DNA of 57,787 nucleotides from Alistipes sp. (GTDB taxonomy: Bacteria > Bacteroidota > Bacteroidia > Bacteroidales > Rikenellaceae). Shown one piece after another: positions 1 through 57,787 of the stretch (positions within the stretch are counted from its first letter, which is position 1; every line of letters starts with the position of its first letter). Below the pieces are notes generated by a model. It did no database searches. It had not been told where the DNA came from and saw nothing but the letters and a program-made list of their open reading frames with translations. The stretch is taken from contig JAGAPT010000014.1 of the NCBI GenBank assembly GCA_017623115.1, positions 1 to 57,787 on the forward strand, read 5' to 3'. The translations under genes and the position numbers were made by a program.

Positions 1-37
1 GGCCGCGAAACAAAACCTCAATGAGTGATACCGTCAT
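1..37 (-). CDS. Possible 5' end of a gene running out of the window
   Basis: An ATG on the minus strand at 37 opens a frame (MTVSLIEVLFRG) that stays open to the window edge. The TATCTTTG box of the promoter module at 61-141 lies about 24 bases upstream, much like the spacing at 30287/30257. Another ATG at 44 reaches a stop after eight codons. Too little is visible to name a product; the call rests on promoter position only. Confidence 0.3.
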   Translation of the reverse strand, partial: MTVSLIEVLFRG

Positions 38-60
38 GGTTCATTTTTATTAGGCGCAGG

Positions 61-141
61 CAAAGATACGAATAAGTGAGGGCAAAAGCAAGTTTACTTG
101 CATTTTGCCGAGTAGGCGTATCTAAGGCGAAGTCAAAGATA
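61..141 (-). repeat. 82-bp promoter module, copy A
   Basis: Read on the minus strand, it begins with TATCTTTGACTTCG, contains an inverted repeat (GGCAAAATGCAAGT facing ACTTGCTTTTGCC), then CTCACTTATTCG and a second TATCTTTG. A TTG in the 3' arm of the hairpin lies 20 bases before the last TATCTTTG, the spacing of a Bacteroides-type -33/-7 promoter. It points leftward to the partial gene at 37. Other copies: 3962-4043, 30287-30367, 56009-56089. Confidence 0.85.
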
Positions 142-268
142 CGAAAAAAAGGTGTGATAGTTTCGCTCCTTGGGGCAAGATGTTGATAAAATATCGAAAA
201 CTTTGGTCTGTAAGTTGTATAGAGCCTCCTCGAAACCACTATTTTTGCACCAACAAACCTTGTATTCT

Positions 269-574
269 ATGGCAGAGATGCAACAATACGGCGTCGAAAT
301 CGAACTCGACGCACAGGTAGCCGAGGGTATCTACTCGAATTTGGTACTCATTACCCATTCGACTTCGGAGTTTATCATCGACTTTGCAAATGTGATGCCC
401 GGCATGCCAAAGGCGCGTATCAAGAGCCGTGTCGTTCTCACCCCCGAACACGCCAAGCGTCTGCTGCGCACCTTGCAGGAGAATATCGTACACTACGAAA
501 GTTCGATTGGTAAAATCGAGATTCCGATGCCTGCCCCGGGGCCGAAGGCCGGTCCGAAGATGGGCGAGGCATAG
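269..574 (+). CDS. DUF3467 domain protein
   Basis: A 101-residue cytoplasmic protein beginning MAEMQQYGVEIELDAQVAEG. It has the DUF3467 pattern: a mixed-charge start, a YSNLVLITHSTSEFIIDFANVMPG core and a helix ending in RLLRTLQENIVHYES. In Bacteroidales this family is often encoded close to rpoB/rpoC; its role is not established. The frame is open further upstream, but the family start matches the ATG at 269 and upstream residues do not resemble it. The C-terminus is Pro/Gly-rich (MPAPGPKAGPKMGEA). A hairpin terminator follows at 598-640. Confidence 0.85.
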   Translation: MAEMQQYGVEIELDAQVAEGIYSNLVLITHSTSEFIIDFANVMPGMPKARIKSRVVLTPEHAKRLLRTLQENIVHYESSIGKIEIPMPAPGPKAGPKMGEA

Positions 575-597
575 CGAGGTGCTCGTTTTGATGATAC

Positions 598-640
598 AAA
601 CCAAGGCTGCCTATATGCATGGGGAGGCCTTGGTTTTTTT
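598..640 (+). terminator. Rho-independent terminator after the DUF3467 gene
   Basis: AAACCAAGGC (598-607) pairs with GCCTTGGTTT (627-636), followed by a T run. Confidence 0.8.
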
Positions 641-693
641 GTATCTCAATCGACTGATAATAACCGCTACTGACTAACCTTTTTTTTGCTGTT

Positions 694-1800
694 ATGACCG
701 CCTCAAATTCATCCCGCCTGGATTCGCTCGATGCCCTGCGAGGCTTCGATATGTTTTTCATCACCGGAGGAGCGGTGCTCCTGCGAGCCTTGGCCGATGC
801 CCTTCCCTGTTCGGTGACCGCCTTTCTGGCCGACCAGATGACCCACATGACGTGGGATGGCTTTGCCTTCTACGACATGATTTTCCCGCTCTTCCTCTTT
901 TTGGCCGGGGTGTCGTTTCCCTACTCGCTGGCGGCCAGCCGTCGGCGCGGCTTGAGCGAACGAGCCGTGGTCGGGCGTATCCTGCAACGCATGCTGACCC
1001 TGATCCTCCTGGGGTGGGTGTTTAATGGTTTTCTGCGCTTCGATTTTGCTTCGATGCGTTACCTCTCGGTGCTGGGACGCATCGGTGTGGCGTGGGGCAT
1101 CGCTGCGCTGTGCTATCGTTCGTGGGGGTGGCGAAGATGTGGCATAGCAGGTGCGTTGGTGCTGCTTGCCTATGGGTTGGCGACGGCTCTTGTCGTGGCT
1201 CCCGATGCACCGATGGGGGCTACGCCTACCTCGATGGAGGGCTCGATTGTCGGCTATGTAGACCGCGTGTTGATGCCCGGGCGATTGCTCAACGACACGT
1301 TCGACCCCTTGGGGCTGCTCTCGACGCTGCCGGCTGTGGTCACCGCTTGGCTCGGAATGGGTGCAGGCGCGTGGTTGCGGAGCAGCGAGCCGAATAATCG
1401 ACGGTCGCTGGGGTTGGTTACAGCTGGTGTGTTGCTGGTGCTGGTGGGGTTGTTGCTCAATCCTTGGCTGCCGATTAATAAACCCCTGTGGTCCTCCTCT
1501 TATGTCTGCTTTGCCGGGGGCTTGTCGATGTTGCTCATGGCCCTCTTCTATCAGCTGATCGATGTGTGGGGCTATAAGCGATGGTCGTTCTATTTTCGGG
1601 TCGTCGGCCTCAATGCCATCACGATTTATATGGCACAGAAGATTGTTCCCCTGAAAGCCGTGCGCGACTTCCTCTTCCAGGGGGCTGCCGAGTGGTTCCC
1701 GCCCGCATGGGAGGGGGTGGTGCTGGCCGTGGGGTATCTCTTGGTGTGCTATTGGCTGTTGTGGTTCCTCTACCGGCATAAAATATTCCTGAAGGTGTAA
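694..1800 (+). CDS. DUF5009/HGSNAT-like membrane acyltransferase
   Basis: A 368-residue polytopic membrane protein of the DUF5009 family, related to heparan-alpha-glucosaminide N-acetyltransferase. The N-terminal signature RLDSLDALRGFDMFFITGG is clear and about ten hydrophobic segments follow to the C-terminal WLLWFLYRHKIFLKV. Family members move an acyl group across the membrane onto a sugar, though most bacterial ones have no assigned substrate. It stands alone, facing the beta-helix gene at 1877-3814 and sharing a hairpin terminator with it. Its place beside a carbohydrate locus suggests a role in deacetylated or acetylated sugar handling, but this is inference. The start at 694 directly precedes the signature. 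Confidence 0.85.
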   Translation: MTASNSSRLDSLDALRGFDMFFITGGAVLLRALADALPCSVTAFLADQMTHMTWDGFAFYDMIFPLFLFLAGVSFPYSLAASRRRGLSERAVVGRILQRMLTLILLGWVFNGFLRFDFASMRYLSVLGRIGVAWGIAALCYRSWGWRRCGIAGALVLLAYGLATALVVAPDAPMGATPTSMEGSIVGYVDRVLMPGRLLNDTFDPLGLLSTLPAVVTAWLGMGAGAWLRSSEPNNRRSLGLVTAGVLLVLVGLLLNPWLPINKPLWSSSYVCFAGGLSMLLMALFYQLIDVWGYKRWSFYFRVVGLNAITIYMAQKIVPLKAVRDFLFQGAAEWFPPAWEGVVLAVGYLLVCYWLLWFLYRHKIFLKV

Positions 1801-1821
1801 TCGGGACCCCATAACCAAAGA

Positions 1822-1857
1822 AAAGGGTGTGTCCAAAACTAGTTGGACACACCCTTT
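1822..1857. terminator. Bidirectional terminator with AAGGGTGTGTCCA stem
   Basis: AAAGGGTGTGTCCAA faces TTGGACACACCCTTT between two convergent genes. The same stem sequence recurs at 29262-29301. Confidence 0.85.
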
Positions 1858-1876
1858 GTTTGACCTGACGGGGGCT

Positions 1877-3814
1877 TTAGAAGACCGCTTTGCGCTTGGC
1901 ACCCACGGTCGGGATTACCTGCAACGCTTCGGGCTCCTGCTTCGGCAACAGATCGTGGTAGGCGGGCTCGAGACCCGACTCATCCTGAATGGCGAGGGCC
2001 TCGTCGCTGAAGGGCACGTTGCGATAGACCTTCGTACCCTCGATGGTCGTTCCGTTGCCGCTGTTGCACAGGCGGTTATCCTTTACATAGTTGTTTACCA
2101 TGCGGATGTCGTAGTTGCGATCCGAGTCGATGTGCAGCCACAACTGATAGAGGCTGACGATGAAGTTCTCCTCGATGAGCCAACCCGACGAGCCGTCATC
2201 GGGGTAGATGCAACGCGGGCCGTCGAAGAGGTAGTTGCGACGTGCTACGGAGCCGGGCTGACGACCGAGCATGTAGATGATACCACCATCGGTCAGCATC
2301 GTGTGGGTGTGGCCGGCGCGGTTGTAACTAATCGAGTTGTTGCCCGAGGTGGTCGACTCGGGGATGCGGGCATTGCCCCACCACCACCCAAGGGCGATGG
2401 CTCCGTAGGGTGTTCCGTAGATGTCGTTGTGGTCGATTTTCACGTTGCGGCAGAAGAAGCCGACGATGGCCTCCACCTGACGGAAGTCGAGGCTGACGTT
2501 GCGGATGTAGTTGTTTGTGATGGCGATATCGCGGCAGATGCCCTCGATGCCCGGAGCGAAGACACAACCCGGGTCGCCATCGCCAATCTCGTAGTGTTGC
2601 GGGTGGCCGACGCTGATGGCATTACCCAGCAGGTCGTTGAAGGTGTTACCCGTCACCTCCGACTCGCAGACATCATTCACGAGGCTCACAGCTACGGCCG
2701 AGCCGAGGTGCCGGAAGTGGTTGCGGTGGAAGCGGATGCCGCGGGCATTCTTCACAACGACCGTACCTTCGGGAACATCCACGCTGTTGTACTTTGTGGG
2801 GTGCCAGTTGCCATCGGGGATGTACTTCATTGCCAAACCGAGGCTCTGGATGCCGCCAAAGCCGTGTGAACCCTCCATGTCGACCAGATTCCATGCATCG
2901 TAAGCGAAGGTCAGCCCCTCGAACTCGATGTTCTCGACACACGACGAGCACGACGTACCCTCGACGCGCAGCAAGCCTTCGGTCATCGGAGCAATTACCT
3001 CCACCTTCGCGAGGTCCTCGCCGTGGCTTATGTAGTAGATGGTTTGCGCTGCCCGGTCGAAGTAGAACTCTCCGGCTTCATCGAGCAGCTCATAGGCATT
3101 GCGAATGAGGAACGAACCCTCATATTTGGTCTTTCCGGCCCATGCCAGCGAGTTCAGGATAGCCGAGTAGGGCTGCTGGAACTCGATAGCAATCTCCTCG
3201 CCCCACTTCTCGACCTTCGCGGCGCAGAGAATCTTCTCGGTCCACACGTTGTTTTGGATGAGCTCGATATCCTCGCCATTGCGGAACGGCATCACCTCGG
3301 CCGACTGCTTGAAGCGCAATCCCTTGACCGTTTTTCCGGCACCAAAGGCCCACGGCTCGTTGCCCGTAATCTCGATTTCGCCATAGGCACCGAGAGCCTG
3401 AATCGGGGTATTCGTGCCGGCCATGCGGGCACGTTTACCGCCTACGATGAGGGTGCGCAACTTGTGGTCGCATGCAAACGGAGCCTTGAACAGATTCCCC
3501 TCGACGCGCTCCCAGCCGGTGATTTGCACACCACCGCTCAAGATCGGACGTTCGCCCGGAGCAGCCGTTACACGTACCTTAAAGCCATTCTTGCCGCCCA
3601 TCTCCTCGGTGAAGCGCAGTGGCTCGTTGAGGCGATAGATGCCCCCTTTGAGGCGGAACTCGATGTCCGCTTTTTGGCGTTTGGTGGCCTTTTTCAAGGC
3701 CGTCATGGCCTCGTTCAGTGTCTCGGGTGTAGCCTCAATCAGCTGTTGTGCCACGGCAGCCCCGCTGGTGAGCAACAGGCCGCAGCACCATCCCAATAGA
3801 ATCAGTTTTTTCAT
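1877..3814 (-). CDS. Secreted right-handed beta-helix protein
   Basis: A 645-residue protein with a signal peptide (MKKLILLGWCCGLLLTSGAAVAQQ) and no lipobox, so probably periplasmic or secreted. The N-terminal part has the layout of pectate-lyase-like proteins (DIEFRLKGGIYRLNEPLRF, then APGERPILSGGVQITGW). From about residue 290 onward there are repeated Asn-rich coils (FHRNHFRHLGS, ITNNYIRNVS, IDHNDIYGTPYGAIALGWWWGN, ISYNRAG). Such helices are found in polysaccharide lyases, polygalacturonases and epimerases; I cannot assign a catalytic family. It is divergent from the operon at 4096-11589 and could supply oligosaccharides to it. A TATCTTTG box lies at 3850-3857. Confidence 0.85.
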   Translation of the reverse strand: MKKLILLGWCCGLLLTSGAAVAQQLIEATPETLNEAMTALKKATKRQKADIEFRLKGGIYRLNEPLRFTEEMGGKNGFKVRVTAAPGERPILSGGVQITGWERVEGNLFKAPFACDHKLRTLIVGGKRARMAGTNTPIQALGAYGEIEITGNEPWAFGAGKTVKGLRFKQSAEVMPFRNGEDIELIQNNVWTEKILCAAKVEKWGEEIAIEFQQPYSAILNSLAWAGKTKYEGSFLIRNAYELLDEAGEFYFDRAAQTIYYISHGEDLAKVEVIAPMTEGLLRVEGTSCSSCVENIEFEGLTFAYDAWNLVDMEGSHGFGGIQSLGLAMKYIPDGNWHPTKYNSVDVPEGTVVVKNARGIRFHRNHFRHLGSAVAVSLVNDVCESEVTGNTFNDLLGNAISVGHPQHYEIGDGDPGCVFAPGIEGICRDIAITNNYIRNVSLDFRQVEAIVGFFCRNVKIDHNDIYGTPYGAIALGWWWGNARIPESTTSGNNSISYNRAGHTHTMLTDGGIIYMLGRQPGSVARRNYLFDGPRCIYPDDGSSGWLIEENFIVSLYQLWLHIDSDRNYDIRMVNNYVKDNRLCNSGNGTTIEGTKVYRNVPFSDEALAIQDESGLEPAYHDLLPKQEPEALQVIPTVGAKRKAVF

Positions 3815-3849
3815 GGTATAGCAGTTATTAAATTTTTCCGGATTTTAGA

Positions 3850-3857
3850 CAAAGATA
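3850..3857 (-). promoter_or_regulatory. -7 box of the beta-helix gene
   Basis: TATCTTTG on the minus strand, 36 bases upstream of the start at 3814. Confidence 0.6.
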
Positions 3858-3961
3858 CGAAAAGCCCGCGAAAAATAAAATCTCCAACGGCAAAAAGCCG
3901 AAAAAAGGGGGCGGATGGCAAAAAAGAGTGCGTGGAAGCCGATAATTCCAACTCTTTTTGC

Positions 3962-4043
3962 TATCTTTGACTTCGTCTTAGCTACTCCCGCTCGGCAAAA
4001 TGTAAGTTAAACTTGCATTTGCCCTCACTTATGCGTATCTTTG
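3962..4043 (+). repeat. 82-bp promoter module, copy B
   Basis: It starts with TATCTTTGACTTCGTCTTAG, carries the hairpin GGCAAAATGTAAGT / ACTTGCATTTGCC, and ends with TATCTTTG at 4036-4043. It would drive the six-gene operon beginning at 4096 with a leader of roughly 45 bases. Confidence 0.85.
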
Positions 4044-4095
4044 TCTGAATATGGACTTCTTGTGAAGCAATAAAACCAAGTAAAACAATAACCAA

Positions 4096-5733
4096 ATGAA
4101 AAAAACCAACTTGATTCTGTTGCTGTTGGCTGCGGTGGGGATGACCCTTTCGGCCGTTGCCTCCAGCCATTTGCGTGTGGTGGCGGTCGGTGGCGACAAG
4201 CCTTACCAAACCACCACCTACGCTAATCCCTTCTCCGGCTCGGATCGTTCGGTGCTGGCCGTTGTGCCCGAACTCGATGGCTTGCAGGGTTTGCGCATGC
4301 CGCTCGATAAGGCGGGTGCGATGCAGGCCGGAGAGGTAGCCTTTGTGCTGAGGCGTTCGGCCAACCTGTTGCTTGCCGCCACCTCGAAAGAGGCTGTGGA
4401 GACTGTGGTGTCGGGCGTGGGGCGTCTGAATGGAACGCCCATCCTGAAACGCGCCATTGCCGTCACGGAGGTGGGTGACCTCGATATCTATGCCGTGCGC
4501 TATCCGCGAGGCAAGCACCGGCTGGTGATTCCCGAGGGGATGAAGGGCCACGTCGCCGTAGTGGGTGCCACAAGCGAGACACAGTTCTCGGGACGTGATG
4601 CCGAGTTGGCTTCGGGTGCAGATTATCCCGCCTTTGTCATCGAGGGCTTCTCGGAGAAACCTGCGCTGTTCGAGATTATCGGCGGCCAGGACGACCCCGT
4701 GGTCAACGAGGGAATGCCCGGTACGGAGGGCATTCAGGGCGGCTTCGAGGGTGGTCAGATGATTAAGTTGGGCGACACGTACCACATGTTCCCCACCGAG
4801 CGTGCCGGTGAGGAGGGTATGCCCGCCTACTATGACCGCATCAAGACCCGCATCGGCCACTGGACGAGTAAGGATGCCATCCATTGGGAGCGTCAGTCGA
4901 CCCTCTATCAGTCGAGTGGTAAGTATGCCGTATCGCCCTACGACCACCCGATGAACGACCGTCGTGCCGCCATCTGGTCCTACATGCCGATTTTCAACAA
5001 GGAGAAGAATCGTTGGCAGGGACACTACCTGGCCTATACGTGCGATTTCAATGTCGCCCCGAACCACTCGTTTGGTCGTATCTGGCGTTGCGAGTCGGAG
5101 GTCGAGGGTATCGAGGGTATCGGTGGCCCTTATCGCGATTGCGGCATCGTCATCGAGCCGGGTCTTGACAGCCAACTTTGGGAGGGTCGCCAGGGTGTTG
5201 CCTCGTTCTTCCCCTATCAGGTGGGCGATAAGTGGTATGGCTTCATCAGCGGTGCCTACCCCTACGAGAAGAAGGAGGATTACCCCTTCGGTGGCAAGCC
5301 GACGAAGTGGTATGTGGGTTTGGCCGTTTCGGACAACCTCGAAGGTCCCTTCGTGCGTTGCAAGGAGCTGAACCCCATCACCTCGATTCATCCGCGCTTT
5401 GTCGAGAATCCGATTGTCTCGCAACTTCCCAACGGTCTCTATATCGCCGTCTTTGATGGTGGTCCGGAGTGGCTCAAACTCCCCAACATGATTGCCTATA
5501 CCCTTTCGAAAGATGGTATCCACTGGTCGGAGGCACACTACCTGCCCATCGACACGAAGGTCAAGAAGTGGTGGCACACGATGCGCACGCCGCTGGGTCT
5601 GATTCCCGAGGGGAACGACATCTACACGATTATCTACGCCGCCGTAAACAACGACATGCGTTTCCACCCGATGGGGATGGTGCAGGTGCGTCTGAATCGT
5701 GAGGTGCTCGAACAAATTGCCAACGAATTGTAA
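4096..5733 (+). CDS. Secreted glycosidase-like five-bladed propeller protein
   Basis: A 545-residue protein with an N-terminal signal peptide (MKKTNLILLLLAAVGMTLSAVAS). Residues about 25-190 form a domain I do not recognise. Residues about 205-545 read like a GH43/GH117-type beta-propeller: GGFEGGQMIKLGDTYHMFPTE, IGHWTSKDAIHWERQ, WYVGLAVSDNLEGPF, FVENPIVSQLPNGLYIAVFDGG and AYTLSKDGIHWSEAHYLPI are the usual blade motifs. It is the first gene of the operon, 21 bases before the aldolase, so it probably frees the sugar whose catabolism the following genes encode. Catalytic carboxylates cannot be assigned by eye. A glycoside phosphorylase of a similar fold is an alternative, though the signal peptide argues against it. 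Confidence 0.75.
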   Translation: MKKTNLILLLLAAVGMTLSAVASSHLRVVAVGGDKPYQTTTYANPFSGSDRSVLAVVPELDGLQGLRMPLDKAGAMQAGEVAFVLRRSANLLLAATSKEAVETVVSGVGRLNGTPILKRAIAVTEVGDLDIYAVRYPRGKHRLVIPEGMKGHVAVVGATSETQFSGRDAELASGADYPAFVIEGFSEKPALFEIIGGQDDPVVNEGMPGTEGIQGGFEGGQMIKLGDTYHMFPTERAGEEGMPAYYDRIKTRIGHWTSKDAIHWERQSTLYQSSGKYAVSPYDHPMNDRRAAIWSYMPIFNKEKNRWQGHYLAYTCDFNVAPNHSFGRIWRCESEVEGIEGIGGPYRDCGIVIEPGLDSQLWEGRQGVASFFPYQVGDKWYGFISGAYPYEKKEDYPFGGKPTKWYVGLAVSDNLEGPFVRCKELNPITSIHPRFVENPIVSQLPNGLYIAVFDGGPEWLKLPNMIAYTLSKDGIHWSEAHYLPIDTKVKKWWHTMRTPLGLIPEGNDIYTIIYAAVNNDMRFHPMGMVQVRLNREVLEQIANEL

Positions 5734-5754
5734 CATTTAATCGCATAAAAACAG

Positions 5755-6654
5755 ATGAGAAACAGTGCATATTCCGGCGTGGTCGTGCCGATGGTCACGC
5801 CCGTCAAGAACGGCTCGGTTGATTTGGAAGCCGTAGCCACCATCATCCGCTCGTTTGCCGAGGCGGGTGTCGATACACTCATCATGGGTACCACGGGCGA
5901 GGGTAACTCGGTTCCGATGGGCGAGGGTATCGATATGATACATACGGCCGTAGAGGCTGCCGAGGGTAAGGTGCGCATCTATGCCGGTGTGACGGGGCTT
6001 TGCCTCAAGGAGCAGCTTTCGCAAATCGAGGGCTTTGCCCGTGCCGGAGCCGATGTGGCGGTGGCCGTTTTGCCGAGCTACTACGCGCTCACCGAGGAGC
6101 AGATGATCGGCTACTATACGGCTCTTGCCGATGCGTCGCCGCTGCCCGTGATGCTCTACAACATTTTGGCAACGACGCACCTCTCGATTCCCGTGGAGGC
6201 AGTGCGTAAGTTGGCCGAGCACCCCAACATCGTGGGCCTGAAGGACTCGGAGCGTGATTTGGAGCGCATGGCAGCCTGCATCGAGATTGCTCGCAGCCGC
6301 GAGGATTTTACCTACTTCTGCGGCTGGGCGGCCCAGTCGGCTCACTCGCTGGAGCTGGGTGCCGATGGCATTGTTCCCTCGACGGGTAACTTCGTGCCGA
6401 AGCACTTCCAAGCCCTCTATGAGGCGGCCGTATCCGGTGATATGGAGGAGGCCAATCGTCTGCAAACGGTAACCGACGAGATGGCTAAAATCTACCAGCA
6501 GGGTCGCCCGCTGGGTCAGCAACTGGCCGCCTTGAAGTGCATCATGGAGCAGTGTGAGTTGTGTGGTCGCGAGATGCTACCCCCATTGACGATGCTCCCC
6601 GAGGCCGAGTACACGAAAATCATCGAGCAGATTACCGAATTTGAACTCGAATAA
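5755..6654 (+). CDS. DHDPS/NanA-family aldolase (pyruvate lyase)
   Basis: A 299-residue class I aldolase of the dihydrodipicolinate synthase / N-acetylneuraminate lyase family. GTTGEG (residues 45-50) is the pyruvate carboxylate loop, Tyr135 (VMLYNI) the proton-relay tyrosine and Lys163 (IVGLKDS) the Schiff-base lysine. Enzymes of this family make or break a bond between pyruvate and an aldehyde, or dehydrate keto-deoxy sugar acids. The neighbouring symporter and tetronate genes make a catabolic retro-aldol reaction more likely than lysine biosynthesis. Its substrate cannot be read from the sequence; see the pathway finding. It lies 21 bases after the propeller gene and 30 before the symporter. 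Confidence 0.85.
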   Translation: MRNSAYSGVVVPMVTPVKNGSVDLEAVATIIRSFAEAGVDTLIMGTTGEGNSVPMGEGIDMIHTAVEAAEGKVRIYAGVTGLCLKEQLSQIEGFARAGADVAVAVLPSYYALTEEQMIGYYTALADASPLPVMLYNILATTHLSIPVEAVRKLAEHPNIVGLKDSERDLERMAACIEIARSREDFTYFCGWAAQSAHSLELGADGIVPSTGNFVPKHFQALYEAAVSGDMEEANRLQTVTDEMAKIYQQGRPLGQQLAALKCIMEQCELCGREMLPPLTMLPEAEYTKIIEQITEFELE

Positions 6655-6684
6655 CCCAACCTACGCTAAAACTACCTAATCCAC

Positions 6685-8244
6685 ATGACAACATCACTGC
6701 ATTGGTTTGACATCGCGCTTGTCATCGCGAGCATCATCTTTGTGATGCTTTTTGGTCTGAAGTTTGCGCACAAGCAGGACTCGACCAAATCCTATTTTGC
6801 TGCCGGCGGCTCGATTCCGGCGTGGGCAATCGGCATGTCGATTTTCGCCACGCTGATCAGTTCGGTTACCTTCTTAGCCTATCCGGGAGCTGCCTATGGC
6901 GGTAGCTGGATTCTTTTGGTGCAGGGCTTGATGGTGCCCATCGTGCTGGTCGGCATGATCTGGTTTATCGTGCCACTCTTCCGTCGTGCCATCCGCCTCT
7001 CGACCTACGAATATTTCGAGCGTCGTTTCGGCTTCGGAGCTCGTCTCTATGGCTCGATAGCCTTCCTCTTGACCCACTTCTCGAAACTCGGTACGGTCTT
7101 CTTCCTCGTGTCGTTGGCCATTTCGCAATTCATGGGCTGGGATATCTATGCCGTCATCATCATCATCGGTATCGCTGTTACCTTCATCACGCTCGTGGGC
7201 GGTATGGAGGCCGTTATCTGGATGGATGTGATTCAGGGCTTTATTCTCATCGTTGGCGGTATTGTCTGCGCTGCGCTGCTGCTCTTTACGCCCGAGGGAG
7301 GTCCGTCGGCCGTTTGGGAGGTTGCCATGCGCGACAACATGATTAATGTGGGCGAGTTCCACTGGAGCTTTGTCGAGCTGACCTTCTGGGTGATGGCCAT
7401 CAACGGAGTCTTCTATGCCATCCAGAAGTATGGTACGGACCAGACCATCGTGCAACGCTACCTCACGGCTAAAAATGACCGCGAAGCGAAACGTGCCGCC
7501 TACATCGGTGTGCTGACCAGCGTGCCGGTGTGGACGCTCTTCATGTTTATCGGTACCTGCCTTTATGCCTACTACCAGCTGGAGGGCACGGAGGCTATTG
7601 CCGGATTGAAAAACGATGAGGTCTTCCCCTTCTTCATTGCCCATGAGTTGCCTATCGGTGTCAAGGGTCTGATTATCTCGGCCTTGGTGGCCGGTGCTAT
7701 TTCGTCGCTCGACTCGGATTTGAACTGCTTTGCTGCTATCGGTGTGCAGGATTACTATGTGCGTTTCCGTCCCGAGAGCACCGACCGTCAGCGTCTGGTG
7801 CTGGGTCGTTGGATTGTCGGTCTGGCCGGTTTGGCTTCGATTGGTATTGCTTCGATTTACGCCTTCTGGGGTGGTGAGGGTATCCTCGGTGTGCTGTTTG
7901 GCCTCTATGCCATCTTCTCGTCGGGTATCGTCGGTCTGTTCCTGCTGGGTCTGTTGGTGAAACGTGCCAACAAGCAGGGTCTGTGGGTCGGCCTCATTGC
8001 CTGCATCCTCTTTACGGCCTATGCCGTGCTGACCTCTTCGAAGTTTACCATCGACGGCGAGAAGCAGATTCTGCTCGACCTGGGAGCCTGGAACTTCACC
8101 CACCACAAGTATATGTTGGGTGTATACAGCCACCTGATTGTCTTCTTTGTCGGCTGGGCCGCCTCGTACCTCTTCCCGAAGCAGGAGGTGGATGACAGCC
8201 TGACCATCTACGGCTACCTCCGCGAACGGAAGGCCGCCAAATAA
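6685..8244 (+). CDS. Sodium:solute symporter (SSS/SLC5 family)
   Basis: A 519-residue inner-membrane transporter with about thirteen hydrophobic segments. It starts with an amphipathic LHWFDIALVIASIIFVMLFG segment and has the family's typical blocks (SYFAAGGSIPAWAIGMSIFATLISSVTFLAYPG, GGMEAVIWMDVIQGFILIVGG cores and VAGAISSLDSDLNC). SSS members import sugars, sialic acids, sugar acids or carboxylates with Na+. Its position between the aldolase and the alcohol dehydrogenase indicates that it imports the substrate, or a breakdown product, of this operon. No SusC/SusD pair is visible nearby, so outer-membrane entry must rely on other genes. Confidence 0.9.
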   Translation: MTTSLHWFDIALVIASIIFVMLFGLKFAHKQDSTKSYFAAGGSIPAWAIGMSIFATLISSVTFLAYPGAAYGGSWILLVQGLMVPIVLVGMIWFIVPLFRRAIRLSTYEYFERRFGFGARLYGSIAFLLTHFSKLGTVFFLVSLAISQFMGWDIYAVIIIIGIAVTFITLVGGMEAVIWMDVIQGFILIVGGIVCAALLLFTPEGGPSAVWEVAMRDNMINVGEFHWSFVELTFWVMAINGVFYAIQKYGTDQTIVQRYLTAKNDREAKRAAYIGVLTSVPVWTLFMFIGTCLYAYYQLEGTEAIAGLKNDEVFPFFIAHELPIGVKGLIISALVAGAISSLDSDLNCFAAIGVQDYYVRFRPESTDRQRLVLGRWIVGLAGLASIGIASIYAFWGGEGILGVLFGLYAIFSSGIVGLFLLGLLVKRANKQGLWVGLIACILFTAYAVLTSSKFTIDGEKQILLDLGAWNFTHHKYMLGVYSHLIVFFVGWAASYLFPKQEVDDSLTIYGYLRERKAAK

Positions 8245-8265
8245 CGTTTGATTGAAGAAAAAAAG

Positions 8266-9414
8266 ATGAAACTCATTACTTTACAACAACCCTCGCGCGT
8301 GGTATTGGGCGAGGGTGCTGCCGACCGCTTTGCCGAGGAACTCCTGGCGCACGGCTTTCGCCACCTCTTTCTGATGACGGCACCGCCGATTCGTCCCCTC
8401 ATCGAGGGCCTTGTAGCACGCATCGAGGCTGCGGGTGTTGCCATCCGCATCTACGACCGCATCACGGCCGAGCCGGCCTTGGATGAGGTGGTTGCCATCA
8501 TCGACGAGGCGCGAGCCTTTGGCGTGGATGCCGTAGCCGGTATCGGTGGCGGCAGCGTGCTGGATGCAGCGAAGATTGTCGCCTGCTTTGCCCCGAGCAC
8601 CCAGCAGGTAGCCGACTGCTTTGGCACGGGGCTGATTCAGAAACGAGGCTTGTGGTGTGCCTGCCTGCCGACCACGGCCGGTACGGGTAGCGAGGTCTCG
8701 CCCAATGCGATTCTCTTGGATCGAGCCGAGAAGCTCAAGAAGGGCATCGTCAGCCCCTATCTGTTGGCCGATGCTGCCTATATCGACCCGCTGCTGACCC
8801 TCACCGTGCCGGCAAAGATTACGGCCGAGACGGGTATGGATGCCCTTTCGCACTGCATCGAGAGCTTCACGAATAAGCACGCCCATCCGGTGGTCGATCG
8901 CTATGCGCTGACCGGTATCGAACTCATTGCCAAACACCTGGAGCGAGCCGTGAAGGATGGCTCGGATCGTGAGGCGCGTACCGCTCTTGCACTGGGTAGT
9001 TACTATGGTGGTTTGTGCCTGGCACCGGTCAATACGGCAGCCGTACACGCCCTCTCCTATCCGCTGGGTGGCGAGTACCACATCTCGCATGGCCTGGCCA
9101 ATGCCATTTTGCTGCCGCCCGTCATGCGCTTCAACCTGATGGCCGATGTGGCCAAACATGCTGCCATTGCACGTGCCATCGGGGTCGATTGTACGGGCTT
9201 GAGCGACGAGGAGGCTGCCCGTAAGGGGGTCGAGGCGATTGCTGCCTTGGCCGAGCGTTGCGGTATTCCGGCCACGCTCACGGCACTCGGTATCGGCCGT
9301 GAGAAGGTCGAGTCGCTGGCCGATGCGGCGATGAAGGTAACCCGCCTCTTGGTCAACAATCCGCGAGAGGTGACCCGTGAAGATGCGATTGCAATTTATA
9401 ACGAACTCTATTAA
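8266..9414 (+). CDS. Iron-containing alcohol dehydrogenase family protein
   Basis: A 382-residue group III (Fe-type) alcohol dehydrogenase. GIGGGSVLDAAK around residues 92-103 is the NAD(P)-binding loop. DALSHCIESF and HALSYPLGGEYHISHGLAN hold the Asp and His metal ligands of the family. I chose the ATG at 8266; the earlier in-frame TTG at 8248 adds only six residues. Chemistry: reversible reduction of an aldehyde to an alcohol or oxidation of a hydroxy acid. In this operon it could reduce the C4 aldehyde released by the aldolase to a tetronate. It ends four bases before pdxA2. Confidence 0.87.
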   Translation: MKLITLQQPSRVVLGEGAADRFAEELLAHGFRHLFLMTAPPIRPLIEGLVARIEAAGVAIRIYDRITAEPALDEVVAIIDEARAFGVDAVAGIGGGSVLDAAKIVACFAPSTQQVADCFGTGLIQKRGLWCACLPTTAGTGSEVSPNAILLDRAEKLKKGIVSPYLLADAAYIDPLLTLTVPAKITAETGMDALSHCIESFTNKHAHPVVDRYALTGIELIAKHLERAVKDGSDREARTALALGSYYGGLCLAPVNTAAVHALSYPLGGEYHISHGLANAILLPPVMRFNLMADVAKHAAIARAIGVDCTGLSDEEAARKGVEAIAALAERCGIPATLTALGIGREKVESLADAAMKVTRLLVNNPREVTREDAIAIYNELY

Positions 9415-9418
9415 AACG

Positions 9419-10453
9419 ATGAATAACTTACCGATTTTAGCCATTACGATGGGTGACCCCGCCGGTGTGGGTCCCGAGATTATCGCCATGTCGCTCGCGC
9501 AGGAGTACCCCTATACGATTTCCCGTCCGTTGGTGGTGGGCGATGCGCAGATGATGGAGCTGGGTATCAAGTCGGCCAAGGTCGATTTGCAGGTGCGTGC
9601 CATCGAGCAGGTGGCCGAAGCGCAGTTCGAGCGCGGCACGATTGATGTGCTCGATTTGAAACTCATTGATTCCGAGCAATTTGCCTATGGCGTTGTGTCG
9701 GCACAATGTGGCCATGCCGCTTTTGAGGCGGTGCGTGTGGCCATCGAACTGGCCATGAAGGGCGAGGTGGATGGTACGGTTACGGCTCCCCTGAACAAGG
9801 AGGCGCTGCATGTTGCCGGCCACAACTTTGCCGGTCATACGGAGATTTACGCTCACTATACCGATACGAAGAAATATGCCATGCTGCTGGCCGATGATAA
9901 GATGCGCGTGATTCACGTCTCGACCCATGTCTCGCTGCGCGAGGCGTGTGATCGAGCCAAGAAGGAGCGTGTGATTGCCGTTACGGAACTCATCAACGAG
10001 GCTTGCAAGAGTTTTGGTATCGAGAACCCACGTATCGGCATTGCCGGTCTGAATCCCCATGCCGGCGAGGGTGGTCTGTTTGGCGACGAGGAGATTCGAG
10101 AGATCATCCCCGCCATCGAGGAGATGAAGGCGCGAGGCTGGAATGTTGAGGGCCCGGTGCCGCCCGACTCGTTGTTCTCACGAGCTCGTTCGGGTCAGTT
10201 CGATGGTTGCGTGGCGATGTACCACGACCAGGGACATATCGCCTTCAAGGTAGGTGGCTTTGAGTGGGACCGCGAGACACAGCGCATGGTGGCCGTGAAA
10301 GGTGTGAACATCACGCTCGGCCTGCCCATTATCCGTGTCTCGGTCGACCATGGCACGGCCTTCGATGTGGCCGGTAAGGGTATTGCTAACCCCGATGCGC
10401 TGCTCATGTCGATTGAGTATGCAGCCCTGATGGCCAAAAACCGTAAAAAGTAG
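9419..10453 (+). CDS. pdxA2: PdxA2-type 4-phospho-tetronate dehydrogenase
   Basis: A 344-residue member of the PdxA family with all family blocks: ITMGDPAGVGPEI, TAPLNKEALHVAGHNFAGHTE, LNPHAGEGGLFGDEE, MYHDQGHIAFKVGGF and VSVDHGTAFDVAGKG, including the His residues that bind the divalent metal. PdxA itself oxidises 4-phosphohydroxythreonine in pyridoxal phosphate synthesis. The direct coupling to a DUF1537 kinase eight bases downstream identifies the PdxA2 branch, which oxidises and decarboxylates 4-phospho-D-threonate (or a related tetronate phosphate) to dihydroxyacetone phosphate. No other pyridoxal genes are present. The start at 9419 is chosen because MNNLPILAITMGDP is the family N-terminus; the upstream ATG overlaps the preceding gene. 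Confidence 0.85.
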   Translation: MNNLPILAITMGDPAGVGPEIIAMSLAQEYPYTISRPLVVGDAQMMELGIKSAKVDLQVRAIEQVAEAQFERGTIDVLDLKLIDSEQFAYGVVSAQCGHAAFEAVRVAIELAMKGEVDGTVTAPLNKEALHVAGHNFAGHTEIYAHYTDTKKYAMLLADDKMRVIHVSTHVSLREACDRAKKERVIAVTELINEACKSFGIENPRIGIAGLNPHAGEGGLFGDEEIREIIPAIEEMKARGWNVEGPVPPDSLFSRARSGQFDGCVAMYHDQGHIAFKVGGFEWDRETQRMVAVKGVNITLGLPIIRVSVDHGTAFDVAGKGIANPDALLMSIEYAALMAKNRKK

Positions 10454-10461
10454 GCGCGGGG

Positions 10462-11589
10462 ATGGCGATTCTGGTCCTTGCCGATGACATCACGGGTGCG
10501 GCCGAGATGGCCGGTCTGGCCCACACGATGGGTTGCCGTGTCCATTTCACGACCTCGGTCGAGGGGCTTGCATCCTCCTCCGAGGCCGATGTGGTGGTGC
10601 TGGCCACCGACACCCGCTCGATGGGGCGGAAGGAGGCGGTGCAGGTAACCCGCAAAGTGGTGGCACACCTGCCGAAGGAGCAGGCCTTTACGCTCTTCAA
10701 GAAGTGTGACTCGGCTCTGCGGGGACACCTGGTGGCCGAGACCGAGGTGCTGATGGAGGCGGGCTATGACCGTGTGCTGATTTTGGCTGCAAACCCCTCG
10801 AAGGGGCGTTGTGTCGAGGAGGGGGTGTATCGTATCGACGGAATACCGATTGCCGAGACCCTCTTTCGCATCGACCCGGAGTTTCCTGCCACCACCTCCG
10901 AGGTAACCGCCTTGTTGGGTGGGGCTGTCCATTACCGCAAAGCCGATGCAACGCCTCTTCCGAAGGGGATATTCATCGGGGAGAGCCGCACGGTGGAGGA
11001 GGTGGCGCAACACGTTGCCGCCCACCATCAGCAGGCCTTGCTGGTCGGGGCGGCCGATGCTTTTCGGGCGTTGCTGCGTGAGCGGGGATTTGCCGATCCT
11101 CGCCCCTCGTTGTTCGAGGGGTTAGGCACTCGACAGACCCTCATCGTGCTGGGGAGTACCGTGCGTCACGACGTGCAGTCCGAGCCCTTCTTTCAGCGCA
11201 ATCGGGTGGCTCAAAGTCCGATGCCTGATGCGGTGTTTGCGGGTGCAGGCCCCGAGGCTTGGATTGAGCAGTCGCTGGCGGTGCTCCATGCCGGCGAGAG
11301 CCTCTTGCTGCGGATTCCGCAGCAGGTCGAGGTCGATGGCGCGAAGGCGTTGCATCTGCGTCGGTCGATGGCTGCGACTGTTTCGGAGGTGGTGTGCGTG
11401 ATGCGACCCGAGGAGGTCGTCATCGAGGGTGGTGCCACAGCCTATGCCCTGCTCGAGGAGCTGGGATGGGTCGACTTTGAGGTGCTCTGTGAGACGGCTC
11501 CGGGCGTGGTGCGCCTGCAGCATATGCCGAGTGGCACGGTGCTCACGTTGAAACCCGGTAGTTATCCGTGGGGGCCGCTGTTTCAGTAA
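10462..11589 (+). CDS. DUF1537 four-carbon acid sugar kinase (tetronate kinase)
   Basis: A 375-residue kinase of the DUF1537/OtnK-DtnK family. The substrate-binding start ILVLADDITGAAEMAG (residues 3-18) and the CDSALRGHLVAE block are diagnostic; the C-terminal part has the glycine-rich ATP-binding region (VVIEGGATAYALLEELGW, APGVVRLQHMPSGTVLTLKPGSYPWG). Family members phosphorylate O4 of threonate or erythronate. With the adjacent PdxA2 the product would be dihydroxyacetone phosphate plus CO2. This is the last gene of the operon; a strong terminator follows at 11606-11636. Confidence 0.88.
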   Translation: MAILVLADDITGAAEMAGLAHTMGCRVHFTTSVEGLASSSEADVVVLATDTRSMGRKEAVQVTRKVVAHLPKEQAFTLFKKCDSALRGHLVAETEVLMEAGYDRVLILAANPSKGRCVEEGVYRIDGIPIAETLFRIDPEFPATTSEVTALLGGAVHYRKADATPLPKGIFIGESRTVEEVAQHVAAHHQQALLVGAADAFRALLRERGFADPRPSLFEGLGTRQTLIVLGSTVRHDVQSEPFFQRNRVAQSPMPDAVFAGAGPEAWIEQSLAVLHAGESLLLRIPQQVEVDGAKALHLRRSMAATVSEVVCVMRPEEVVIEGGATAYALLEELGWVDFEVLCETAPGVVRLQHMPSGTVLTLKPGSYPWGPLFQ

Positions 11590-11605
11590 CGAAGGATACG
11601 GAATG

Positions 11606-11640
11606 AAAGAGAGGGTGTCATCGACACCCTCTCTTTCGTT
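11606..11640. terminator. Terminator between the tetronate operon and the phage-like operon
   Basis: AAAGAGAGGGTGTC pairs with GACACCCTCTCTTT over a three-base loop. T and A runs on both sides let it serve both convergent operons. Confidence 0.88.
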
Positions 11641-11642
11641 TA

Positions 11643-12068
11643 TCAGGCCTTTTGTTTCGTGCCGTGTGAATCCATGAAGAGCTCCCATCCTCGTTCGAGG
11701 GCTTTGCGGTTGGCCGGTTCTCCATTCTCGATGCGGGACATGGCCGCAACCATAGGTATCATCGTCGCACGGTCGCGGGTGTTAATCTCCCGACAGGGGG
11801 CAATTCCCGCTTGGCGTGCTACGGCCTGCACATAGGCTCGGGTGTGGTTCTCGGTGGGTGGAGCCCAGCGACCTATCATCTCGGCAATGGTGCGCAGGCC
11901 ATGCTTGCGTTGGTAGGTGTCGAGGGTGACGAAGATGGCCCGATAACCCCATTCGAGCGACTCGAACTGCTTGAATGCGGGGTCTTGCGAGGGCTGCACC
12001 TCGCCGCGGTAACGGGCAATCGACCGACGGATGTTGCCCGGATTGCAATTGCGAAGGCCTCTACTCAT
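11643..12068 (-). CDS. Phage lysin-like protein ('structural protein P5' type)
   Basis: A 141-residue protein starting MSRGLRNCNPGNIRRS, the hallmark of the small lysozyme-like family annotated as structural protein P5 in Bacteroides prophages. FKQFESLEWGYRAIFVTLDTY and LRTIAEMIGRWAPPTENHT follow, matching that family. It is thought to cut peptidoglycan. No signal peptide is visible, so export would depend on the holin encoded just upstream, with which it overlaps by eight bases. The start at 12068 is fixed by the RGLRNxNPGNIR motif. It is the last gene of the nine-gene phage-like operon. Confidence 0.75.
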   Translation of the reverse strand: MSRGLRNCNPGNIRRSIARYRGEVQPSQDPAFKQFESLEWGYRAIFVTLDTYQRKHGLRTIAEMIGRWAPPTENHTRAYVQAVARQAGIAPCREINTRDRATMIPMVAAMSRIENGEPANRKALERGWELFMDSHGTKQKA

Positions 12069-12486
12069 CGCCCACCTCCTTTCGGATGCGGCGACGCACA
12101 TAGCGACGTAACCAGCGGAAGAGGGGCGCATCACTCAGTTGGGCGGCATTTTCGAGGAACGACCAGAGCTCAATGCCACAGGCGAATCCGGCAAAGAGGT
12201 GTGCAATACGCAGTTGCATAAATCCAAGCACACAGGTATCAAGCAACCAGGCCATGGCCAGCGCGATGATGCAGAGGGCGGCCTTCGTGACGGTGCGTCG
12301 TGCCAGGTGGCTTTCGAAATACCAGGTGCGACCCTGCTGCCGAGCCTCATGGCGGTCGGCGGCGATACCCGAGAGGAAGTCGATGCCGATGAAGAGCAAC
12401 GTGCACCCTATGAGCGGTGCGATGGGGGCAAAGAGCCCCACGAGGGCTGTCGTAAGCCCACTAACGAATCTAAAGAAAGCCTCCAT
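12061..12486 (-). CDS. Phage holin-like membrane protein
   Basis: A 141-residue protein beginning MEAFFRFVSG. It has hydrophobic segments around residues 10-40 (LVGLFAPIAPLIGCTLLFIGIDF), 65-90 (KAALCIIALAMAWLLDTCVL) and 95-110. The IDFLSGIAADR block and the RRRIRKEVGDE positively charged tail fit the holin families of Bacteroides prophages. It overlaps the connector gene by 17 bases and the lysin gene by 8, the usual holin-lysin arrangement. The long upstream extension of the frame is rejected because it runs through the connector gene. Confidence 0.7.
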   Translation of the reverse strand: MEAFFRFVSGLTTALVGLFAPIAPLIGCTLLFIGIDFLSGIAADRHEARQQGRTWYFESHLARRTVTKAALCIIALAMAWLLDTCVLGFMQLRIAHLFAGFACGIELWSFLENAAQLSDAPLFRWLRRYVRRRIRKEVGDE

Positions 12487-12934
12487 CGATTGAGCAGCGG
12501 TAAAACAGGTTCTCATGGGCATCATATTCGGGGTATTCGGTGCGGTGTGCCTCGAGGTAGCGCACGGCACGTCGCAGGAGGGTGTTTGCCTCGGTACGCA
12601 GGTTGTGGCGCAAATAGCGACGTGTGGCCGGATCGGCGGCCGTGCCGTTATCGCTCTTTGGCGAGAGGGTGCCGAGTGCCGAGGTGCGTGTGTCGAGGCG
12701 GGGTTGGATGAAGACACGGACAAAGAGGGCCGTGCAGGTGGCGAGGTAATCTTGTCGAAACTCCTCGTAGGCTCCTTCGAGGAGGCGGTCGTGAAGTGCA
12801 TCACCGAGGATGGGGCGCAGATATCGCTCCTCGGCTGCTATGATGTCGGCCTCGGTTACGGCATCCGGAGCGATGTACTCGCCGCTGCCAAAGGCTCGTC
12901 GTACCACCTCCAGGGGTGTAATCAGGCTTTTCAT
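12470..12934 (-). CDS. Head-tail connector-like protein
   Basis: A 154-residue all-helical protein (MKSLITPLEVVRRAFGSGEYIAPDAVTEADI, then AEERYLRPILGDALHDRLLEG). This resembles DUF6712/gp6-type head-completion proteins of Bacteroidota prophages, in which a first helix bundle is followed by a helix with conserved Tyr, Leu and Pro. The start codon overlaps the portal stop (TGATG), so translation is coupled. Assignment rests on pattern and on position after the portal. Confidence 0.6.
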   Translation of the reverse strand: MKSLITPLEVVRRAFGSGEYIAPDAVTEADIIAAEERYLRPILGDALHDRLLEGAYEEFRQDYLATCTALFVRVFIQPRLDTRTSALGTLSPKSDNGTAADPATRRYLRHNLRTEANTLLRRAVRYLEAHRTEYPEYDAHENLFYRCSIDGGFL

Positions 12935-14157
12935 CAGTCAATGGCTTTGAGGTTATACTTGGTGATTTCGGAGAGGAACTGCTGTTGTCGCTCATCCTCG
13001 GGGTCGTAGTCGAGGCCATCGGCCTTGCGTGCCTCCCACACCTTCATGTAAATCGGTTTCGAGCGGGTCGGTGGGCGGTTGATAATCTCGAGTGAGGAGC
13101 AGTCGTAGCCCAACAGTTCGGTGATCAGGTCACGAATAGGCTCGGTGAGGTCGGCCTGCTCGGCCAGAATGACCGTGTTGAGGGCTATCTCATACTCCTG
13201 TAAGATGCGCTCGGAGTTGAACCCCGAACTATAATCCAATCCGCTCAGGGTGCGGAACCAGGAGTGTGCTACGACGATATCCGATACGGCCTGCTCGTGG
13301 AGCGTATGCCAATCCCCCTCGTTTTGAGCCGAGATGGGGATGAAGCGTGAATGGTCCTCCTCCAGGCCGTCGCGCAGGACAAAGAGCACCTGCCCGGGAG
13401 TTCCGGCAAACTTCTCCTCGGCCATGCGCACAATGCGCTCGGCATCGGCCTCGTTGTCGATACTCGAATCGAGCATCATGACCCCCGAGAGTTGAAACGA
13501 GTGGTCGAGGCGCGAGATGTTCCATCGGTCGGTTTTGTAGGCGATGGCCGATACGTTGAGACCTGCGATGTAGGCCGGTACGCCATAGTGTTCGAACATC
13601 GGTTCGTAATCCTTGTAGTGGATGCAGGTGCGCAGCGTGCCGTCAGCCTGCTCCTCATAGCGGGGGTAGAGGGGTAGCGAACGAGCCTCCGAGGGCTTGA
13701 ACCGACTCCAATCGTGGTGGAGCAGGATGTGCTGCGAGTCGCGGGCCACACGACAGCGGGAGGCATCCTGATGGTAGAGGGCCAAAAAGGTGTGCTGGGG
13801 GTCGGTTACCACCTCGAGGAAGGCATTCCCGAAGAGCGATTTGTCGAAGGCGAGTTTGCTGATGACCTGTCGCAACGATTCTCCCTGCCCATTGACGCAC
13901 CGCAGGTAGGCCGAGAGCCCCGGGTCGGCATGTTCGTCGCAGGAGAAGCCCTTTCCGGCGATGTAGTCGGCCTTGTCGTTGATGATACGTCGATGGGTAG
14001 TCGAGCGACGAGCCATGAGCGAGAGGGCTTGCGGAAAGAGGTTGTCGTCGCCCCAACGCCAGAAATGGGCATTCTCGACCGTCGCAGCCCCCAGCTGATA
14101 GGGATCGACATAGTTGGAGGCGAGGGTTGCCGTATGTATTTTTCGTTGTTTTTCCAT
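12934..14157 (-). CDS. Phage portal protein
   Basis: A 407-residue protein with the features of siphovirus-type portals: WRWGDDNLFPQALSLMARRSTTHRRIINDKADYIAGKGF at the start (conserved early helix and clip-facing loop), LAFDKSLFGNAFLEVV, the HHDWSRFKP loop, IYKDYE-like wing residues and a C-terminal helix near LTEPIRDLITELLGY. Portals form the dodecameric vertex through which DNA enters and leaves a capsid. It lies 67 bases after the capsid candidate. A portal in an operon without a terminase is odd; see findings. Confidence 0.75.
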   Translation of the reverse strand: MEKQRKIHTATLASNYVDPYQLGAATVENAHFWRWGDDNLFPQALSLMARRSTTHRRIINDKADYIAGKGFSCDEHADPGLSAYLRCVNGQGESLRQVISKLAFDKSLFGNAFLEVVTDPQHTFLALYHQDASRCRVARDSQHILLHHDWSRFKPSEARSLPLYPRYEEQADGTLRTCIHYKDYEPMFEHYGVPAYIAGLNVSAIAYKTDRWNISRLDHSFQLSGVMMLDSSIDNEADAERIVRMAEEKFAGTPGQVLFVLRDGLEEDHSRFIPISAQNEGDWHTLHEQAVSDIVVAHSWFRTLSGLDYSSGFNSERILQEYEIALNTVILAEQADLTEPIRDLITELLGYDCSSLEIINRPPTRSKPIYMKVWEARKADGLDYDPEDERQQQFLSEITKYNLKAID

Positions 14158-14224
14158 GCGATAAAGGGAGTTAAGGGGGAGGAGGCCTCACGCGCATCGG
14201 GGCGTGAGACCTCCTCGCTACGGG

Positions 14225-15202
14225 TTATTGACGGTAGGCGTAGGTGAGCATATCCTCATCGAGGATTTCGCATCCGGCCATGAAGACGGCACGCTGGCGA
14301 TTCTCCATCTCGTCGGGGTTGTACCACATGCGCACCTCGTTGCCGGGCATGTCGGCCGTATTGACGGCCAAGACGAGGTTGCGACGATCGGTGAGCAGGG
14401 CAAACGACTGGTGGAGGGAGGTCAACGGGAGGTAATTGCTCAGGCGCACATCGACAATCGGAATGCCGTGATACATCAACTCACGACGACCCTCGACCAT
14501 GCCGACATACGAGGCCTCGATACCCATCGAGTCGAGGTAACGCTCGTAGAGCTGGTAGATATCCGAGGTGACGAAGTAGGCGAGTTGCCCCTCATGCTTG
14601 GTGTCTTGCAGACGAGGCGATGAGTACTCCCACATCGTGTCGAAGAGCGTGATGACATAACTCGGGTCCTTCAGATCCTCGGCCGTGAAGGAGAGGTGGT
14701 TGATGCACTCATCCTCGGTGTAGTCGTGCAGATGCTTGAGGAATCCGTTGAAGGTGTTGTATTCGAGATTGGACGAGGTGTCGCCAATCCACATCGTGGT
14801 ACGGAGATTCTCGGCAATGGCCTGCTTGAAGAGGGTCGTCTCGGCCTCTTCGAGAATCGTGCCACTCAAATCCTCGAAATTGACATCGGGACGAGCCGAA
14901 ATCTGCTCGTAGACGAGCGAGAAGTAGTCGGCAGCCGAGAAGGAGGACTCGGCCTTCACGCGGTGCATGTCGATGGTCTTCTGGTATTTTGCCGATTTCA
15001 TGCTGCCCTTCCAGCCTCCCTCGGTGTACTTGCGCAAGACGTTGCGGAAGCCATCCCAGATTTGTACGGTGGTCGGGGTGGGCATGTTGTAGAGAATGCG
15101 GATACCCAGGTTCTCGGCTGCTGCGCCGGTCAGCATCGGGCGGAAGAAAATCTGTTCAACATCGTTACCGGTGTACTGTTTTGCTGTTTCCAAATAAGCC
15201 AT
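14225..15202 (-). CDS. Candidate major capsid protein
   Basis: A 325-residue protein with no signal peptide. It carries no motif I can name with certainty. Its length, mixed alpha/beta composition, position between the prohead protease and the portal, and its own leader with a separate start (56 bases after the protease) are what an HK97-type capsid protein would show. The N-terminal FFRPMLTGAAAENLGIRILYNMPTPTTVQIWDGF and the C-terminal MWYNPDEMENRQRAVFMAGCEI look like the arm and the final P-domain strands. A structure comparison would be needed to settle it. Confidence 0.6.
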   Translation of the reverse strand: MAYLETAKQYTGNDVEQIFFRPMLTGAAAENLGIRILYNMPTPTTVQIWDGFRNVLRKYTEGGWKGSMKSAKYQKTIDMHRVKAESSFSAADYFSLVYEQISARPDVNFEDLSGTILEEAETTLFKQAIAENLRTTMWIGDTSSNLEYNTFNGFLKHLHDYTEDECINHLSFTAEDLKDPSYVITLFDTMWEYSSPRLQDTKHEGQLAYFVTSDIYQLYERYLDSMGIEASYVGMVEGRRELMYHGIPIVDVRLSNYLPLTSLHQSFALLTDRRNLVLAVNTADMPGNEVRMWYNPDEMENRQRAVFMAGCEILDEDMLTYAYRQ

Positions 15203-15258
15203 AAGTGTGGTTGTGTTTTAGTTGATTGATAAGAATAAAAGGTGTTTGAAGGTCTGTG

Positions 15259-16161
15259 TTAGCGGATGCGGAAGCGTTTGGCATCTTCGGCATAGGCGCG
15301 ATCGTTGGCCGAGTGCATCGGCTCGTGGTGTGAGGGGTCCTCGGTCGGAAGCGTGCGTGTCGGGGCAATTTGTCGCAGAGCGGCAGCCGTGGCGGCTGTC
15401 GAGCGACGACGCAACATGCGCTCCTCGTGGCCGAAATGCAGGATGTTGCGATCCTCGGGCAGGGGCTGCGGTGCAGGCTCTCGGTTCAGGCCGATGGCCT
15501 TCATCAGGCGATGCCATCCACTGTTTTCGGTCGTGGTCTCGGCCGGCGGCGTCGGTGCCGTGCTTTCATCGCTGCCGATGATGCGGTCGGCCAATCCGGC
15601 TGCCAGGGCCTCATCGGGTGAGAGCCAGCGGCCATTGCCGTTGTTCTCGGCCATCAAGGTGCGGAACTCCTCGATTGCACGCCCCGAGCGGGAGGCGTAG
15701 AGCGATGCCAATCGTTGGTCGGTCGCCTCCAGCAATGCGAGTTGTTCGGCCAACTGGGCGGCGTTGCCTTCGGTCGCACAGGTTGCCTGATGAATCAGGT
15801 AGAGGGCGTTGGCCGAGATTTCGCGACACCCCTCCGAGGCGGCTTGCGCGATGATGGTAGCCGCCGAGGCGGTGTAGCCATAGCAGCGGGTAGTGATGTG
15901 TCCGTCGATTTGTCGCAGGGCATCGTGAATCAGGAGGGCATCGTTTACATCGCCACCCGTCGAGCGGATGGTGACGATGACCTCGGGTGCCTCGATTTCG
16001 GCAATGCGGGCAACCGCCTCCCGGAAGCGTTCGTAGGTCGCCACGCGACTTTCGGGCTCTTCGAACTGCCACTCCTCGGGGACACCGATGGTTCCCTCGA
16101 TTTCGATGTAGCAGGCGTCAGCCTCATTGTTGATGCAGATGTGTGGTCTCATGCGTGTCAT
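15259..16161 (-). CDS. ClpP-like prohead protease
   Basis: A 300-residue serine protease of the ClpP/S14-S49 type used in phage head maturation. STGGDVNDALLIHDALR, CYGYTASAATIIAQAASEG (nucleophile Ser in TASAAT), LYLIHQATCATEGNAAQL (catalytic His) and LSPDEALAAGLADRI (Asp region) are in the expected order. The C-terminal 90 residues are Pro/Arg-rich and may act as a scaffold. The ATG at 16161 overlaps the stop of the upstream gene (ATGA). It would cleave the capsid protein encoded next. Confidence 0.82.
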   Translation of the reverse strand: MTRMRPHICINNEADACYIEIEGTIGVPEEWQFEEPESRVATYERFREAVARIAEIEAPEVIVTIRSTGGDVNDALLIHDALRQIDGHITTRCYGYTASAATIIAQAASEGCREISANALYLIHQATCATEGNAAQLAEQLALLEATDQRLASLYASRSGRAIEEFRTLMAENNGNGRWLSPDEALAAGLADRIIGSDESTAPTPPAETTTENSGWHRLMKAIGLNREPAPQPLPEDRNILHFGHEERMLRRRSTAATAAALRQIAPTRTLPTEDPSHHEPMHSANDRAYAEDAKRFRIR

Positions 16162-16424
16162 TTGTTCGTTTTTTGGTAATAGATTTGGCGGGCTTTCTCG
16201 TAGGAGCAACAGAAGTGCTCGGCAGCCCAGGTGATGGCATCCGACGTGCGGGCTCCTTCTCGGATCAGGGCGCGGATGTGTTGTCGGATGGCCTGTGCCT
16301 CCACCGCTCGTCGGTCGATGAACCCTTGCTCAAAGAGTCTCCCCAGCCACTCTTTGGGCGGAAGTCCGGCCAATACCGCTGCCACGGTGTCGCAGAGTTG
16401 GCGGTCGTGTCGATTCAGTGTCAT
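16158..16424 (-). CDS. Small helical protein of the phage-like operon
   Basis: An 88-residue protein, mostly helical. The C-terminal half (ARTSDAITWAAEHFCCSYEK) could be a helix-turn-helix. It overlaps both neighbours by four bases (ATGA on each side), so it is translated with them. Possibilities are a small-terminase-like DNA binder or a scaffold; I see nothing decisive. Confidence 0.6.
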   Translation of the reverse strand: MTLNRHDRQLCDTVAAVLAGLPPKEWLGRLFEQGFIDRRAVEAQAIRQHIRALIREGARTSDAITWAAEHFCCSYEKARQIYYQKTNK

Positions 16425-18781
16425 CGGTCGTGTCGGTTGAAGGTGCAACGTACGCTGCCTTGTGCGGGGTCATACGCCTCGATGCGGTGAATGGTTCCCC
16501 AGCACTCGCCCAGCGAGGTCATGAGCCGGAAGGTGGAGTGTAGCGAGGGGGCTTCGGACTCGGGATGTTGCAGCGACTCCCACTCATGGGGCTTCAACCG
16601 CAACGTGAGGCTTATGCGACCTCCCTGCTCCTCGTGTCGCAGGTTGCGGTCGTAGAAGCGATGCAATCCCTGCTGCCCATCCCGATTCTCGAAGCAGAGT
16701 GTCCACCCCTCCATCGCCTCATCCCCTGCAAAGTGGAAGGCCGCCAGCGGATAGAGCCCCTCGTTGGAGGGCCATCCCCACTGCTCCCCTGCGGCCAGGG
16801 GGTGTTCTCCTCGATAGATGACGATGCGTGGGGCAAAGGGCTCGCCCTCCTCCTCGAGGGCATCACGGTCGCCCAGTTGCAGCATCCATGCCGAGGGGGC
16901 ATTGTTGTAGTGCCCCTGGGAGAGCACCGAAGGGGTGAAGAGCGGGCTGCGCAGAACCGCCTCGCCCTCAAGTGCTGCATCGCTGTCGGTGGAGCGGCTC
17001 CAACTCCCCAGCGTGGTTTTCGCTTCGCTCTCGAAGCGACGCACGGCTCCATCGCCCTCCTGATAGCACCAGGTGCGCACCTCGTGTAACGCAGGCGTCA
17101 GGTCGGTCAGTTCGGTCGGCTCCGACAGGTCGACCTTGTCGCGCCAATCAAACTCCCACTCATCGCCATAGAAGTCATCGTAGGGATCGACCCATACCGT
17201 GCGTGTCTGCTCCTCGGTGTGGAAACGCAGGTTGAAGAGGTGGGACAAGGCCTTGAGCAGCTCGATTTGCCGTATCCGATGGTGTGCCACATCTTGAAAG
17301 GTGAGCGTAGAGCCATACCCGGGCGAGGCGAGAAAGCGGGGGCGAATGGAGCACTCCTTGTGGAGGGTCAGTCGCTGCCCCTCGTTTGCACCGAAGAAGT
17401 AGATCGTGTCGAAGTGTTTGGGTGAGGCGGGCGATAACCGCTCGGAAGCGGTGCAGACCCGCACCTCGACGGTCGTCTCCCCCTCCTCCTCGATGTAGCC
17501 GTCGTAGAGTGCCCAATCCCCCGTGTAGGGCACCCAGTTGCCGTCGCTCTGGATTTCAAGCGTAGGTGCGGAGGGTGCTCCCGTGCTCGGTGTTGTGACG
17601 AGTGCCGAACGCGAGGCAAACTCACTCCACAATGTGCCACTCACCCCATTGAGGGTATATCGCAGCCGATAGCGTGCTCCGTCGAGGTGGTCGAAGACGA
17701 TGACACGATACTGATAACCCGCCGAAAGGTTGTCGCGTCGATCGGTGTAGCGATTCGCCAGCTGAAAACGCATCTCACTTCCCGGCCCGAGGTAGAGCGA
17801 GTCGAACCCCGTCAGCCGCTGACGCGAGAGGATGCGGTGTTCGGTTGTGTATTTCAGGTAGTATTCGAATCCGACACTGACTTCGGTGGTGGGCGTAAAG
17901 CAGATGGCGCCCTTGCTATCCAGGGTGAAACAACCGCCGTTGTTGTAGAGGTCGGGAACGGTGTTACCCTCCTCGTCGATGCTTTGCGGTGAGGCCGATT
18001 CGACCAGGTTACCCACCGTAGCAACGGTTGTGAAGGGGTTGGCGTAGACGCGACCCATCCAATTGGCGGTGGACGAGACCGTGGTCAGGCGACGTGCCAG
18101 GAAGCCCATGCGAGCCATGGCTGCTGTGGTGTCGCTCGAAGAGTAGGCTCCACTCATGTAGAGCGAGCGGAAAAACGCACTTTCGAAGAACCGACTGCGG
18201 AGCGTGTAGCCCGACTCGGCAAAGATCTGCTCGACGAGCGTAGCGATGTGCAGGAAGGGGTGGTAGTCATCCACCGAGAGCATCCGCAGGTTGGGTTGCA
18301 GGTCGAGCGAGCTGTTTTGCTGCGGATATTGGTCGCGATGGATGGGGAAGAAGCGCACGGGGGTCTCCTCGGTCCAACTGCGGTGGATGGTGGTCGGGGT
18401 GAGCGACTCGTTGTACGCCACCCCCAGCGAGTTGAACATACGCAGGGAGGCCTGCCGTGCCCACCCGGCCCCCGCCTCGCGCAATTCGACGGTGTACCCT
18501 GCATCGGAGGCTGCAAGGAGGCGGATTGCCCCCTCCATGAGGATCGCGCCGTCGGCTGTCAGCGTTGCCGGGTGGTGCGAGGTGTTGAAGCGGGTGGCAC
18601 GCTCGGGGTCGCGCTCGAATCCGAAGAGCAGGTCGTTGCGAGGCGTGATGGGGAGTGTTAGCGTGAGTCTGCGTCCGTTGCGAGCCGCCTCGGGGTCAGC
18701 CCACGTCGAGGTGTCAAAGCCCGGTACTTTGAGCGGGGTGATAGGGAGGTCGCAGGGGGTGTTGTTGATGGTTAACTCCAT
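16421..18781 (-). CDS. Large tail/baseplate-like protein of the phage-like operon
   Basis: A 786-residue protein rich in beta strands, with no signal peptide or membrane segment. It begins MELTINNTPCDLPITPLKVPGF, as do large tail-associated proteins of Bacteroidota prophages. Beyond that I recognise no domain. A middle part (about 330-470) looks like a galactose-binding or carbohydrate-binding sandwich (FEYYLKYTTEHRILSRQRL, YRVIVFDHLDGARYRLRY). It could be a baseplate hub or wedge. It overlaps the preceding gene by ten bases and the next by four. Confidence 0.55.
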   Translation of the reverse strand: MELTINNTPCDLPITPLKVPGFDTSTWADPEAARNGRRLTLTLPITPRNDLLFGFERDPERATRFNTSHHPATLTADGAILMEGAIRLLAASDAGYTVELREAGAGWARQASLRMFNSLGVAYNESLTPTTIHRSWTEETPVRFFPIHRDQYPQQNSSLDLQPNLRMLSVDDYHPFLHIATLVEQIFAESGYTLRSRFFESAFFRSLYMSGAYSSSDTTAAMARMGFLARRLTTVSSTANWMGRVYANPFTTVATVGNLVESASPQSIDEEGNTVPDLYNNGGCFTLDSKGAICFTPTTEVSVGFEYYLKYTTEHRILSRQRLTGFDSLYLGPGSEMRFQLANRYTDRRDNLSAGYQYRVIVFDHLDGARYRLRYTLNGVSGTLWSEFASRSALVTTPSTGAPSAPTLEIQSDGNWVPYTGDWALYDGYIEEEGETTVEVRVCTASERLSPASPKHFDTIYFFGANEGQRLTLHKECSIRPRFLASPGYGSTLTFQDVAHHRIRQIELLKALSHLFNLRFHTEEQTRTVWVDPYDDFYGDEWEFDWRDKVDLSEPTELTDLTPALHEVRTWCYQEGDGAVRRFESEAKTTLGSWSRSTDSDAALEGEAVLRSPLFTPSVLSQGHYNNAPSAWMLQLGDRDALEEEGEPFAPRIVIYRGEHPLAAGEQWGWPSNEGLYPLAAFHFAGDEAMEGWTLCFENRDGQQGLHRFYDRNLRHEEQGGRISLTLRLKPHEWESLQHPESEAPSLHSTFRLMTSLGECWGTIHRIEAYDPAQGSVRCTFNRHDR

Positions 18782-19734
18782 AGCAGGTCATTTTTCAGCG
18801 TGGAACGAATCTCAATGGCGAGCATGCGCAGCGTGCCATGGCGATGCATTTCGGCTCGCTCGGTCAGTAGGTCTACGGGGTGGTAACCGGCCGCTGTTGC
18901 CATCCAGAGTTGCTCGGCCGAGAGCAGGTCGCCGAGGGCCCGCATCATCGCCTCACACTCGTAGGCCGAGTGCAGGGTAAGCCGCTCCTCGCTTTGCTCG
19001 ACATGGCCCTTCCACCCCTCCCGGCTATAACTGCGTTGGCGGTTGACGACGCGTTCGACCCGTTGTACGAGGGGGAAGGTGTAGTGCTCGATGGCTCCTG
19101 ACCGGCTCAACCAGGCGAGTCGTACAGCACCCTCGGGGCGGGGTAGGAGGGCGTAGTGGAGCGTGCCGCAGGGGCCTAAATCGAGCGTCAGCTGCTCGGC
19201 CGTGGGGAAGTCGTCGGCTGCCACGGCAAACACCACGCATCCTGTGTCGGGGGTTGGATAGCGGTGTTCGGTGCGCCGACCGGCCGGGTCGATAGCCGTA
19301 ACGACAATCTGAATGGGCTGCTCAAGCCGCAAGGTCAGAAAATCGGACTCCGAGGGTGCCAGCAGTCGCTCTGTGGGCAGGGCGGTGAGCAGTGATGGAG
19401 TAATTGTCGGTTGGGCGGAGGGGAGGAAGGTGCGGAGGTCGGAGCGGAGTTGCTCGGTGTCGGCCACCGCCTCGACATAGACCGTGAGGCTGTGGTCCGA
19501 GGGGTCGATGAAGCCGGTGTGTGCGGGCTGGGGATGCAGGTGGAGCACGGCACGCAGGTAGGGGGCGATGTCGCATGTGACTGTGCTTTGGCCAAGAAAG
19601 CGTTTTGTGCCGAGCAACTGCCCGTCGGCAGTGTAGATGCGCAGATCGAGCACGTTGGCCGTAGCGCCTGTGAGGGTGTAGCGAAGCGGAGCCCCGATGG
19701 GGGCAAAGGCCTCGGGAATGGAGGAGAAATACAT
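18772..19734 (-). CDS. First protein of the phage-like operon (tail-like, unknown)
   Basis: A 320-residue protein starting MYFSSIPEAFAPIGAPLRYT. The N-terminal part has a beta-sandwich pattern (NVLDLRIYTADGQLLGTKRF, CDIAPYLRAVL) and the C-terminal part is helical with EGWKGHVEQSEERLTLHSAYECEAMMRALGDLL. Bacteroidota tail or fibre-attachment proteins look like this, but the match is by impression only. The upstream extension of the frame (39 residues, Arg/Pro-rich) lies in the leader and is not counted. A TATATTTG promoter box is at 19970-19977. Confidence 0.5.
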   Translation of the reverse strand: MYFSSIPEAFAPIGAPLRYTLTGATANVLDLRIYTADGQLLGTKRFLGQSTVTCDIAPYLRAVLHLHPQPAHTGFIDPSDHSLTVYVEAVADTEQLRSDLRTFLPSAQPTITPSLLTALPTERLLAPSESDFLTLRLEQPIQIVVTAIDPAGRRTEHRYPTPDTGCVVFAVAADDFPTAEQLTLDLGPCGTLHYALLPRPEGAVRLAWLSRSGAIEHYTFPLVQRVERVVNRQRSYSREGWKGHVEQSEERLTLHSAYECEAMMRALGDLLSAEQLWMATAAGYHPVDLLTERAEMHRHGTLRMLAIEIRSTLKNDLLWS

Positions 19735-20053
19735 AGAAGAAGAGCGTTGAGTGGAGCGCATGCAGCCCGAAAGAGGCCCATGGAGGGGAGAAGATCCGTC
19801 GCGAGGAAGAAAAAAAAGCGACGGAGGGAAGCGCATGCGCCCGATGGTCAATAATGTGTTGATGCGTTGTTGAAAGTTGTGGATAACTTTCTTTAGAATA
19901 CTGTTTTACAGCGCATTGTAGATTGTTGATAAGTTGCCGAACGGCTCCTTATGTGGTCGAATCGCAGGACAAATATACAACCCCGAATACCCCCTTGTCA
20001 AGAGGTTTTTGCACTTTTTCTAAATTTTATGGAAAATTTTTCCGATTTTTGTG
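19735..20053 (-). other. Intergenic region and leader of the phage-like operon
   Basis: The minus-strand leader of about 225 bases contains CCGTCGC/GCGACGG (hairpin, about 19795-19823), a perfect DnaA-box 9-mer TTATCCACA (19878-19886, minus strand) and a near match TTATCAACA (19924-19932). No reading frame here looks coding. Confidence 0.5.
19970..19977 (-). promoter_or_regulatory. -7 box of the phage-like operon
   Basis: TATATTTG on the minus strand, with TTG about 21 bases upstream. Leader to the first start is about 230 bases. Confidence 0.6.
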
Positions 20054-20061
20054 TACTTTTG
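20054..20061 (+). promoter_or_regulatory. -7 box of the corA leader RNA
   Basis: TACTTTTG followed by C, a strong match to TAnnTTTG. It implies a transcript starting near 20067 and a leader close to 290 bases. Confidence 0.65.
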
Positions 20062-20066
20062 CAAAG

Positions 20067-20359
20067 ATTAACCAACACACAACGAACCCAATATGGATGA
20101 TGGTCATAGTATCACGCATAGTGAAGGCATTGCACGCGGTTGCAATGTCGTGCCTCTGTGGGGTGCAGCACGAAGCCACGCTTCGCGCCGCTGTGTTGTT
20201 GTCCGCGCGTAATCAGCAAGTCCAATCCCTTAAAAAGTGTTGGGAGGTCGGCATCCGCATCGAACCGACTCCCAATCCCGGCTGAAGAGGTTAGCGAACC
20301 CACGAGGTTCGCCATAGGTGAAACAACTTTAGACAGCCACTTTTTAAGCGACCTATGCC
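20067..20359 (+). ncRNA. Structured leader RNA upstream of corA
   Basis: The leader contains two upstream hairpins: GGCATTGCA/TGCAATGTC (20126-20149) and CGAAGC/GCTTCG (20171-20185). A multi-branch domain follows, closed by CTTAAAAAGTG (20229-20239) and CACTTTTTAAG (20338-20348), a perfect 11-base helix. Inside it are an 11-bp stem with one bulge (20240-20251/20265-20275) and a 7-bp stem (20294-20300/20306-20312). The closing helix ends 11 bases before the corA ATG. This is the build of a cis-acting RNA such as a riboswitch; it does not match the M-box, cobalamin or other riboswitch consensus I know. Confidence 0.65.
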
Positions 20360-21343
20360 ATGATTACCATCTACCTCAAGCAATACAACAAAATTATCCG
20401 CAACGCCGATACCCGCCTCTTCGATGAGTTGGGCTACGACGATATTCTCTGGATCGACATGATGCAGCCCACCATCAAGGAGCAGCGTGCCGTCGAGAGT
20501 TTCATCGAAATCAGCCTCCAGACACGTCAGCAGGTCGAGGAGATTGAGTCGACCTCGAAGTACTCGGAGAATGAGAATGCGATTATCTCGAACGCCAACT
20601 TCTTCATCCCCACGGGTGAATCGTTTGTCGTCGAGCCTGTGTCGTTCATCATCTCGAACGAGGGTGTGCTGGTCTCGGTGCGCAATGCCGAGTTCCGCAC
20701 CTTCCGCGAGACAGAGAAGCGTCTGCAGATGAACTACCGCAGCTACTCGACCGGCTACCACATCTTCATCTCGTTGCTCGAGGTGCGTATCGATTACGAT
20801 GCCGACCTCGTGGAGTTCATCGCCAAGCAGGTTGCATCCCTCTCGAAGGATATCAACTCGGAGGATACGATTGACAAAGAGGTACTCTACCGCATCAGTG
20901 CCTTGCAGGAGAGCACGATGTTGCTACGTGAGAACATCTTCGACCGCCAGCGTGTCTTGTCGAGCATCCTGCGTTCGGAGCGTTTCCCGAACGATATCTA
21001 CCCGCGCCTGCAGTTGATGATCAAGGACGTGAATTCGCTCATCAACCATGCCGATTTCAGTTTCCAGCGTCTGGACTATATCCAGGATGCGGCACTCGGT
21101 CTGATTAACATCGAGCAGAATGAGATTGTGAAAATCTTCTCGGTGGCCGCCGTGATTTTCCTGCCGGCGACGCTCATCGCCTCTATCTATGGCATGAACT
21201 TCAAGGTGATGCCCGAACTCGATTGGCAATGGCACATTGGTGAGCACTTCGTGTTGCCGGTGGGTTATCTCTTTGCCATCGGCCTGATGATTCTCTGCTC
21301 GGCCCTCACGATTTGGTACTTTAAGTACAAGAAGTGGCTGTAA
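20360..21343 (+). CDS. corA: CorA-family magnesium/divalent cation transporter
   Basis: A 327-residue inner-membrane channel of the CorA family. The cytoplasmic part (1-265) is helix-rich and two C-terminal membrane helices follow. The signature GMN is in IASIYGMNFKVMP at the end of the first membrane helix, and the protein ends in the basic YFKYKKWL. CorA pentamers carry Mg2+ (or Co2+/Ni2+) into the cell and are gated by Mg2+ bound to the cytoplasmic domain. The gene stands alone behind a 290-base structured leader, suggesting control at RNA level. The shared terminator with rplS is at 21371-21404. Confidence 0.92.
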   Translation: MITIYLKQYNKIIRNADTRLFDELGYDDILWIDMMQPTIKEQRAVESFIEISLQTRQQVEEIESTSKYSENENAIISNANFFIPTGESFVVEPVSFIISNEGVLVSVRNAEFRTFRETEKRLQMNYRSYSTGYHIFISLLEVRIDYDADLVEFIAKQVASLSKDINSEDTIDKEVLYRISALQESTMLLRENIFDRQRVLSSILRSERFPNDIYPRLQLMIKDVNSLINHADFSFQRLDYIQDAALGLINIEQNEIVKIFSVAAVIFLPATLIASIYGMNFKVMPELDWQWHIGEHFVLPVGYLFAIGLMILCSALTIWYFKYKKWL

Positions 21344-21370
21344 GCCGTCGTATCGGGATGCAGCAACAAA

Positions 21371-21404
21371 AAAACGGAGCACCAAAATTGGTACTCCGTT
21401 TTTC
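21371..21404. terminator. Bidirectional terminator corA/rplS
   Basis: AACGGAGCACCAA pairs with TTGGTACTCCGTT (one mismatch), with A and T runs at both ends. Confidence 0.85.
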
Positions 21405-21426
21405 TTTGGACTCGCAGTCGGTCGGA

Positions 21427-21807
21427 TTAGTTCTCCTTGACCACCGCCTTGCGGGCCTCCTTGATGCGGGCCTTCTTACCGGTGAGCTTACGCAGGTAGA
21501 AGATACGAGCGCGACGTACAACACCGATTTTGTTCACCTCGATCTTGTCGATGTGGGGCGAGTAGAGCGGGAAGATACGCTCAACACCCACGCCGTTCGA
21601 CACCTTGCGGATGGTGAACATCTTCGTCTTGCCCGAGCCCTTGATCTGGATGACCACACCACGGAAGCTCTGCAGACGCTCCTTGTTACCCTCGACGATT
21701 TTGTAGGTTACGGTGATCGTGTCACCGGCTTTGAACGACGGTACGTCGGCATCCGTCTTCGGCCACATCTGCTCGTTTACGAGCTTGATGATTGCATCTT
21801 TGTTCAT
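21427..21807 (-). CDS. rplS: 50S ribosomal protein L19
   Basis: A 126-residue protein with L19 features: [77 protein letters not shown]19 sits at the interface of the two ribosomal subunits. The start at 21807 ([13 protein letters not shown]) matches the family; the frame extends 20 codons further upstream but that part is not conserved. Promoter TACCTTTG at 21966-21973 gives a leader of about 150 bases, long enough for autoregulation. The rimM and trmD genes that often accompany rplS are absent here. Confidence 0.95.
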
Positions 21808-21965
21808 GGTTGCAACATGTTTTTTTAAGTTTCGCATCCAACATTCCCGCTGTGCCGAGCCTACCATAGCGACTTCCGTTTTCCACCGCTAATCCCCTTT
21901 TCCGCAAGAAAAGCCACGACCCGAACACCCAATGAAAGAGGTTGATCTACGCCCAGTTGGGAGGG

Positions 21966-21973
21966 CAAAGGTA
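21966..21973 (-). promoter_or_regulatory. -7 box of rplS
   Basis: TACCTTTG on the minus strand. Confidence 0.6.
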
Positions 21974-21975
21974 CG

Positions 21976-22014
21976 ATTCAAAATTTAGAATTCAAAATTT
22001 AGCATTCAAAATTC
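21976..22014. repeat. 14-bp tandem repeat between two promoters
   Basis: ATTCAAAATTTAGA is repeated nearly three times (21976-21989, 21990-22003, 22004-22014). It lies between the divergent rplS and flavin reductase promoters. Confidence 0.8.
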
Positions 22015-22025
22015 GCTGAAAATCG

Positions 22026-22033
22026 TATCTTTG
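22026..22033 (+). promoter_or_regulatory. -7 box of the flavin reductase gene
   Basis: TATCTTTG about 20 bases before the start at 22054. Confidence 0.6.
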
Positions 22034-22053
22034 TATCCAAAATAGTATTCATT

Positions 22054-22662
22054 ATGCGTGAAGATTTCAAACCCGGAACCCTGGTTTATCCCTTGCCGGC
22101 GGTGCTGGTGAGTTGCGGTGCAACCCCCGAAGAGTACAACCTGCTGACCGTTGCCTGGACCGGCACGATCTGCTCCGATCCGGCGATGTGCTACATCTCG
22201 GTGCGCAAGGAGCGACACTCCCACGCCATCATCTCCCGCACGGGGGCCTTTGTCATCAACCTCACGACACGTGCGTTGGCTCGGGCTACCGACTGGTGTG
22301 GTGTGCGCTCGGGGCGTGACTACGATAAATTCAAGGAGATGGGGCTCACGGCCACTGAGGCCAAGCATGTCGAGGCTCCGCTCATCGAAGAGTCGCCCGT
22401 GAACATCGAGTGCCGTGTCAAGCAGGTCCTCGAACTCGGTTCGCACGATATGTTCATCGCCGAGGTCGTTGGTATCGAGGTCGATCCACAATATATCGAC
22501 CCCCAGACGGGACGTTTCGCCCTGGAGAAGGCCGATTTACTGGCCTACTCGCATGGTGAATACTATACGCTGGGAGAGCGGTTGGGCACCTTCGGGTGGT
22601 CGGTGCGGAAACGCCCCTCGGTGGCACGACGCAAGGCAGCGCAAAAAAATAAGAAACGGTAG
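22054..22662 (+). CDS. Flavin reductase-like FMN-binding protein
   Basis: A 202-residue protein of the flavin reductase-like, FMN-binding family. YNLLTVAWTGTICSDPAMCYISVRKERHSHAII contains the FMN phosphate and isoalloxazine contacts; GAFVINLTTRALARATDWCG and ECRVKQVLELGSHDMFIAEVVGIEVD follow in the family order. Members reduce flavins with NAD(P)H or act as small FMN redox proteins. The C-terminus is basic (KRPSVARRKAAQKNKKR). The gene stands alone between rplS and cydB. Its stop codon lies inside the stem of the shared terminator at 22651-22681. Confidence 0.88.
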   Translation: MREDFKPGTLVYPLPAVLVSCGATPEEYNLLTVAWTGTICSDPAMCYISVRKERHSHAIISRTGAFVINLTTRALARATDWCGVRSGRDYDKFKEMGLTATEAKHVEAPLIEESPVNIECRVKQVLELGSHDMFIAEVVGIEVDPQYIDPQTGRFALEKADLLAYSHGEYYTLGERLGTFGWSVRKRPSVARRKAAQKNKKR

Positions 22663-22688
22663 TCGAGCGCTACCGTTTCTTGTTTTTT
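22651..22688. terminator. Bidirectional terminator overlapping the flavin reductase stop
   Basis: AAGAAACGGTAG pairs with CTACCGTTTCTT, followed by a T run. It also serves cydB from the other side. Confidence 0.85.
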
Positions 22689-23830
22689 TAGTACTTCTCC
22701 GAGCGGTCGAGCTCTTCGCTCGTCAGTGAGCGTTTATCCATCTGCCGCCAGAAGTAGGCGATGTAGGACACCACGAAGGGGATGATGAGCGATACGACGG
22801 CCATGGTGCGCAGCGTAAACTCACTCGAACAGCTATTGGCTAAGGTCAGCGAATCCTGCATGTCGACCGTCGAGGGGTAGTAAGCCGTACCGTTGTAGCC
22901 GGCGATGAGGAAGAGCGCCACCACGGCCAGCGTTGCACCGGGGCCGGCCAACCAAATACCGCGCTTGAATGCGCCATTGAGCAGGGTCATCAATACACCT
23001 ACTACGAGCAGTACCGCCCCTGCGAGGAAGAGTCCCAGCACCAGGGGCATCTGCAGGAAGTTGTGCAGATATTTCCCCGCTTCGAGTGAAACGACCCCCT
23101 CGGCATCTACCGTAAAGCCCTCCATCGTAGATAGGCGAATGAGCACATAGAGCAGGGCGACGAGGAAACCGCCAAAGGCGACCAGCAGGCTGCGACGCAA
23201 CTGCGAGGCGAGTTTCTCGTTGTCGATGTTGTTGATGAGGTATAGGGCTCCGAGCGAGATGGCCAGACACATCACCATCACACCAAAGAGGACGTTGAAG
23301 GGCTCTGCGACGGCCTCCAATCCGTGCCAACCGTTGGCCCAACGGCTGATGACGGGCGCAGCGATATCGCCCACGGCACCCTTGTCGACGATGAATTGCG
23401 AGCCGGTAAAGAAGGTACCGACGGCCGTGCCGATGAGCAGCGGCGCAAGACATCCGTTGAGTGTCAGGAAGATGCGGAAGCACGTCTTGCCGAGCAGGTT
23501 CCCGGCCTTGCTCTGAAATTCATACGACACGGCTTGGAAGACGAAGGTGATGAGAATCAGAATCCACACCCAGTAGGCTCCACCAAAACTGGTGCTGTAA
23601 AAGAGTGGGAACGAGGCGAAGAATGCACCGCCGAAGGTGACCAGCGTCGTGAAGGTCAACTCCCATTTACGTCCCGTCGAATTGACGATGAGCGAGCGTT
23701 CCTCCTCGCTCTTTCCGGCCGGAAAGATGAGGGCATTACCTCCTTGCACGAAGAGCAGGAAGACCAGCAGACCACCCAACAGGGCAATTAAGAACCACCA
23801 ATAGTGCTGTAAAAAAACGTAGGTTATCAT
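22688..23830 (-). CDS. cydB: Cytochrome bd ubiquinol oxidase subunit II
   Basis: A 380-residue membrane protein with eight to nine hydrophobic segments. It begins MITYVFLQHYWWFLIALLGGLLVFLLFVQGGN, the usual N-terminus of Bacteroidota CydB. The subunit supports the heme-bearing CydA in the quinol oxidase that reduces O2 to water at very low oxygen. It starts seven bases after cydA stops, forming an operon with cydA and the DUF4492 gene. I placed the start at 23830; the frame extends 13 codons further but into cydA. Confidence 0.92.
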   Translation of the reverse strand: MITYVFLQHYWWFLIALLGGLLVFLLFVQGGNALIFPAGKSEEERSLIVNSTGRKWELTFTTLVTFGGAFFASFPLFYSTSFGGAYWVWILILITFVFQAVSYEFQSKAGNLLGKTCFRIFLTLNGCLAPLLIGTAVGTFFTGSQFIVDKGAVGDIAAPVISRWANGWHGLEAVAEPFNVLFGVMVMCLAISLGALYLINNIDNEKLASQLRRSLLVAFGGFLVALLYVLIRLSTMEGFTVDAEGVVSLEAGKYLHNFLQMPLVLGLFLAGAVLLVVGVLMTLLNGAFKRGIWLAGPGATLAVVALFLIAGYNGTAYYPSTVDMQDSLTLANSCSSEFTLRTMAVVSLIIPFVVSYIAYFWRQMDKRSLTSEELDRSEKY

Positions 23831-23837
23831 AGTCGTA

Positions 23838-25325
23838 TTATTCGTTTTCGATTTGAGGACCCGTAACAATTGCCTTCATCAGGATGCGCAGTTCGATCAG
23901 GAGGAAGAGCGTGAAGATGACAACAAAGAGGAAGAAGGTGGTCTGCACAGCCCCTACACTCACACTCGACACGGCCGCCTTCACGGGGAGCAACCCCTCG
24001 ATGACCCAGGGCTGACGACCTACCTCGGCCACAATCCATCCGGCCTGTCCGGCGAGGTACACCAGCGGTATGGCAAGTAGCGAAGCCCACAGCAGCCACT
24101 TCATCTGTGGCAATCGCCCTCTGCGCTCGGCCCACAGCACCACAAACATCAGCAGCAGCAAAGCACCGCCCACACCGACCATCACACGAAATGCCCAGTA
24201 GATAAGGCCGACGGGGGGCACTAACTCCTCGCGCGACGTCAGGTAGCCATAGCCGAAATAGGCCATGTTCTCCTCAAGCACCCTGCGTGCCTCGGCTGCT
24301 GCCGCAGGGTCGCTTGCCTGGAGGGTGCGGTACTGCCCAAAGGCTTCGATGGCACGTTTACCTCGGGCAATCTTCTCCTCGGCCGAGGGGTGTTGTACGC
24401 CATCGGGCGAGGTGTATCCATCCAGCAGGTTGTTGATGCCCGGAACATAGCCGTCGAGGTCGTGTGTGGCCAAGATGGAGAGCATGCCCGGAATCTCTAC
24501 CCCCGGCACGATCGAGAAGGGGGCTCGGGGGCCTCCCTCCTCTAACCCTTCGGCCGCGGCGAGTTTCATGGGCTGGTATTTCGCAGCCTGGATACCCGAA
24601 CTGTCGCCACTGAGCATGACGGCAAACGTGCCGATGATGCCCACGATGGCAGCCACACGGATGCTGGCCATGGCAAAGCGGGTCTCACGCTTTTTCATGA
24701 GGTACCAGCAACTGATGCCGATGACAAAGATGGCCCCTGTCATCCAGCCGCTGAATACCGAATGGAAGAATTTCGAGATGGCTACGGGATTGAGTACCAA
24801 AGCCCAGAAATCGACCATCTCATGGCGCACGGTGTCGGGATTGAACTCCATGCCGACGGGGTGCTGCATCCACGAGTTGGCCACCAGAATCCAGACGGCC
24901 GAGATGGCGGCTCCGATACCTGTCAGCCAAGTGGCTGCGAGGTGGAATCGCTTGCTCACCTTCTCCCATCCGAAGAACATCACGGCAAAGAAGGTGGCCT
25001 CCATGAAGAAGGCGAAGATACCCTCGATGGCGAGTGGAGCACCGAAAATATCCCCTACGAACCACGAGTAGTTGCTCCAGTTTGTACCAAATTCAAATTC
25101 GAGGATGATGCCGGTGGCAATACCCACTGCAAAGTTGATGGCAAAGAGCTTCATCCAGAATTTCGTGGTCTTTTTCCAGAACTCGTCGCCTGTGACAACA
25201 TAAAGGCTCTCCATGGTGGCCATGATGACGGCCAGTCCCAAGGTCAGTGGAACAAAGAGCCAGTGATACCCTGCTGTCAGTGCAAATTGCAGTCGTGACC
25301 AATCGACCAATGCAGATTCTACCAT
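23838..25325 (-). CDS. cydA: Cytochrome bd ubiquinol oxidase subunit I
   Basis: A 495-residue membrane protein. SRLQFALTAGYHWLFVPLTLG holds the heme b595 His region, NSWMQHPVGMEFN the conserved GWxxxExGRQPW-type neighbours, and VAEVGRQPWVIEGLLPVKAAVS the quinol-oxidase signature. The Q-loop is of the short type. With CydB it forms the high-affinity oxidase that lets strict anaerobes of this order consume traces of oxygen. It follows the DUF4492 gene by 23 bases. Confidence 0.95.
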   Translation of the reverse strand: MVESALVDWSRLQFALTAGYHWLFVPLTLGLAVIMATMESLYVVTGDEFWKKTTKFWMKLFAINFAVGIATGIILEFEFGTNWSNYSWFVGDIFGAPLAIEGIFAFFMEATFFAVMFFGWEKVSKRFHLAATWLTGIGAAISAVWILVANSWMQHPVGMEFNPDTVRHEMVDFWALVLNPVAISKFFHSVFSGWMTGAIFVIGISCWYLMKKRETRFAMASIRVAAIVGIIGTFAVMLSGDSSGIQAAKYQPMKLAAAEGLEEGGPRAPFSIVPGVEIPGMLSILATHDLDGYVPGINNLLDGYTSPDGVQHPSAEEKIARGKRAIEAFGQYRTLQASDPAAAAEARRVLEENMAYFGYGYLTSREELVPPVGLIYWAFRVMVGVGGALLLLMFVVLWAERRGRLPQMKWLLWASLLAIPLVYLAGQAGWIVAEVGRQPWVIEGLLPVKAAVSSVSVGAVQTTFFLFVVIFTLFLLIELRILMKAIVTGPQIENE

Positions 25326-25348
25326 AGTCTTCAGGTTTTAGTGTGTTT

Positions 25349-25555
25349 CTATTGGTTTGTTAGTTGATTTCCAACGTGTTCGATACGTTGCTCCTCGCTC
25401 TTTCCGGCCAGCGTCGGTGTGAAGAAGAAGAGGCGGAGCACAGCGAATAAGATGATCACTTTGAGCAAAATAAGCCACCACAACTCCCGCCCCCAGGTCA
25501 TGTTGCGGAAGCCTTCGACATAAAAGTTGTAAATAGTACGAAGGGGGTTGCGCAT
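25349..25555 (-). CDS. DUF4492 small membrane protein of the cyd operon
   Basis: A 68-residue protein with one membrane segment (LWWLILLKVIILFAVLRLFFF). MRNPLRTIYNFYVEGFRNMTWG is the DUF4492 signature. In Bacteroidota and Campylobacterota this gene often sits directly before cydA, so it is probably an assembly factor or small subunit comparable in role to CydX. It is the first gene of the operon. Confidence 0.88.
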   Translation of the reverse strand: MRNPLRTIYNFYVEGFRNMTWGRELWWLILLKVIILFAVLRLFFFTPTLAGKSEEQRIEHVGNQLTNQ

Positions 25556-25648
25556 TGTTTTGCCGTTTTTCGCACGTTGAAAATAGTAAAAAAATGGGAA
25601 AAATCAAACGATGACGGGTAAAAATAAAGGCTGGCCCCTACAAAACGA

Positions 25649-25795
25649 CACTGCACAAAAAGTTGATACATCAACCTTTTCGTTTCCCGTAGTATCTTAT
25701 GCAAATAAATTTGCAACGACACTACAGAAAAACGAAAGGTGTCGAATGCTCGACACCTTTTTGCTTCGTTTGCTTTTTGCGGAAGGAGAGGGATT
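25649..25795. repeat. Direct repeat, copy 1, with 3' end of a tRNA-Ser
   Basis: It is nearly identical to 25871-26016. It contains the palindrome AAAAGTTGATACATCAAC, the hairpin AAAGGTGTCGA/TCGACACCTTT (25735-25760) and ends with GGAAGGAGAGGGATT, the 3' end of tRNA-Ser(UGA) on the minus strand. The rest of the tRNA is missing after this point. Confidence 0.85.
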
Positions 25796-25870
25796 GGCTA
25801 CTTCGCAGGTTGTGTGCCTGCTCCGTGACGCCTTTCCCTGCCGCTCGCCGCGGGGGCCCTTGCAAAAAGC

Positions 25871-26016
25871 CACTGCGCAAAAAGTTGATACATCAACTTT
25901 TTCGTTTCCCGTAGCATCTTATGCAAATAAATTTGCAACGACACTACGAAAAACGAAAGGTGTCGAATACTCGACACCTTTTTGCTTCGTTTGCTTTTTG
26001 CGGAAGGAGAGGGATT
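25871..26016. repeat. Direct repeat, copy 2, overlapping intact tRNA-Ser(UGA)
   Basis: This is the copy attached to the complete tRNA at 26001-26085. It includes the palindrome at 25879-25902 and the terminator at 25956-25981. Confidence 0.85.
25956..25981 (-). terminator. Terminator of the tRNA-Ser pair
   Basis: AAGGTGTCGA pairs with TCGACACCTT over a four-base loop; on the minus strand a T run follows within the repeat. Confidence 0.75.
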
Positions 26017-26085
26017 CGAACCCCCGGATCCGTGAAGATCAACGGTTTTCAAGACCGCCGCAATCGACCACTCTGCCATCCTTCC
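26001..26085 (-). tRNA. tRNA-Ser (anticodon UGA)
   Basis: Read on the minus strand it begins GGAAGGATGGCAGAGTGG and ends in TTCGAATCCCTCTCCTTCCG. The acceptor stem GGAAGGA/TCCTTCC is perfect. The anticodon loop CTTGAAA gives UGA, and a long variable arm is present as in class II tRNAs. CCA is not encoded. Confidence 0.93.
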
Positions 26086-26128
26086 ATTGTGAGCGAACCC
26101 TTTCGGCCTGCCCTCGTTTGTCCTGTTG

Positions 26129-26216
26129 CGGAAAGGAGGGGATTCGAACCCCTGAAACACTTTTGGCGTTTACTCACTTTCCAGGCGAGCCAGTTCAACC
26201 ACTCCTGCACCTTTCC
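26129..26216 (-). tRNA. tRNA-Ser (anticodon GGA)
   Basis: Minus strand, beginning GGAAAGGTGCAGGAGTGG and ending TTCGAATCCCCTCCTTTCCG. The anticodon loop CTGGAAA gives GGA. It has a long variable arm of the serine type. It is 43 bases upstream of the other tRNA-Ser and probably co-transcribed with it. Confidence 0.93.
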
Positions 26217-26228
26217 TTTTCGCGTCGA

Positions 26229-26236
26229 CAAAGGTA
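26229..26236 (-). promoter_or_regulatory. -7 box of the tRNA-Ser operon
   Basis: TACCTTTG on the minus strand, 13 bases upstream of tRNA-Ser(GGA). Confidence 0.65.
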
Positions 26237-26290
26237 GTATAAAAATCCGAAAAAACCAACAAAAATTGCTCCAAGCCACATGGGGTCAAA

Positions 26291-26323
26291 AAAGAGTCGA
26301 CTGCTATTGGGCAGTCGACTCTT
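26291..26323 (-). terminator. Terminator of the DUF4988 lipoprotein gene
   Basis: AAGAGTCGACTGC pairs with GCAGTCGACTCTT; on the minus strand a run of T follows. Confidence 0.85.
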
Positions 26324-26345
26324 CGAAAGTATGCTCCAAGGTTTG

Positions 26346-29102
26346 TTACTCGGCAGAAACCGTTACGGCCATCGGCTCGTAGTAGTTACCCTCGGCATCG
26401 GTCCACGTCAGATAGAGCTTGGTCGTGTTGATGTTGAAGGCTTTTGAGAAAGTCTTGGCCTCTGCAAGCGCAGTGATATAATGCGAGGAGATACCTCCCG
26501 TCATGATGGTGGTAATCTGCTCTGTGGCATTTCCGCTCATGGCGCTGGGTGCAAGATGACCACCCTCTACCTTTGTTCCGGCAGCCGGCGTTACCGTAAA
26601 TGTTACCATAGAGTAGGTACCGGACGAAGGAGGCGTTACCGTGTCGATGGTAACAGTCGGTTTCGAAGCCTCCCAGCGAGCATCCGAAGCGGAAATCACG
26701 TTAATGGTTGGTGTGGTCGGCGTGTAGGTTATCTTCTGCATCTTCGAGTAGTTCGTACCATCGAAGGCTACGATGAAGAACGTATACTGCGTACCGGTAG
26801 TCAGATAGTTAAGCACGATGCAGCCATTGGTCAGATACTTTGTGTTCGAACGATTCGTACCAACGGCCAACTCTGCGGCAATAGCATCGTCGCTGCCCCA
26901 TGTTGCCACCTCGCTGTCGGTGAGATTCATGTAATAGTAACGCTCCGCGGTGCCACCCTCAACCGTCGGCTTGAACGAAGCCTTCGTGGCGTCATCGAAG
27001 GGATTCGCAGCAGCCTGCTTCTCAATGGTCAGCTTGAAGGTTTCGCTGAAGGTGATACCGTTGGTCTTGTGGACGAATTTGCAAATCTGTCCGTACTTAC
27101 CATCGGCATCGACGGCAATGGCTACCAGTGTGTACTCCGTGTTCGACGTGAGGTTGTAGGCTGCGGCGGTCGGATTCATAGCATCGAAGGTGGTGCCGGT
27201 GGTCAAGACATCCATCGCCAACTCACTCTCGGCGGGCAACTGCGAGGTTGCATACCATTTGTAGTAGGCCTCCGAAGCCCCGTCGTCGGCCTTCAGATTT
27301 ACCGAGAGCGACGTATAATCTGCCTGGAAGGTGTTGGCTACCTCGGTTACCATCAATGAACTTCCGGCTTCCAGATTGGCCGATGTCCACTCGAAGATGC
27401 GCATATCCTCCTCTGCATATTCGGTCTTGCCCTCTTCGATGGGGATAATCCACATCGTGTAGCTCGTGCTAAACGAGATGCCCGAGATGTCGGCGCAGGG
27501 GAAGCTCGTCAGCGAGGCCTCGACAGTCGGCGCATCGTTGGCATAGGAGGTAAGATACGACACCATATTATACGTATAGGCATCGTTAATCATGCTCAAC
27601 TGACTCTCTTTAGAGAAGAAGCTGGATTTCATGATACCGCCATAATAACGATCGAAGCCCTGGAAGTTAATCTTCACAACAATATCGTTGAAAGTGATGT
27701 TTGTTGCGGTAGCCTCTACCACCAACTCCGAGAAGGATACCGTCTCGAAATCCGAAGCGAGCGAATAGATATAGTCGAAGGCAACCTCATCGTAGGTCTC
27801 GTTGAGCAGTGCGGCCCACAGGACATATTTCACACCCGGCGTCAACGCCTGACCATAGACAGCCGTAACACTCTTCTCAATCGGGGCATCATTGCTTACT
27901 GCATGGTAGGGAGCCGCCCAGCCATTCCACAATCCCTTGGGCAGATAGATGGTCTCCAGCGTATTCTTCAGCGTCGCGGCATTATAATCCGCAGCGGGAA
28001 GGATACCATACGTATAGCCACTGATACCGGCATTCGGCTCAATCACTACCTGGCCGTTCGCCATGCTGATCGTCTTGAAGCCCTTCGTCGTCACGGTCAA
28101 TTTGGCGATGGCTGTCTTGCCACCTTCGAATACACCGATGAGTTTAATCGTACCCTCGGCAACCGCAGCACCGCTTTCAATGGCAGCAGCCGTCGGAGCG
28201 GTCAGCGTGATGGGGTATTCGCCATAGAGATCCTTTTCGCCAAAGGCAATGGTCCAACCCTGCGGTACCTCCTTGATGAAGTCTACCAGGAGATTTTGCG
28301 TAAGGATAAGTTTGTTGTCGGTCGTGGTGCCCGGAGCGAGGTAGAAGCAGTCGATGACATCGCCATAGTATTCGAAGGCAAAGTTGCAAACGCCATCCAT
28401 GGCTACCGTAAAGGTGCTGCCGTCCGAGAGGGTGAAGGTGGCCGAAATGGTCTCCTCGACGCCTTGTTGGTTCTCTGCGGTGTTGAATACCACCTTCGTG
28501 ATACCGCAGGCACCACCCTGACCCAGCAAATCGTCGAGCGATTCGTCGGTCATACCGGTCTCGATCCACTGCTCCGAGTTGCTCAGCTTAATCCAGATTT
28601 TGCCATCCTCGACCTTGTACTCGAGCGAGGGAATGGTCGGCATGGTCGGAATCTCCACCTCTTCGGGAACAACGGGGATGTAGTTAGCCCCATCCATCAG
28701 CGGAGTGAGCTGTCCGTCGGCACCCATCGTGGCCCATACTTTGGTCTTCACGCCATCGATTTCCACCTCCATCACATAGACGAGCGACATGGGCAGTGCC
28801 TCGGGCTCATACTCGGCGTAGATGGTGATTTGCTTGCCATCGGTGAGCGTCAGCACCCAGTTGCCATCCTTGTCCTGCTCGTAGCTTTGGATAGCCGTGC
28901 GACCGGCCATCATGGCCTCTACGGTCTGCATGTTGGCGTTTACCTTGTTCTCCAGGGCGGTCAGTTTGCTGTACAGGTCAGCAATCTGCTCACGGAGCTC
29001 GGTGTCGTCGTAGGGCTCGTGGTCACAATCCTGACACGAATAACCTACCGTAGCCAGTGCCATCAGGAGCACGGCCACCAGTTTGTTCAGAAAGTTTTTC
29101 AT
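26346..29102 (-). CDS. DUF4988-containing surface lipoprotein
   Basis: A 918-residue protein with a lipoprotein-type signal (MKNFLNKLVAVLLMALATVGYSC, lipidated Cys at 23) followed by acidic residues that favour surface export. Residues about 32-110 are DUF4988: a coiled coil (LREQIADLYSKLTALENKV) then GNWVLTLTDGKQITIYAEYE. The remainder is a chain of beta-sandwich, fibronectin-III-like domains (FKTISMANGQVVIE, NAGISGYTYGI, EYTLVAIAVDADGKYG, TQYTFFIVAFDGTNYSKMQ). In Bacteroidales such proteins bind glycans or host surfaces. It has no partner genes; the tRNA operon follows on the same strand. A promoter-like TAGTTTTG is at 29189-29196. Confidence 0.8.
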   Translation of the reverse strand: MKNFLNKLVAVLLMALATVGYSCQDCDHEPYDDTELREQIADLYSKLTALENKVNANMQTVEAMMAGRTAIQSYEQDKDGNWVLTLTDGKQITIYAEYEPEALPMSLVYVMEVEIDGVKTKVWATMGADGQLTPLMDGANYIPVVPEEVEIPTMPTIPSLEYKVEDGKIWIKLSNSEQWIETGMTDESLDDLLGQGGACGITKVVFNTAENQQGVEETISATFTLSDGSTFTVAMDGVCNFAFEYYGDVIDCFYLAPGTTTDNKLILTQNLLVDFIKEVPQGWTIAFGEKDLYGEYPITLTAPTAAAIESGAAVAEGTIKLIGVFEGGKTAIAKLTVTTKGFKTISMANGQVVIEPNAGISGYTYGILPAADYNAATLKNTLETIYLPKGLWNGWAAPYHAVSNDAPIEKSVTAVYGQALTPGVKYVLWAALLNETYDEVAFDYIYSLASDFETVSFSELVVEATATNITFNDIVVKINFQGFDRYYGGIMKSSFFSKESQLSMINDAYTYNMVSYLTSYANDAPTVEASLTSFPCADISGISFSTSYTMWIIPIEEGKTEYAEEDMRIFEWTSANLEAGSSLMVTEVANTFQADYTSLSVNLKADDGASEAYYKWYATSQLPAESELAMDVLTTGTTFDAMNPTAAAYNLTSNTEYTLVAIAVDADGKYGQICKFVHKTNGITFSETFKLTIEKQAAANPFDDATKASFKPTVEGGTAERYYYMNLTDSEVATWGSDDAIAAELAVGTNRSNTKYLTNGCIVLNYLTTGTQYTFFIVAFDGTNYSKMQKITYTPTTPTINVISASDARWEASKPTVTIDTVTPPSSGTYSMVTFTVTPAAGTKVEGGHLAPSAMSGNATEQITTIMTGGISSHYITALAEAKTFSKAFNINTTKLYLTWTDAEGNYYEPMAVTVSAE

Positions 29103-29188
29103 TGTGTTTGGTAAATAAAGTGTTCGTTTCGCTTGTTTGCAGTTGAGAGGGGCGTATGTCGGTCATACACAAACACCTCAACAAGTTG

Positions 29189-29196
29189 CAAAACTA
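29189..29196 (-). promoter_or_regulatory. -7 box of the DUF4988 lipoprotein gene
   Basis: TAGTTTTG on the minus strand, with a TTTG a little upstream (about 29205). Confidence 0.45.
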
Positions 29197-29261
29197 CAAT
29201 TATTTTTGCAAAAAAAGGAGCGTTTGGAACAAAAAACCGGAAGATGGTGCAAATTCCACCG

Positions 29262-29301
29262 AAAAGGGTGTGTCCAAAAAACTTGTTGGACACACCCTTT
29301 T
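29262..29301 (-). terminator. Terminator with the same stem as 1822-1857
   Basis: AAAAGGGTGTGTCCA pairs with TGGACACACCCTTTT, downstream of the coiled-coil gene. Only the loop differs from the terminator at 1822-1857. Confidence 0.85.
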
Positions 29302-29324
29302 GTGGTATGGTGCACAATGGCCAA

Positions 29325-30257
29325 TTAGCGCATGGCCACCTCGGTCGAGCCAATCATGCGGCCCTCCATGTAGAGTTCGATTTGGTAGGTACCACCCACA
29401 AATCCGGTCGAATTGAAGAAGATGCCGACCGAGAGGTCTTGGTTTTGGTAGTCGACCTCACGCATGGCCGAGTAGCTGAGTCGCTCGCCTTCGGACTCGA
29501 AGGTCGGCATCGCCTCGGTGGTCAGCACATAGCCGTCGGGGGCCGTGATGCGGGCATAGACCGCCTTATTGCCCGGCGTAGCCAATTCGTTGGCCGAGAG
29601 CACAAAGTCGACACGCAGACGCTCGGCGTTCTTGATGCGTGATACCTCCTTGCTACGGGCGTTGAGAGCCACCATGTGAATGTCGCGGGCACGAATCACA
29701 GCACCCACCTTCACCTTGTTCTCCAATTCGGCCGTGCGCTCCTCGGCCATGTCGGCACGCAGGTTGGCCGAAGAAATCTCCTTGCGGTAGGAGACATTCT
29801 CGGTGATGAGTTTCTTGTTGAGCGTGTTGAGCGAGTCGATTTGACGGATGTAGCCCATCATCACGGTGCGCAACGTACCGAGCTCTTTCTCATACTGCTT
29901 GAGTTTGTTGTAGTTCCAGCGACGCTCGCGTTTGAGTTGCTCGACCAGCTCGTTGGCACGTTCCAGATTGGCGGCGATGCTGTCGTTCTGGTATTTCAGG
30001 TCGTCATACTCGACGATGAGCTCCGTCAGGTCGTGCTGGATCGAGTCGCGGTCGGCCGCCAGCAGTTGGTTGTCGCGCATCTGCTCGCGGTGGATGCTGA
30101 AGTAGAGCAACGAGATAGCCACCAAAATCACCGACAACAGGGCGATGACAATGCGGTAGCCGCGAATGGCGCTGTTTTGTTGGGGTTGCGGCTCGTCGTA
30201 ATAGTCGAGCTCATCCTCCTCTTCCGAGGGGTCATATCCATATCGTTTTTCCTCCAT
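29325..30257 (-). CDS. Membrane-anchored coiled-coil protein (conserved in Bacteroidales)
   Basis: A 310-residue protein. It has an acidic N-terminus (YDPSEEEDELDYYDEPQPQQ), one membrane helix around residues 33-52 (IVIALLSVILVAISLLYF), then a long coiled coil (about 55-190, with ELIVEYDDLKYQNDSIAANL and QIDSLNTLNKKL). The C-terminal beta domain includes VDFVLSANELATPGNKAVYARI and GTYQIELYMEGRMIGSTEVAMR. Orthologues of this type are common in the order and unassigned in function. The start at 30257 was chosen over 30317 because it directly precedes the acidic region and lies 30 bases after the promoter module. Confidence 0.75.
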   Translation of the reverse strand: MEEKRYGYDPSEEEDELDYYDEPQPQQNSAIRGYRIVIALLSVILVAISLLYFSIHREQMRDNQLLAADRDSIQHDLTELIVEYDDLKYQNDSIAANLERANELVEQLKRERRWNYNKLKQYEKELGTLRTVMMGYIRQIDSLNTLNKKLITENVSYRKEISSANLRADMAEERTAELENKVKVGAVIRARDIHMVALNARSKEVSRIKNAERLRVDFVLSANELATPGNKAVYARITAPDGYVLTTEAMPTFESEGERLSYSAMREVDYQNQDLSVGIFFNSTGFVGGTYQIELYMEGRMIGSTEVAMR

Positions 30258-30286
30258 GGCTTTGGTTGTTAGGGTTCTTCGTAGGG

Positions 30287-30367
30287 CAAAGATACAAATA
30301 AGCGAGGGCAAAAACAAATCTATTTGCGTTTTGCCGAGCGAGCATATCTAAGACGCAGTCAAAGATA
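30287..30367 (-). repeat. 82-bp promoter module, copy C
   Basis: The most diverged copy. Its hairpin arms changed together (CAAAT/ATTTG here, CAAGT/ACTTG in copies A and B), so pairing is kept. TATCTTTG at 30287-30294 lies 30 bases before the coiled-coil gene. Confidence 0.82.
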
Positions 30368-30387
30368 GTGAAAATTTACAGAATCTG

Positions 30388-31173
30388 TCACTTCATCGGA
30401 TATTTCAACCCTTTGTAGCGGTAAATATAGGCGTTGATGCTACCGATGCGCACGGGCGACTCGATGGCGAGCGGAATCTTGTTTTGGTCATCCGAAATCC
30501 AGATGGTAAAGATCGAACCATCGGTAAACGAGTAGCCTTCGGTGGTGCCGAGTTGGCACTCAAAACGCAGGGCGTTGAACTTCCCCATGTTACGAATGCG
30601 TTTCTGCTCACGGCAGATGTAGCGGTAGTTGATGCGTCGCACGGTATCCTCGAGCAACATCTCGAGCGTGCCGACCTCCCCTTCGCTAAACGAGTCGGGC
30701 GAGGCGGAACGCATGTTGAAGAAGAGCGAAATGGCATCCATGCTCTGCTCCGTGAGCGGTATCTCTTTCTCTTGGAAGGGACGTTTGCGACTGCTCCAGC
30801 GGGTGCGTGCTACCCGATTTTCCCAATCGTAGTCGTAGGTGCTTTCGAAGGTATAACTCGCCTCATTGATGTCGCTGCGGAATCGTTCGGTGCGGAGCGT
30901 GGTGGGGTCGATGTGAATCGTGTAGGTGTCCTCCATGTTGAAGAACCAGCGATAGGTGGGCAGCGTGCGCCCTACACCCACCACCTTATAGAAGGTCTGC
31001 CCATCCTCCTCGACCTGGCTCGTCTTAACCTCGACCGAGCCCACCTCCGTATTGGGGAAATATTTGGCCCGATAGCTGACGCGGTATTCGAGCTCCTCGC
31101 CCGGATGGTAGAATTGCGCCACAGCAGGCAGGGTCATGCTCAACATGGCGATCAGTATGAGGACTCGTTTCAT
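30388..31173 (-). CDS. DUF3108 domain protein
   Basis: A 261-residue secreted protein with a signal peptide (MKRVLILIAMLSMTLPAVAQ). FYHPGEELEYRVSYRAKYFPNTEVGSVEV is the DUF3108 start. RWFFNMEDTYTIHIDPTTLRTERFRSDINEASYTFEST and the C-terminal FTIWISDDQNKIPLAIESPVRIGSI complete the domain. Function is unknown; the beta-rich fold suggests a lipid- or envelope-associated periplasmic role. The start at 31173 fits the signal peptide. It lies 55 bases after recG on the same strand. Confidence 0.85.
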   Translation of the reverse strand: MKRVLILIAMLSMTLPAVAQFYHPGEELEYRVSYRAKYFPNTEVGSVEVKTSQVEEDGQTFYKVVGVGRTLPTYRWFFNMEDTYTIHIDPTTLRTERFRSDINEASYTFESTYDYDWENRVARTRWSSRKRPFQEKEIPLTEQSMDAISLFFNMRSASPDSFSEGEVGTLEMLLEDTVRRINYRYICREQKRIRNMGKFNALRFECQLGTTEGYSFTDGSIFTIWISDDQNKIPLAIESPVRIGSINAYIYRYKGLKYPMK

Positions 31174-31227
31174 AGGCACTATCTTTCGTTGCGCTGTAAT
31201 CATATAACGTATTTGCCGGCTCGTTTA

Positions 31228-33342
31228 TTACGATATCTGCGAGAAGTCGATGTCGTGATGCTCGGTAAACCGCTCACGCAGCACCTTCAACCCCTGATGC
31301 TCGGGTCTTGCAAGTGCAGGGTCAGCCTCGAGCACCGAGGCGGCCGCCTCGCGTGTTACGGTCAATATCTGCACATCACGGGTCGGATTGGCAATCTTCA
31401 AATCAAAGGCCATGCCGCTTTGCAAGGTGCCGTTCACATCGCCCGCGCCACGCAATTTGAGGTCGAGTTCTGCCAGTCGGAATCCATCGGTTGTCTCGCA
31501 CATCGCTTCGAGGCGTGCACGTGATTCGCGCGAGAGTTTCTCGCCCGACATCAGGATGCAGTAGGATTGCTCGCCACCACGTCCCACACGTCCACGCAGC
31601 TGATGCAACTGCGAGAGGCCGAACCGCTCGGCCGACTCGATGACCATGACCGTGGCATTCGGCACGTCGACGCCCACCTCGATTACCGATGTGGCCACCA
31701 GAATATGCGCTTCGCCCTCCTTAAATTGGCGCATCGACTCCTCCTTGTCCGCCGGCTTCATCTTGCCGTGGCAGATGGCCGTTACATATTCGGGTAGCGG
31801 GAAGTCGCGCGAGATGGCCTCGTAGCCATCCGTGAGGTCTTTGTAGTCCATCGCCTCCGACTCCTGGATGAGTGGATAGACGACGTAGACCTGCCGTCCG
31901 AGTTTGATCTGCTTCTTCAGAAAGCCCCACAGCCGCAGGCGGGCAGCATCGGTATAGTGGAAGGTCTGTATCGGACGACGACCCGGGGGCAGTTCGTCGA
32001 TGACCGAGACGTCGAGGTCGCCATAGAGGGTCATGGCCAGTGTGCGCGGGATGGGCGTGGCGGTCATGACGAGGATATGGGGTGGTTGCTGATTCTTCGT
32101 CCACAGACGGGCTCGTTGCTCCACCCCGAAACGATGCTGCTCGTCGATGACCACAAAGCCGAGGTTCTGGAACTGCACCCGATCTTCGATGAGGGCGTGT
32201 GTGCCGACCAGGATGTCGATGTCGCCCGAGGCAATCCCTTCGAGGGCTGTGCGACGCTCCTTGGCTTTTGAGGCACCGGTGAGGATGGCAACCCGAATGG
32301 GCAACCCCTGCAACATCCGCTGAAAGGAGGCGAAGTGCTGGCGTGCCAAAATCTCGGTGGGTGCCATGATGCAGGCCTGGAAGCCGTTATCCACCGCCAA
32401 CAGCATCGAAATCAAGGCCACGAGGGTCTTTCCGCTACCCACGTCGCCCTGCAGCAGGCGATTCATCTGGTAGCCCGTCACCGTATCTTGCCGTATCTCC
32501 TTGATGACCCGCTTTTGTGCGCCGGTCAGGGGGAAGGGAAGCAGTTCGTTATAGAAAGTGTTGAATCGCTCACCCACCTTCGGAAAGAGGAATCCGTTTT
32601 GGCGGGCCATGCGGGCGGTGCGACGACTTTGAATGCCGAGTTGAATGCCGAGCAACTCATCGAATTTCAGGCGATATTGCGCCTGTTGCAGCAGCTGTGC
32701 CGACTGCGGGAAGTGGATGTTGTAGTAGGCCTCGTGCAGATCAATCAGCCCATATTGCTCCCGCAGCGATGCCGGCAGCGGCTCTTCGATGCGCTCGCGC
32801 AGCAGGGCCCAGGCATTGCAGATGATGCGATACATGCCCTTCGTGCCGAGGGCTGCCGAGAGGCGTTCGGTCGAGGGGTAGATGCCCTGCATGCCACTCT
32901 CGGCCTTGCGTGACAGTGCCTGCTCCATGGTCTCGAGTTCGGGGTGTGCCAACTGCAACACACCTCGATAGAAGGCCGGACGCCCGAAGATGAGGTACTC
33001 GCGCCCCACCTCGATTTTCTTCTCAATCCACTTGATGCCCTGAAACCACACCAACTCGACCCGTCCCGAGCCATCTTGTGCCGTTACCGTAAACCGCTTT
33101 TTGCGGCCCTCGCCGATGTAGGCGACGTGGAGTATGCGGGCGCGGATTTGTACGTAGGTGAGTTGTGCGGCCTCGGTTACCTCGGCAATGGGGTAGATGC
33201 GGGTGCGGTCGATGTAACGAAAGGGGAGATGGTTGAGCAGGTCACCGACGGTGCGAATCCCCAATTCGCGCTCCAGCAGTCGGGCGCGTGCTTCGCCCAC
33301 GCCCGCCACAAATTTCACGTCGTTGTGTAAAACCTGCCCCAT
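31228..33342 (-). CDS. recG: ATP-dependent DNA helicase RecG
   Basis: A 704-residue helicase of normal length. The N-terminal wedge OB-fold (about 60-160) is followed by the helicase motifs: LLQGDVGSGKTLVAL (Walker A), APTEILARQH, DEQHRFGVEQR (DEQH Walker B), MTATPIPRTLAM, VYPLIQESE, ATSVIEVGVDVPNATVMVIE, and QLHQLRGRVGRGGEQSYC. It remodels stalled replication forks and Holliday junctions. The promoter box TATATTTG is at 33351-33358. Confidence 0.96.
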   Translation of the reverse strand: MGQVLHNDVKFVAGVGEARARLLERELGIRTVGDLLNHLPFRYIDRTRIYPIAEVTEAAQLTYVQIRARILHVAYIGEGRKKRFTVTAQDGSGRVELVWFQGIKWIEKKIEVGREYLIFGRPAFYRGVLQLAHPELETMEQALSRKAESGMQGIYPSTERLSAALGTKGMYRIICNAWALLRERIEEPLPASLREQYGLIDLHEAYYNIHFPQSAQLLQQAQYRLKFDELLGIQLGIQSRRTARMARQNGFLFPKVGERFNTFYNELLPFPLTGAQKRVIKEIRQDTVTGYQMNRLLQGDVGSGKTLVALISMLLAVDNGFQACIMAPTEILARQHFASFQRMLQGLPIRVAILTGASKAKERRTALEGIASGDIDILVGTHALIEDRVQFQNLGFVVIDEQHRFGVEQRARLWTKNQQPPHILVMTATPIPRTLAMTLYGDLDVSVIDELPPGRRPIQTFHYTDAARLRLWGFLKKQIKLGRQVYVVYPLIQESEAMDYKDLTDGYEAISRDFPLPEYVTAICHGKMKPADKEESMRQFKEGEAHILVATSVIEVGVDVPNATVMVIESAERFGLSQLHQLRGRVGRGGEQSYCILMSGEKLSRESRARLEAMCETTDGFRLAELDLKLRGAGDVNGTLQSGMAFDLKIANPTRDVQILTVTREAAASVLEADPALARPEHQGLKVLRERFTEHHDIDFSQIS

Positions 33343-33350
33343 ACAAAGGA

Positions 33351-33358
33351 CAAATATA
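33351..33358 (-). promoter_or_regulatory. -7 box of recG
   Basis: TATATTTG on the minus strand, nine bases upstream of the recG start. Confidence 0.6.
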
Positions 33359-33390
33359 GATAAAAATGTGCGTTTCTGTGCAAAAAAACC

Positions 33391-33398
33391 TATCTTTG
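33391..33398 (+). promoter_or_regulatory. -7 box of ispG
   Basis: TATCTTTG about 22 bases before the ispG start. Confidence 0.6.
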
Positions 33399-33420
33399 TC
33401 GTGTAGAAAATTGCTCAGAG

Positions 33421-34911
33421 ATGGATTTAACGACCTTTCAACGCCGACCGAGTGTCGAGGTGCGCATCGGTGAGGTGCGCATCGGTGGCGAGCACCCGAT
33501 AGCGGTGCAGTCGATGACCAATACCGATACGAATGATACGGCCGCCTCGGTGGCGCAAATCGAGCGCATCGACCGTGCCGGTTGTCCCATTGTCCGCCTC
33601 ACGGCACAAGGGCGTCGTGAGGGTGAAAACCTGAAAAATATCGTGGCGGCACTGCGTGCCGATGGCTATCAGACGGCTGTTGTGGCCGATATCCACTTTG
33701 TCCCCGAGGTCGCCTCGATTGCGGCCGAGGCGGTCGACAAGGTGCGCATCAATCCGGGTAACTACCGCACCTCGAACGGGGAGTTGGAGGCACTCATCGA
33801 GCAGTGTCGCGAACGTGGCGTGGCCCTGCGTATCGGCGTGAATCACGGCTCGCTCTCGAAACGCATCTTCGATCGCTATGGCGACACCCCCGAGGGGATG
33901 GTGGCGTCGGCCATGGAGTTCCTCGATGTCTGCCATGCCCGACAATTCGACCAGGTGGTCGTCTCGATGAAGTCGAGCAATACACGCGTCATGGTGGCTG
34001 CTTACCGCCTGCTGGTCGAGGCGATGGAGCATGCCGGCTACCACTACCCGATACACCTCGGTGTGACCGAGGCCGGCAACGGGCTCGAAGGGCGCATCAA
34101 GAGTGCCGTGGGTATCGGAGCCCTTTTGGCCGATGGGATTGGTGATACAATTCGAGTATCCCTCACCGAGGCCCCCGAAAATGAGATTCCGACCGCCCGC
34201 CTGCTGGTGGACCATTTCGGACATCGAGCCGGCCATTTCGAGGTTCTCCACCCCGAACGCTATTCGCCTACGACCTATCGTCGCCGCTCGAAGATCCAGA
34301 TACCCGTCACGCACGATGAGCCCCACGAAGGGTTCCGTCTCCTGGAGGCGCTCTCGGAGAATCCTACGGCCGAGTTGCGTGCTGCCATCCTCAATCTGGA
34401 ACAGGCCGACGAGCCTGTGATGGTGAAACGTCGCTACGAGGACTCCTCGCTTGAGGTGGTGGCCGTCAAGGCCGCAGCCGACCTCGGCCCGCTACTCCTC
34501 GACGGATTGGCCGATGGGGTGTGGATCGATGCTCCGCAACACGATGCCGAGGCGATACGCGAGGTCGAACTGATGCTGCTGCAGGCGGCACGTCTGCGCT
34601 TCTCGCATACGGAGTATATCGCCTGCCCGTCGTGTGGCCGCACGCTCTACGATATCGAGAAGACCTTGGCCGAGATACGTGCCAAGACCTCCCACCTGAG
34701 CAACCTGCGCATCGGTGTTATGGGGTGTATCGTCAATGGCCCGGGCGAGATGGCCGATGCCGATTATGGCTATGTCGGTGCTGCCCCCGGTCGCATCACG
34801 CTCTATAAAGGGCGTGAGGTCATCGAGCGTAACATTCCGCAAGAGGAGGCCCTCGACCACCTCATCGCCCTCATCAAAGCCAACGGAGATTGGAAAGAGG
34901 AAAGAGCATAG
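33421..34911 (+). CDS. ispG: 4-hydroxy-3-methylbut-2-en-1-yl diphosphate synthase (IspG/GcpE)
   Basis: A 496-residue enzyme of the MEP isoprenoid pathway. The N-terminal TIM barrel (VQSMTNTDTNDTAASVAQI, ADIHFVPEVA, RINPGNYRTS, NHGSLSKRI) binds the cyclic diphosphate substrate. The C-terminal part has the three cysteines of the 4Fe-4S cluster (CPSCGRTLYD and MGCIVNGPGEMADADYG). Between them lies the extra domain of the long IspG type seen in Bacteroidota and plants, here fairly short (about 265-390). The product feeds the polyprenyl synthase encoded at 47595-48584. Confidence 0.95.
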   Translation: MDLTTFQRRPSVEVRIGEVRIGGEHPIAVQSMTNTDTNDTAASVAQIERIDRAGCPIVRLTAQGRREGENLKNIVAALRADGYQTAVVADIHFVPEVASIAAEAVDKVRINPGNYRTSNGELEALIEQCRERGVALRIGVNHGSLSKRIFDRYGDTPEGMVASAMEFLDVCHARQFDQVVVSMKSSNTRVMVAAYRLLVEAMEHAGYHYPIHLGVTEAGNGLEGRIKSAVGIGALLADGIGDTIRVSLTEAPENEIPTARLLVDHFGHRAGHFEVLHPERYSPTTYRRRSKIQIPVTHDEPHEGFRLLEALSENPTAELRAAILNLEQADEPVMVKRRYEDSSLEVVAVKAAADLGPLLLDGLADGVWIDAPQHDAEAIREVELMLLQAARLRFSHTEYIACPSCGRTLYDIEKTLAEIRAKTSHLSNLRIGVMGCIVNGPGEMADADYGYVGAAPGRITLYKGREVIERNIPQEEALDHLIALIKANGDWKEERA

Positions 34912-35013
34912 AGGAACTTTGCGATTAAGGCGAGGCAGAGGCTGCTTGCAGGCTATGTCGAGCCGAAGCAAAGTCAAGCCTGCGCAGCAGGATTAAAGAG
35001 CATAGAGCAACTT
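34901..35013. repeat. Short direct repeat flanking an ispG-wbqC spacer
   Basis: AAAGAGCATAGAGGAACTT (from 34901, includes the ispG stop) recurs as AAAGAGCATAGAGCAACTT (from 34995), with a 75-base spacer rich in GC between. It looks like a local duplication or a small insertion. Confidence 0.6.
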
Positions 35014-35016
35014 CAT

Positions 35017-35619
35017 ATGATTATTCTTCCATCGGCATATCTCCCTTCGATAGCCTACTTCGCTGCTTTGCAGCGTGGCGACTGCCTGATTGATATCGGG
35101 GAGCACTTCATCAAACGCTCTGAGCGCAACCGTGCCCGCATCATGACCTCGGATGGGGTGATGGAACTCTCGGTGCAGGTGGCGCATGCCAATCGGCCTC
35201 GCCAGCCGATGCACACCATGCAACTCGACTACTCGAAGCGTTGGCAGCATCAACACTGGGGTGCACTGACGGCGGCCTATAAGGCCTCGCCCTTTTTCGA
35301 CCACTATGCCCCGCGTCTCGAACCCTTCTATCGCGAGGAGTGGCGTTCGCTCACCGATTTCAATTTGGCCCTCTTACGCACCCTCTGTGAGGCGGCACGT
35401 ATTCCGATGCCTCCCGTCAGCCAAACCTATGTAACGGCGTCGGAGGCGGATTGGGACCTGCGCCCCAAACAAAAGAGCCCGGCGTTTTACACCGAGCCCT
35501 ATATGCAGGTCTTCGCCGACCGACAACCCTTTGTGCCTAATCTTTCGTTTGTGGACTTGTTGTTTGCGGAAGGCCCAAACGCGTCCGCGGTCTTAAGAGG
35601 CTGCCGATTTGCAGATTAA
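35017..35619 (+). CDS. WbqC-family protein
   Basis: A 200-residue protein of the WbqC-like family: PSAYLPSIAYFAALQRGDCLIDIGEHFIKRSERNRARIM is the conserved start (PxYlPs...y...f, then NR), QLDYSKRWQHQHWGALTAAYKASPFFDHY and LSFVDLLFAEGP the later blocks. Members occur in polysaccharide biosynthesis clusters and may act in sugar modification; the reaction is unproven. Here it follows ispG. Its last 83 bases overlap the 3' end of the convergent GH2 gene; both ends are supported by family motifs. Confidence 0.8.
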   Translation: MIILPSAYLPSIAYFAALQRGDCLIDIGEHFIKRSERNRARIMTSDGVMELSVQVAHANRPRQPMHTMQLDYSKRWQHQHWGALTAAYKASPFFDHYAPRLEPFYREEWRSLTDFNLALLRTLCEAARIPMPPVSQTYVTASEADWDLRPKQKSPAFYTEPYMQVFADRQPFVPNLSFVDLLFAEGPNASAVLRGCRFAD

Positions 35620-37573
35620 CCACATCGCCCCACGTGTCGGCCGAGACACGTACCTGCACCGAACCCTGCAGGAGTACCGTATCGGAACGGTATTGACAAG
35701 GGGCATAGGCGTGCATGGCTACCGTATCGTCATTGATGAGCAGGGTGGGTTCACCGACCGATGAGTAGACCGTGAAAGATTGTTGTTCGTCGCTACGCAG
35801 ACGGTAGCGGCGGTCGACCAGATGGACGGTTGGTTGCTCCTTGTTCCACAAGGCACGATAGAGGTAGTAGGCATCTTTCTTCTCGCGACGATTCAGCGTC
35901 ACCAATCCCTGGCCGTTGAGGCTGTAGACCCGACGTGCCGAACCATATTCGAACATATTCTCAATCCAGATACCCCAGAAGAGCGAGTCGGCTGCCAGTT
36001 GTCGGCAATACTCCTCGTGGAATTGCGCCTGTTGACGTTCCGAGACCCAGCTGCTCCCCTTCGAGCGTTGCAGGCCGAGGCGACGCATGCCGAGGAATCC
36101 CTCGCCACCATAGGAGATGGCCGAGCGCAGGTGGCTCCAATTCTCCTTAAGTTGGTCGCGCCATATCGCCACGTCGTCGGTCGTGCCTCGCTGCCAGCCC
36201 ACCTCCTGATGCCAGACGATGAGGTCAGTGATGAAGTTTATCAGACCATCCTGATCGCTGCAAGCGACGGTCGGACGACTCGGGTCGATGCGGTGCACCT
36301 CCGTGTTAATCGATTTGATGAAGTCGATGAGCCCGTCGCCACGCGGAATCAACCGTGAATAGATACCCCACATGGTCACCGACGGGTGGTTCATGTGTTG
36401 CATGACGATTTCCCGCATCTGCTGCTGGGCATTCTCCTCGAACATCGGAGTCGAGAAGTAGTCGATGTCGCCTAAGAAGGGGGCGCGTTGCAACGGAAGA
36501 TCCATCCATACGAGCAGACCTTCGCGGTCGCAGAGGTCGTAGAAACTTTTGCCGTGGGGCATGACGGCCGAGCGCACGGCTGTAGCACCCAAATCGCGCA
36601 CCAGATGCAGGTCTTGTTCGTAGTCCGAAGTGGTCGGCATGCCGCCCATGGCATTGTCGTGGTGTAAGACGACACCCCGCACCCGTTGGGTTTGGCCGTT
36701 GATGGCGAGCCAGCCGGTTTGCTCATCGACCGTGATGGCTCGGAAGCCCGTCTCGAAGCGTACCAGGTCGTCGGCATGACGACCCAGCAGGCTCACCTCG
36801 ACCCGATAGCGGTTGGGCTCCTCGGGGCTCCACAATTTGGGCTGCTCGAAGCCAAAGGGGATGCGCAACGATTTCGCTTCGTTGCCGCGGATGCGCTGTG
36901 AGCGGGTGTAGACCACCTTCTGCTGCTCGTTCAGGATGTCGAGTCGCAACATGGCATCGGTTTCGGCCTCGGTGAGCAGGTGTACCTCGACCTCCCCCTT
37001 GACCGCCTCTTGGCTCACCTCGGTGGGGTAGACCAATACACCCTCCGACCCATAGTAGAGGGGAGATATGGCCGTGCGGTCGGTCACAAGGAGTTCCACC
37101 TCGCGATAGAGACCGCCATAGAGGTTGATGTCGGTCGACACGGGCAAGACATCCGTGCGGTAGTTGTTGCTCACGACAACCTGTATGAGGTTAGTCGTGC
37201 CGAGTCGCACGTGGTCGGTGATTTCGAAGGTGAAGGCGGTGCCTCCGCCACGATGTTCACCCATGTGGTAGCCGTTGACAAAGAGGTTGGCCACCGATTG
37301 CGCACCGTGGAAGTGCAGGAAGAGACGCTTCTGGCTCCACTCGGAAGGGATATAGAGCTCGTTGAGGTAGATACCTGTTGTCTCCTCGAAGTCCTTGCCG
37401 GCCAAGGGGTTGTTGTTCCAGGAGTGGGGCAGCGAGATGATGCGGGCATGCTCGCTGTCGTTCTCCGATTTGAAGAAGAACTGCCACCCTTCGTTGATGG
37501 GATATGTCTCGCGGGCCATCGCTGTCGAGAGCGTCAGCACCAGCATTGTCAGCAAAAATAAGAATCGTTTCAT
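35537..37573 (-). CDS. GH2-family protein, probable catalytically altered member
   Basis: A 678-residue secreted protein with signal peptide (MKRFLFLLTMLVLTLSTAMA) and the glycoside hydrolase family 2 layout. The sugar-binding domain (LPHSWNN, HFHGAQSVANLFVNGYHMGEHRGGGTAF, VVVSNNYRTDVLPVSTDINLYGGLYREVELL), the immunoglobulin-like domain (about 200-290) and the TIM barrel (RVRGVVLHHDNAMGG, MPHGKSFYDLCDREGLLVWMDLPL, HMNHPSVTMWGIYSRL) are all present. The usual GNE after the HPSV.MW strand is replaced by YSR, and the nucleophile strand reads ISYGGEG instead of SEYG. Both catalytic glutamates therefore seem to be missing. It may bind but not cleave galactosides or glucuronides, or use other residues. 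Promoter TACCTTTG lies at 37601-37608. Confidence 0.82.
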   Translation of the reverse strand: MKRFLFLLTMLVLTLSTAMARETYPINEGWQFFFKSENDSEHARIISLPHSWNNNPLAGKDFEETTGIYLNELYIPSEWSQKRLFLHFHGAQSVANLFVNGYHMGEHRGGGTAFTFEITDHVRLGTTNLIQVVVSNNYRTDVLPVSTDINLYGGLYREVELLVTDRTAISPLYYGSEGVLVYPTEVSQEAVKGEVEVHLLTEAETDAMLRLDILNEQQKVVYTRSQRIRGNEAKSLRIPFGFEQPKLWSPEEPNRYRVEVSLLGRHADDLVRFETGFRAITVDEQTGWLAINGQTQRVRGVVLHHDNAMGGMPTTSDYEQDLHLVRDLGATAVRSAVMPHGKSFYDLCDREGLLVWMDLPLQRAPFLGDIDYFSTPMFEENAQQQMREIVMQHMNHPSVTMWGIYSRLIPRGDGLIDFIKSINTEVHRIDPSRPTVACSDQDGLINFITDLIVWHQEVGWQRGTTDDVAIWRDQLKENWSHLRSAISYGGEGFLGMRRLGLQRSKGSSWVSERQQAQFHEEYCRQLAADSLFWGIWIENMFEYGSARRVYSLNGQGLVTLNRREKKDAYYLYRALWNKEQPTVHLVDRRYRLRSDEQQSFTVYSSVGEPTLLINDDTVAMHAYAPCQYRSDTVLLQGSVQVRVSADTWGDVVNLQIGSLLRPRTRLGLPQTTSPQTKD

Positions 37574-37959
37574 ACCATTTGCATACTACCTAACCGCCTA
37601 CAAAGGTACAATAATTTTGCGGATTGGATTTTGAATCTTGAAAATTTATTCATATGCTCAAGGTGTACACTAACTCTCACCCAGCATCCCACAAAGTTAT
37701 GAATCATTCCAATAATATCCAAACGCATGTTAAATAATTTAACATGGTGATTTATAGAGAATTAGAGAGATTAGTAAGAAATTATTAAGAGAATAATAAT
37801 AAACATATAGCTGGGAACAATCTCATCTATTGAAATGGTTACCAACCAGTTAGATTATTTTAGTGTCAACCTGTGTTATATTAACTAAAATTTTCGTTAC
37901 CTTCGCATAGTGAAACCGGGCTACAGCCGTTGAGCTTGCGCCCCTAACCCTTTTTTGTT
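37574..37959. other. AT-rich intergenic region
   Basis: This 386-base stretch holds the GH2 promoter at one end (TACCTTTG, 37601-37608) and a weak box TACCTTCG near 37897-37904 for the AraC-type gene. Between them is a long A+T-rich stretch without a credible reading frame or strong hairpin. Confidence 0.6.
37601..37608 (-). promoter_or_regulatory. -7 box of the GH2 gene
   Basis: TACCTTTG on the minus strand, about 28 bases upstream of the start. Confidence 0.6.
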
Positions 37960-39015
37960 ATGCAATACCTCGCCACGGCCTTGCTGGCCATCATGACCAT
38001 CGCGCTTGTGTCATGCGGTGCGCTTCTGTGGAAGCACCGCAAGGAGACCAACGACCTCTCGCGCACGATTCAGGCGGTACTCAGTTGGCTGTCGGCGTTT
38101 TTCACCCTGACCTTTATTTTCCGCACCTGGGCCGAGACAACCACGGTCGATGGGGCGTTCTTCGAGCCCGAGCACACCTTCGTGCCCCTGCTCATGCAGA
38201 TGAGCTTCTTCCTCTACCCGCTGGAGGTGATGCGCCCCACGATCAGCCGCCCGAAGGTCTATGCGCTCCTCTTCTCGCCCCTGCTTTTGTTGATCTGCGT
38301 CGGCATGTGTGGCGGAATCGACTACACGCCGATCCATACCTATGCCGACCTTTGGGCGCATATTGGCGAGTTCAATGTCTGGTTTCGGTTGTTTGCCCTC
38401 ACCGTGATGCTGTTCTACTGCTTCGCCCTCTTCCTCGTGCCCTACGATTGGCAGCGAAGCAGTGCCGACCGCAGCTTCATCATGCGCTACGCTTCGGGCT
38501 TCTGCCTCATCGGGCTGCTGCACTTCGCCATACAGATGACCCATGCCCACTTTCTGGTGTTGGCGCATCAGGGGGTGTGGGGTGCCTTCTTCGTCTCGGT
38601 GGCCTATTATGAGTTGAAGGAGCGTCTTCTGGCGCCCGACACGACGAGTGCGACCGAGCCCCTTGCCGAGGAGCAGCCGATGGAGGACGCCTTGTGGCAG
38701 AAGATCAAGCAGGTGATCGAGGGCGGCGAGGGTTGGCGCACGCCCGACCTCACGCTGGCCACGCTTGCGCAGCAGGTCTTCTCGAACCGCACCTATGTCG
38801 GCGAGGCGTTCAAGCGCAACACAGGGCTGACCTTTGGCGAGTATATCGCCAAGCGGCGCATCGACTATGTGGTCGAGGCGTTGCGGAGCGACCCGCTGAG
38901 CGACATCAAGGAGCTCTTCCACTATGTCGGTTTTCGTTCGCGCACGACCGCGTGGGCCAATTTCCGCAAGGTGACGGGCCTCTCGCCCACCGATTTTTTG
39001 AATAAAATCGCGTAA
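37960..39015 (+). CDS. Membrane-anchored AraC-family transcription regulator
   Basis: A 351-residue protein. Residues about 1-225 have six or seven hydrophobic helices (TALLAIMTIALVSCGALLW, VLSWLSAFFTLTFIF, LLFSPLLLLICVGMC, LFALTVMLFYCFALFLV and others). The C-terminal 95 residues are an AraC HTH pair: LTLATLAQQVFSNRTYVGEAFKRNTGLTFGEYIAKRRID, then IKELFHYVGFRSRTTAWANFRKVTGLSPTDF. Regulators of this build in Bacteroidota sense something in or at the membrane. It lies 167 bases before the two lipoprotein genes on the same strand and may control them. Its GC content is much higher than theirs. Confidence 0.85.
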   Translation: MQYLATALLAIMTIALVSCGALLWKHRKETNDLSRTIQAVLSWLSAFFTLTFIFRTWAETTTVDGAFFEPEHTFVPLLMQMSFFLYPLEVMRPTISRPKVYALLFSPLLLLICVGMCGGIDYTPIHTYADLWAHIGEFNVWFRLFALTVMLFYCFALFLVPYDWQRSSADRSFIMRYASGFCLIGLLHFAIQMTHAHFLVLAHQGVWGAFFVSVAYYELKERLLAPDTTSATEPLAEEQPMEDALWQKIKQVIEGGEGWRTPDLTLATLAQQVFSNRTYVGEAFKRNTGLTFGEYIAKRRIDYVVEALRSDPLSDIKELFHYVGFRSRTTAWANFRKVTGLSPTDFLNKIA

Positions 39016-39040
39016 ATCAGCCGCTTAATACCTGATTGCT

Positions 39041-39076
39041 GCGTTCTGTACGAAATGTGCAGGACGCTTTTTTTTT
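39041..39076 (+). terminator. Terminator of the AraC-type gene
   Basis: GCGTTCTG pairs with CAGGACGC, followed by nine Ts. Confidence 0.75.
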
Positions 39077-39132
39077 GTAAATCGGGAACGCTCTTTTTGT
39101 AGATTCCGAACAGCTTTGTAGATGCGGCGTGC

Positions 39133-39140
39133 TACTTTTG
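39133..39140 (+). promoter_or_regulatory. -7 box of the lipoprotein pair
   Basis: TACTTTTG followed by C, 42 bases before the start at 39183. Confidence 0.6.
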
Positions 39141-39182
39141 CGAATCATTTGAAATTAAGATAACAATTAAAACATAGCAATT

Positions 39183-41138
39183 ATGAAAACATTTAGACTT
39201 ATTATAGTAGCATTAATGGCTGCAATGCTTTGCAGTTTAGGTGCTTGCACAAATGATGAGCTGGAGAGAGACCCTCAGGATGATGATGCTGACGAACAAA
39301 TCTACACACCGCAAACACAAGACGACGTCGTAAAGACTCGAGTTGCGGGTAAGACGTTGTTCTTTATGGGCGGACACAGCCATCTGGACTCATTCTTGGC
39401 AAAGCGTTTTGATAACATAACTACATCGTATGATGACGATGTACAACTGGTGTTGCTCAACGAGTCGAAGGCAGCCGAGGTTATGGCAGACGAGGAGCTG
39501 TATGGCAAGATTCGCAGTTATTGGTTGCAGAATAAGACGATTGGTTTTGTAAAGCCAGCAGAGAAAGCTATTGCCCTGATACACTCACTGAAGAGTGCGG
39601 GCTCGCAGCTTAACGCATCGCCAAGTATTTCAGAGCACCATAAGCAATATATGGAAGACCTACTCCTCTTTGTTACAAATGCCAACAACAAGAGTCTGGC
39701 ATATCATTCGTTCGACAACAAAGATAGAACGCATAAGAACAGTAACGTGATCATCGATAGCGAGACTGGCGATAGCGATAGCAATGAGAACTCTGTAAAT
39801 ATTCCCATCAAACCAAACGATTACTCTTGGGGGCAGGTTGCTGAGACATTATGTGCTTGGTTCAACAAGCAGCAGGCGAACAAATCTACGTTGCTTGCAA
39901 ATATGACGCATACACGCAGTGCAAGTGATTTGGAGCCAACCAAACAGGAGCTAACCCACGGCGAGTTAATAGCTCTCCCATTGGACTATCTCAACCAATT
40001 TGATGACCACTATCCTCGAGATCTTGAACCAGTACAGACCACAGCCATTCTCACGATAGAAATACTGGGAGGTTTTAACGATAATAGCGGGGAGTTGTGT
40101 GATGTTTACGATGTGGTTGTAACAAGTGAGATTCCCGCACAAGAGACCTTCGCTTTCGTAGATTGCACATTTAAGAAAAGTGCTCTGTATCGCTACAAAG
40201 CCACAGGTTTTGGCTATTTAGGCCCAACAGCGACATATAAACTCGTGCATGAAGATGGCTCTAACATAACATTACCAACAAGCGTTCACGAGATGTCCCC
40301 AATCGTTGAAGGTGGCACCGTTAAAACTACGCATACCCCAGGCAAGTTGACTTTTGGCGGAGAGATAAGCACTAAAGGTGGCGGCGCCGCAAGTTTCTCT
40401 ATGAAATACACCCTTCCATCAACCTCCACAACAATCTCTACCGCGGACAACCCATTCGATTTCTCGAAGGAGGGTTCAACCGGTGCAAGTTGGACATATC
40501 GCAAAGGTGCATACGACTATTACAAACACACTTGGGGCTTCAATGGTAAATATCTTGATACAGCACCGGATATTACCAAGACATACGCATCTTACACACA
40601 GGCTCTAACATTCAAGGTAGATAATGCAAGAGATTTGGGTACGCAGAACCTTGCTCTCTATCTTGATGTGGACTACTCGTTCTATGCGGAGGCTTGCTCC
40701 CCTTGGAAGGTCAATAAACATACGCAGCAGGTTGATATTGCAGCTGCCTCTGTGGTGTTAGACCCCGTTAGCAGATACTTTGAGAAGTACACTCCGAGTC
40801 AATACTACTCCGATTCCTATGCCGATTCGTCGGCGTGGTCCAACTTGCAGGCTATGTTGCAGGGCAATGTGAACTACAAACACTTCTGCAATGAAGATTT
40901 GCGTGTCTGCGCTCGCCTTGAAGCGGAGTTGATACCGAATGCCGAAGCTGTATGGAGTGAGGCTATCAAGAGCCTTGTCGCACAATACAACGGCAACCCT
41001 GTCGGACACGAGTACATCGTCGGTCTTGCCGATTCAAATGGTGCTTGGCTCAAATCGGGACTCCATATCAAAGATGGCGTGTGGAGATTTGTTGAGGATA
41101 TAGAGGCTCTGCGCAATGAAATTAACGCTGCGGAGTAG
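39183..41138 (+). CDS. Large lipoprotein of unknown function
   Basis: A 651-residue protein with a lipoprotein signal (lipobox LGAC, Cys at residue 22) and an acidic stretch after it (TNDELERDPQDDDADEQ), pointing to surface display. I recognise no domain. The first half is mixed alpha/beta. From about residue 390 a Gly/Ser-rich alternating segment (GGEISTKGGGAASFSMKYTL) resembles the amphipathic strands of beta-pore-forming proteins, and beta-rich sequence follows (YLDVDYSFYAEACSPWKV). A toxin-like role is only a guess. Codon use is visibly more AT-rich than in most neighbours, suggesting recent arrival. It is followed after 12 bases by the DUF3089 gene. Confidence 0.7.
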   Translation: MKTFRLIIVALMAAMLCSLGACTNDELERDPQDDDADEQIYTPQTQDDVVKTRVAGKTLFFMGGHSHLDSFLAKRFDNITTSYDDDVQLVLLNESKAAEVMADEELYGKIRSYWLQNKTIGFVKPAEKAIALIHSLKSAGSQLNASPSISEHHKQYMEDLLLFVTNANNKSLAYHSFDNKDRTHKNSNVIIDSETGDSDSNENSVNIPIKPNDYSWGQVAETLCAWFNKQQANKSTLLANMTHTRSASDLEPTKQELTHGELIALPLDYLNQFDDHYPRDLEPVQTTAILTIEILGGFNDNSGELCDVYDVVVTSEIPAQETFAFVDCTFKKSALYRYKATGFGYLGPTATYKLVHEDGSNITLPTSVHEMSPIVEGGTVKTTHTPGKLTFGGEISTKGGGAASFSMKYTLPSTSTTISTADNPFDFSKEGSTGASWTYRKGAYDYYKHTWGFNGKYLDTAPDITKTYASYTQALTFKVDNARDLGTQNLALYLDVDYSFYAEACSPWKVNKHTQQVDIAAASVVLDPVSRYFEKYTPSQYYSDSYADSSAWSNLQAMLQGNVNYKHFCNEDLRVCARLEAELIPNAEAVWSEAIKSLVAQYNGNPVGHEYIVGLADSNGAWLKSGLHIKDGVWRFVEDIEALRNEINAAE

Positions 41139-41150
41139 AAAAAGGGATAT

Positions 41151-42152
41151 ATGAAACATTTTAGATATTCCGTTTTGGGTTTAGTGGGTGTTGCACTATG
41201 CCTTTGTGGTTGCGAGAACAAGAGTAATAGCGGTAACGAACAACCATACGAAATAGACTATGTCAATGCGAATAATTGGTTGAAAATTCCTGCGGTGGAG
41301 CAGGCGGTGGATGTATTCTACCTCTATCCCACCTGCTGGGAGCCTACCGAGACAGATGGGCTGGTAAACACCATTGACAACGCCTCAATGCGTGCGAAAG
41401 CCCCCGGCGTATATGCCGAGCAGGCCTCTTGCTTTGAGGGCGTGGCGAATGTCTTTGCGCCATATTACCGCCAACTCAACGCTATGAAGTCGTTGAACTA
41501 CTCGTTGGAGGAGCAGGAGCAGTTGGTGGCCGATGTGCCTTACCACGATGCGTTGGCGGCATTTGAATACTATATGAAACATTACAACAATGGTCGTCCG
41601 TTTATCTTGGCGGGACACTCGCAAGGCTCCAATGTGATTAAGTTCCTCTTGTCGGACTATATGGCGAAGCATCCCGAAGTGTATAGCCGTATGATTGCCG
41701 CCTATCCGCTGGGATACTCCTATGCCAAGGAGTACTTCGCGAAGTACACCCACTTGAAGTTTGCCGAGGGGGAGACCGATACGAAGGTGGTCGTCTCGTG
41801 GAATTGTGAGCGTATGGAGGATGGCAAGTTCGGCTCCTACAACCTTGTGTGCCACGAAGGGGCATTGTCAATCAACCCGGTATCGTGGAAGCACGATTAT
41901 GAAAAGGTAGAGGCCGACGACCCGCGCCACTTGGGAGCCTTAAACACTCGTGAGCGATATTCCACCCAAGTAATGTACGACCCTGCCCGAAAATACGAAG
42001 TGCTGATTGTTGGTATGCCGGAACAGCCAGCCGACGAACAAGGCATCGGCGAGTATGCATTGCACGGTAGCGACTACAAGTTGTACTACTACAACATCCG
42101 CGAGAACGCGAAGAGACGAATTGAGAGTTATTTAAATAAACGAGATAACTAA
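41151..42152 (+). CDS. DUF3089 alpha/beta-hydrolase lipoprotein
   Basis: A 333-residue lipoprotein (lipobox LCGC) of the DUF3089 family, an alpha/beta hydrolase. VDVFYLYPTCW opens the fold and LAGHSQGSNVIKFLL carries the nucleophile elbow GHSQG. EYALHGSDYKLYYYNIRENAKRRIESYL is near the end, where the catalytic His is expected. Substrate unknown; esterase or lipase activity is likely. It forms a two-gene unit with the preceding lipoprotein, and its GC is intermediate. Confidence 0.83.
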   Translation: MKHFRYSVLGLVGVALCLCGCENKSNSGNEQPYEIDYVNANNWLKIPAVEQAVDVFYLYPTCWEPTETDGLVNTIDNASMRAKAPGVYAEQASCFEGVANVFAPYYRQLNAMKSLNYSLEEQEQLVADVPYHDALAAFEYYMKHYNNGRPFILAGHSQGSNVIKFLLSDYMAKHPEVYSRMIAAYPLGYSYAKEYFAKYTHLKFAEGETDTKVVVSWNCERMEDGKFGSYNLVCHEGALSINPVSWKHDYEKVEADDPRHLGALNTRERYSTQVMYDPARKYEVLIVGMPEQPADEQGIGEYALHGSDYKLYYYNIRENAKRRIESYLNKRDN

Positions 42153-42436
42153 CACTGAAAATAGATTAGTTACAATAAGTAAATAAGAGGTGTGTCGTTT
42201 TGGACTATCCTCTTTGGGAAAAGTACAGTGGCAACATTTGTAACACTCGACACATCAACACGATACACAAATAAAAGTGAAACGATTTTGCAAACAAAAC
42301 CGTTTATTGCTTTTCTGAACAGAAATTCAGGTAAAAACCGAAGACAAAAGCAGAGTCGAGAATCATCAAGGGCAAAAGAGAGATATATTAACTAAAAATT
42401 TCGTATCTTTACCCGACTAAAAACCGAAACTGAACG
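42153..42436. other. Intergenic region before the CvpA gene
   Basis: AT-rich stretch. A box TATCTTTA at about 42403-42410 fits the CvpA gene promoter. A 67-codon frame at 42192-42395 looks like random sequence and is not annotated. Confidence 0.5.
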
Positions 42437-42955
42437 ATGAATATCCTCGATTTGATCATCTGCCTTGTGCTGGCTTTGGCGGTTTGGAATGGCTGGCGAC
42501 GTGGTTTTATCCTGCAAATATGCTCGTTGGCAGCACTCATTGTGGCCTTGTGGCTGGCGGCTCGTTTTGCCTCCGAGGTGGGGGCGATGCTCCACGTCGA
42601 GGAGGCTTATGCCCAATCGGCAGGCTTTGTCGTGGTGTTGGTGGCTGCGCTTATCGTCTTGGCCTTGGCAGCACGCCTCCTGCGCAAAATCTTTCACTTT
42701 GCCGGTTTCGGCATCCTCGATACGTTGCTCGGTATTTTGGTCGCTGCCGTGAAGTATCTGCTCGTGTTGAGTGTCGTGTTTGTCGCCCTCGACCGTATCA
42801 ATGTCGACCACGCGCTCGTTCCGGCCGAGACCATCTCCTCGTCGCGCGGCTACAAACCCGTGCGCGACTTTTCGAGCCACCTGCTCCCCTTTGTCGGGTG
42901 GGTTGGCGAGCAGGTCGATGAATTACAAAACAGCCCTCGCGAGGAAAAAATCTGA
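42437..42955 (+). CDS. CvpA-family membrane protein
   Basis: A 172-residue protein with the CvpA start (MNILDLIICLVLALAVWNGWRRGFILQ) and four hydrophobic segments (16-40, 62-85, 100-120). CvpA proteins support envelope integrity. The protein ends QVDELQNSPREEKI. It lies six bases before rsgA and is probably co-transcribed with it. Confidence 0.87.
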   Translation: MNILDLIICLVLALAVWNGWRRGFILQICSLAALIVALWLAARFASEVGAMLHVEEAYAQSAGFVVVLVAALIVLALAARLLRKIFHFAGFGILDTLLGILVAAVKYLLVLSVVFVALDRINVDHALVPAETISSSRGYKPVRDFSSHLLPFVGWVGEQVDELQNSPREEKI

Positions 42956-42961
42956 TAGCGC

Positions 42962-43882
42962 ATGGAACAGCAATTTTCGGGTATCGTGGTGCGAGCCACG
43001 GGCAGTTGGTACGAGGTGCTTGCCGCGGGGCAACGCCTGGAGTGCCGTATTCGTGGCCGTTTGCGCCTGAAAGGGGTGCGCTCGACCAATCCGGTCGTGG
43101 TGGGCGACCTCGTTCATGGCGTGACCGACGAGCAGGGCAACCACCTGATTGTCGACATCGAGCCTCGTCGCAACTATGTTATCCGCCGTGCCTCGAACCT
43201 CTCGAAGGAGTCGCATATCATAGCGGCCAACATCGACCATGCACTGTTGCTCGTGACGCTGCGACAGCCCGAAACGGCCTTGGAGTTCGTCGACCGCTTT
43301 TTGGTTACCTGTGAGGCCTATAAGATTCCGGTGACCATCCTCCTCTCGAAGGCCGATCTGCAAGCGGCCGAGGCGATTGCCGCCTTCCGTGCCATCTACG
43401 AACCGATTGGCTATCGGGTCGTGACCGTTTCGACCGAGACGGGCGAGGGGGTTGATGTGGTGCGGGAGCTGTTGCATGGGGCTACGACCCTCCTTTCGGG
43501 TAACTCGGGAGTCGGAAAATCGACCCTCGTGCGTGCCATCGACCCGACGCTCGACATCCGCACGGGCGATATCTCCGAGAGCCACCACAAGGGCCGCCAT
43601 ACGACCACCTTCTCGACGATGTATCCGTTGCGGGATGGCGGTTTTGTGATTGATACCCCGGGTATTAAGGGGTTTGGTCTGCTCGATATCGACAACGATG
43701 AGCTGTGGCACTACTTCCCCGAGATGATGCACTTCGGGCAGGCGTGCCGATTCTATAATTGCACCCATATCCACGAACCCGGATGTGCCGTAGTCGCAGC
43801 GATTGAGGCGGGAGAGATTGCCGAGCAACGCTACGAGAGTTACCTGAAAATGATGGACGACGATGACAAATATCGCAAATAA
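42962..43882 (+). CDS. rsgA: Ribosome small-subunit biogenesis GTPase RsgA
   Basis: A 306-residue circularly permuted GTPase. An N-terminal OB fold (residues 1-70) is followed by the G4 motif in TILLSKADL, G1 GNSGVGKSTLV, G3 DTPGIKGFG, and the zinc knuckle CRFYNCTHIHEPGC. RsgA checks late maturation of the 30S subunit. It overlaps the downstream methyltransferase by 20 bases. Confidence 0.94.
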   Translation: MEQQFSGIVVRATGSWYEVLAAGQRLECRIRGRLRLKGVRSTNPVVVGDLVHGVTDEQGNHLIVDIEPRRNYVIRRASNLSKESHIIAANIDHALLLVTLRQPETALEFVDRFLVTCEAYKIPVTILLSKADLQAAEAIAAFRAIYEPIGYRVVTVSTETGEGVDVVRELLHGATTLLSGNSGVGKSTLVRAIDPTLDIRTGDISESHHKGRHTTTFSTMYPLRDGGFVIDTPGIKGFGLLDIDNDELWHYFPEMMHFGQACRFYNCTHIHEPGCAVVAAIEAGEIAEQRYESYLKMMDDDDKYRK

Positions 43883-44576
43883 TATCCCGGCATTGGACCT
43901 GCCGGTGGAGGAGCATTCGCTCGACTGGTATCGGGAGCGCATTGCCTACCTGGCGACCTTCATGACCGAGGAGCGTTTCTCGCTCTTTGAGCGTACGTTG
44001 GCCCAACGTACCAACTACATGACGATCCTGGCCGAGAACACCTTCCATCCGCATAATGCCGCTGCACTGATGCGCCACTGCGAAGCCTTCGGTGTACAGC
44101 GGATGCACACCATCGAGACCCGTTGCTCGTTCGACCCCTCGCAGAACATCTCACGCGGTTCGGATCGTTGGCTCAACCTCGTGCGCCACAACTCAACCGA
44201 GGAGGCTCTGACGGCTCTCAAGGCCGAGGGCTATCGCTTGGTGGCGACCACGCCCCATCGTGAGAGTTGCACGCCCGAGACCTTCGATGTTACGAAGGGG
44301 AAGTTTGCCCTGATTTTTGGTACCGAGCATGCCGGTATCTCGGAGGAGGCGATGGCTGCTGCCGATGAGTATCTGCGGATTCCGATGTGCGGCATGGTCG
44401 AGAGCCTGAATGTGTCGGCTTCGGCTGCCATTCTGATTTATCAACTCACGGGGCGGATTCGTGCGCAGGTAGCGGGGTGGCCGCTCGGTGAGCGTGAGCA
44501 GACAGAATTGCTCTATGATTGGACGCGACTCAGCGTGAAGGATGCCGAGCGGATTCTGCAACGCAGATTCGAGTAG
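43863..44576 (+). CDS. TrmH/SpoU-family tRNA 2'-O-methyltransferase
   Basis: A 237-residue SPOUT methyltransferase. NTFHPHNAAALMRHCEAFGVQRMHTIE (motif 1), FALIFGTEHAGISEEAM (motif 2) and IPMCGMVESLNVSASAAILIYQ (motif 3, the knotted SAM site) are clear. The N-terminal WYRERIAYLATFMTEERF matches TrmH proteins that methylate the 2'-OH of G18 in tRNA. The overlap with rsgA suggests coupled expression of two RNA-maturation genes. Confidence 0.9.
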   Translation: MTNIANNIPALDLPVEEHSLDWYRERIAYLATFMTEERFSLFERTLAQRTNYMTILAENTFHPHNAAALMRHCEAFGVQRMHTIETRCSFDPSQNISRGSDRWLNLVRHNSTEEALTALKAEGYRLVATTPHRESCTPETFDVTKGKFALIFGTEHAGISEEAMAAADEYLRIPMCGMVESLNVSASAAILIYQLTGRIRAQVAGWPLGEREQTELLYDWTRLSVKDAERILQRRFE

Positions 44577-44588
44577 CGATTAGCAAAA

Positions 44589-44620
44589 AAAGGGAGGGCA
44601 ATCAGCCCTCCCTCTTTTTT
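44589..44620. terminator. Bidirectional terminator after the methyltransferase gene
   Basis: AGGGAGGGC pairs with GCCCTCCCT; A and T runs flank it on both strands. Confidence 0.85.
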
Positions 44621-44639
44621 ACTGCCCCTCCCCTTGGGT

Positions 44640-44888
44640 TTATTTGAATCGCTTCATGATGCCGACAATCTCGACCACAAAGCCGCCGACAACTAAGATA
44701 GGTGCCAGCGTGATGCGTCGAAACGAGAACATCGCCTTGTTGAACTCCTCGGGCGAATCGCTCCCTCCACCGGCCATCAGGGCCATGCCGAGCAGGATGA
44801 TGAGAAAACCGACGAGCAGGATGAGGTAGTTGCGACGCGTAAGCGGCATACGCGGATTCTCGGGGGTATGATTTTCGGGTGTTGCCAT
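44640..44888 (-). CDS. DUF3098 membrane protein
   Basis: An 82-residue protein with two membrane helices (NYLILLVGFLIILLGMALMAG and ITLAPILVVGGFVVEIVGIM). MPLTRRNY and the SPEEFNKAMFSFRRITLAP link are the DUF3098 signature. It starts four bases after ftsX, its usual neighbour in Bacteroidota, so it may act with FtsX in cell division. Confidence 0.88.
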   Translation of the reverse strand: MATPENHTPENPRMPLTRRNYLILLVGFLIILLGMALMAGGGSDSPEEFNKAMFSFRRITLAPILVVGGFVVEIVGIMKRFK

Positions 44889-44892
44889 CTGT

Positions 44893-45774
44893 TTAGTAAA
44901 GGTATATCTTGTTCGACTTCATATTGACAAACTTATTCACGGCAAAGGTGGTGAAGAGGAGCGAAAGCACCACGCCCAACGCCACCATACCGCCCACCAG
45001 AACGGCCACCTTCTCCAGTTCGGCCAGGGTCGCCAATTCGGGTACAGCCTCGTTGAGGCCATAGAGGGCCGCGCCGAAGAGGAGTGCCGCCAAGAGCCCC
45101 GAGCTGATGCCTTGCGAGATGCTGCTCCAGAGGAAGGGGCGCATGATGAACCACTTTGTGGCACCGACCAGCTTCATCGTGTTGATGATGTAGCGTTTCG
45201 AATAGATGGCCAGCCGTACCGTGTTGTTGAGCAGGATGAGCGAGATGATGAGGAGCGCACCCCCAAAGAGCAACAGCACGAAACGAATCTTCCCCACCGT
45301 GCGGTGCAGCCGCTCGGCCATTTGTGCCGGATAGGTGGCTCGGTCGACCCCTGCCAACTGCTCGATGTTGGTCAGCACGCGCTCGACCTCTCCCTCGACG
45401 GCCGAAACGGCCGTGAGCGTCACCTCGTAACTGTCGAGCAGGGGATTTTCGCCCAACACCTCCTCGAAACTGCTCTCGAAGAGGCGACGGAACGCTTCGT
45501 CGTCGGCCTTCTCCCCCTTCGATACAAAACGAATATCCGAAGCCAGCGGCTCCTCGGCCAGGTAGGCGGCAACGGCATCGCGCTGCTCGGGCGTATAGTG
45601 CTCCTTGAGCTCGACCATCACCACGATGCTCCCCTGCAACGTGTCGGCCACCTTCATGGCGGCCAACATCAGGTAGCCTACCGACCCCAGCAAAAAGAGC
45701 ACCAAGGCCATGCTGAGGGTCGAGATGAGGTATGAATTGCGCACTTTGCGCTTCAGTCGTTTGTCGTCTTTCAT
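44893..45774 (-). CDS. ftsX: Cell-division ABC-type permease FtsX
   Basis: A 293-residue protein with four membrane helices. One is near the N-terminus (YLISTLSMALVLFLLGSVGYLML) and three are in the C-terminal half (RFVLLLFGGALLIISLILLNNTVRL, ISQGISSGLLAALLFGAALYG, VAVLVGGMVALGVVLSLLF). The extracytoplasmic domain lies between them. With FtsE it controls peptidoglycan hydrolases at the septum; FtsE is not in the window. The start at 45774 (MKDDKRLKRKVRNSYLIST) fits the family. Promoter TACTTTTG at 45812-45819. Confidence 0.9.
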   Translation of the reverse strand: MKDDKRLKRKVRNSYLISTLSMALVLFLLGSVGYLMLAAMKVADTLQGSIVVMVELKEHYTPEQRDAVAAYLAEEPLASDIRFVSKGEKADDEAFRRLFESSFEEVLGENPLLDSYEVTLTAVSAVEGEVERVLTNIEQLAGVDRATYPAQMAERLHRTVGKIRFVLLLFGGALLIISLILLNNTVRLAIYSKRYIINTMKLVGATKWFIMRPFLWSSISQGISSGLLAALLFGAALYGLNEAVPELATLAELEKVAVLVGGMVALGVVLSLLFTTFAVNKFVNMKSNKIYLY

Positions 45775-45811
45775 CGCTATTGAGGAGGGCTTTTCGACAA
45801 CCCTTGTTTTG

Positions 45812-45819
45812 CAAAAGTA
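45812..45819 (-). promoter_or_regulatory. -7 box of ftsX
   Basis: TACTTTTG followed by C on the minus strand. Confidence 0.6.
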
Positions 45820-45851
45820 GTGGATATTTTCCGAAATCCCCAATTTTTGCC

Positions 45852-45859
45852 TATATTTG
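45852..45859 (+). promoter_or_regulatory. -7 box of the two-component operon
   Basis: TATATTTG, 28 bases before the kinase start. Confidence 0.6.
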
Positions 45860-45886
45860 TGTGTTGAGAACGAAGCAAAACGAGCC

Positions 45887-46882
45887 ATGCTGATCAAGAT
45901 TCTGCTCATCATAGCCATCATTATCCAAACCGTGGCTACGGTCTATGCCCTGCGATTGGTGCGTGCGACCAAGTATAACTCGGTCTGGATTCTCTTCATC
46001 ATCGGTTTCTCGATTCTGTCGGTGGAGCGGATGGTGCAGTTACTTGTGGTTTCGGGACACCCCGTCCCCCGCTACTTTCTGGCCGAACTGGGTATTGTGG
46101 TATCCATCTGCCTCTCCATCGGAGTGATGTATGCCCACAAACTCTTCAAATACATCGACCGCCTGAACTACCAGCGTCAACTCTGGAACCGTCGCATCCT
46201 GACCGCCGTGTTGCGTACCGAGGAGAAGGCTCGTTCGAGTTTCTCGAAGGAGTTGCACGATGGTTTGGGGCCCCTGCTTTCGTCGGCCAAGATGTCGCTG
46301 TCGGCCCTCGCGCGGGATGAGCAGGATGCGACACGCCGTGAGGTGCTCAATAATACGACCTATGTCATCGAGGAGGCCATTCGTGCCGTGCGCGAGATAT
46401 CGAACAACCTCTCGCCTCATGTGCTGAACGACTTTGGGTTGGCGCGCGGTGTCCGCAACTTCATCGACAAGAGTGCTTCGATGCATCGGGTCGATATTGC
46501 CTTTACCACCAATCTGGGGGGCGAACGCTTCGATACGGATGTGGAGGTGATTCTCTATCGTGTCATCTGCGAATTGGTCAACAATTCGCTCAAACATGCC
46601 GCTTGTTCCACCATCCACCTCGCATTGACTCGCACCGAGGGGCGTATTCAACTCGAATACGACGATGATGGGCGCGGATTCCGTCCCGATGTGATGATGG
46701 ACTATGGGATGGGCTTGTCGAATATCTCCTCGCGCATCAATTCGCTGGGAGGTACGTTCGACCTTCGGTCGGCTCCCGATGCGGGCATGCAGGCCTCGAT
46801 ATCCATTTATTTACCCGGCGAGCAGCCGCCTAAAGCGGTGCGGCCCACCTCGCGGAAACACAAAAAACAGACAAAACGATGA
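45887..46882 (+). CDS. Sensor histidine kinase (HisKA_3 type)
   Basis: A 331-residue membrane kinase. Three hydrophobic helices (residues about 3-85) form the sensor part with almost no periplasmic loop. A short coiled linker leads to the HisKA_3 box KELHDGLGPLLSSAKMSL, whose His is phosphorylated. HATPase motifs are CELVNNSLKHA (N box), YDDDGRGFRP (G1) and GMGLSNISSRINSLGG (G2). The start at 45887 suits the first helix. It overlaps the response regulator by four bases (ATGA). Confidence 0.92.
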   Translation: MLIKILLIIAIIIQTVATVYALRLVRATKYNSVWILFIIGFSILSVERMVQLLVVSGHPVPRYFLAELGIVVSICLSIGVMYAHKLFKYIDRLNYQRQLWNRRILTAVLRTEEKARSSFSKELHDGLGPLLSSAKMSLSALARDEQDATRREVLNNTTYVIEEAIRAVREISNNLSPHVLNDFGLARGVRNFIDKSASMHRVDIAFTTNLGGERFDTDVEVILYRVICELVNNSLKHAACSTIHLALTRTEGRIQLEYDDDGRGFRPDVMMDYGMGLSNISSRINSLGGTFDLRSAPDAGMQASISIYLPGEQPPKAVRPTSRKHKKQTKR

Positions 46883-47514
46883 CCTATCGGATTGCATTGG
46901 TTGATGACCACGCCCTGTTTCGCACCGGTCTGCGTGGATTGCTCGAACATACGGCCGACTGCCAGGTGGTAGCCGAGGCGGGAAGTGGCGAGGAGTTCCT
47001 CGAGATGTTGCAGGGACTCGAGGTGGATGTGGTCTTTATGGACTTCTCGATGGGTGGACTCGATGGAGCCCAGACGACCGAGCGTGCCTTGGCGCGTCGC
47101 CCCGACCTGCGCATCATCACCCTCTCGATGTTTGGCGAGGAGAGCTACTATTCGCGCATGGTGAAGGCCGGCGCGTGTGGTTTCCTGCTGAAAGATTCGG
47201 CTATCGACGAGGTGATTGAGGCCATCGAAACGGTGGCGGCAGGTGGCAGCTACTTTGCGCCCCAGCTGCTCCAGTCGATTACGCGCCGCATGCACTCGCT
47301 CATTACATCGGATGAGGAGCCCATCTCGCAACGCGAAAAGGAGATTCTGCTGGCCATCTGTCGGGGTCTGTCGAATCAGGAGATCGCCGACGAGCTCTTT
47401 ATCTCGAAGCGCACGGTCGATAAGCATCGTGCCAATATTCTCGAAAAGACCGGCTGTAAGAATACGGCTGCGCTGGTGGTCTATGCCATTAAAAATGGTA
47501 TTGTGGAGGTGTAG
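46879..47514 (+). CDS. NarL/LuxR-family response regulator
   Basis: A 211-residue regulator. The receiver domain has the phosphorylated Asp in VVFMDFSMGGLDG and the conserved Lys in FLLKDSA. The LuxR-type DNA-binding domain is ISQREKEILLAICRGLSNQ followed by EIADELFISKRTVDKHRANI. It is paired with the kinase immediately upstream. Targets are not evident from the neighbourhood. Confidence 0.93.
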   Translation: MTYRIALVDDHALFRTGLRGLLEHTADCQVVAEAGSGEEFLEMLQGLEVDVVFMDFSMGGLDGAQTTERALARRPDLRIITLSMFGEESYYSRMVKAGACGFLLKDSAIDEVIEAIETVAAGGSYFAPQLLQSITRRMHSLITSDEEPISQREKEILLAICRGLSNQEIADELFISKRTVDKHRANILEKTGCKNTAALVVYAIKNGIVEV

Positions 47515-47537
47515 CCTTTCCTGGGCCATTCAACCAA

Positions 47538-47571
47538 AACAGCCATCGGCAAACACCGATGGCTGTTTTTC
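47538..47571. terminator. Terminator of the two-component operon
   Basis: AACAGCCATCGG pairs with CCGATGGCTGTT, followed by Ts. Confidence 0.85.
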
Positions 47572-47594
47572 TGATAACTGATAACTAAAACTCC

Positions 47595-48584
47595 CTACTG
47601 GTTGCGTTCGATGATGAAACTGCACAGATGCACGAGCGAGGTGCGATAGGGCGAATCGTCATACTCCGAGAGCATCTGTACGGCCTTGGCGATGTAGCCG
47701 TGCATCGTAGCGGCAGCCGCATCGAGGCCACCCTCGTCGAGTACGATTTGTTGCATGCGTTGTACAGCCTCCTCGCTTTCGTGGCAGGTTTTGAGCATGG
47801 CGAGTAGTTCCGTGCGACGCTCCTCGCTGCTCTTTTCGAGCACCTCGAGTAGCGGCAGGGTGATTTTCCCTTCGCGCAGGTCGTTGCCGCGCGGCTTTCC
47901 GGTCTGTGCCGAGGGGGTGTAGTCGAGGATGTCATCCTGAATCTGGAAGGCCATGCCGAGCGACTCGCCAAAGCGACGCATCGTGGTTACCTTGTCGCGG
48001 GTGGCTCCTACGGCCAAGGCACCGGCCGAAGCACTCACGCCGAGCAACGAGGCGGTCTTCTTGAAGATGATATCGAGGTAGGTGCGACGGGTCATATTCT
48101 GCCGTGCAGCACAGTCGGCTTGCAGAATCTCCCCTTCGCAGAGCGAGGCCATGCGTCCGCAGATGTGCGACACGAGGTCGAACTGACCACTTTCGAGGCC
48201 GATGGCCATGTTGCGAGCCAGGATGTAGTCGCCCAGCAGCACCGCCTTGTGCGACTGCCATCGGGCATTAATCGAGGGGCGACCGCGGCGGGTGTCGGCT
48301 TCGTCAATCACATCGTCGTGGATGAGTGAGGCGGTGTGAATCATCTCTACGAGCATCGCGGCGAGCGAAACACGCTGACCACCGGCGGCACCTGCCGTGC
48401 GGGCATTCATGGCTGCCGAGAGGGTGACGAGCAGCGGGCGAATCCCCTTGCCACGCGACGAAAGGGCCTCTTTGAGCATCTCGTTGAGGAGCTCTCCGTC
48501 GGCCGTAAACTGCCGCTCGACAAAGGCATCGTAGGCCTCCAGTTCGCGGAGTACGGGTTTGCGTATCGAATCGAGTGTAATCAT
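47595..48584 (-). CDS. Polyprenyl diphosphate synthase
   Basis: A 329-residue trans-isoprenyl diphosphate synthase. The first aspartate-rich motif is LIHDDVIDEADTRRGRPSIN and the second is AFQIQDDILDYTPS. The small residues before the first motif suggest a long-chain product, consistent with the octaprenyl/IspB type used for menaquinone. It consumes isoprenoid units of the pathway that includes IspG (33421-34911). Promoter TATCTTTG at 48607-48614. Confidence 0.92.
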   Translation of the reverse strand: MITLDSIRKPVLRELEAYDAFVERQFTADGELLNEMLKEALSSRGKGIRPLLVTLSAAMNARTAGAAGGQRVSLAAMLVEMIHTASLIHDDVIDEADTRRGRPSINARWQSHKAVLLGDYILARNMAIGLESGQFDLVSHICGRMASLCEGEILQADCAARQNMTRRTYLDIIFKKTASLLGVSASAGALAVGATRDKVTTMRRFGESLGMAFQIQDDILDYTPSAQTGKPRGNDLREGKITLPLLEVLEKSSEERRTELLAMLKTCHESEEAVQRMQQIVLDEGGLDAAAATMHGYIAKAVQMLSEYDDSPYRTSLVHLCSFIIERNQ

Positions 48585-48606
48585 ACAAAATCTCTCTATA
48601 CAGCCA

Positions 48607-48614
48607 CAAAGATA
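48607..48614 (-). promoter_or_regulatory. -7 box of the polyprenyl synthase gene
   Basis: TATCTTTG on the minus strand, 23 bases upstream. Confidence 0.6.
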
Positions 48615-48696
48615 GGTATTTTCTTGTGAACGTAGCGTCTGAATGATGATTTTTTCGTACCTTTACCACGTTTGAAAACCTTATGTGAAGCAAAAG

Positions 48697-51174
48697 ATGA
48701 ACCGATTTTGCCCCTCTTTTCAGAAGATGCTGCCGACAGTGGTGGCTGTGATGCTTTTTCTGGTCACCTCGGCTCTCTACTTCGCGCCACAATTCAGTGG
48801 CGACCGATTGACCCAGCACGATACGATGCAGTATGACGGCATGGCACGGGATATCAAGCAGATGCGAGCCGAAACGGGCGACGATCCCCAGTGGACGGGG
48901 GCGATGTTTGGCGGTATGCCGGCCTACCTGATTGACGTGAGTTACCCTTCGCAACTTGTCGTGCAGAGCCTCGGCCGGGTAAAGAACCTGCTGGATACAC
49001 CGATGGCCTTCATCTTCTTCGCGATGCTCTCGATGTGGCTGATGTTGCGCATCTGCCGTCTGGATGGGTGGTTAGCCCTTGCACCGGCCTTGGCCTATGG
49101 CTTTTCGACCTACTTCCTGCTCATCATCGAGGCGGGACATGTGACCAAGATGTGGGCGATGGTGTGGGCCCCGCTGATGATGGGGGGTGCTTGGATGACC
49201 CTGCGTGGCAATCGCTGGTATGGAGCTGCGTTGACGGGGGTTGCCGCCTCACTCGAAATAGGTGCCAACCACCCGCAAATCACTTACTACTTCCTGATGG
49301 CCATGGCCCTCTTTTGGCTCAGCGAGGGGATCGTGGCATGGCGTGGCAAGCAGATGGCCGATTTCCTGCGTCGCACGGCCTTGCTGGCTGCGGTGGGTGT
49401 CGTGGCGGTGTTGTCGAACCTCGCTCCGCTGTGGTACACGATGCAACATACGAAGGATACGATTCGTGGGGGCTCGGAGCTGGCCGTGGAGGCCGAGGCT
49501 CCGCAGGGAGGCCTTGACCTGGCCTATGCCACTGCGTGGAGTTATGGCCGAGCCGAGAGCTGGAATCTGCTGATTCCCGACTTTGCAGGTCGTGATTCGT
49601 CGATGGGCTTCTCGCCGAATGGCGAGGTGGCCGCTGTGGTCAATGAACTCGGGCTGCGGGGGATGGCCGAACAACTGCCGGCCTATTGGGGCGGGCAACC
49701 CTATACGGCAGGCCCGACCTATCTGGGTGCTGCGGCACTCTTCCTGGCTGTACTCGGTGTGCTGCTCACCTCGGGTCGTAACCGTTGGTGGTTAGTGGTC
49801 GTATCGCTCTTGATGCTCTTCCTGGCTTGGGGCCGTAACTGGATGGCCTTTACGGAGTTTTTCTTTGCGTATCTGCCCGGCTATAATAAGTTTCGCACCG
49901 TTTCGATGACCCTCTGTGTCGTGCAGTGGGTCGTACCCTTCTTGGCTGCTTTAGCCCTGCGTGAAGTGGTGCGCAGCGACCGCTCGGGGTCCGAATTGTT
50001 GCGTGCTACGCTGCGTGCTATGGCCGTCACCGGAGGGCTCTGCCTGCTCTTTATCGTAGGCGGCAGGTCGCTCTGCTCGTTTGGCGAGGGGGAGGCTACG
50101 GAGTTGATGACCGGCTATATGCACGACCTCTTTGCTGCCAATGATATGCAGGCCTACATCGACCGTGGTATGGATGTCGAGTGGGGCGAGCAGATTGGTG
50201 CGGCGATGGCTGCCGAGCGATGCTCGATGATGCAGAGCGATGCGTGGCGGTCGCTCATCATGATTCTTCTGGCGGCCGGTGCCGTGGCTCTTTATGTCGT
50301 GCGCAAGGTGGGGAAAATCACCTTGGCCGTGGCCCTTGCTGCGGTCGTATTGCTCGATATGGTGCCGGTAGATTTGCGTTTCCTGTCGCACGACGACTTC
50401 CAGCCCGCCTCGCGCCGACGCATCACGATGACGGCGGCCGATAAGGCGATTTTGCAGGATAAGGAGCCGGGCTATCGGGTGCTGAATCTTACGGTAAGCC
50501 CCTTCAACGACGCCACGACCTCCTACTTCCACCGCTCGGTGGGTGGTTACCATGGTGCGAAGTTGGCTCGTTATCAGGATTTGATCGACCGCTACCTCTC
50601 GACTCGCAACGAGGCGGTGCTCGACATGCTCAACACCCGTTACCTGATTCTTCCCGATGCGTCAGGACGCCCCACGGCCGAACGTCGTGGTACGGAGCTG
50701 GGAGCAGCGTGGTTTGTCGAGCGTGTAGCCTTTGCTCCGAATGCCGAGGCGGAGATAGACCTGCTGGATGAGGTGGATCTGCGTACCACGGCTGTGGTGG
50801 CGGGTAAGGATGCCGACCGCATCCGCACGCTGCATGCCGACATCTCGACGGCCGGCATCTCGCTTGAGGAGTATCGTCCCAACTACCTGCGCTATCGCTA
50901 TACGTCGCCCGAGGAGGCGGTAGCCCTCTTCTCGGAGATTTTCTATGACAAGGGGTGGACGGCCTATGTCGATGGCGAGGAGTGGCCCTACTTCCGTGCC
51001 GACTATGTGTTGCGGGGTATGGAGCTGCCGGCCGGAGAGCATCAGGTCGAGTGGCGTTTCCGTGCACCGGCCTGGGGTGTGGTGAATGGCATTATGCTGG
51101 TGGCCTCGCTCGTGATTCTGCTCGGAGCGGTTACGGCGGTGGTGTATGGAGTCCGCCGACGCGGCGAGGCGTAA
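48697..51174 (+). CDS. YfhO-family membrane protein
   Basis: An 825-residue protein with about twelve membrane helices and a soluble C-terminal part. ALYFAPQFSGDRLTQHDTMQYDGMARDIKQM and WTGAMFGGMPAYLI near the start, and WNLLIPDFAGRDS, are typical of the long YfhO proteins of Bacteroidota. The family is related to membrane glycosyltransferases of the GT-C type; in Firmicutes YfhO glycosylates lipoteichoic acid. Here the acceptor is unknown. The ATG at 48697 is used; an in-frame GTG at 48685 adds four residues. Confidence 0.85.
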   Translation: MNRFCPSFQKMLPTVVAVMLFLVTSALYFAPQFSGDRLTQHDTMQYDGMARDIKQMRAETGDDPQWTGAMFGGMPAYLIDVSYPSQLVVQSLGRVKNLLDTPMAFIFFAMLSMWLMLRICRLDGWLALAPALAYGFSTYFLLIIEAGHVTKMWAMVWAPLMMGGAWMTLRGNRWYGAALTGVAASLEIGANHPQITYYFLMAMALFWLSEGIVAWRGKQMADFLRRTALLAAVGVVAVLSNLAPLWYTMQHTKDTIRGGSELAVEAEAPQGGLDLAYATAWSYGRAESWNLLIPDFAGRDSSMGFSPNGEVAAVVNELGLRGMAEQLPAYWGGQPYTAGPTYLGAAALFLAVLGVLLTSGRNRWWLVVVSLLMLFLAWGRNWMAFTEFFFAYLPGYNKFRTVSMTLCVVQWVVPFLAALALREVVRSDRSGSELLRATLRAMAVTGGLCLLFIVGGRSLCSFGEGEATELMTGYMHDLFAANDMQAYIDRGMDVEWGEQIGAAMAAERCSMMQSDAWRSLIMILLAAGAVALYVVRKVGKITLAVALAAVVLLDMVPVDLRFLSHDDFQPASRRRITMTAADKAILQDKEPGYRVLNLTVSPFNDATTSYFHRSVGGYHGAKLARYQDLIDRYLSTRNEAVLDMLNTRYLILPDASGRPTAERRGTELGAAWFVERVAFAPNAEAEIDLLDEVDLRTTAVVAGKDADRIRTLHADISTAGISLEEYRPNYLRYRYTSPEEAVALFSEIFYDKGWTAYVDGEEWPYFRADYVLRGMELPAGEHQVEWRFRAPAWGVVNGIMLVASLVILLGAVTAVVYGVRRRGEA

Positions 51175-51177
51175 GCA

Positions 51178-51208
51178 CAAAAAAAGGAGGGGTCCCTCCT
51201 TTTTTTAT
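51178..51208. terminator. Bidirectional terminator YfhO/surE
   Basis: AAAAAAAGGAGG faces CCTCCTTTTTTT around a short loop. Confidence 0.85.
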
Positions 51209-51975
51209 TTTAAGAGCGTTTTCAACCCCTCCATCCGTTGGTAATCCGTCAGGTCGACCTGTACCGGCACGACCGACACATAGCCGTGGGCCAAAGCCCA
51301 TTCGTCGGTGTCTTCGGCCTCGGGCTCGCGGTTGATGAATTCGCCCGTGAGCCAGAAATAGTCCCTGCCGTGCGGATCTTCGTGGTGGTAGAACTCTTCA
51401 CGCCAGTAGCCGCGATTCTGACGACAGACCCGAATGCCGCGAATCTCCTCGGGGCGAGCCACGGGGAAGTTGACATTCAGACAGCAGGGCAACGCCACCT
51501 CCTCCTCGAGGATGCGCTCGACGATTTGGGTACCATAGCGCACCGAAGCCTCGAAGTCGGCATCGAGGTCGTGGTCGGTGAGCGAGAGGCCGATGGAGGG
51601 ACAGCCGTAGAAACTACCCTCGATGGCGGCACCCATCGTTCCCGAGTAGAGGACGTTGATGGCCGAATTCGAGCCGTGGTTGATGCCCGAGATGACCAGG
51701 TCGATTTTCTCCTCCCGCAGCAGGTAGTCGAAGGCCATCTTCACGCAGTCGACCGGAGTGCCGGAGAAGGAGTAGATCGTTACGCCCTCCGACTCGCTCC
51801 GCTTACGGAGGAAGAGGGGGTTGTACATCGTGATTGCCTGACTCATGCCACTCTGCGTGGTCTCGGGGGCTATGGCCACCACCCGCCCGAAGCGTCGCGC
51901 CACGGCAATTGCCGCCTGCAACCCTTTGGCGTTGTAGCCATCGTCGTTTGTTACCAATATCAATCGCTCTTTCAT
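51205..51975 (-). CDS. surE: 5'/3'-nucleotidase SurE
   Basis: A 256-residue phosphatase. ILVTNDDGYNAKGLQAA holds the metal-binding Asp pair, ETTQSGMSQAIT the phosphate site, and ISGINHGSNSAINVLYSGTMGAA the Asn ligand block. SurE removes phosphate from nucleoside monophosphates and survival-stage substrates. The promoter TACCTTTG lies at 52001-52008. Confidence 0.94.
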   Translation of the reverse strand: MKERLILVTNDDGYNAKGLQAAIAVARRFGRVVAIAPETTQSGMSQAITMYNPLFLRKRSESEGVTIYSFSGTPVDCVKMAFDYLLREEKIDLVISGINHGSNSAINVLYSGTMGAAIEGSFYGCPSIGLSLTDHDLDADFEASVRYGTQIVERILEEEVALPCCLNVNFPVARPEEIRGIRVCRQNRGYWREEFYHHEDPHGRDYFWLTGEFINREPEAEDTDEWALAHGYVSVVPVQVDLTDYQRMEGLKTLLK

Positions 51976-52000
51976 CGCTTCAAAATCCTTTTTTCAAGGA

Positions 52001-52008
52001 CAAAGGTA
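52001..52008 (-). promoter_or_regulatory. -7 box of surE
   Basis: TACCTTTG on the minus strand, 26 bases upstream. Confidence 0.6.
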
Positions 52009-52070
52009 CAATCTTTTTCGAAATGGATTCACTGCCGAGGTGAAAAAATAGAACGATTACTCCACAAAGA

Positions 52071-52111
52071 AACCGAAGCGTGAACGGCTGTAACCCCCGC
52101 ACGCTTCGGTT
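52071..52111 (-). terminator. Terminator of the Big_2/vWA lipoprotein gene
   Basis: AACCGAAGCGTG pairs with CACGCTTCGGTT; on the minus strand a T-rich tract follows. Confidence 0.7.
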
Positions 52112-52146
52112 TGCAAGATGTTCGTAACTTGTTTTTACGAATTAAA

Positions 52147-55100
52147 TTATAAGGTTGCTATAATTTCTCGAGCGTATAAAAGATTAGAGCTCGCCGAATA
52201 AGAAACCTCAGTGGCATTATAACAAACATAATAGAAACTGCCTGGAATATATGTACCACCAAGTCCGGGGCGCCCTGAGGTTTGATGAGAAAAAGTTTGA
52301 CTCCAATATGTTTTGTCACCCATCATTTTTCCTCCAAAGGTTGCAATGGCAGTATCTACTGATGCCCAATTTGCCGTAATCACCTCGGCTTGCGCTTTTG
52401 TAGGTAATGTGCCAAATGCTACTGCATTGTTGTGGGATAGAGTCACTGCCGAGAGGTCATCTAATGCCAAAATAAATGATTCGGACTCTGAAATAAGAGT
52501 AATCCCTATCTTTGTATACTCAGCAAAAGTAGCTTTTGAATAATCGGCTTGCGGTATAAAATAACGCACGCCATCTTTTTGAACTGCCAACGATAGATGG
52601 CTGGGAGTTTGAGGCCACGATGTAACCGAAACGTTGCACTCTGCCGTAAGTCCACCATCTTCGGTGGTTACGGTGATAGTTGCAGACCCCTCTCCAATAC
52701 CATTAACTACAATCATTTCTCCGTCTTGATGCACTGTAGCTACCGTGGTGTTGGAACTGACTACTGTAAAGTTGGTATTGGTAGCATTTGACGGCTCAAG
52801 TGTAGCTTGAAGCGTGTGCGATTGCCCCAATTTAAGCTCTAATGCGGAGGACGAAAGCGTGATTGCGGTTACATATTGCTTGACGGTTATCACGCATTGA
52901 GCAACGAGATTTGATCCATCTAATGTCGTCGCAGCAATGGTCGTTGTTCCGGCAGTAAGCGCAGAAACCAACCCCTCTTGACTCACCGTTGCTACAGATT
53001 CGTTAGAACTACTCCATTGCACGGCTGTATTGGTGGTTGTTTTGGGTAAAATAGCAGCCTGCAATGCGATTGTTTCACCGCTGTAGAGTGTTGCTCCTGT
53101 GTGATTTAGTGTGAGCTCTTCAGCGAGTTGCTTGAATGCTGTAACTATACACGATGCTGTAAAACCTCCGTCGACCGTTTTAGCAGTAATGGTGGCATTA
53201 CCTTCGCTACGAGCGAATACCCTGCCTTCATCATCGACAACAGCTACCGAGGTGTTGGAAGATGTCCATTCTACTCGTTTATCTGAGGCGTTTGAGGGTG
53301 TAATGTTCGCTGTTAAGCGAGTACTATACGGTATAGGGAGAGTAAATTTTGTCCAGGGTAGGCTGATACCTGTAACCGGATAAGGATGTTTCACATTGAC
53401 CTGACACGATGCCGTAAAACCACCATCTACTGTTTTCGCAGTAATGGTTGCCTCTCCCGGGCTCAGAGCTGTTACTACACCAGCGCTGACAACAGCCACC
53501 GAGGTGTCGCTTGATGACCATACCACGTCTTTTAGCAAGGCGGTCGAAGGCAACACCGTTGCGTTCAATGTCGCTTTCTCGCCCATGTTCAAGGTGAGGG
53601 ATGTTGTGTTGAGGCTGATTGAAGCGACCTCATTGGGGTCTACTGAATTTTCAAGTAGTTTTTGGATGAAGGACTTTGTTATTTGTTGTAACGTGGAGAA
53701 ATTCCCCTCCAATGAACTTGAACAGTCGATATTCAACAAAATTGCCGCCGTCTGTTTCTTTTTTTCAATACCCCGGGTTGGGTCAAAAACAAACTCTGTA
53801 TCCTTCTGCCATATGCCACCCTCTGTATACCAATGTGTTACATATTGGCTTGGGATTAGTTCCCCATCAAGCGAATGGAGGTCTTCAAATGTATATCGGA
53901 AGAATCCGGACTCGTTTTTTACACCGGCAACCGTCGTTCCGGAACTTGATGTCAGACCTACATAGGTGACATTGGTAAGCGTTTTATCTGCGCGGTTAAA
54001 GGTACCTTCGATATATTGCTTGGATGAGGTGGCGCTTGTCACATTGTCAAACGTAAAGCGACAACGCTCGAGATGGGACGGGCCATGAATATCCAACTTA
54101 AATGTTTGTACATAGTTGGTCTCGCCCAGCAAGTTAGCAATGTCAGAGAATACGGTATTTACCTCGGCCATCTCGCTCACCTCGAATACCTTGTCCGATG
54201 ATGTGGCTAATTTGTTCAGGTTGTTTTTGAAAGAAGTTGTATTGGTGACATCTTTACCTCGAACACCGATGGAGTAAGCAGTGATATCTTGTCTGGAGAC
54301 CTTCTCTTCCGTTAGTCGTGTATGTAACACCTCCAGGTATTCATCATTCGTTAAATAGAGGATATTCTTGTCTGTCTCACACTTATCCAACGAACCTCGA
54401 TCCAGGCCATCGGTAAAGGTAACTACGGAAACATTATAGAGGTTGCTTGGGAAAGTCCCTTTTTGTAGTACATCTAACGAATGATCGACCGCGTAATATA
54501 ATAGGGTACCATTGGTGAGCGATAAACCATTGATAAATGAATAGAATCCGGGAAGTGTCTCGTCCGAGAGATGGTGAATCGGGTAGGTATATAAAGCGGT
54601 GTTGAAACCTACAATGCCAAGGTAAAAACCACTTTGTCCATTGACGATGATATCATCACCGGGTTTTTCGTCTTCTTCACCGGGGTTTTCCCCACCCTGG
54701 AAGGAGAGACCTTCATCCAGATTGCGCACGGTGCCAAAAATTGATCGCTTAATTGTAACAGCCGTGGTGCGGGTGTATACGCCATAAGCGCCATTGGTTT
54801 TATGGAAGGTCATTGTAAAACCTCCCTCCAAGGCCTTCGGCAGAGCAACGATATAATAAAATTTGCCAACCTCAAATTCTCCTCCATTGGGTGCTGTGAG
54901 TGTGATTTCGGTTTTGCCATCGATGATTTCTGATACTGCCGGTGTGTTATTTGCATCAAATCCTACACGGACTTTTCCGGCTAATACTTCATCGTTGTTT
55001 CCTTTGAAGACAACCGATTTTATGCCACTTTGGGAGACGCAAAATTTTATACCGCCACAAACATTCTTAAAGCCCATTTTGACACCTAAAGAGCGTGCGA

Positions 55101-55560
55101 TGGTAATAAACAAATCATCCGCAAAAGTTTCTTCAACGCCCTCTTGGTTGTTGGATAACGTCGTGACAACTGAGTTGTTCTCGCATATATTCTCTGCGGA
55201 ATAGGGATAAACAGCCCAAAAATAGGCGTCTTCTGTGAGGTTCTCACCACCGCCAGTAATACCATTGATGGTGCCTGCAAACTCGGCAATCTCTGCTACC
55301 TCGGTATTTTGCGAAGTGAACTTGTCTCCTCCATTTTCGCCTCGCATAAAAAAGAGACTAATCTCATCGCCTGGATGCCAATAAACCGCCCCATCTTCTT
55401 GGCGAATTGTGCGAGATTCTGATGCGTAGCCCTCCTGGGAGGCTTCAATCACCCATTGTTGGCCTTGTGTAGTGTCATTCGCCAATTCTGTTGACTTGGA
55501 ACAAGATACGATTAACAGTAGGCCTAATAAAAGCCCACATACATACTTCATTGTTTTCAT
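52147..55560 (-). CDS. Large surface lipoprotein: fimbrillin-like, vWA-like and four Big_2 domains
   Basis: A 1137-residue protein with a lipoprotein signal (lipobox IVSC). Domains in order: a fimbrillin-like beta domain (about 30-300; VYWHPGDEISLFFMRGE, TEDAYFWAVYPYSAENI); an acidic linker (GGENPGEEDEKPGDD); a vWA-like domain (about 310-485, NGTLLYYAVDHSLDVL and VSVVTFTDGLDRGS); a beta-rich part ending in AAILLNIDCSSSLEGNF, a MIDAS-like DxSxS strand that comes after the TDG strand; four Big_2 Ig-like domains (about 650-985); and a C-terminal domain of about 150 residues. It would be a long surface stalk for adhesion. A 40-residue peptide gene and a structured leader precede it. Starts at 55560 or 55551 are both possible. 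Confidence 0.8.
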   Translation of the reverse strand: MKTMKYVCGLLLGLLLIVSCSKSTELANDTTQGQQWVIEASQEGYASESRTIRQEDGAVYWHPGDEISLFFMRGENGGDKFTSQNTEVAEIAEFAGTINGITGGGENLTEDAYFWAVYPYSAENICENNSVVTTLSNNQEGVEETFADDLFITIARSLGVKMGFKNVCGGIKFCVSQSGIKSVVFKGNNDEVLAGKVRVGFDANNTPAVSEIIDGKTEITLTAPNGGEFEVGKFYYIVALPKALEGGFTMTFHKTNGAYGVYTRTTAVTIKRSIFGTVRNLDEGLSFQGGENPGEEDEKPGDDIIVNGQSGFYLGIVGFNTALYTYPIHHLSDETLPGFYSFINGLSLTNGTLLYYAVDHSLDVLQKGTFPSNLYNVSVVTFTDGLDRGSLDKCETDKNILYLTNDEYLEVLHTRLTEEKVSRQDITAYSIGVRGKDVTNTTSFKNNLNKLATSSDKVFEVSEMAEVNTVFSDIANLLGETNYVQTFKLDIHGPSHLERCRFTFDNVTSATSSKQYIEGTFNRADKTLTNVTYVGLTSSSGTTVAGVKNESGFFRYTFEDLHSLDGELIPSQYVTHWYTEGGIWQKDTEFVFDPTRGIEKKKQTAAILLNIDCSSSLEGNFSTLQQITKSFIQKLLENSVDPNEVASISLNTTSLTLNMGEKATLNATVLPSTALLKDVVWSSSDTSVAVVSAGVVTALSPGEATITAKTVDGGFTASCQVNVKHPYPVTGISLPWTKFTLPIPYSTRLTANITPSNASDKRVEWTSSNTSVAVVDDEGRVFARSEGNATITAKTVDGGFTASCIVTAFKQLAEELTLNHTGATLYSGETIALQAAILPKTTTNTAVQWSSSNESVATVSQEGLVSALTAGTTTIAATTLDGSNLVAQCVITVKQYVTAITLSSSALELKLGQSHTLQATLEPSNATNTNFTVVSSNTTVATVHQDGEMIVVNGIGEGSATITVTTEDGGLTAECNVSVTSWPQTPSHLSLAVQKDGVRYFIPQADYSKATFAEYTKIGITLISESESFILALDDLSAVTLSHNNAVAFGTLPTKAQAEVITANWASVDTAIATFGGKMMGDKTYWSQTFSHQTSGRPGLGGTYIPGSFYYVCYNATEVSYSASSNLLYAREIIATL

Positions 55561-55577
55561 GACTGTGAATTTAAGGA

Positions 55578-55700
55578 TTACCACTCTTCGTCACCGGTGC
55601 CTTCAGAACCACCATCTCCGGGGCTTTTGGCAAATCCTTGTTCCACCATTATTTCCAATGTAAGAAATTCAGGGGTTTCATAGTAAACTTTTGTCTTCAT
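55578..55700 (-). CDS. 40-residue peptide encoded before the surface lipoprotein
   Basis: Reading on the minus strand from the ATG at 55700, the product runs MKTKVYYETPEFLTLEIMVE and continues with QGFAKSPGDGGSEGTGDEEW. It has no signal peptide. The second half is Gly/Asp/Glu-rich and ends in Trp. From memory, short peptides with a similar EQGFA core and acidic Gly-rich tail precede fimbrillin-like genes in Bacteroidales, but I cannot verify that here. It lies 17 bases before the lipoprotein start, so the two are probably co-transcribed. A role in secretion, as a signal or as an anchor is open. Confidence 0.65.
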   Translation of the reverse strand: MKTKVYYETPEFLTLEIMVEQGFAKSPGDGGSEGTGDEEW

Positions 55701-55780
55701 ACACAAAGATTAGTTGTACTATCCGCACCTCGATAGTGGTTTGCTATAAAACAGAAAGCGTGGTGCTGAAAACTTATTTA

Positions 55781-55912
55781 GTTAAGTAGGTCGTAGGAAA
55801 CCTTGACAATAAAACAAGCAACAGCCCCACGCCTATACCCCATTGCAGGGTACGACGTGAGAAGAGGTCGGCCTATTCCTTTGTCAATCTGAATTTCCTA
55901 CGTTCACTTAAC
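55781..55912 (-). ncRNA. Structured leader element of the peptide/lipoprotein operon
   Basis: Three nested helices form one long stem: 55781-55787 with 55906-55912 (7 bp), 55792-55800 with 55894-55902 (9 bp), 55803-55809 with 55881-55887 (7 bp). A smaller hairpin (55836-55840/55848-55852) is in the loop. It lies between a TAACTTTG box at 55956-55963 and the peptide start, so it would be transcribed. It could be a regulatory RNA domain or a small palindromic mobile element. Confidence 0.6.
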
Positions 55913-55955
55913 AGGAATAAACTTACACTTTCCGCGTAAAATCAGTATGTTGCCA

Positions 55956-55963
55956 CAAAGTTA
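55956..55963 (-). promoter_or_regulatory. -7 box of the peptide/lipoprotein operon
   Basis: TAACTTTG on the minus strand. The implied leader is about 250 bases. Confidence 0.5.
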
Positions 55964-56008
55964 GCAAACTATTTTCGGAAAGTGGTACTCTTGGCCGCTC
56001 TTTTTTCT

Positions 56009-56089
56009 TAACTTTGATTTCGTTTTAGCTACTCTCGCTCGGCAAAATGTAGGTAAACTTGCTTTTGCCCTCACTTATTGCTATCTTTG
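56009..56089 (+). repeat. 82-bp promoter module, copy D
   Basis: It starts TAACTTTGATTTCG, contains GGCAAAATGTAGGT/ACTTGCTTTTGCC and ends with TATCTTTG at 56082-56089, only five bases before the recombinase ATG. The hairpin here has mismatches. Confidence 0.85.
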
Positions 56090-56094
56090 TATGG

Positions 56095-57009
56095 ATGTTG
56101 ACCGACTTTCTTCACTATCTGGCGGCCGAGCGTCGCTACTCGCCTCTCACGGTGCGCAACTACAAGCGCGACGTCGAGCGGTTTGTGGCGTGGTGGTGCG
56201 CTCCCAAGGAGGGGCCGCGCCCGTTCCGTCCGACGGAGGTGATGCCTGACGACATCAGCCAGTGGGTGCTCTGCCGTAGTGAGGAGGGAGGACTCAAAGC
56301 CTCCTCAATGAATCGGGAACTCTCGTCGCTGAGGGCCTATTTTCGCTTCCTGCGACGGCAGGGAGTGGTCGAGCAGGACCTCTTTACGCATGTGCCGGCG
56401 ATGCGTACCCCGAAGCGGCTGCCATCGTTTGTGCCCGAGAGTCGGATGAAGGGGGTGCTGGCCGAATGCATGGAGCCGACCGAGGCCTTCGATCGGGAGC
56501 GTGATCAGCTCATCATCCTGATGCTCTACGCATGTGGTCTGCGTCTGGCCGAGCTCATCGGCATCAATCGGGAGGATTTCTCAGCCGATTTCACTACACT
56601 GCGGGTGCGAGGGAAGGGTAACAAAGAGCGGTTAGTGCCGCTGCTGGCCTATGTGCGGGAGCGGATTATGGCTCATCTCGACACAATTTCTCGGCAACAT
56701 ATTTGCAAATCTGAAGAAAAAGCACTATTTTTAACGTGCAAAGGAGTTCGCATCTCCCGTTCGGCGGTCTATCGGTTGGTTAATCGGGTGCTGGCCGAGG
56801 GGGGAGTGCAGGGGAAGAAAAGTCCCCACGTGTTGCGCCACACCTTTGCCACCCACCTGATGAATGGGGGTGCCGACATGCGGGAGATCCAGGAGCTGAT
56901 GGGGCACGCCTCGTTGCAATCGACGCAGGTCTACACCCACAACTCGATAGCCCGTCTGCGCGAGGTCTACGCCTCGGCCCATCCACGGAGCAAGCGGCCA
57001 AAGGAGTAG
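56095..57009 (+). CDS. Tyrosine recombinase of the XerC/XerD type
   Basis: A 304-residue recombinase. The N-terminal SAM-like DNA-binding domain (DFLHYLAAERRYSPLTVRNYKRDVERF) is followed by the catalytic domain with LMLYACGLRLAELIGI (Arg), RVRGKGNKERLVPLL (Lys region), HVLRHTFATHLMNGGADMREIQ (His-x-x-Arg), ELMGHASLQSTQVYTH (His/Trp position and Tyr nucleophile). It resolves chromosome dimers at dif, and lies next to hpf as is usual in Bacteroidales. The start at 56095 is five bases after the promoter box, so the mRNA may be leaderless. XerC or XerD cannot be separated by eye. Confidence 0.9.
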   Translation: MLTDFLHYLAAERRYSPLTVRNYKRDVERFVAWWCAPKEGPRPFRPTEVMPDDISQWVLCRSEEGGLKASSMNRELSSLRAYFRFLRRQGVVEQDLFTHVPAMRTPKRLPSFVPESRMKGVLAECMEPTEAFDRERDQLIILMLYACGLRLAELIGINREDFSADFTTLRVRGKGNKERLVPLLAYVRERIMAHLDTISRQHICKSEEKALFLTCKGVRISRSAVYRLVNRVLAEGGVQGKKSPHVLRHTFATHLMNGGADMREIQELMGHASLQSTQVYTHNSIARLREVYASAHPRSKRPKE

Positions 57010-57114
57010 CGAGGGGGCAAGCGGGAGAGAGGCGTAGCAGTAGAAGATAAAACACGAGATAAGCGCAGGTGAAGAGCGCCTGCCACCAGTATGAATCATT
57101 TAATAGATAAGGCT

Positions 57115-57396
57115 ATGAACGTACAGATTCAATCCGTGAAATTCGATGCCGGCAAGCAGCTCATCGAGTTTATCAATGCCAAGATGGCGAAATTAGAGCG
57201 TTTTGCAGAGCCTACGAGTGCCGAGGTGGTGCTCAAGCTCGACAAAGATCCCGAGAAGGGCAATAAGATTGCAGTGATTACACTTCGCGTAGCCGGTGGC
57301 GACATGCGTGCCGAGTGTCGCGCCCGCACCTTCGAAGAGGCCGTTGATGAGGCGATCGACAACATCAAACGCCAAATCGAGAAACGCAAAGAGTAA
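57115..57396 (+). CDS. hpf: Ribosome hibernation factor (HPF/RaiA family, short form)
   Basis: A 93-residue protein. MNVQIQSVKFDAGKQLIEFINAKMAKLERF and the EVVLKLDKDPEKGNKIAVITLRVAGGDMRAECRARTFEEAVDEAIDNIKRQIEKRKE pattern (beta-alpha-beta-beta-beta-alpha) are the short HPF/YfiA type, which inactivates ribosomes in stationary phase. The start at 57115 matches the family; the ATG at 57091 would add eight residues. It lies 105 bases after the recombinase. Confidence 0.92.
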   Translation: MNVQIQSVKFDAGKQLIEFINAKMAKLERFAEPTSAEVVLKLDKDPEKGNKIAVITLRVAGGDMRAECRARTFEEAVDEAIDNIKRQIEKRKE

Positions 57397-57419
57397 CCCG
57401 ATAGTAATACCTGAATTTG

Positions 57420-57455
57420 CCCGCGCTCCGGAACAGGAGCGCGGGCTTCTTGTTT
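57420..57455 (+). terminator. Terminator of hpf
   Basis: GCCCGCGCTCC pairs with GGAGCGCGGGC, followed by TTCTTGTTT. Confidence 0.85.
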
Positions 57456-57551
57456 AGAGGGTGGCGACATGCCGGATGAAAAAATAGACTTAATGGTGAA
57501 AAAATATAAAAAAATTATTCTTCTGATAATCAGTGATTTACGTCTTTTTTC

Positions 57552-57562
57552 GGGGGGGGGGG
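57552..57562. repeat. Run of eleven G upstream of a surface lipoprotein gene
   Basis: A homopolymer of eleven G in an AT-rich promoter region, about 45 bases before the -7 box TACCTTTG (57597-57604). Such tracts change length by slippage during replication. Confidence 0.85.
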
Positions 57563-57596
57563 TAAAATGGGTATTTTTTTGTTTGATTTTTCTTTT

Positions 57597-57604
57597 TACC
57601 TTTG
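57597..57604 (+). promoter_or_regulatory. -7 box of the terminal lipoprotein gene
   Basis: TACCTTTG, with TTTG motifs 11-15 bases upstream and the start codon at 57648. Confidence 0.55.
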
Positions 57605-57647
57605 GATTCAGAATCCATATTATTCACTATTTTAATACTTTATCATC

Positions 57648-57787
57648 ATGAAAAACTTACTGAAAGTTTTTGCAGTTGCTGTCGTCATTGTGCTGGCAGC
57701 CTGCTCGAAGGATTCGGTTGAGGCTCCTGCCGTTACGGCAGACGAGGCTCAGGTAACCTTCACGACGACCATCCCGGGTGCTACCGA
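57648..57787 (+). CDS. Surface lipoprotein, fimbrillin-like start (cut by window end)
   Basis: Only the first 46 codons are in the window. They read as a lipoprotein signal (MKNLLKVFAVAVVIVLAAC, lipobox LAAC) followed by SKDSVEAPAVTADEAQVTFT, the style of fimbrillin-like proteins (a beta strand with TFTTTIPG). It follows the G11 tract and its own promoter, and is on the same strand as hpf but after that gene's terminator. Confidence 0.65.
   Translation, partial: MKNLLKVFAVAVVIVLAACSKDSVEAPAVTADEAQVTFTTTIPGAT

What the first reader, a model, noticed from the sequence alone, without database searches (positions are those of the whole stretch)
11643..19734. Compact virion-like operon with capsid, protease, portal and lysis genes but no packaging motor
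Seen: nine minus-strand genes, most overlapping by 1-17 bases, with one promoter and a terminator behind them. Present are a ClpP-like prohead protease, a capsid candidate, a portal, a connector, two large tail-like proteins, holin and lysin. Absent are large terminase, integrase, tape measure, repressor and replication genes. The gene order (tail-like first, then head, then lysis) is unlike standard phage order, and base composition resembles the host. No flanking direct repeats were seen. This fits a domesticated particle (gene-transfer-agent-like or other) or a partial prophage kept by selection.
Basis: partly seen in the sequence, partly recalled or inferred. Interest (0 to 1): 0.82.

Follow-up and report, generated by a model that had tools for sequence, protein, structure and literature searches.

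The report
Domesticated phage particle of gut Alistipes
Most sampled members of one family of gut bacteria keep, as an inherited single-copy gene set, the parts of a virus particle together with a separately encoded DNA-packaging motor, which suggests a host-owned particle for moving DNA that has not yet been shown to be made.

Summary
The operon is real, but the packaging motor is not missing: it lies elsewhere in the genome. The capsid gene is found in 181 of 200 sampled genomes of the window's family (Rikenellaceae), nearly always once, and in 105 of 109 near-complete ones. In an order-wide sample 4 of 295 match, three of them this family. A large terminase with ATPase and nuclease motifs is as widespread (179 of 200; 105 of 109), co-occurs with the capsid (Fisher p 5e-11) and usually sits beside a CI/LexA-type repressor (17 of 22 loci). 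In one Tidjanibacter genome terminase, repressor and operon share one 15-kb locus. The nine genes have dN/dS 0.09-0.36. The gene order is that of a phage lineage with a tape measure between g8 and g7; in the family that gene is a C-terminal stub or undetected, and two further tail-like genes are absent together in 50 of 77 loci. Best reading: a gene-transfer-agent-like element, reduced towards a tail-less or stub-tailed particle, in a phylum for which seven literature searches listed no described GTA. DNA packaging and transfer are inferred, not shown.

The parts
19970..20001 (-). operon promoter TTGACAAGGGGGTA-N10-TATATTTG
   Evidence: 11 of 12 consensus positions; one match per genome in 9 of 9 chosen genomes with 0-3 mismatches, reversed-pattern control 0
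19878..19932 (-). leader with two TTAT-A/C-ACA boxes (DnaA-box-like, name recalled)
   Evidence: two such boxes also in L034-L037 and L049
18772..19734 (-). g9, probable tail-associated protein, function unknown
   Evidence: no family; C-terminus matches the gene upstream of g8 in phage L201 (4.7e-5)
16421..18781 (-). g8, tail-tip/baseplate-hub-like protein
   Evidence: phage L201 homologue 1e-34
16158..16424 (-). g7, small conserved protein, function unknown (start chosen by me within ORF 16158-16448)
   Evidence: phage L201 homologue 3.5e-9
15259..16161 (-). g6, ClpP-like head-maturation protease with C-terminal extension (start chosen by me within ORF 15259-16209)
   Evidence: phrog_94 5e-38, PF00574 3e-26
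14225..15202 (-). g5, major capsid protein
   Evidence: HK97-like fold; 181 of 200 family genomes
12934..14157 (-). g4, portal protein
   Evidence: phrog_11226 3e-21; dN/dS 0.094
12470..12934 (-). g3, DUF6712 protein, probable head-tail connector (role inferred)
   Evidence: PF20459 6e-11
12061..12486 (-). g2, holin (start inferred from relatives)
   Evidence: PF05105 5e-9
11643..12068 (-). g1, endolysin (start inferred from relatives)
   Evidence: phrog_873 2e-48

Best explanation
The window holds the structural half of a domesticated phage particle of the Rikenellaceae that works like a gene transfer agent. A tailed phage was captured as one locus (terminase and repressor beside a structural operon). 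In most lineages the terminase, its repressor and a small partner gene now lie away from the structural operon, and integration, replication and full tape-measure genes are not seen at either locus. Proposed mechanism: a dedicated promoter turns on capsid, protease, portal, connector, tail hub, holin and lysin. Separately, relief of the S24 repressor (probably self-cleavage on DNA damage) turns on the terminase, which fills heads with host DNA; holin and lysin release the particles. Shown: gene content, spread, selection, co-inheritance, ancestral linkage in one genus, phage-lineage order, intact motor motifs, two distinct promoters. Inferred: that particles are made, hold host DNA and deliver it.
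For: Capsid in 181 of 200 family genomes, terminase in 179 of 200, 105 of 109 near-complete each; co-occurrence 173 both, 13 neither, 8 capsid only, 6 terminase only; distance correlation portal-terminase r 0.82, n 14; terminase motifs kept in 22 of 23; all parts within 15 kb in L204; dN/dS 0.094-0.362; unique conserved promoters; small partner ORF found only in this family, 2 of 119 order genomes.
Against: No particle, packaged DNA or transfer is shown. G046 and G115 keep the terminase without capsid or portal (one search had no positive control). The portal frame is interrupted in L052 and L117, 2 of 93 loci. No operator is shared by the two loci. No small terminase was identified. The low-carbon signature of known GTAs is mixed here. 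A faecal VLP study puts 23 of 25 GTA-like events in Gram-positive families (PMC12946183).
Confidence: 0.63

Rival explanations
1. A domesticated particle that packages host DNA but serves to lyse or kill related cells (PBSX-like) rather than to transfer genes.
For: Holin and lysin and a conserved tail hub are kept. PBSX is described as packaging 13.4-kb host DNA without injecting it (PMC12946183, passages).
Against: Tail-like genes TU and TT are absent in 50 of 77 scorable loci and no full tape measure was found in the loci read, which does not favour a killing tail.
Confidence: 0.15
2. A cryptic prophage remnant in slow decay.
For: Tail genes lost; portal frame interrupted in 2 of 93 loci; structural operon missing in two near-complete genomes that keep the terminase.
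Against: Capsid frame open in 94 of 94 loci; dN/dS far below 1 in all nine genes; near-universal in the family; conserved promoter.
Confidence: 0.07
3. Host-kept helper or satellite-like element that packages another mobile element.
For: Terminase and structural genes are regulated apart, so cargo choice could be separate.
Against: Single copy and family-wide rather than patchy; no integrase among the nine genes. No client element was searched for.
Confidence: 0.07
4. A protein-filled shell (encapsulin-like nanocompartment).
For: Encapsulins share the HK97 fold and appear in the same fold list.
Against: Portal is the gene with the lowest dN/dS, terminase is co-inherited, and protease and lysis genes are kept.
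Confidence: 0.05

Closest known systems
FpGTA of Faecalibacterium (PMC12946183)
   Same: Gut commensal, structural and packaging genes in two operons (about 125 kb apart in one strain), holin and endolysin, near-ubiquitous in its genus, about 40-nm heads without identifiable tails (section 9 read).
   Different: Another phylum; there the terminase sits with portal and capsid, here it sits apart with an S24 repressor. Particles and packaged DNA are shown there, not here. Sequence relatedness was not tested.
Alphaproteobacterial GTAs (RcGTA, CcGTA)
   Same: Vertically inherited single-copy head genes, dispersed loci, purifying selection (general features recalled, partly in PMC12946183 passages).
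   Different: Here no complete tail, no identified small terminase, different host phylum; sequence relatedness not tested.
Phage contig IMGVR_UViG_3300017991_000226 (L201/L203)
   Same: Same order g9-g8-(tape measure)-g7-protease-capsid-TU-portal; homologous g8, g7, capsid, TU, portal.
   Different: Has a 1010-aa tape measure and a linked, distant terminase (27% identity); its protease does not match the family's profile.
Bacteroides phages B40-8 / B124-14 group
   Same: Best-ranked phage terminases, 44-48% identity over 97% in the 20 rows listed.
   Different: None of them was among the three phage records matched by this portal at E<=1e-3.

Membership tests
Gene transfer agent | Phage-derived head, portal and terminase genes | tested here: met
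Gene transfer agent | Stable vertical inheritance in a host clade, single copy | tested here: met
Gene transfer agent | Genes under purifying selection | tested here: met
   (rows with stop codons dropped before)
Gene transfer agent | No integration or replication genes with the particle genes | tested here: met
   nine operon genes and seven flanking genes; whole genome not searched for an integrase
Gene transfer agent | Particles hold mainly random host DNA | not testable with these tools
   needs particle sequencing
Gene transfer agent | DNA is delivered to recipient cells | not testable with these tools
   needs a transfer assay
Active or recent prophage | Patchy presence, integrase, linked terminase | tested here: not met
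   terminase on another contig in the window's genome
Tailocin | Tail without head genes | tested here: not met
   capsid, portal and terminase kept
Capsid-forming satellite (cf-PICI) | Mobile element with integrase and linked packaging genes | tested here: not met
   definition recalled
Encapsulin | Shell protein without portal and terminase | tested here: not met
   definition recalled

The most novel reading that the evidence does not exclude
A gene transfer agent of the Bacteroidota, of independent origin and family-wide, caught evolving from a tailed to a tail-less or stub-tailed DNA carrier: the tape measure shrinks to a C-terminal stub and then vanishes, the tail-like genes TU and TT go together, and what remains is head, portal, connector and hub, with the terminase under its own LexA-type switch.
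Probability: 0.4. Interest if true: 0.92.

Novelty: new variant of a known kind. Interest (0 to 1): 0.84.

Why it matters
Alistipes and its kin are common gut bacteria. A family-wide, host-owned DNA-packaging particle there would add a route of gene exchange that none of the papers listed in seven searches describes for this phylum (the library lacks most subscription papers and all bioRxiv preprints). The family also holds intermediate stages (linked and unlinked terminase; tape-measure stub and none; tail-like genes present and absent), so the stepwise conversion of a phage into a cellular device can be followed and tested.

Tried and rejected
Rejected: 'no packaging motor'. Rejected: gene order as a sign of domestication. 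Rejected: a terminator behind the operon. PF03354-type terminases are patchy (4 of 24 genomes) and were not taken as part of the element.

Led nowhere or mixed: a shared operator of the two loci (none found); low-carbon bias of GTA proteins (family mean below all 6 phage-like proteases and 7 of 8 phage-like portals, the eighth equal, but not below most capsids; confounded by GC); PDB sequence profiles for g8, portal and TU (no match); families for TT and TU (nothing convincing). TU as tail tube and TT as tail terminator are guesses from position; TU could be a head decoration protein. The TU profile was built with phage copies in it, so only the single-sequence match (E 5e-6) is independent; E-values are for a very small set of ORFs. 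The stub profile did not match the tape measure of phage L201; its link to tape measures rests. The TU/TT co-loss has only two well-supported independent pairs and cannot reach significance. One search carries no positive control. Rows with stop codons were dropped before dN/dS; the holin value (4 pairs) also includes an out-of-frame N-terminal stretch and is unreliable. Two scaffolds from human faecal samples deposited as phage (MT838736, MT838805) carry the genes but may be bacterial DNA, so they are not counted as evidence of packaging.

Full report
What is in the window. Nine minus-strand ORFs run from 19734 to 11643. Profile searches name a ClpP-type head-maturation protease, a portal, a DUF6712 protein, a holin and an endolysin. 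The capsid candidate has only a weak family match (phrog_1623, 1e-7), but its predicted structure (best model pLDDT 78, the other four 55-64) matches phage capsids of the HK97 fold first among 346 PDB chains at E<=1e-3. The 786-aa g8 is predicted with high confidence (pLDDT 88.9). Its best PDB match is the lambda tail tip (5.7e-5, low TM-score), with Mu-type hub proteins weaker, and it has 129 viral models at E<=1e-3, best 1e-37. g9 and g7 match no family. Six of seven flanking genes have host matches: an iron-type alcohol dehydrogenase, pdxA, a D-threonate-kinase-like gene, corA, rplS, cydB.

How common it is. The window lies in a 2.19-Mb, 60-contig genome. Titles of named relatives show the family to be Rikenellaceae. 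A capsid match occurs in 181 of 200 sampled family genomes, 105 of 109 near-complete ones and 17 of 22 genera; 4 of the 181 have two matches, the rest one, and no listed match has a stop inside. In an order-wide sample 4 of 295 match: three of this family and one (G342) with a 93-residue fragment from another. In a collection of 84,980 species 227 stretches encode a relative; the 80 kept are titled Alistipes, Rikenellaceae, Tidjanibacter or Bacteroidales. In 20 relatives protease, capsid, portal and g3 keep their order in 20, g9-g8 in 19 (the twentieth is cut by its contig); g7 was detected in 15, holin in 13, lysin in 9.

The missing motor. A Terminase_6N search matched 23 of 24 chosen family genomes, 21 of them exactly once. 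In the window's genome it is a 467-aa protein at G000:C8:9051-10454, phrog_38 at 7e-84. Orthologues occur in 179 of 200 family genomes, 105 of 109 near-complete. Walker A, Walker B and the first nuclease motif are kept in 22 of 23 aligned proteins; the 23rd is an ORF I picked wrongly, and that genome (G020) does have the orthologue. Capsid and terminase co-occur: 173 genomes both, 13 neither, 8 capsid only, 6 terminase only (Fisher p 5e-11; thresholds 1e-5 and 1e-60; one genome without a terminase match is not printed and is G111 by elimination). Part of the absences may be assembly gaps. Four genera in the sample (g2, g10, g12, g22; 8 genomes) lack both. Distances agree between portal and terminase (r 0.82) and capsid and terminase (r 0.72) in 14 genomes. 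Against this, G046 (99% complete) and G115 (94%) have terminase but no capsid and no portal match (without a positive control).

The terminase neighbourhood. Of 22 terminase loci, 17 have an orthologous HTH-S24 repressor (69% identity or more), three a different HTH-S24 match (31-39%), two none; 18 have the small 95-aa-type ORF. The repressor's Ser and Lys and an Ala-Gly site are kept in all 17; their role in self-cleavage is recalled from LexA/CI proteins. The 95-aa protein was found in 2 of 119 order genomes, both of this family. A palindromic footprint overlaps the divergent promoter; at up to 3 mismatches it occurs once, there, in 8 of 10 chosen genomes and not at all in two.

One ancestral locus. 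In G037 the terminase is about 4 kb upstream of the operon on the same strand with other genes between. Elsewhere on shared contigs the distance ranges from tens of kilobases to about 2 Mb. So the element was probably one piece and was split later.

Where the order comes from. The portal profile finds distant phage contigs. One, L201/L203 (part of a 37.5-kb record), runs terminase - several genes - g9-like - g8 - tape measure - g7 - protease - capsid - TU - portal. Profiles of the family's proteins match it at E 1e-34 (g8), 3.5e-9 (g7), 5e-5 (g9 C-terminus), 4e-41 (capsid) and 5e-84 (portal); protease and TT do not match.

Loss of the tail. In that phage a 1010-aa tape measure (phrog_991, 8e-56) lies between g8 and g7. 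In the window those two genes overlap. Ten distinct family loci (14 hits with duplicates) have a short ORF of 59-255 codons between stops, placed between g8 and the protease and ending in a YV[LV]ES[DE]I-type sequence (which also shows the two places lacking neighbours in that run). The same motif ends proteins of 194-1006 aa in 13 phage loci read out of 17 found; of 7 scanned, 5 match tape-measure families. So these are probably tape-measure stubs. Two further genes, TT upstream of g9 and TU between capsid and portal, are present together in 23 of 77 scorable loci, absent together in 50 (the window among them), TT alone in 1, TU unscored in 3; 17 of 94 loci could not be scored. The tree needs 5 changes for TU and 4 for TT, with too few well-supported independent pairs for a test.

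Selection. In up to 14 independent close pairs pooled dN/dS is 0.094 portal, 0.187 capsid, 0.190 protease, 0.200 g7, 0.200 lysin, 0.202 g3, 0.232 g8, 0.343 g9 and 0.362 holin (4 pairs, unreliable); the host control corA is 0.041. In 94 non-duplicate loci the capsid has no stop in its match (94 of 94), g3 none (91 of 91); the portal is interrupted well inside in L052 and L117 (2 of 93, with a third stop near an end in L122); stops in the other genes' matches lie mostly near the ends or before the true start (lists cut at 14 for holin and lysin).

Regulation. The promoter TTGACAAGGGGGTA-N10-TATATTTG recurs once per genome in 9 of 9 chosen genomes, all of the window's genus, with 0-3 mismatches and no match of the reversed pattern. 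It differs from the repressor footprint, so the structural and packaging halves appear to have separate switches; the signal for the first is unknown.

Interpretation. These facts fit a gene-transfer-agent-like element better than a prophage, satellite or protein shell. The closest worked example I know is FpGTA of Faecalibacterium (PMC12946183, section 9 and passages). That study places 23 of 25 GTA-like events in three Gram-positive families, so Rikenellaceae packaging, if it occurs, was not prominent in its three donors. A 2024 survey reports that in some Alistipes species prophages are in nearly all strains but almost all incomplete (PMC10841027, passages); this element may be among them. 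Seven literature searches listed no paper whose title or abstract start describes a GTA in this phylum. Packaging of host DNA and its transfer remain to be shown.

Noticed in passing
L214 and L215 (MT838736, MT838805): Two unannotated records deposited as 'Bacteriophage sp.' from human faecal samples carry TT-g9-g8-g7-protease-capsid-portal and portal-g3-lysin of this element; either packaged or contaminating bacterial DNA.
   Followed up: partly
L033 (G342) and L142: A genome of another family of the order and a 14.8-kb viral contig carry a protease and capsid of the same type (capsid 50% over a fragment and 42%), so the element or its phage kin may reach beyond Rikenellaceae.
   Followed up: partly
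19878-19932: Two DnaA-box-like sequences in the conserved leader between promoter and g9; such boxes recur in L034-L037 and L049.
   Followed up: no
L038:3236-4136: In G022 a GC-rich stretch with recurring motifs lies between the conserved promoter and g9, which are about 1.6 kb apart there.
   Followed up: no
L179, L180, L182: Genome G087 has three further Terminase_6N matches besides the conserved one, probably from prophages.
   Followed up: no
window 39000-43000 and 52000-56000: Two stretches of lower GC (about 0.44-0.49) than the rest of the window; content not examined.
   Followed up: no
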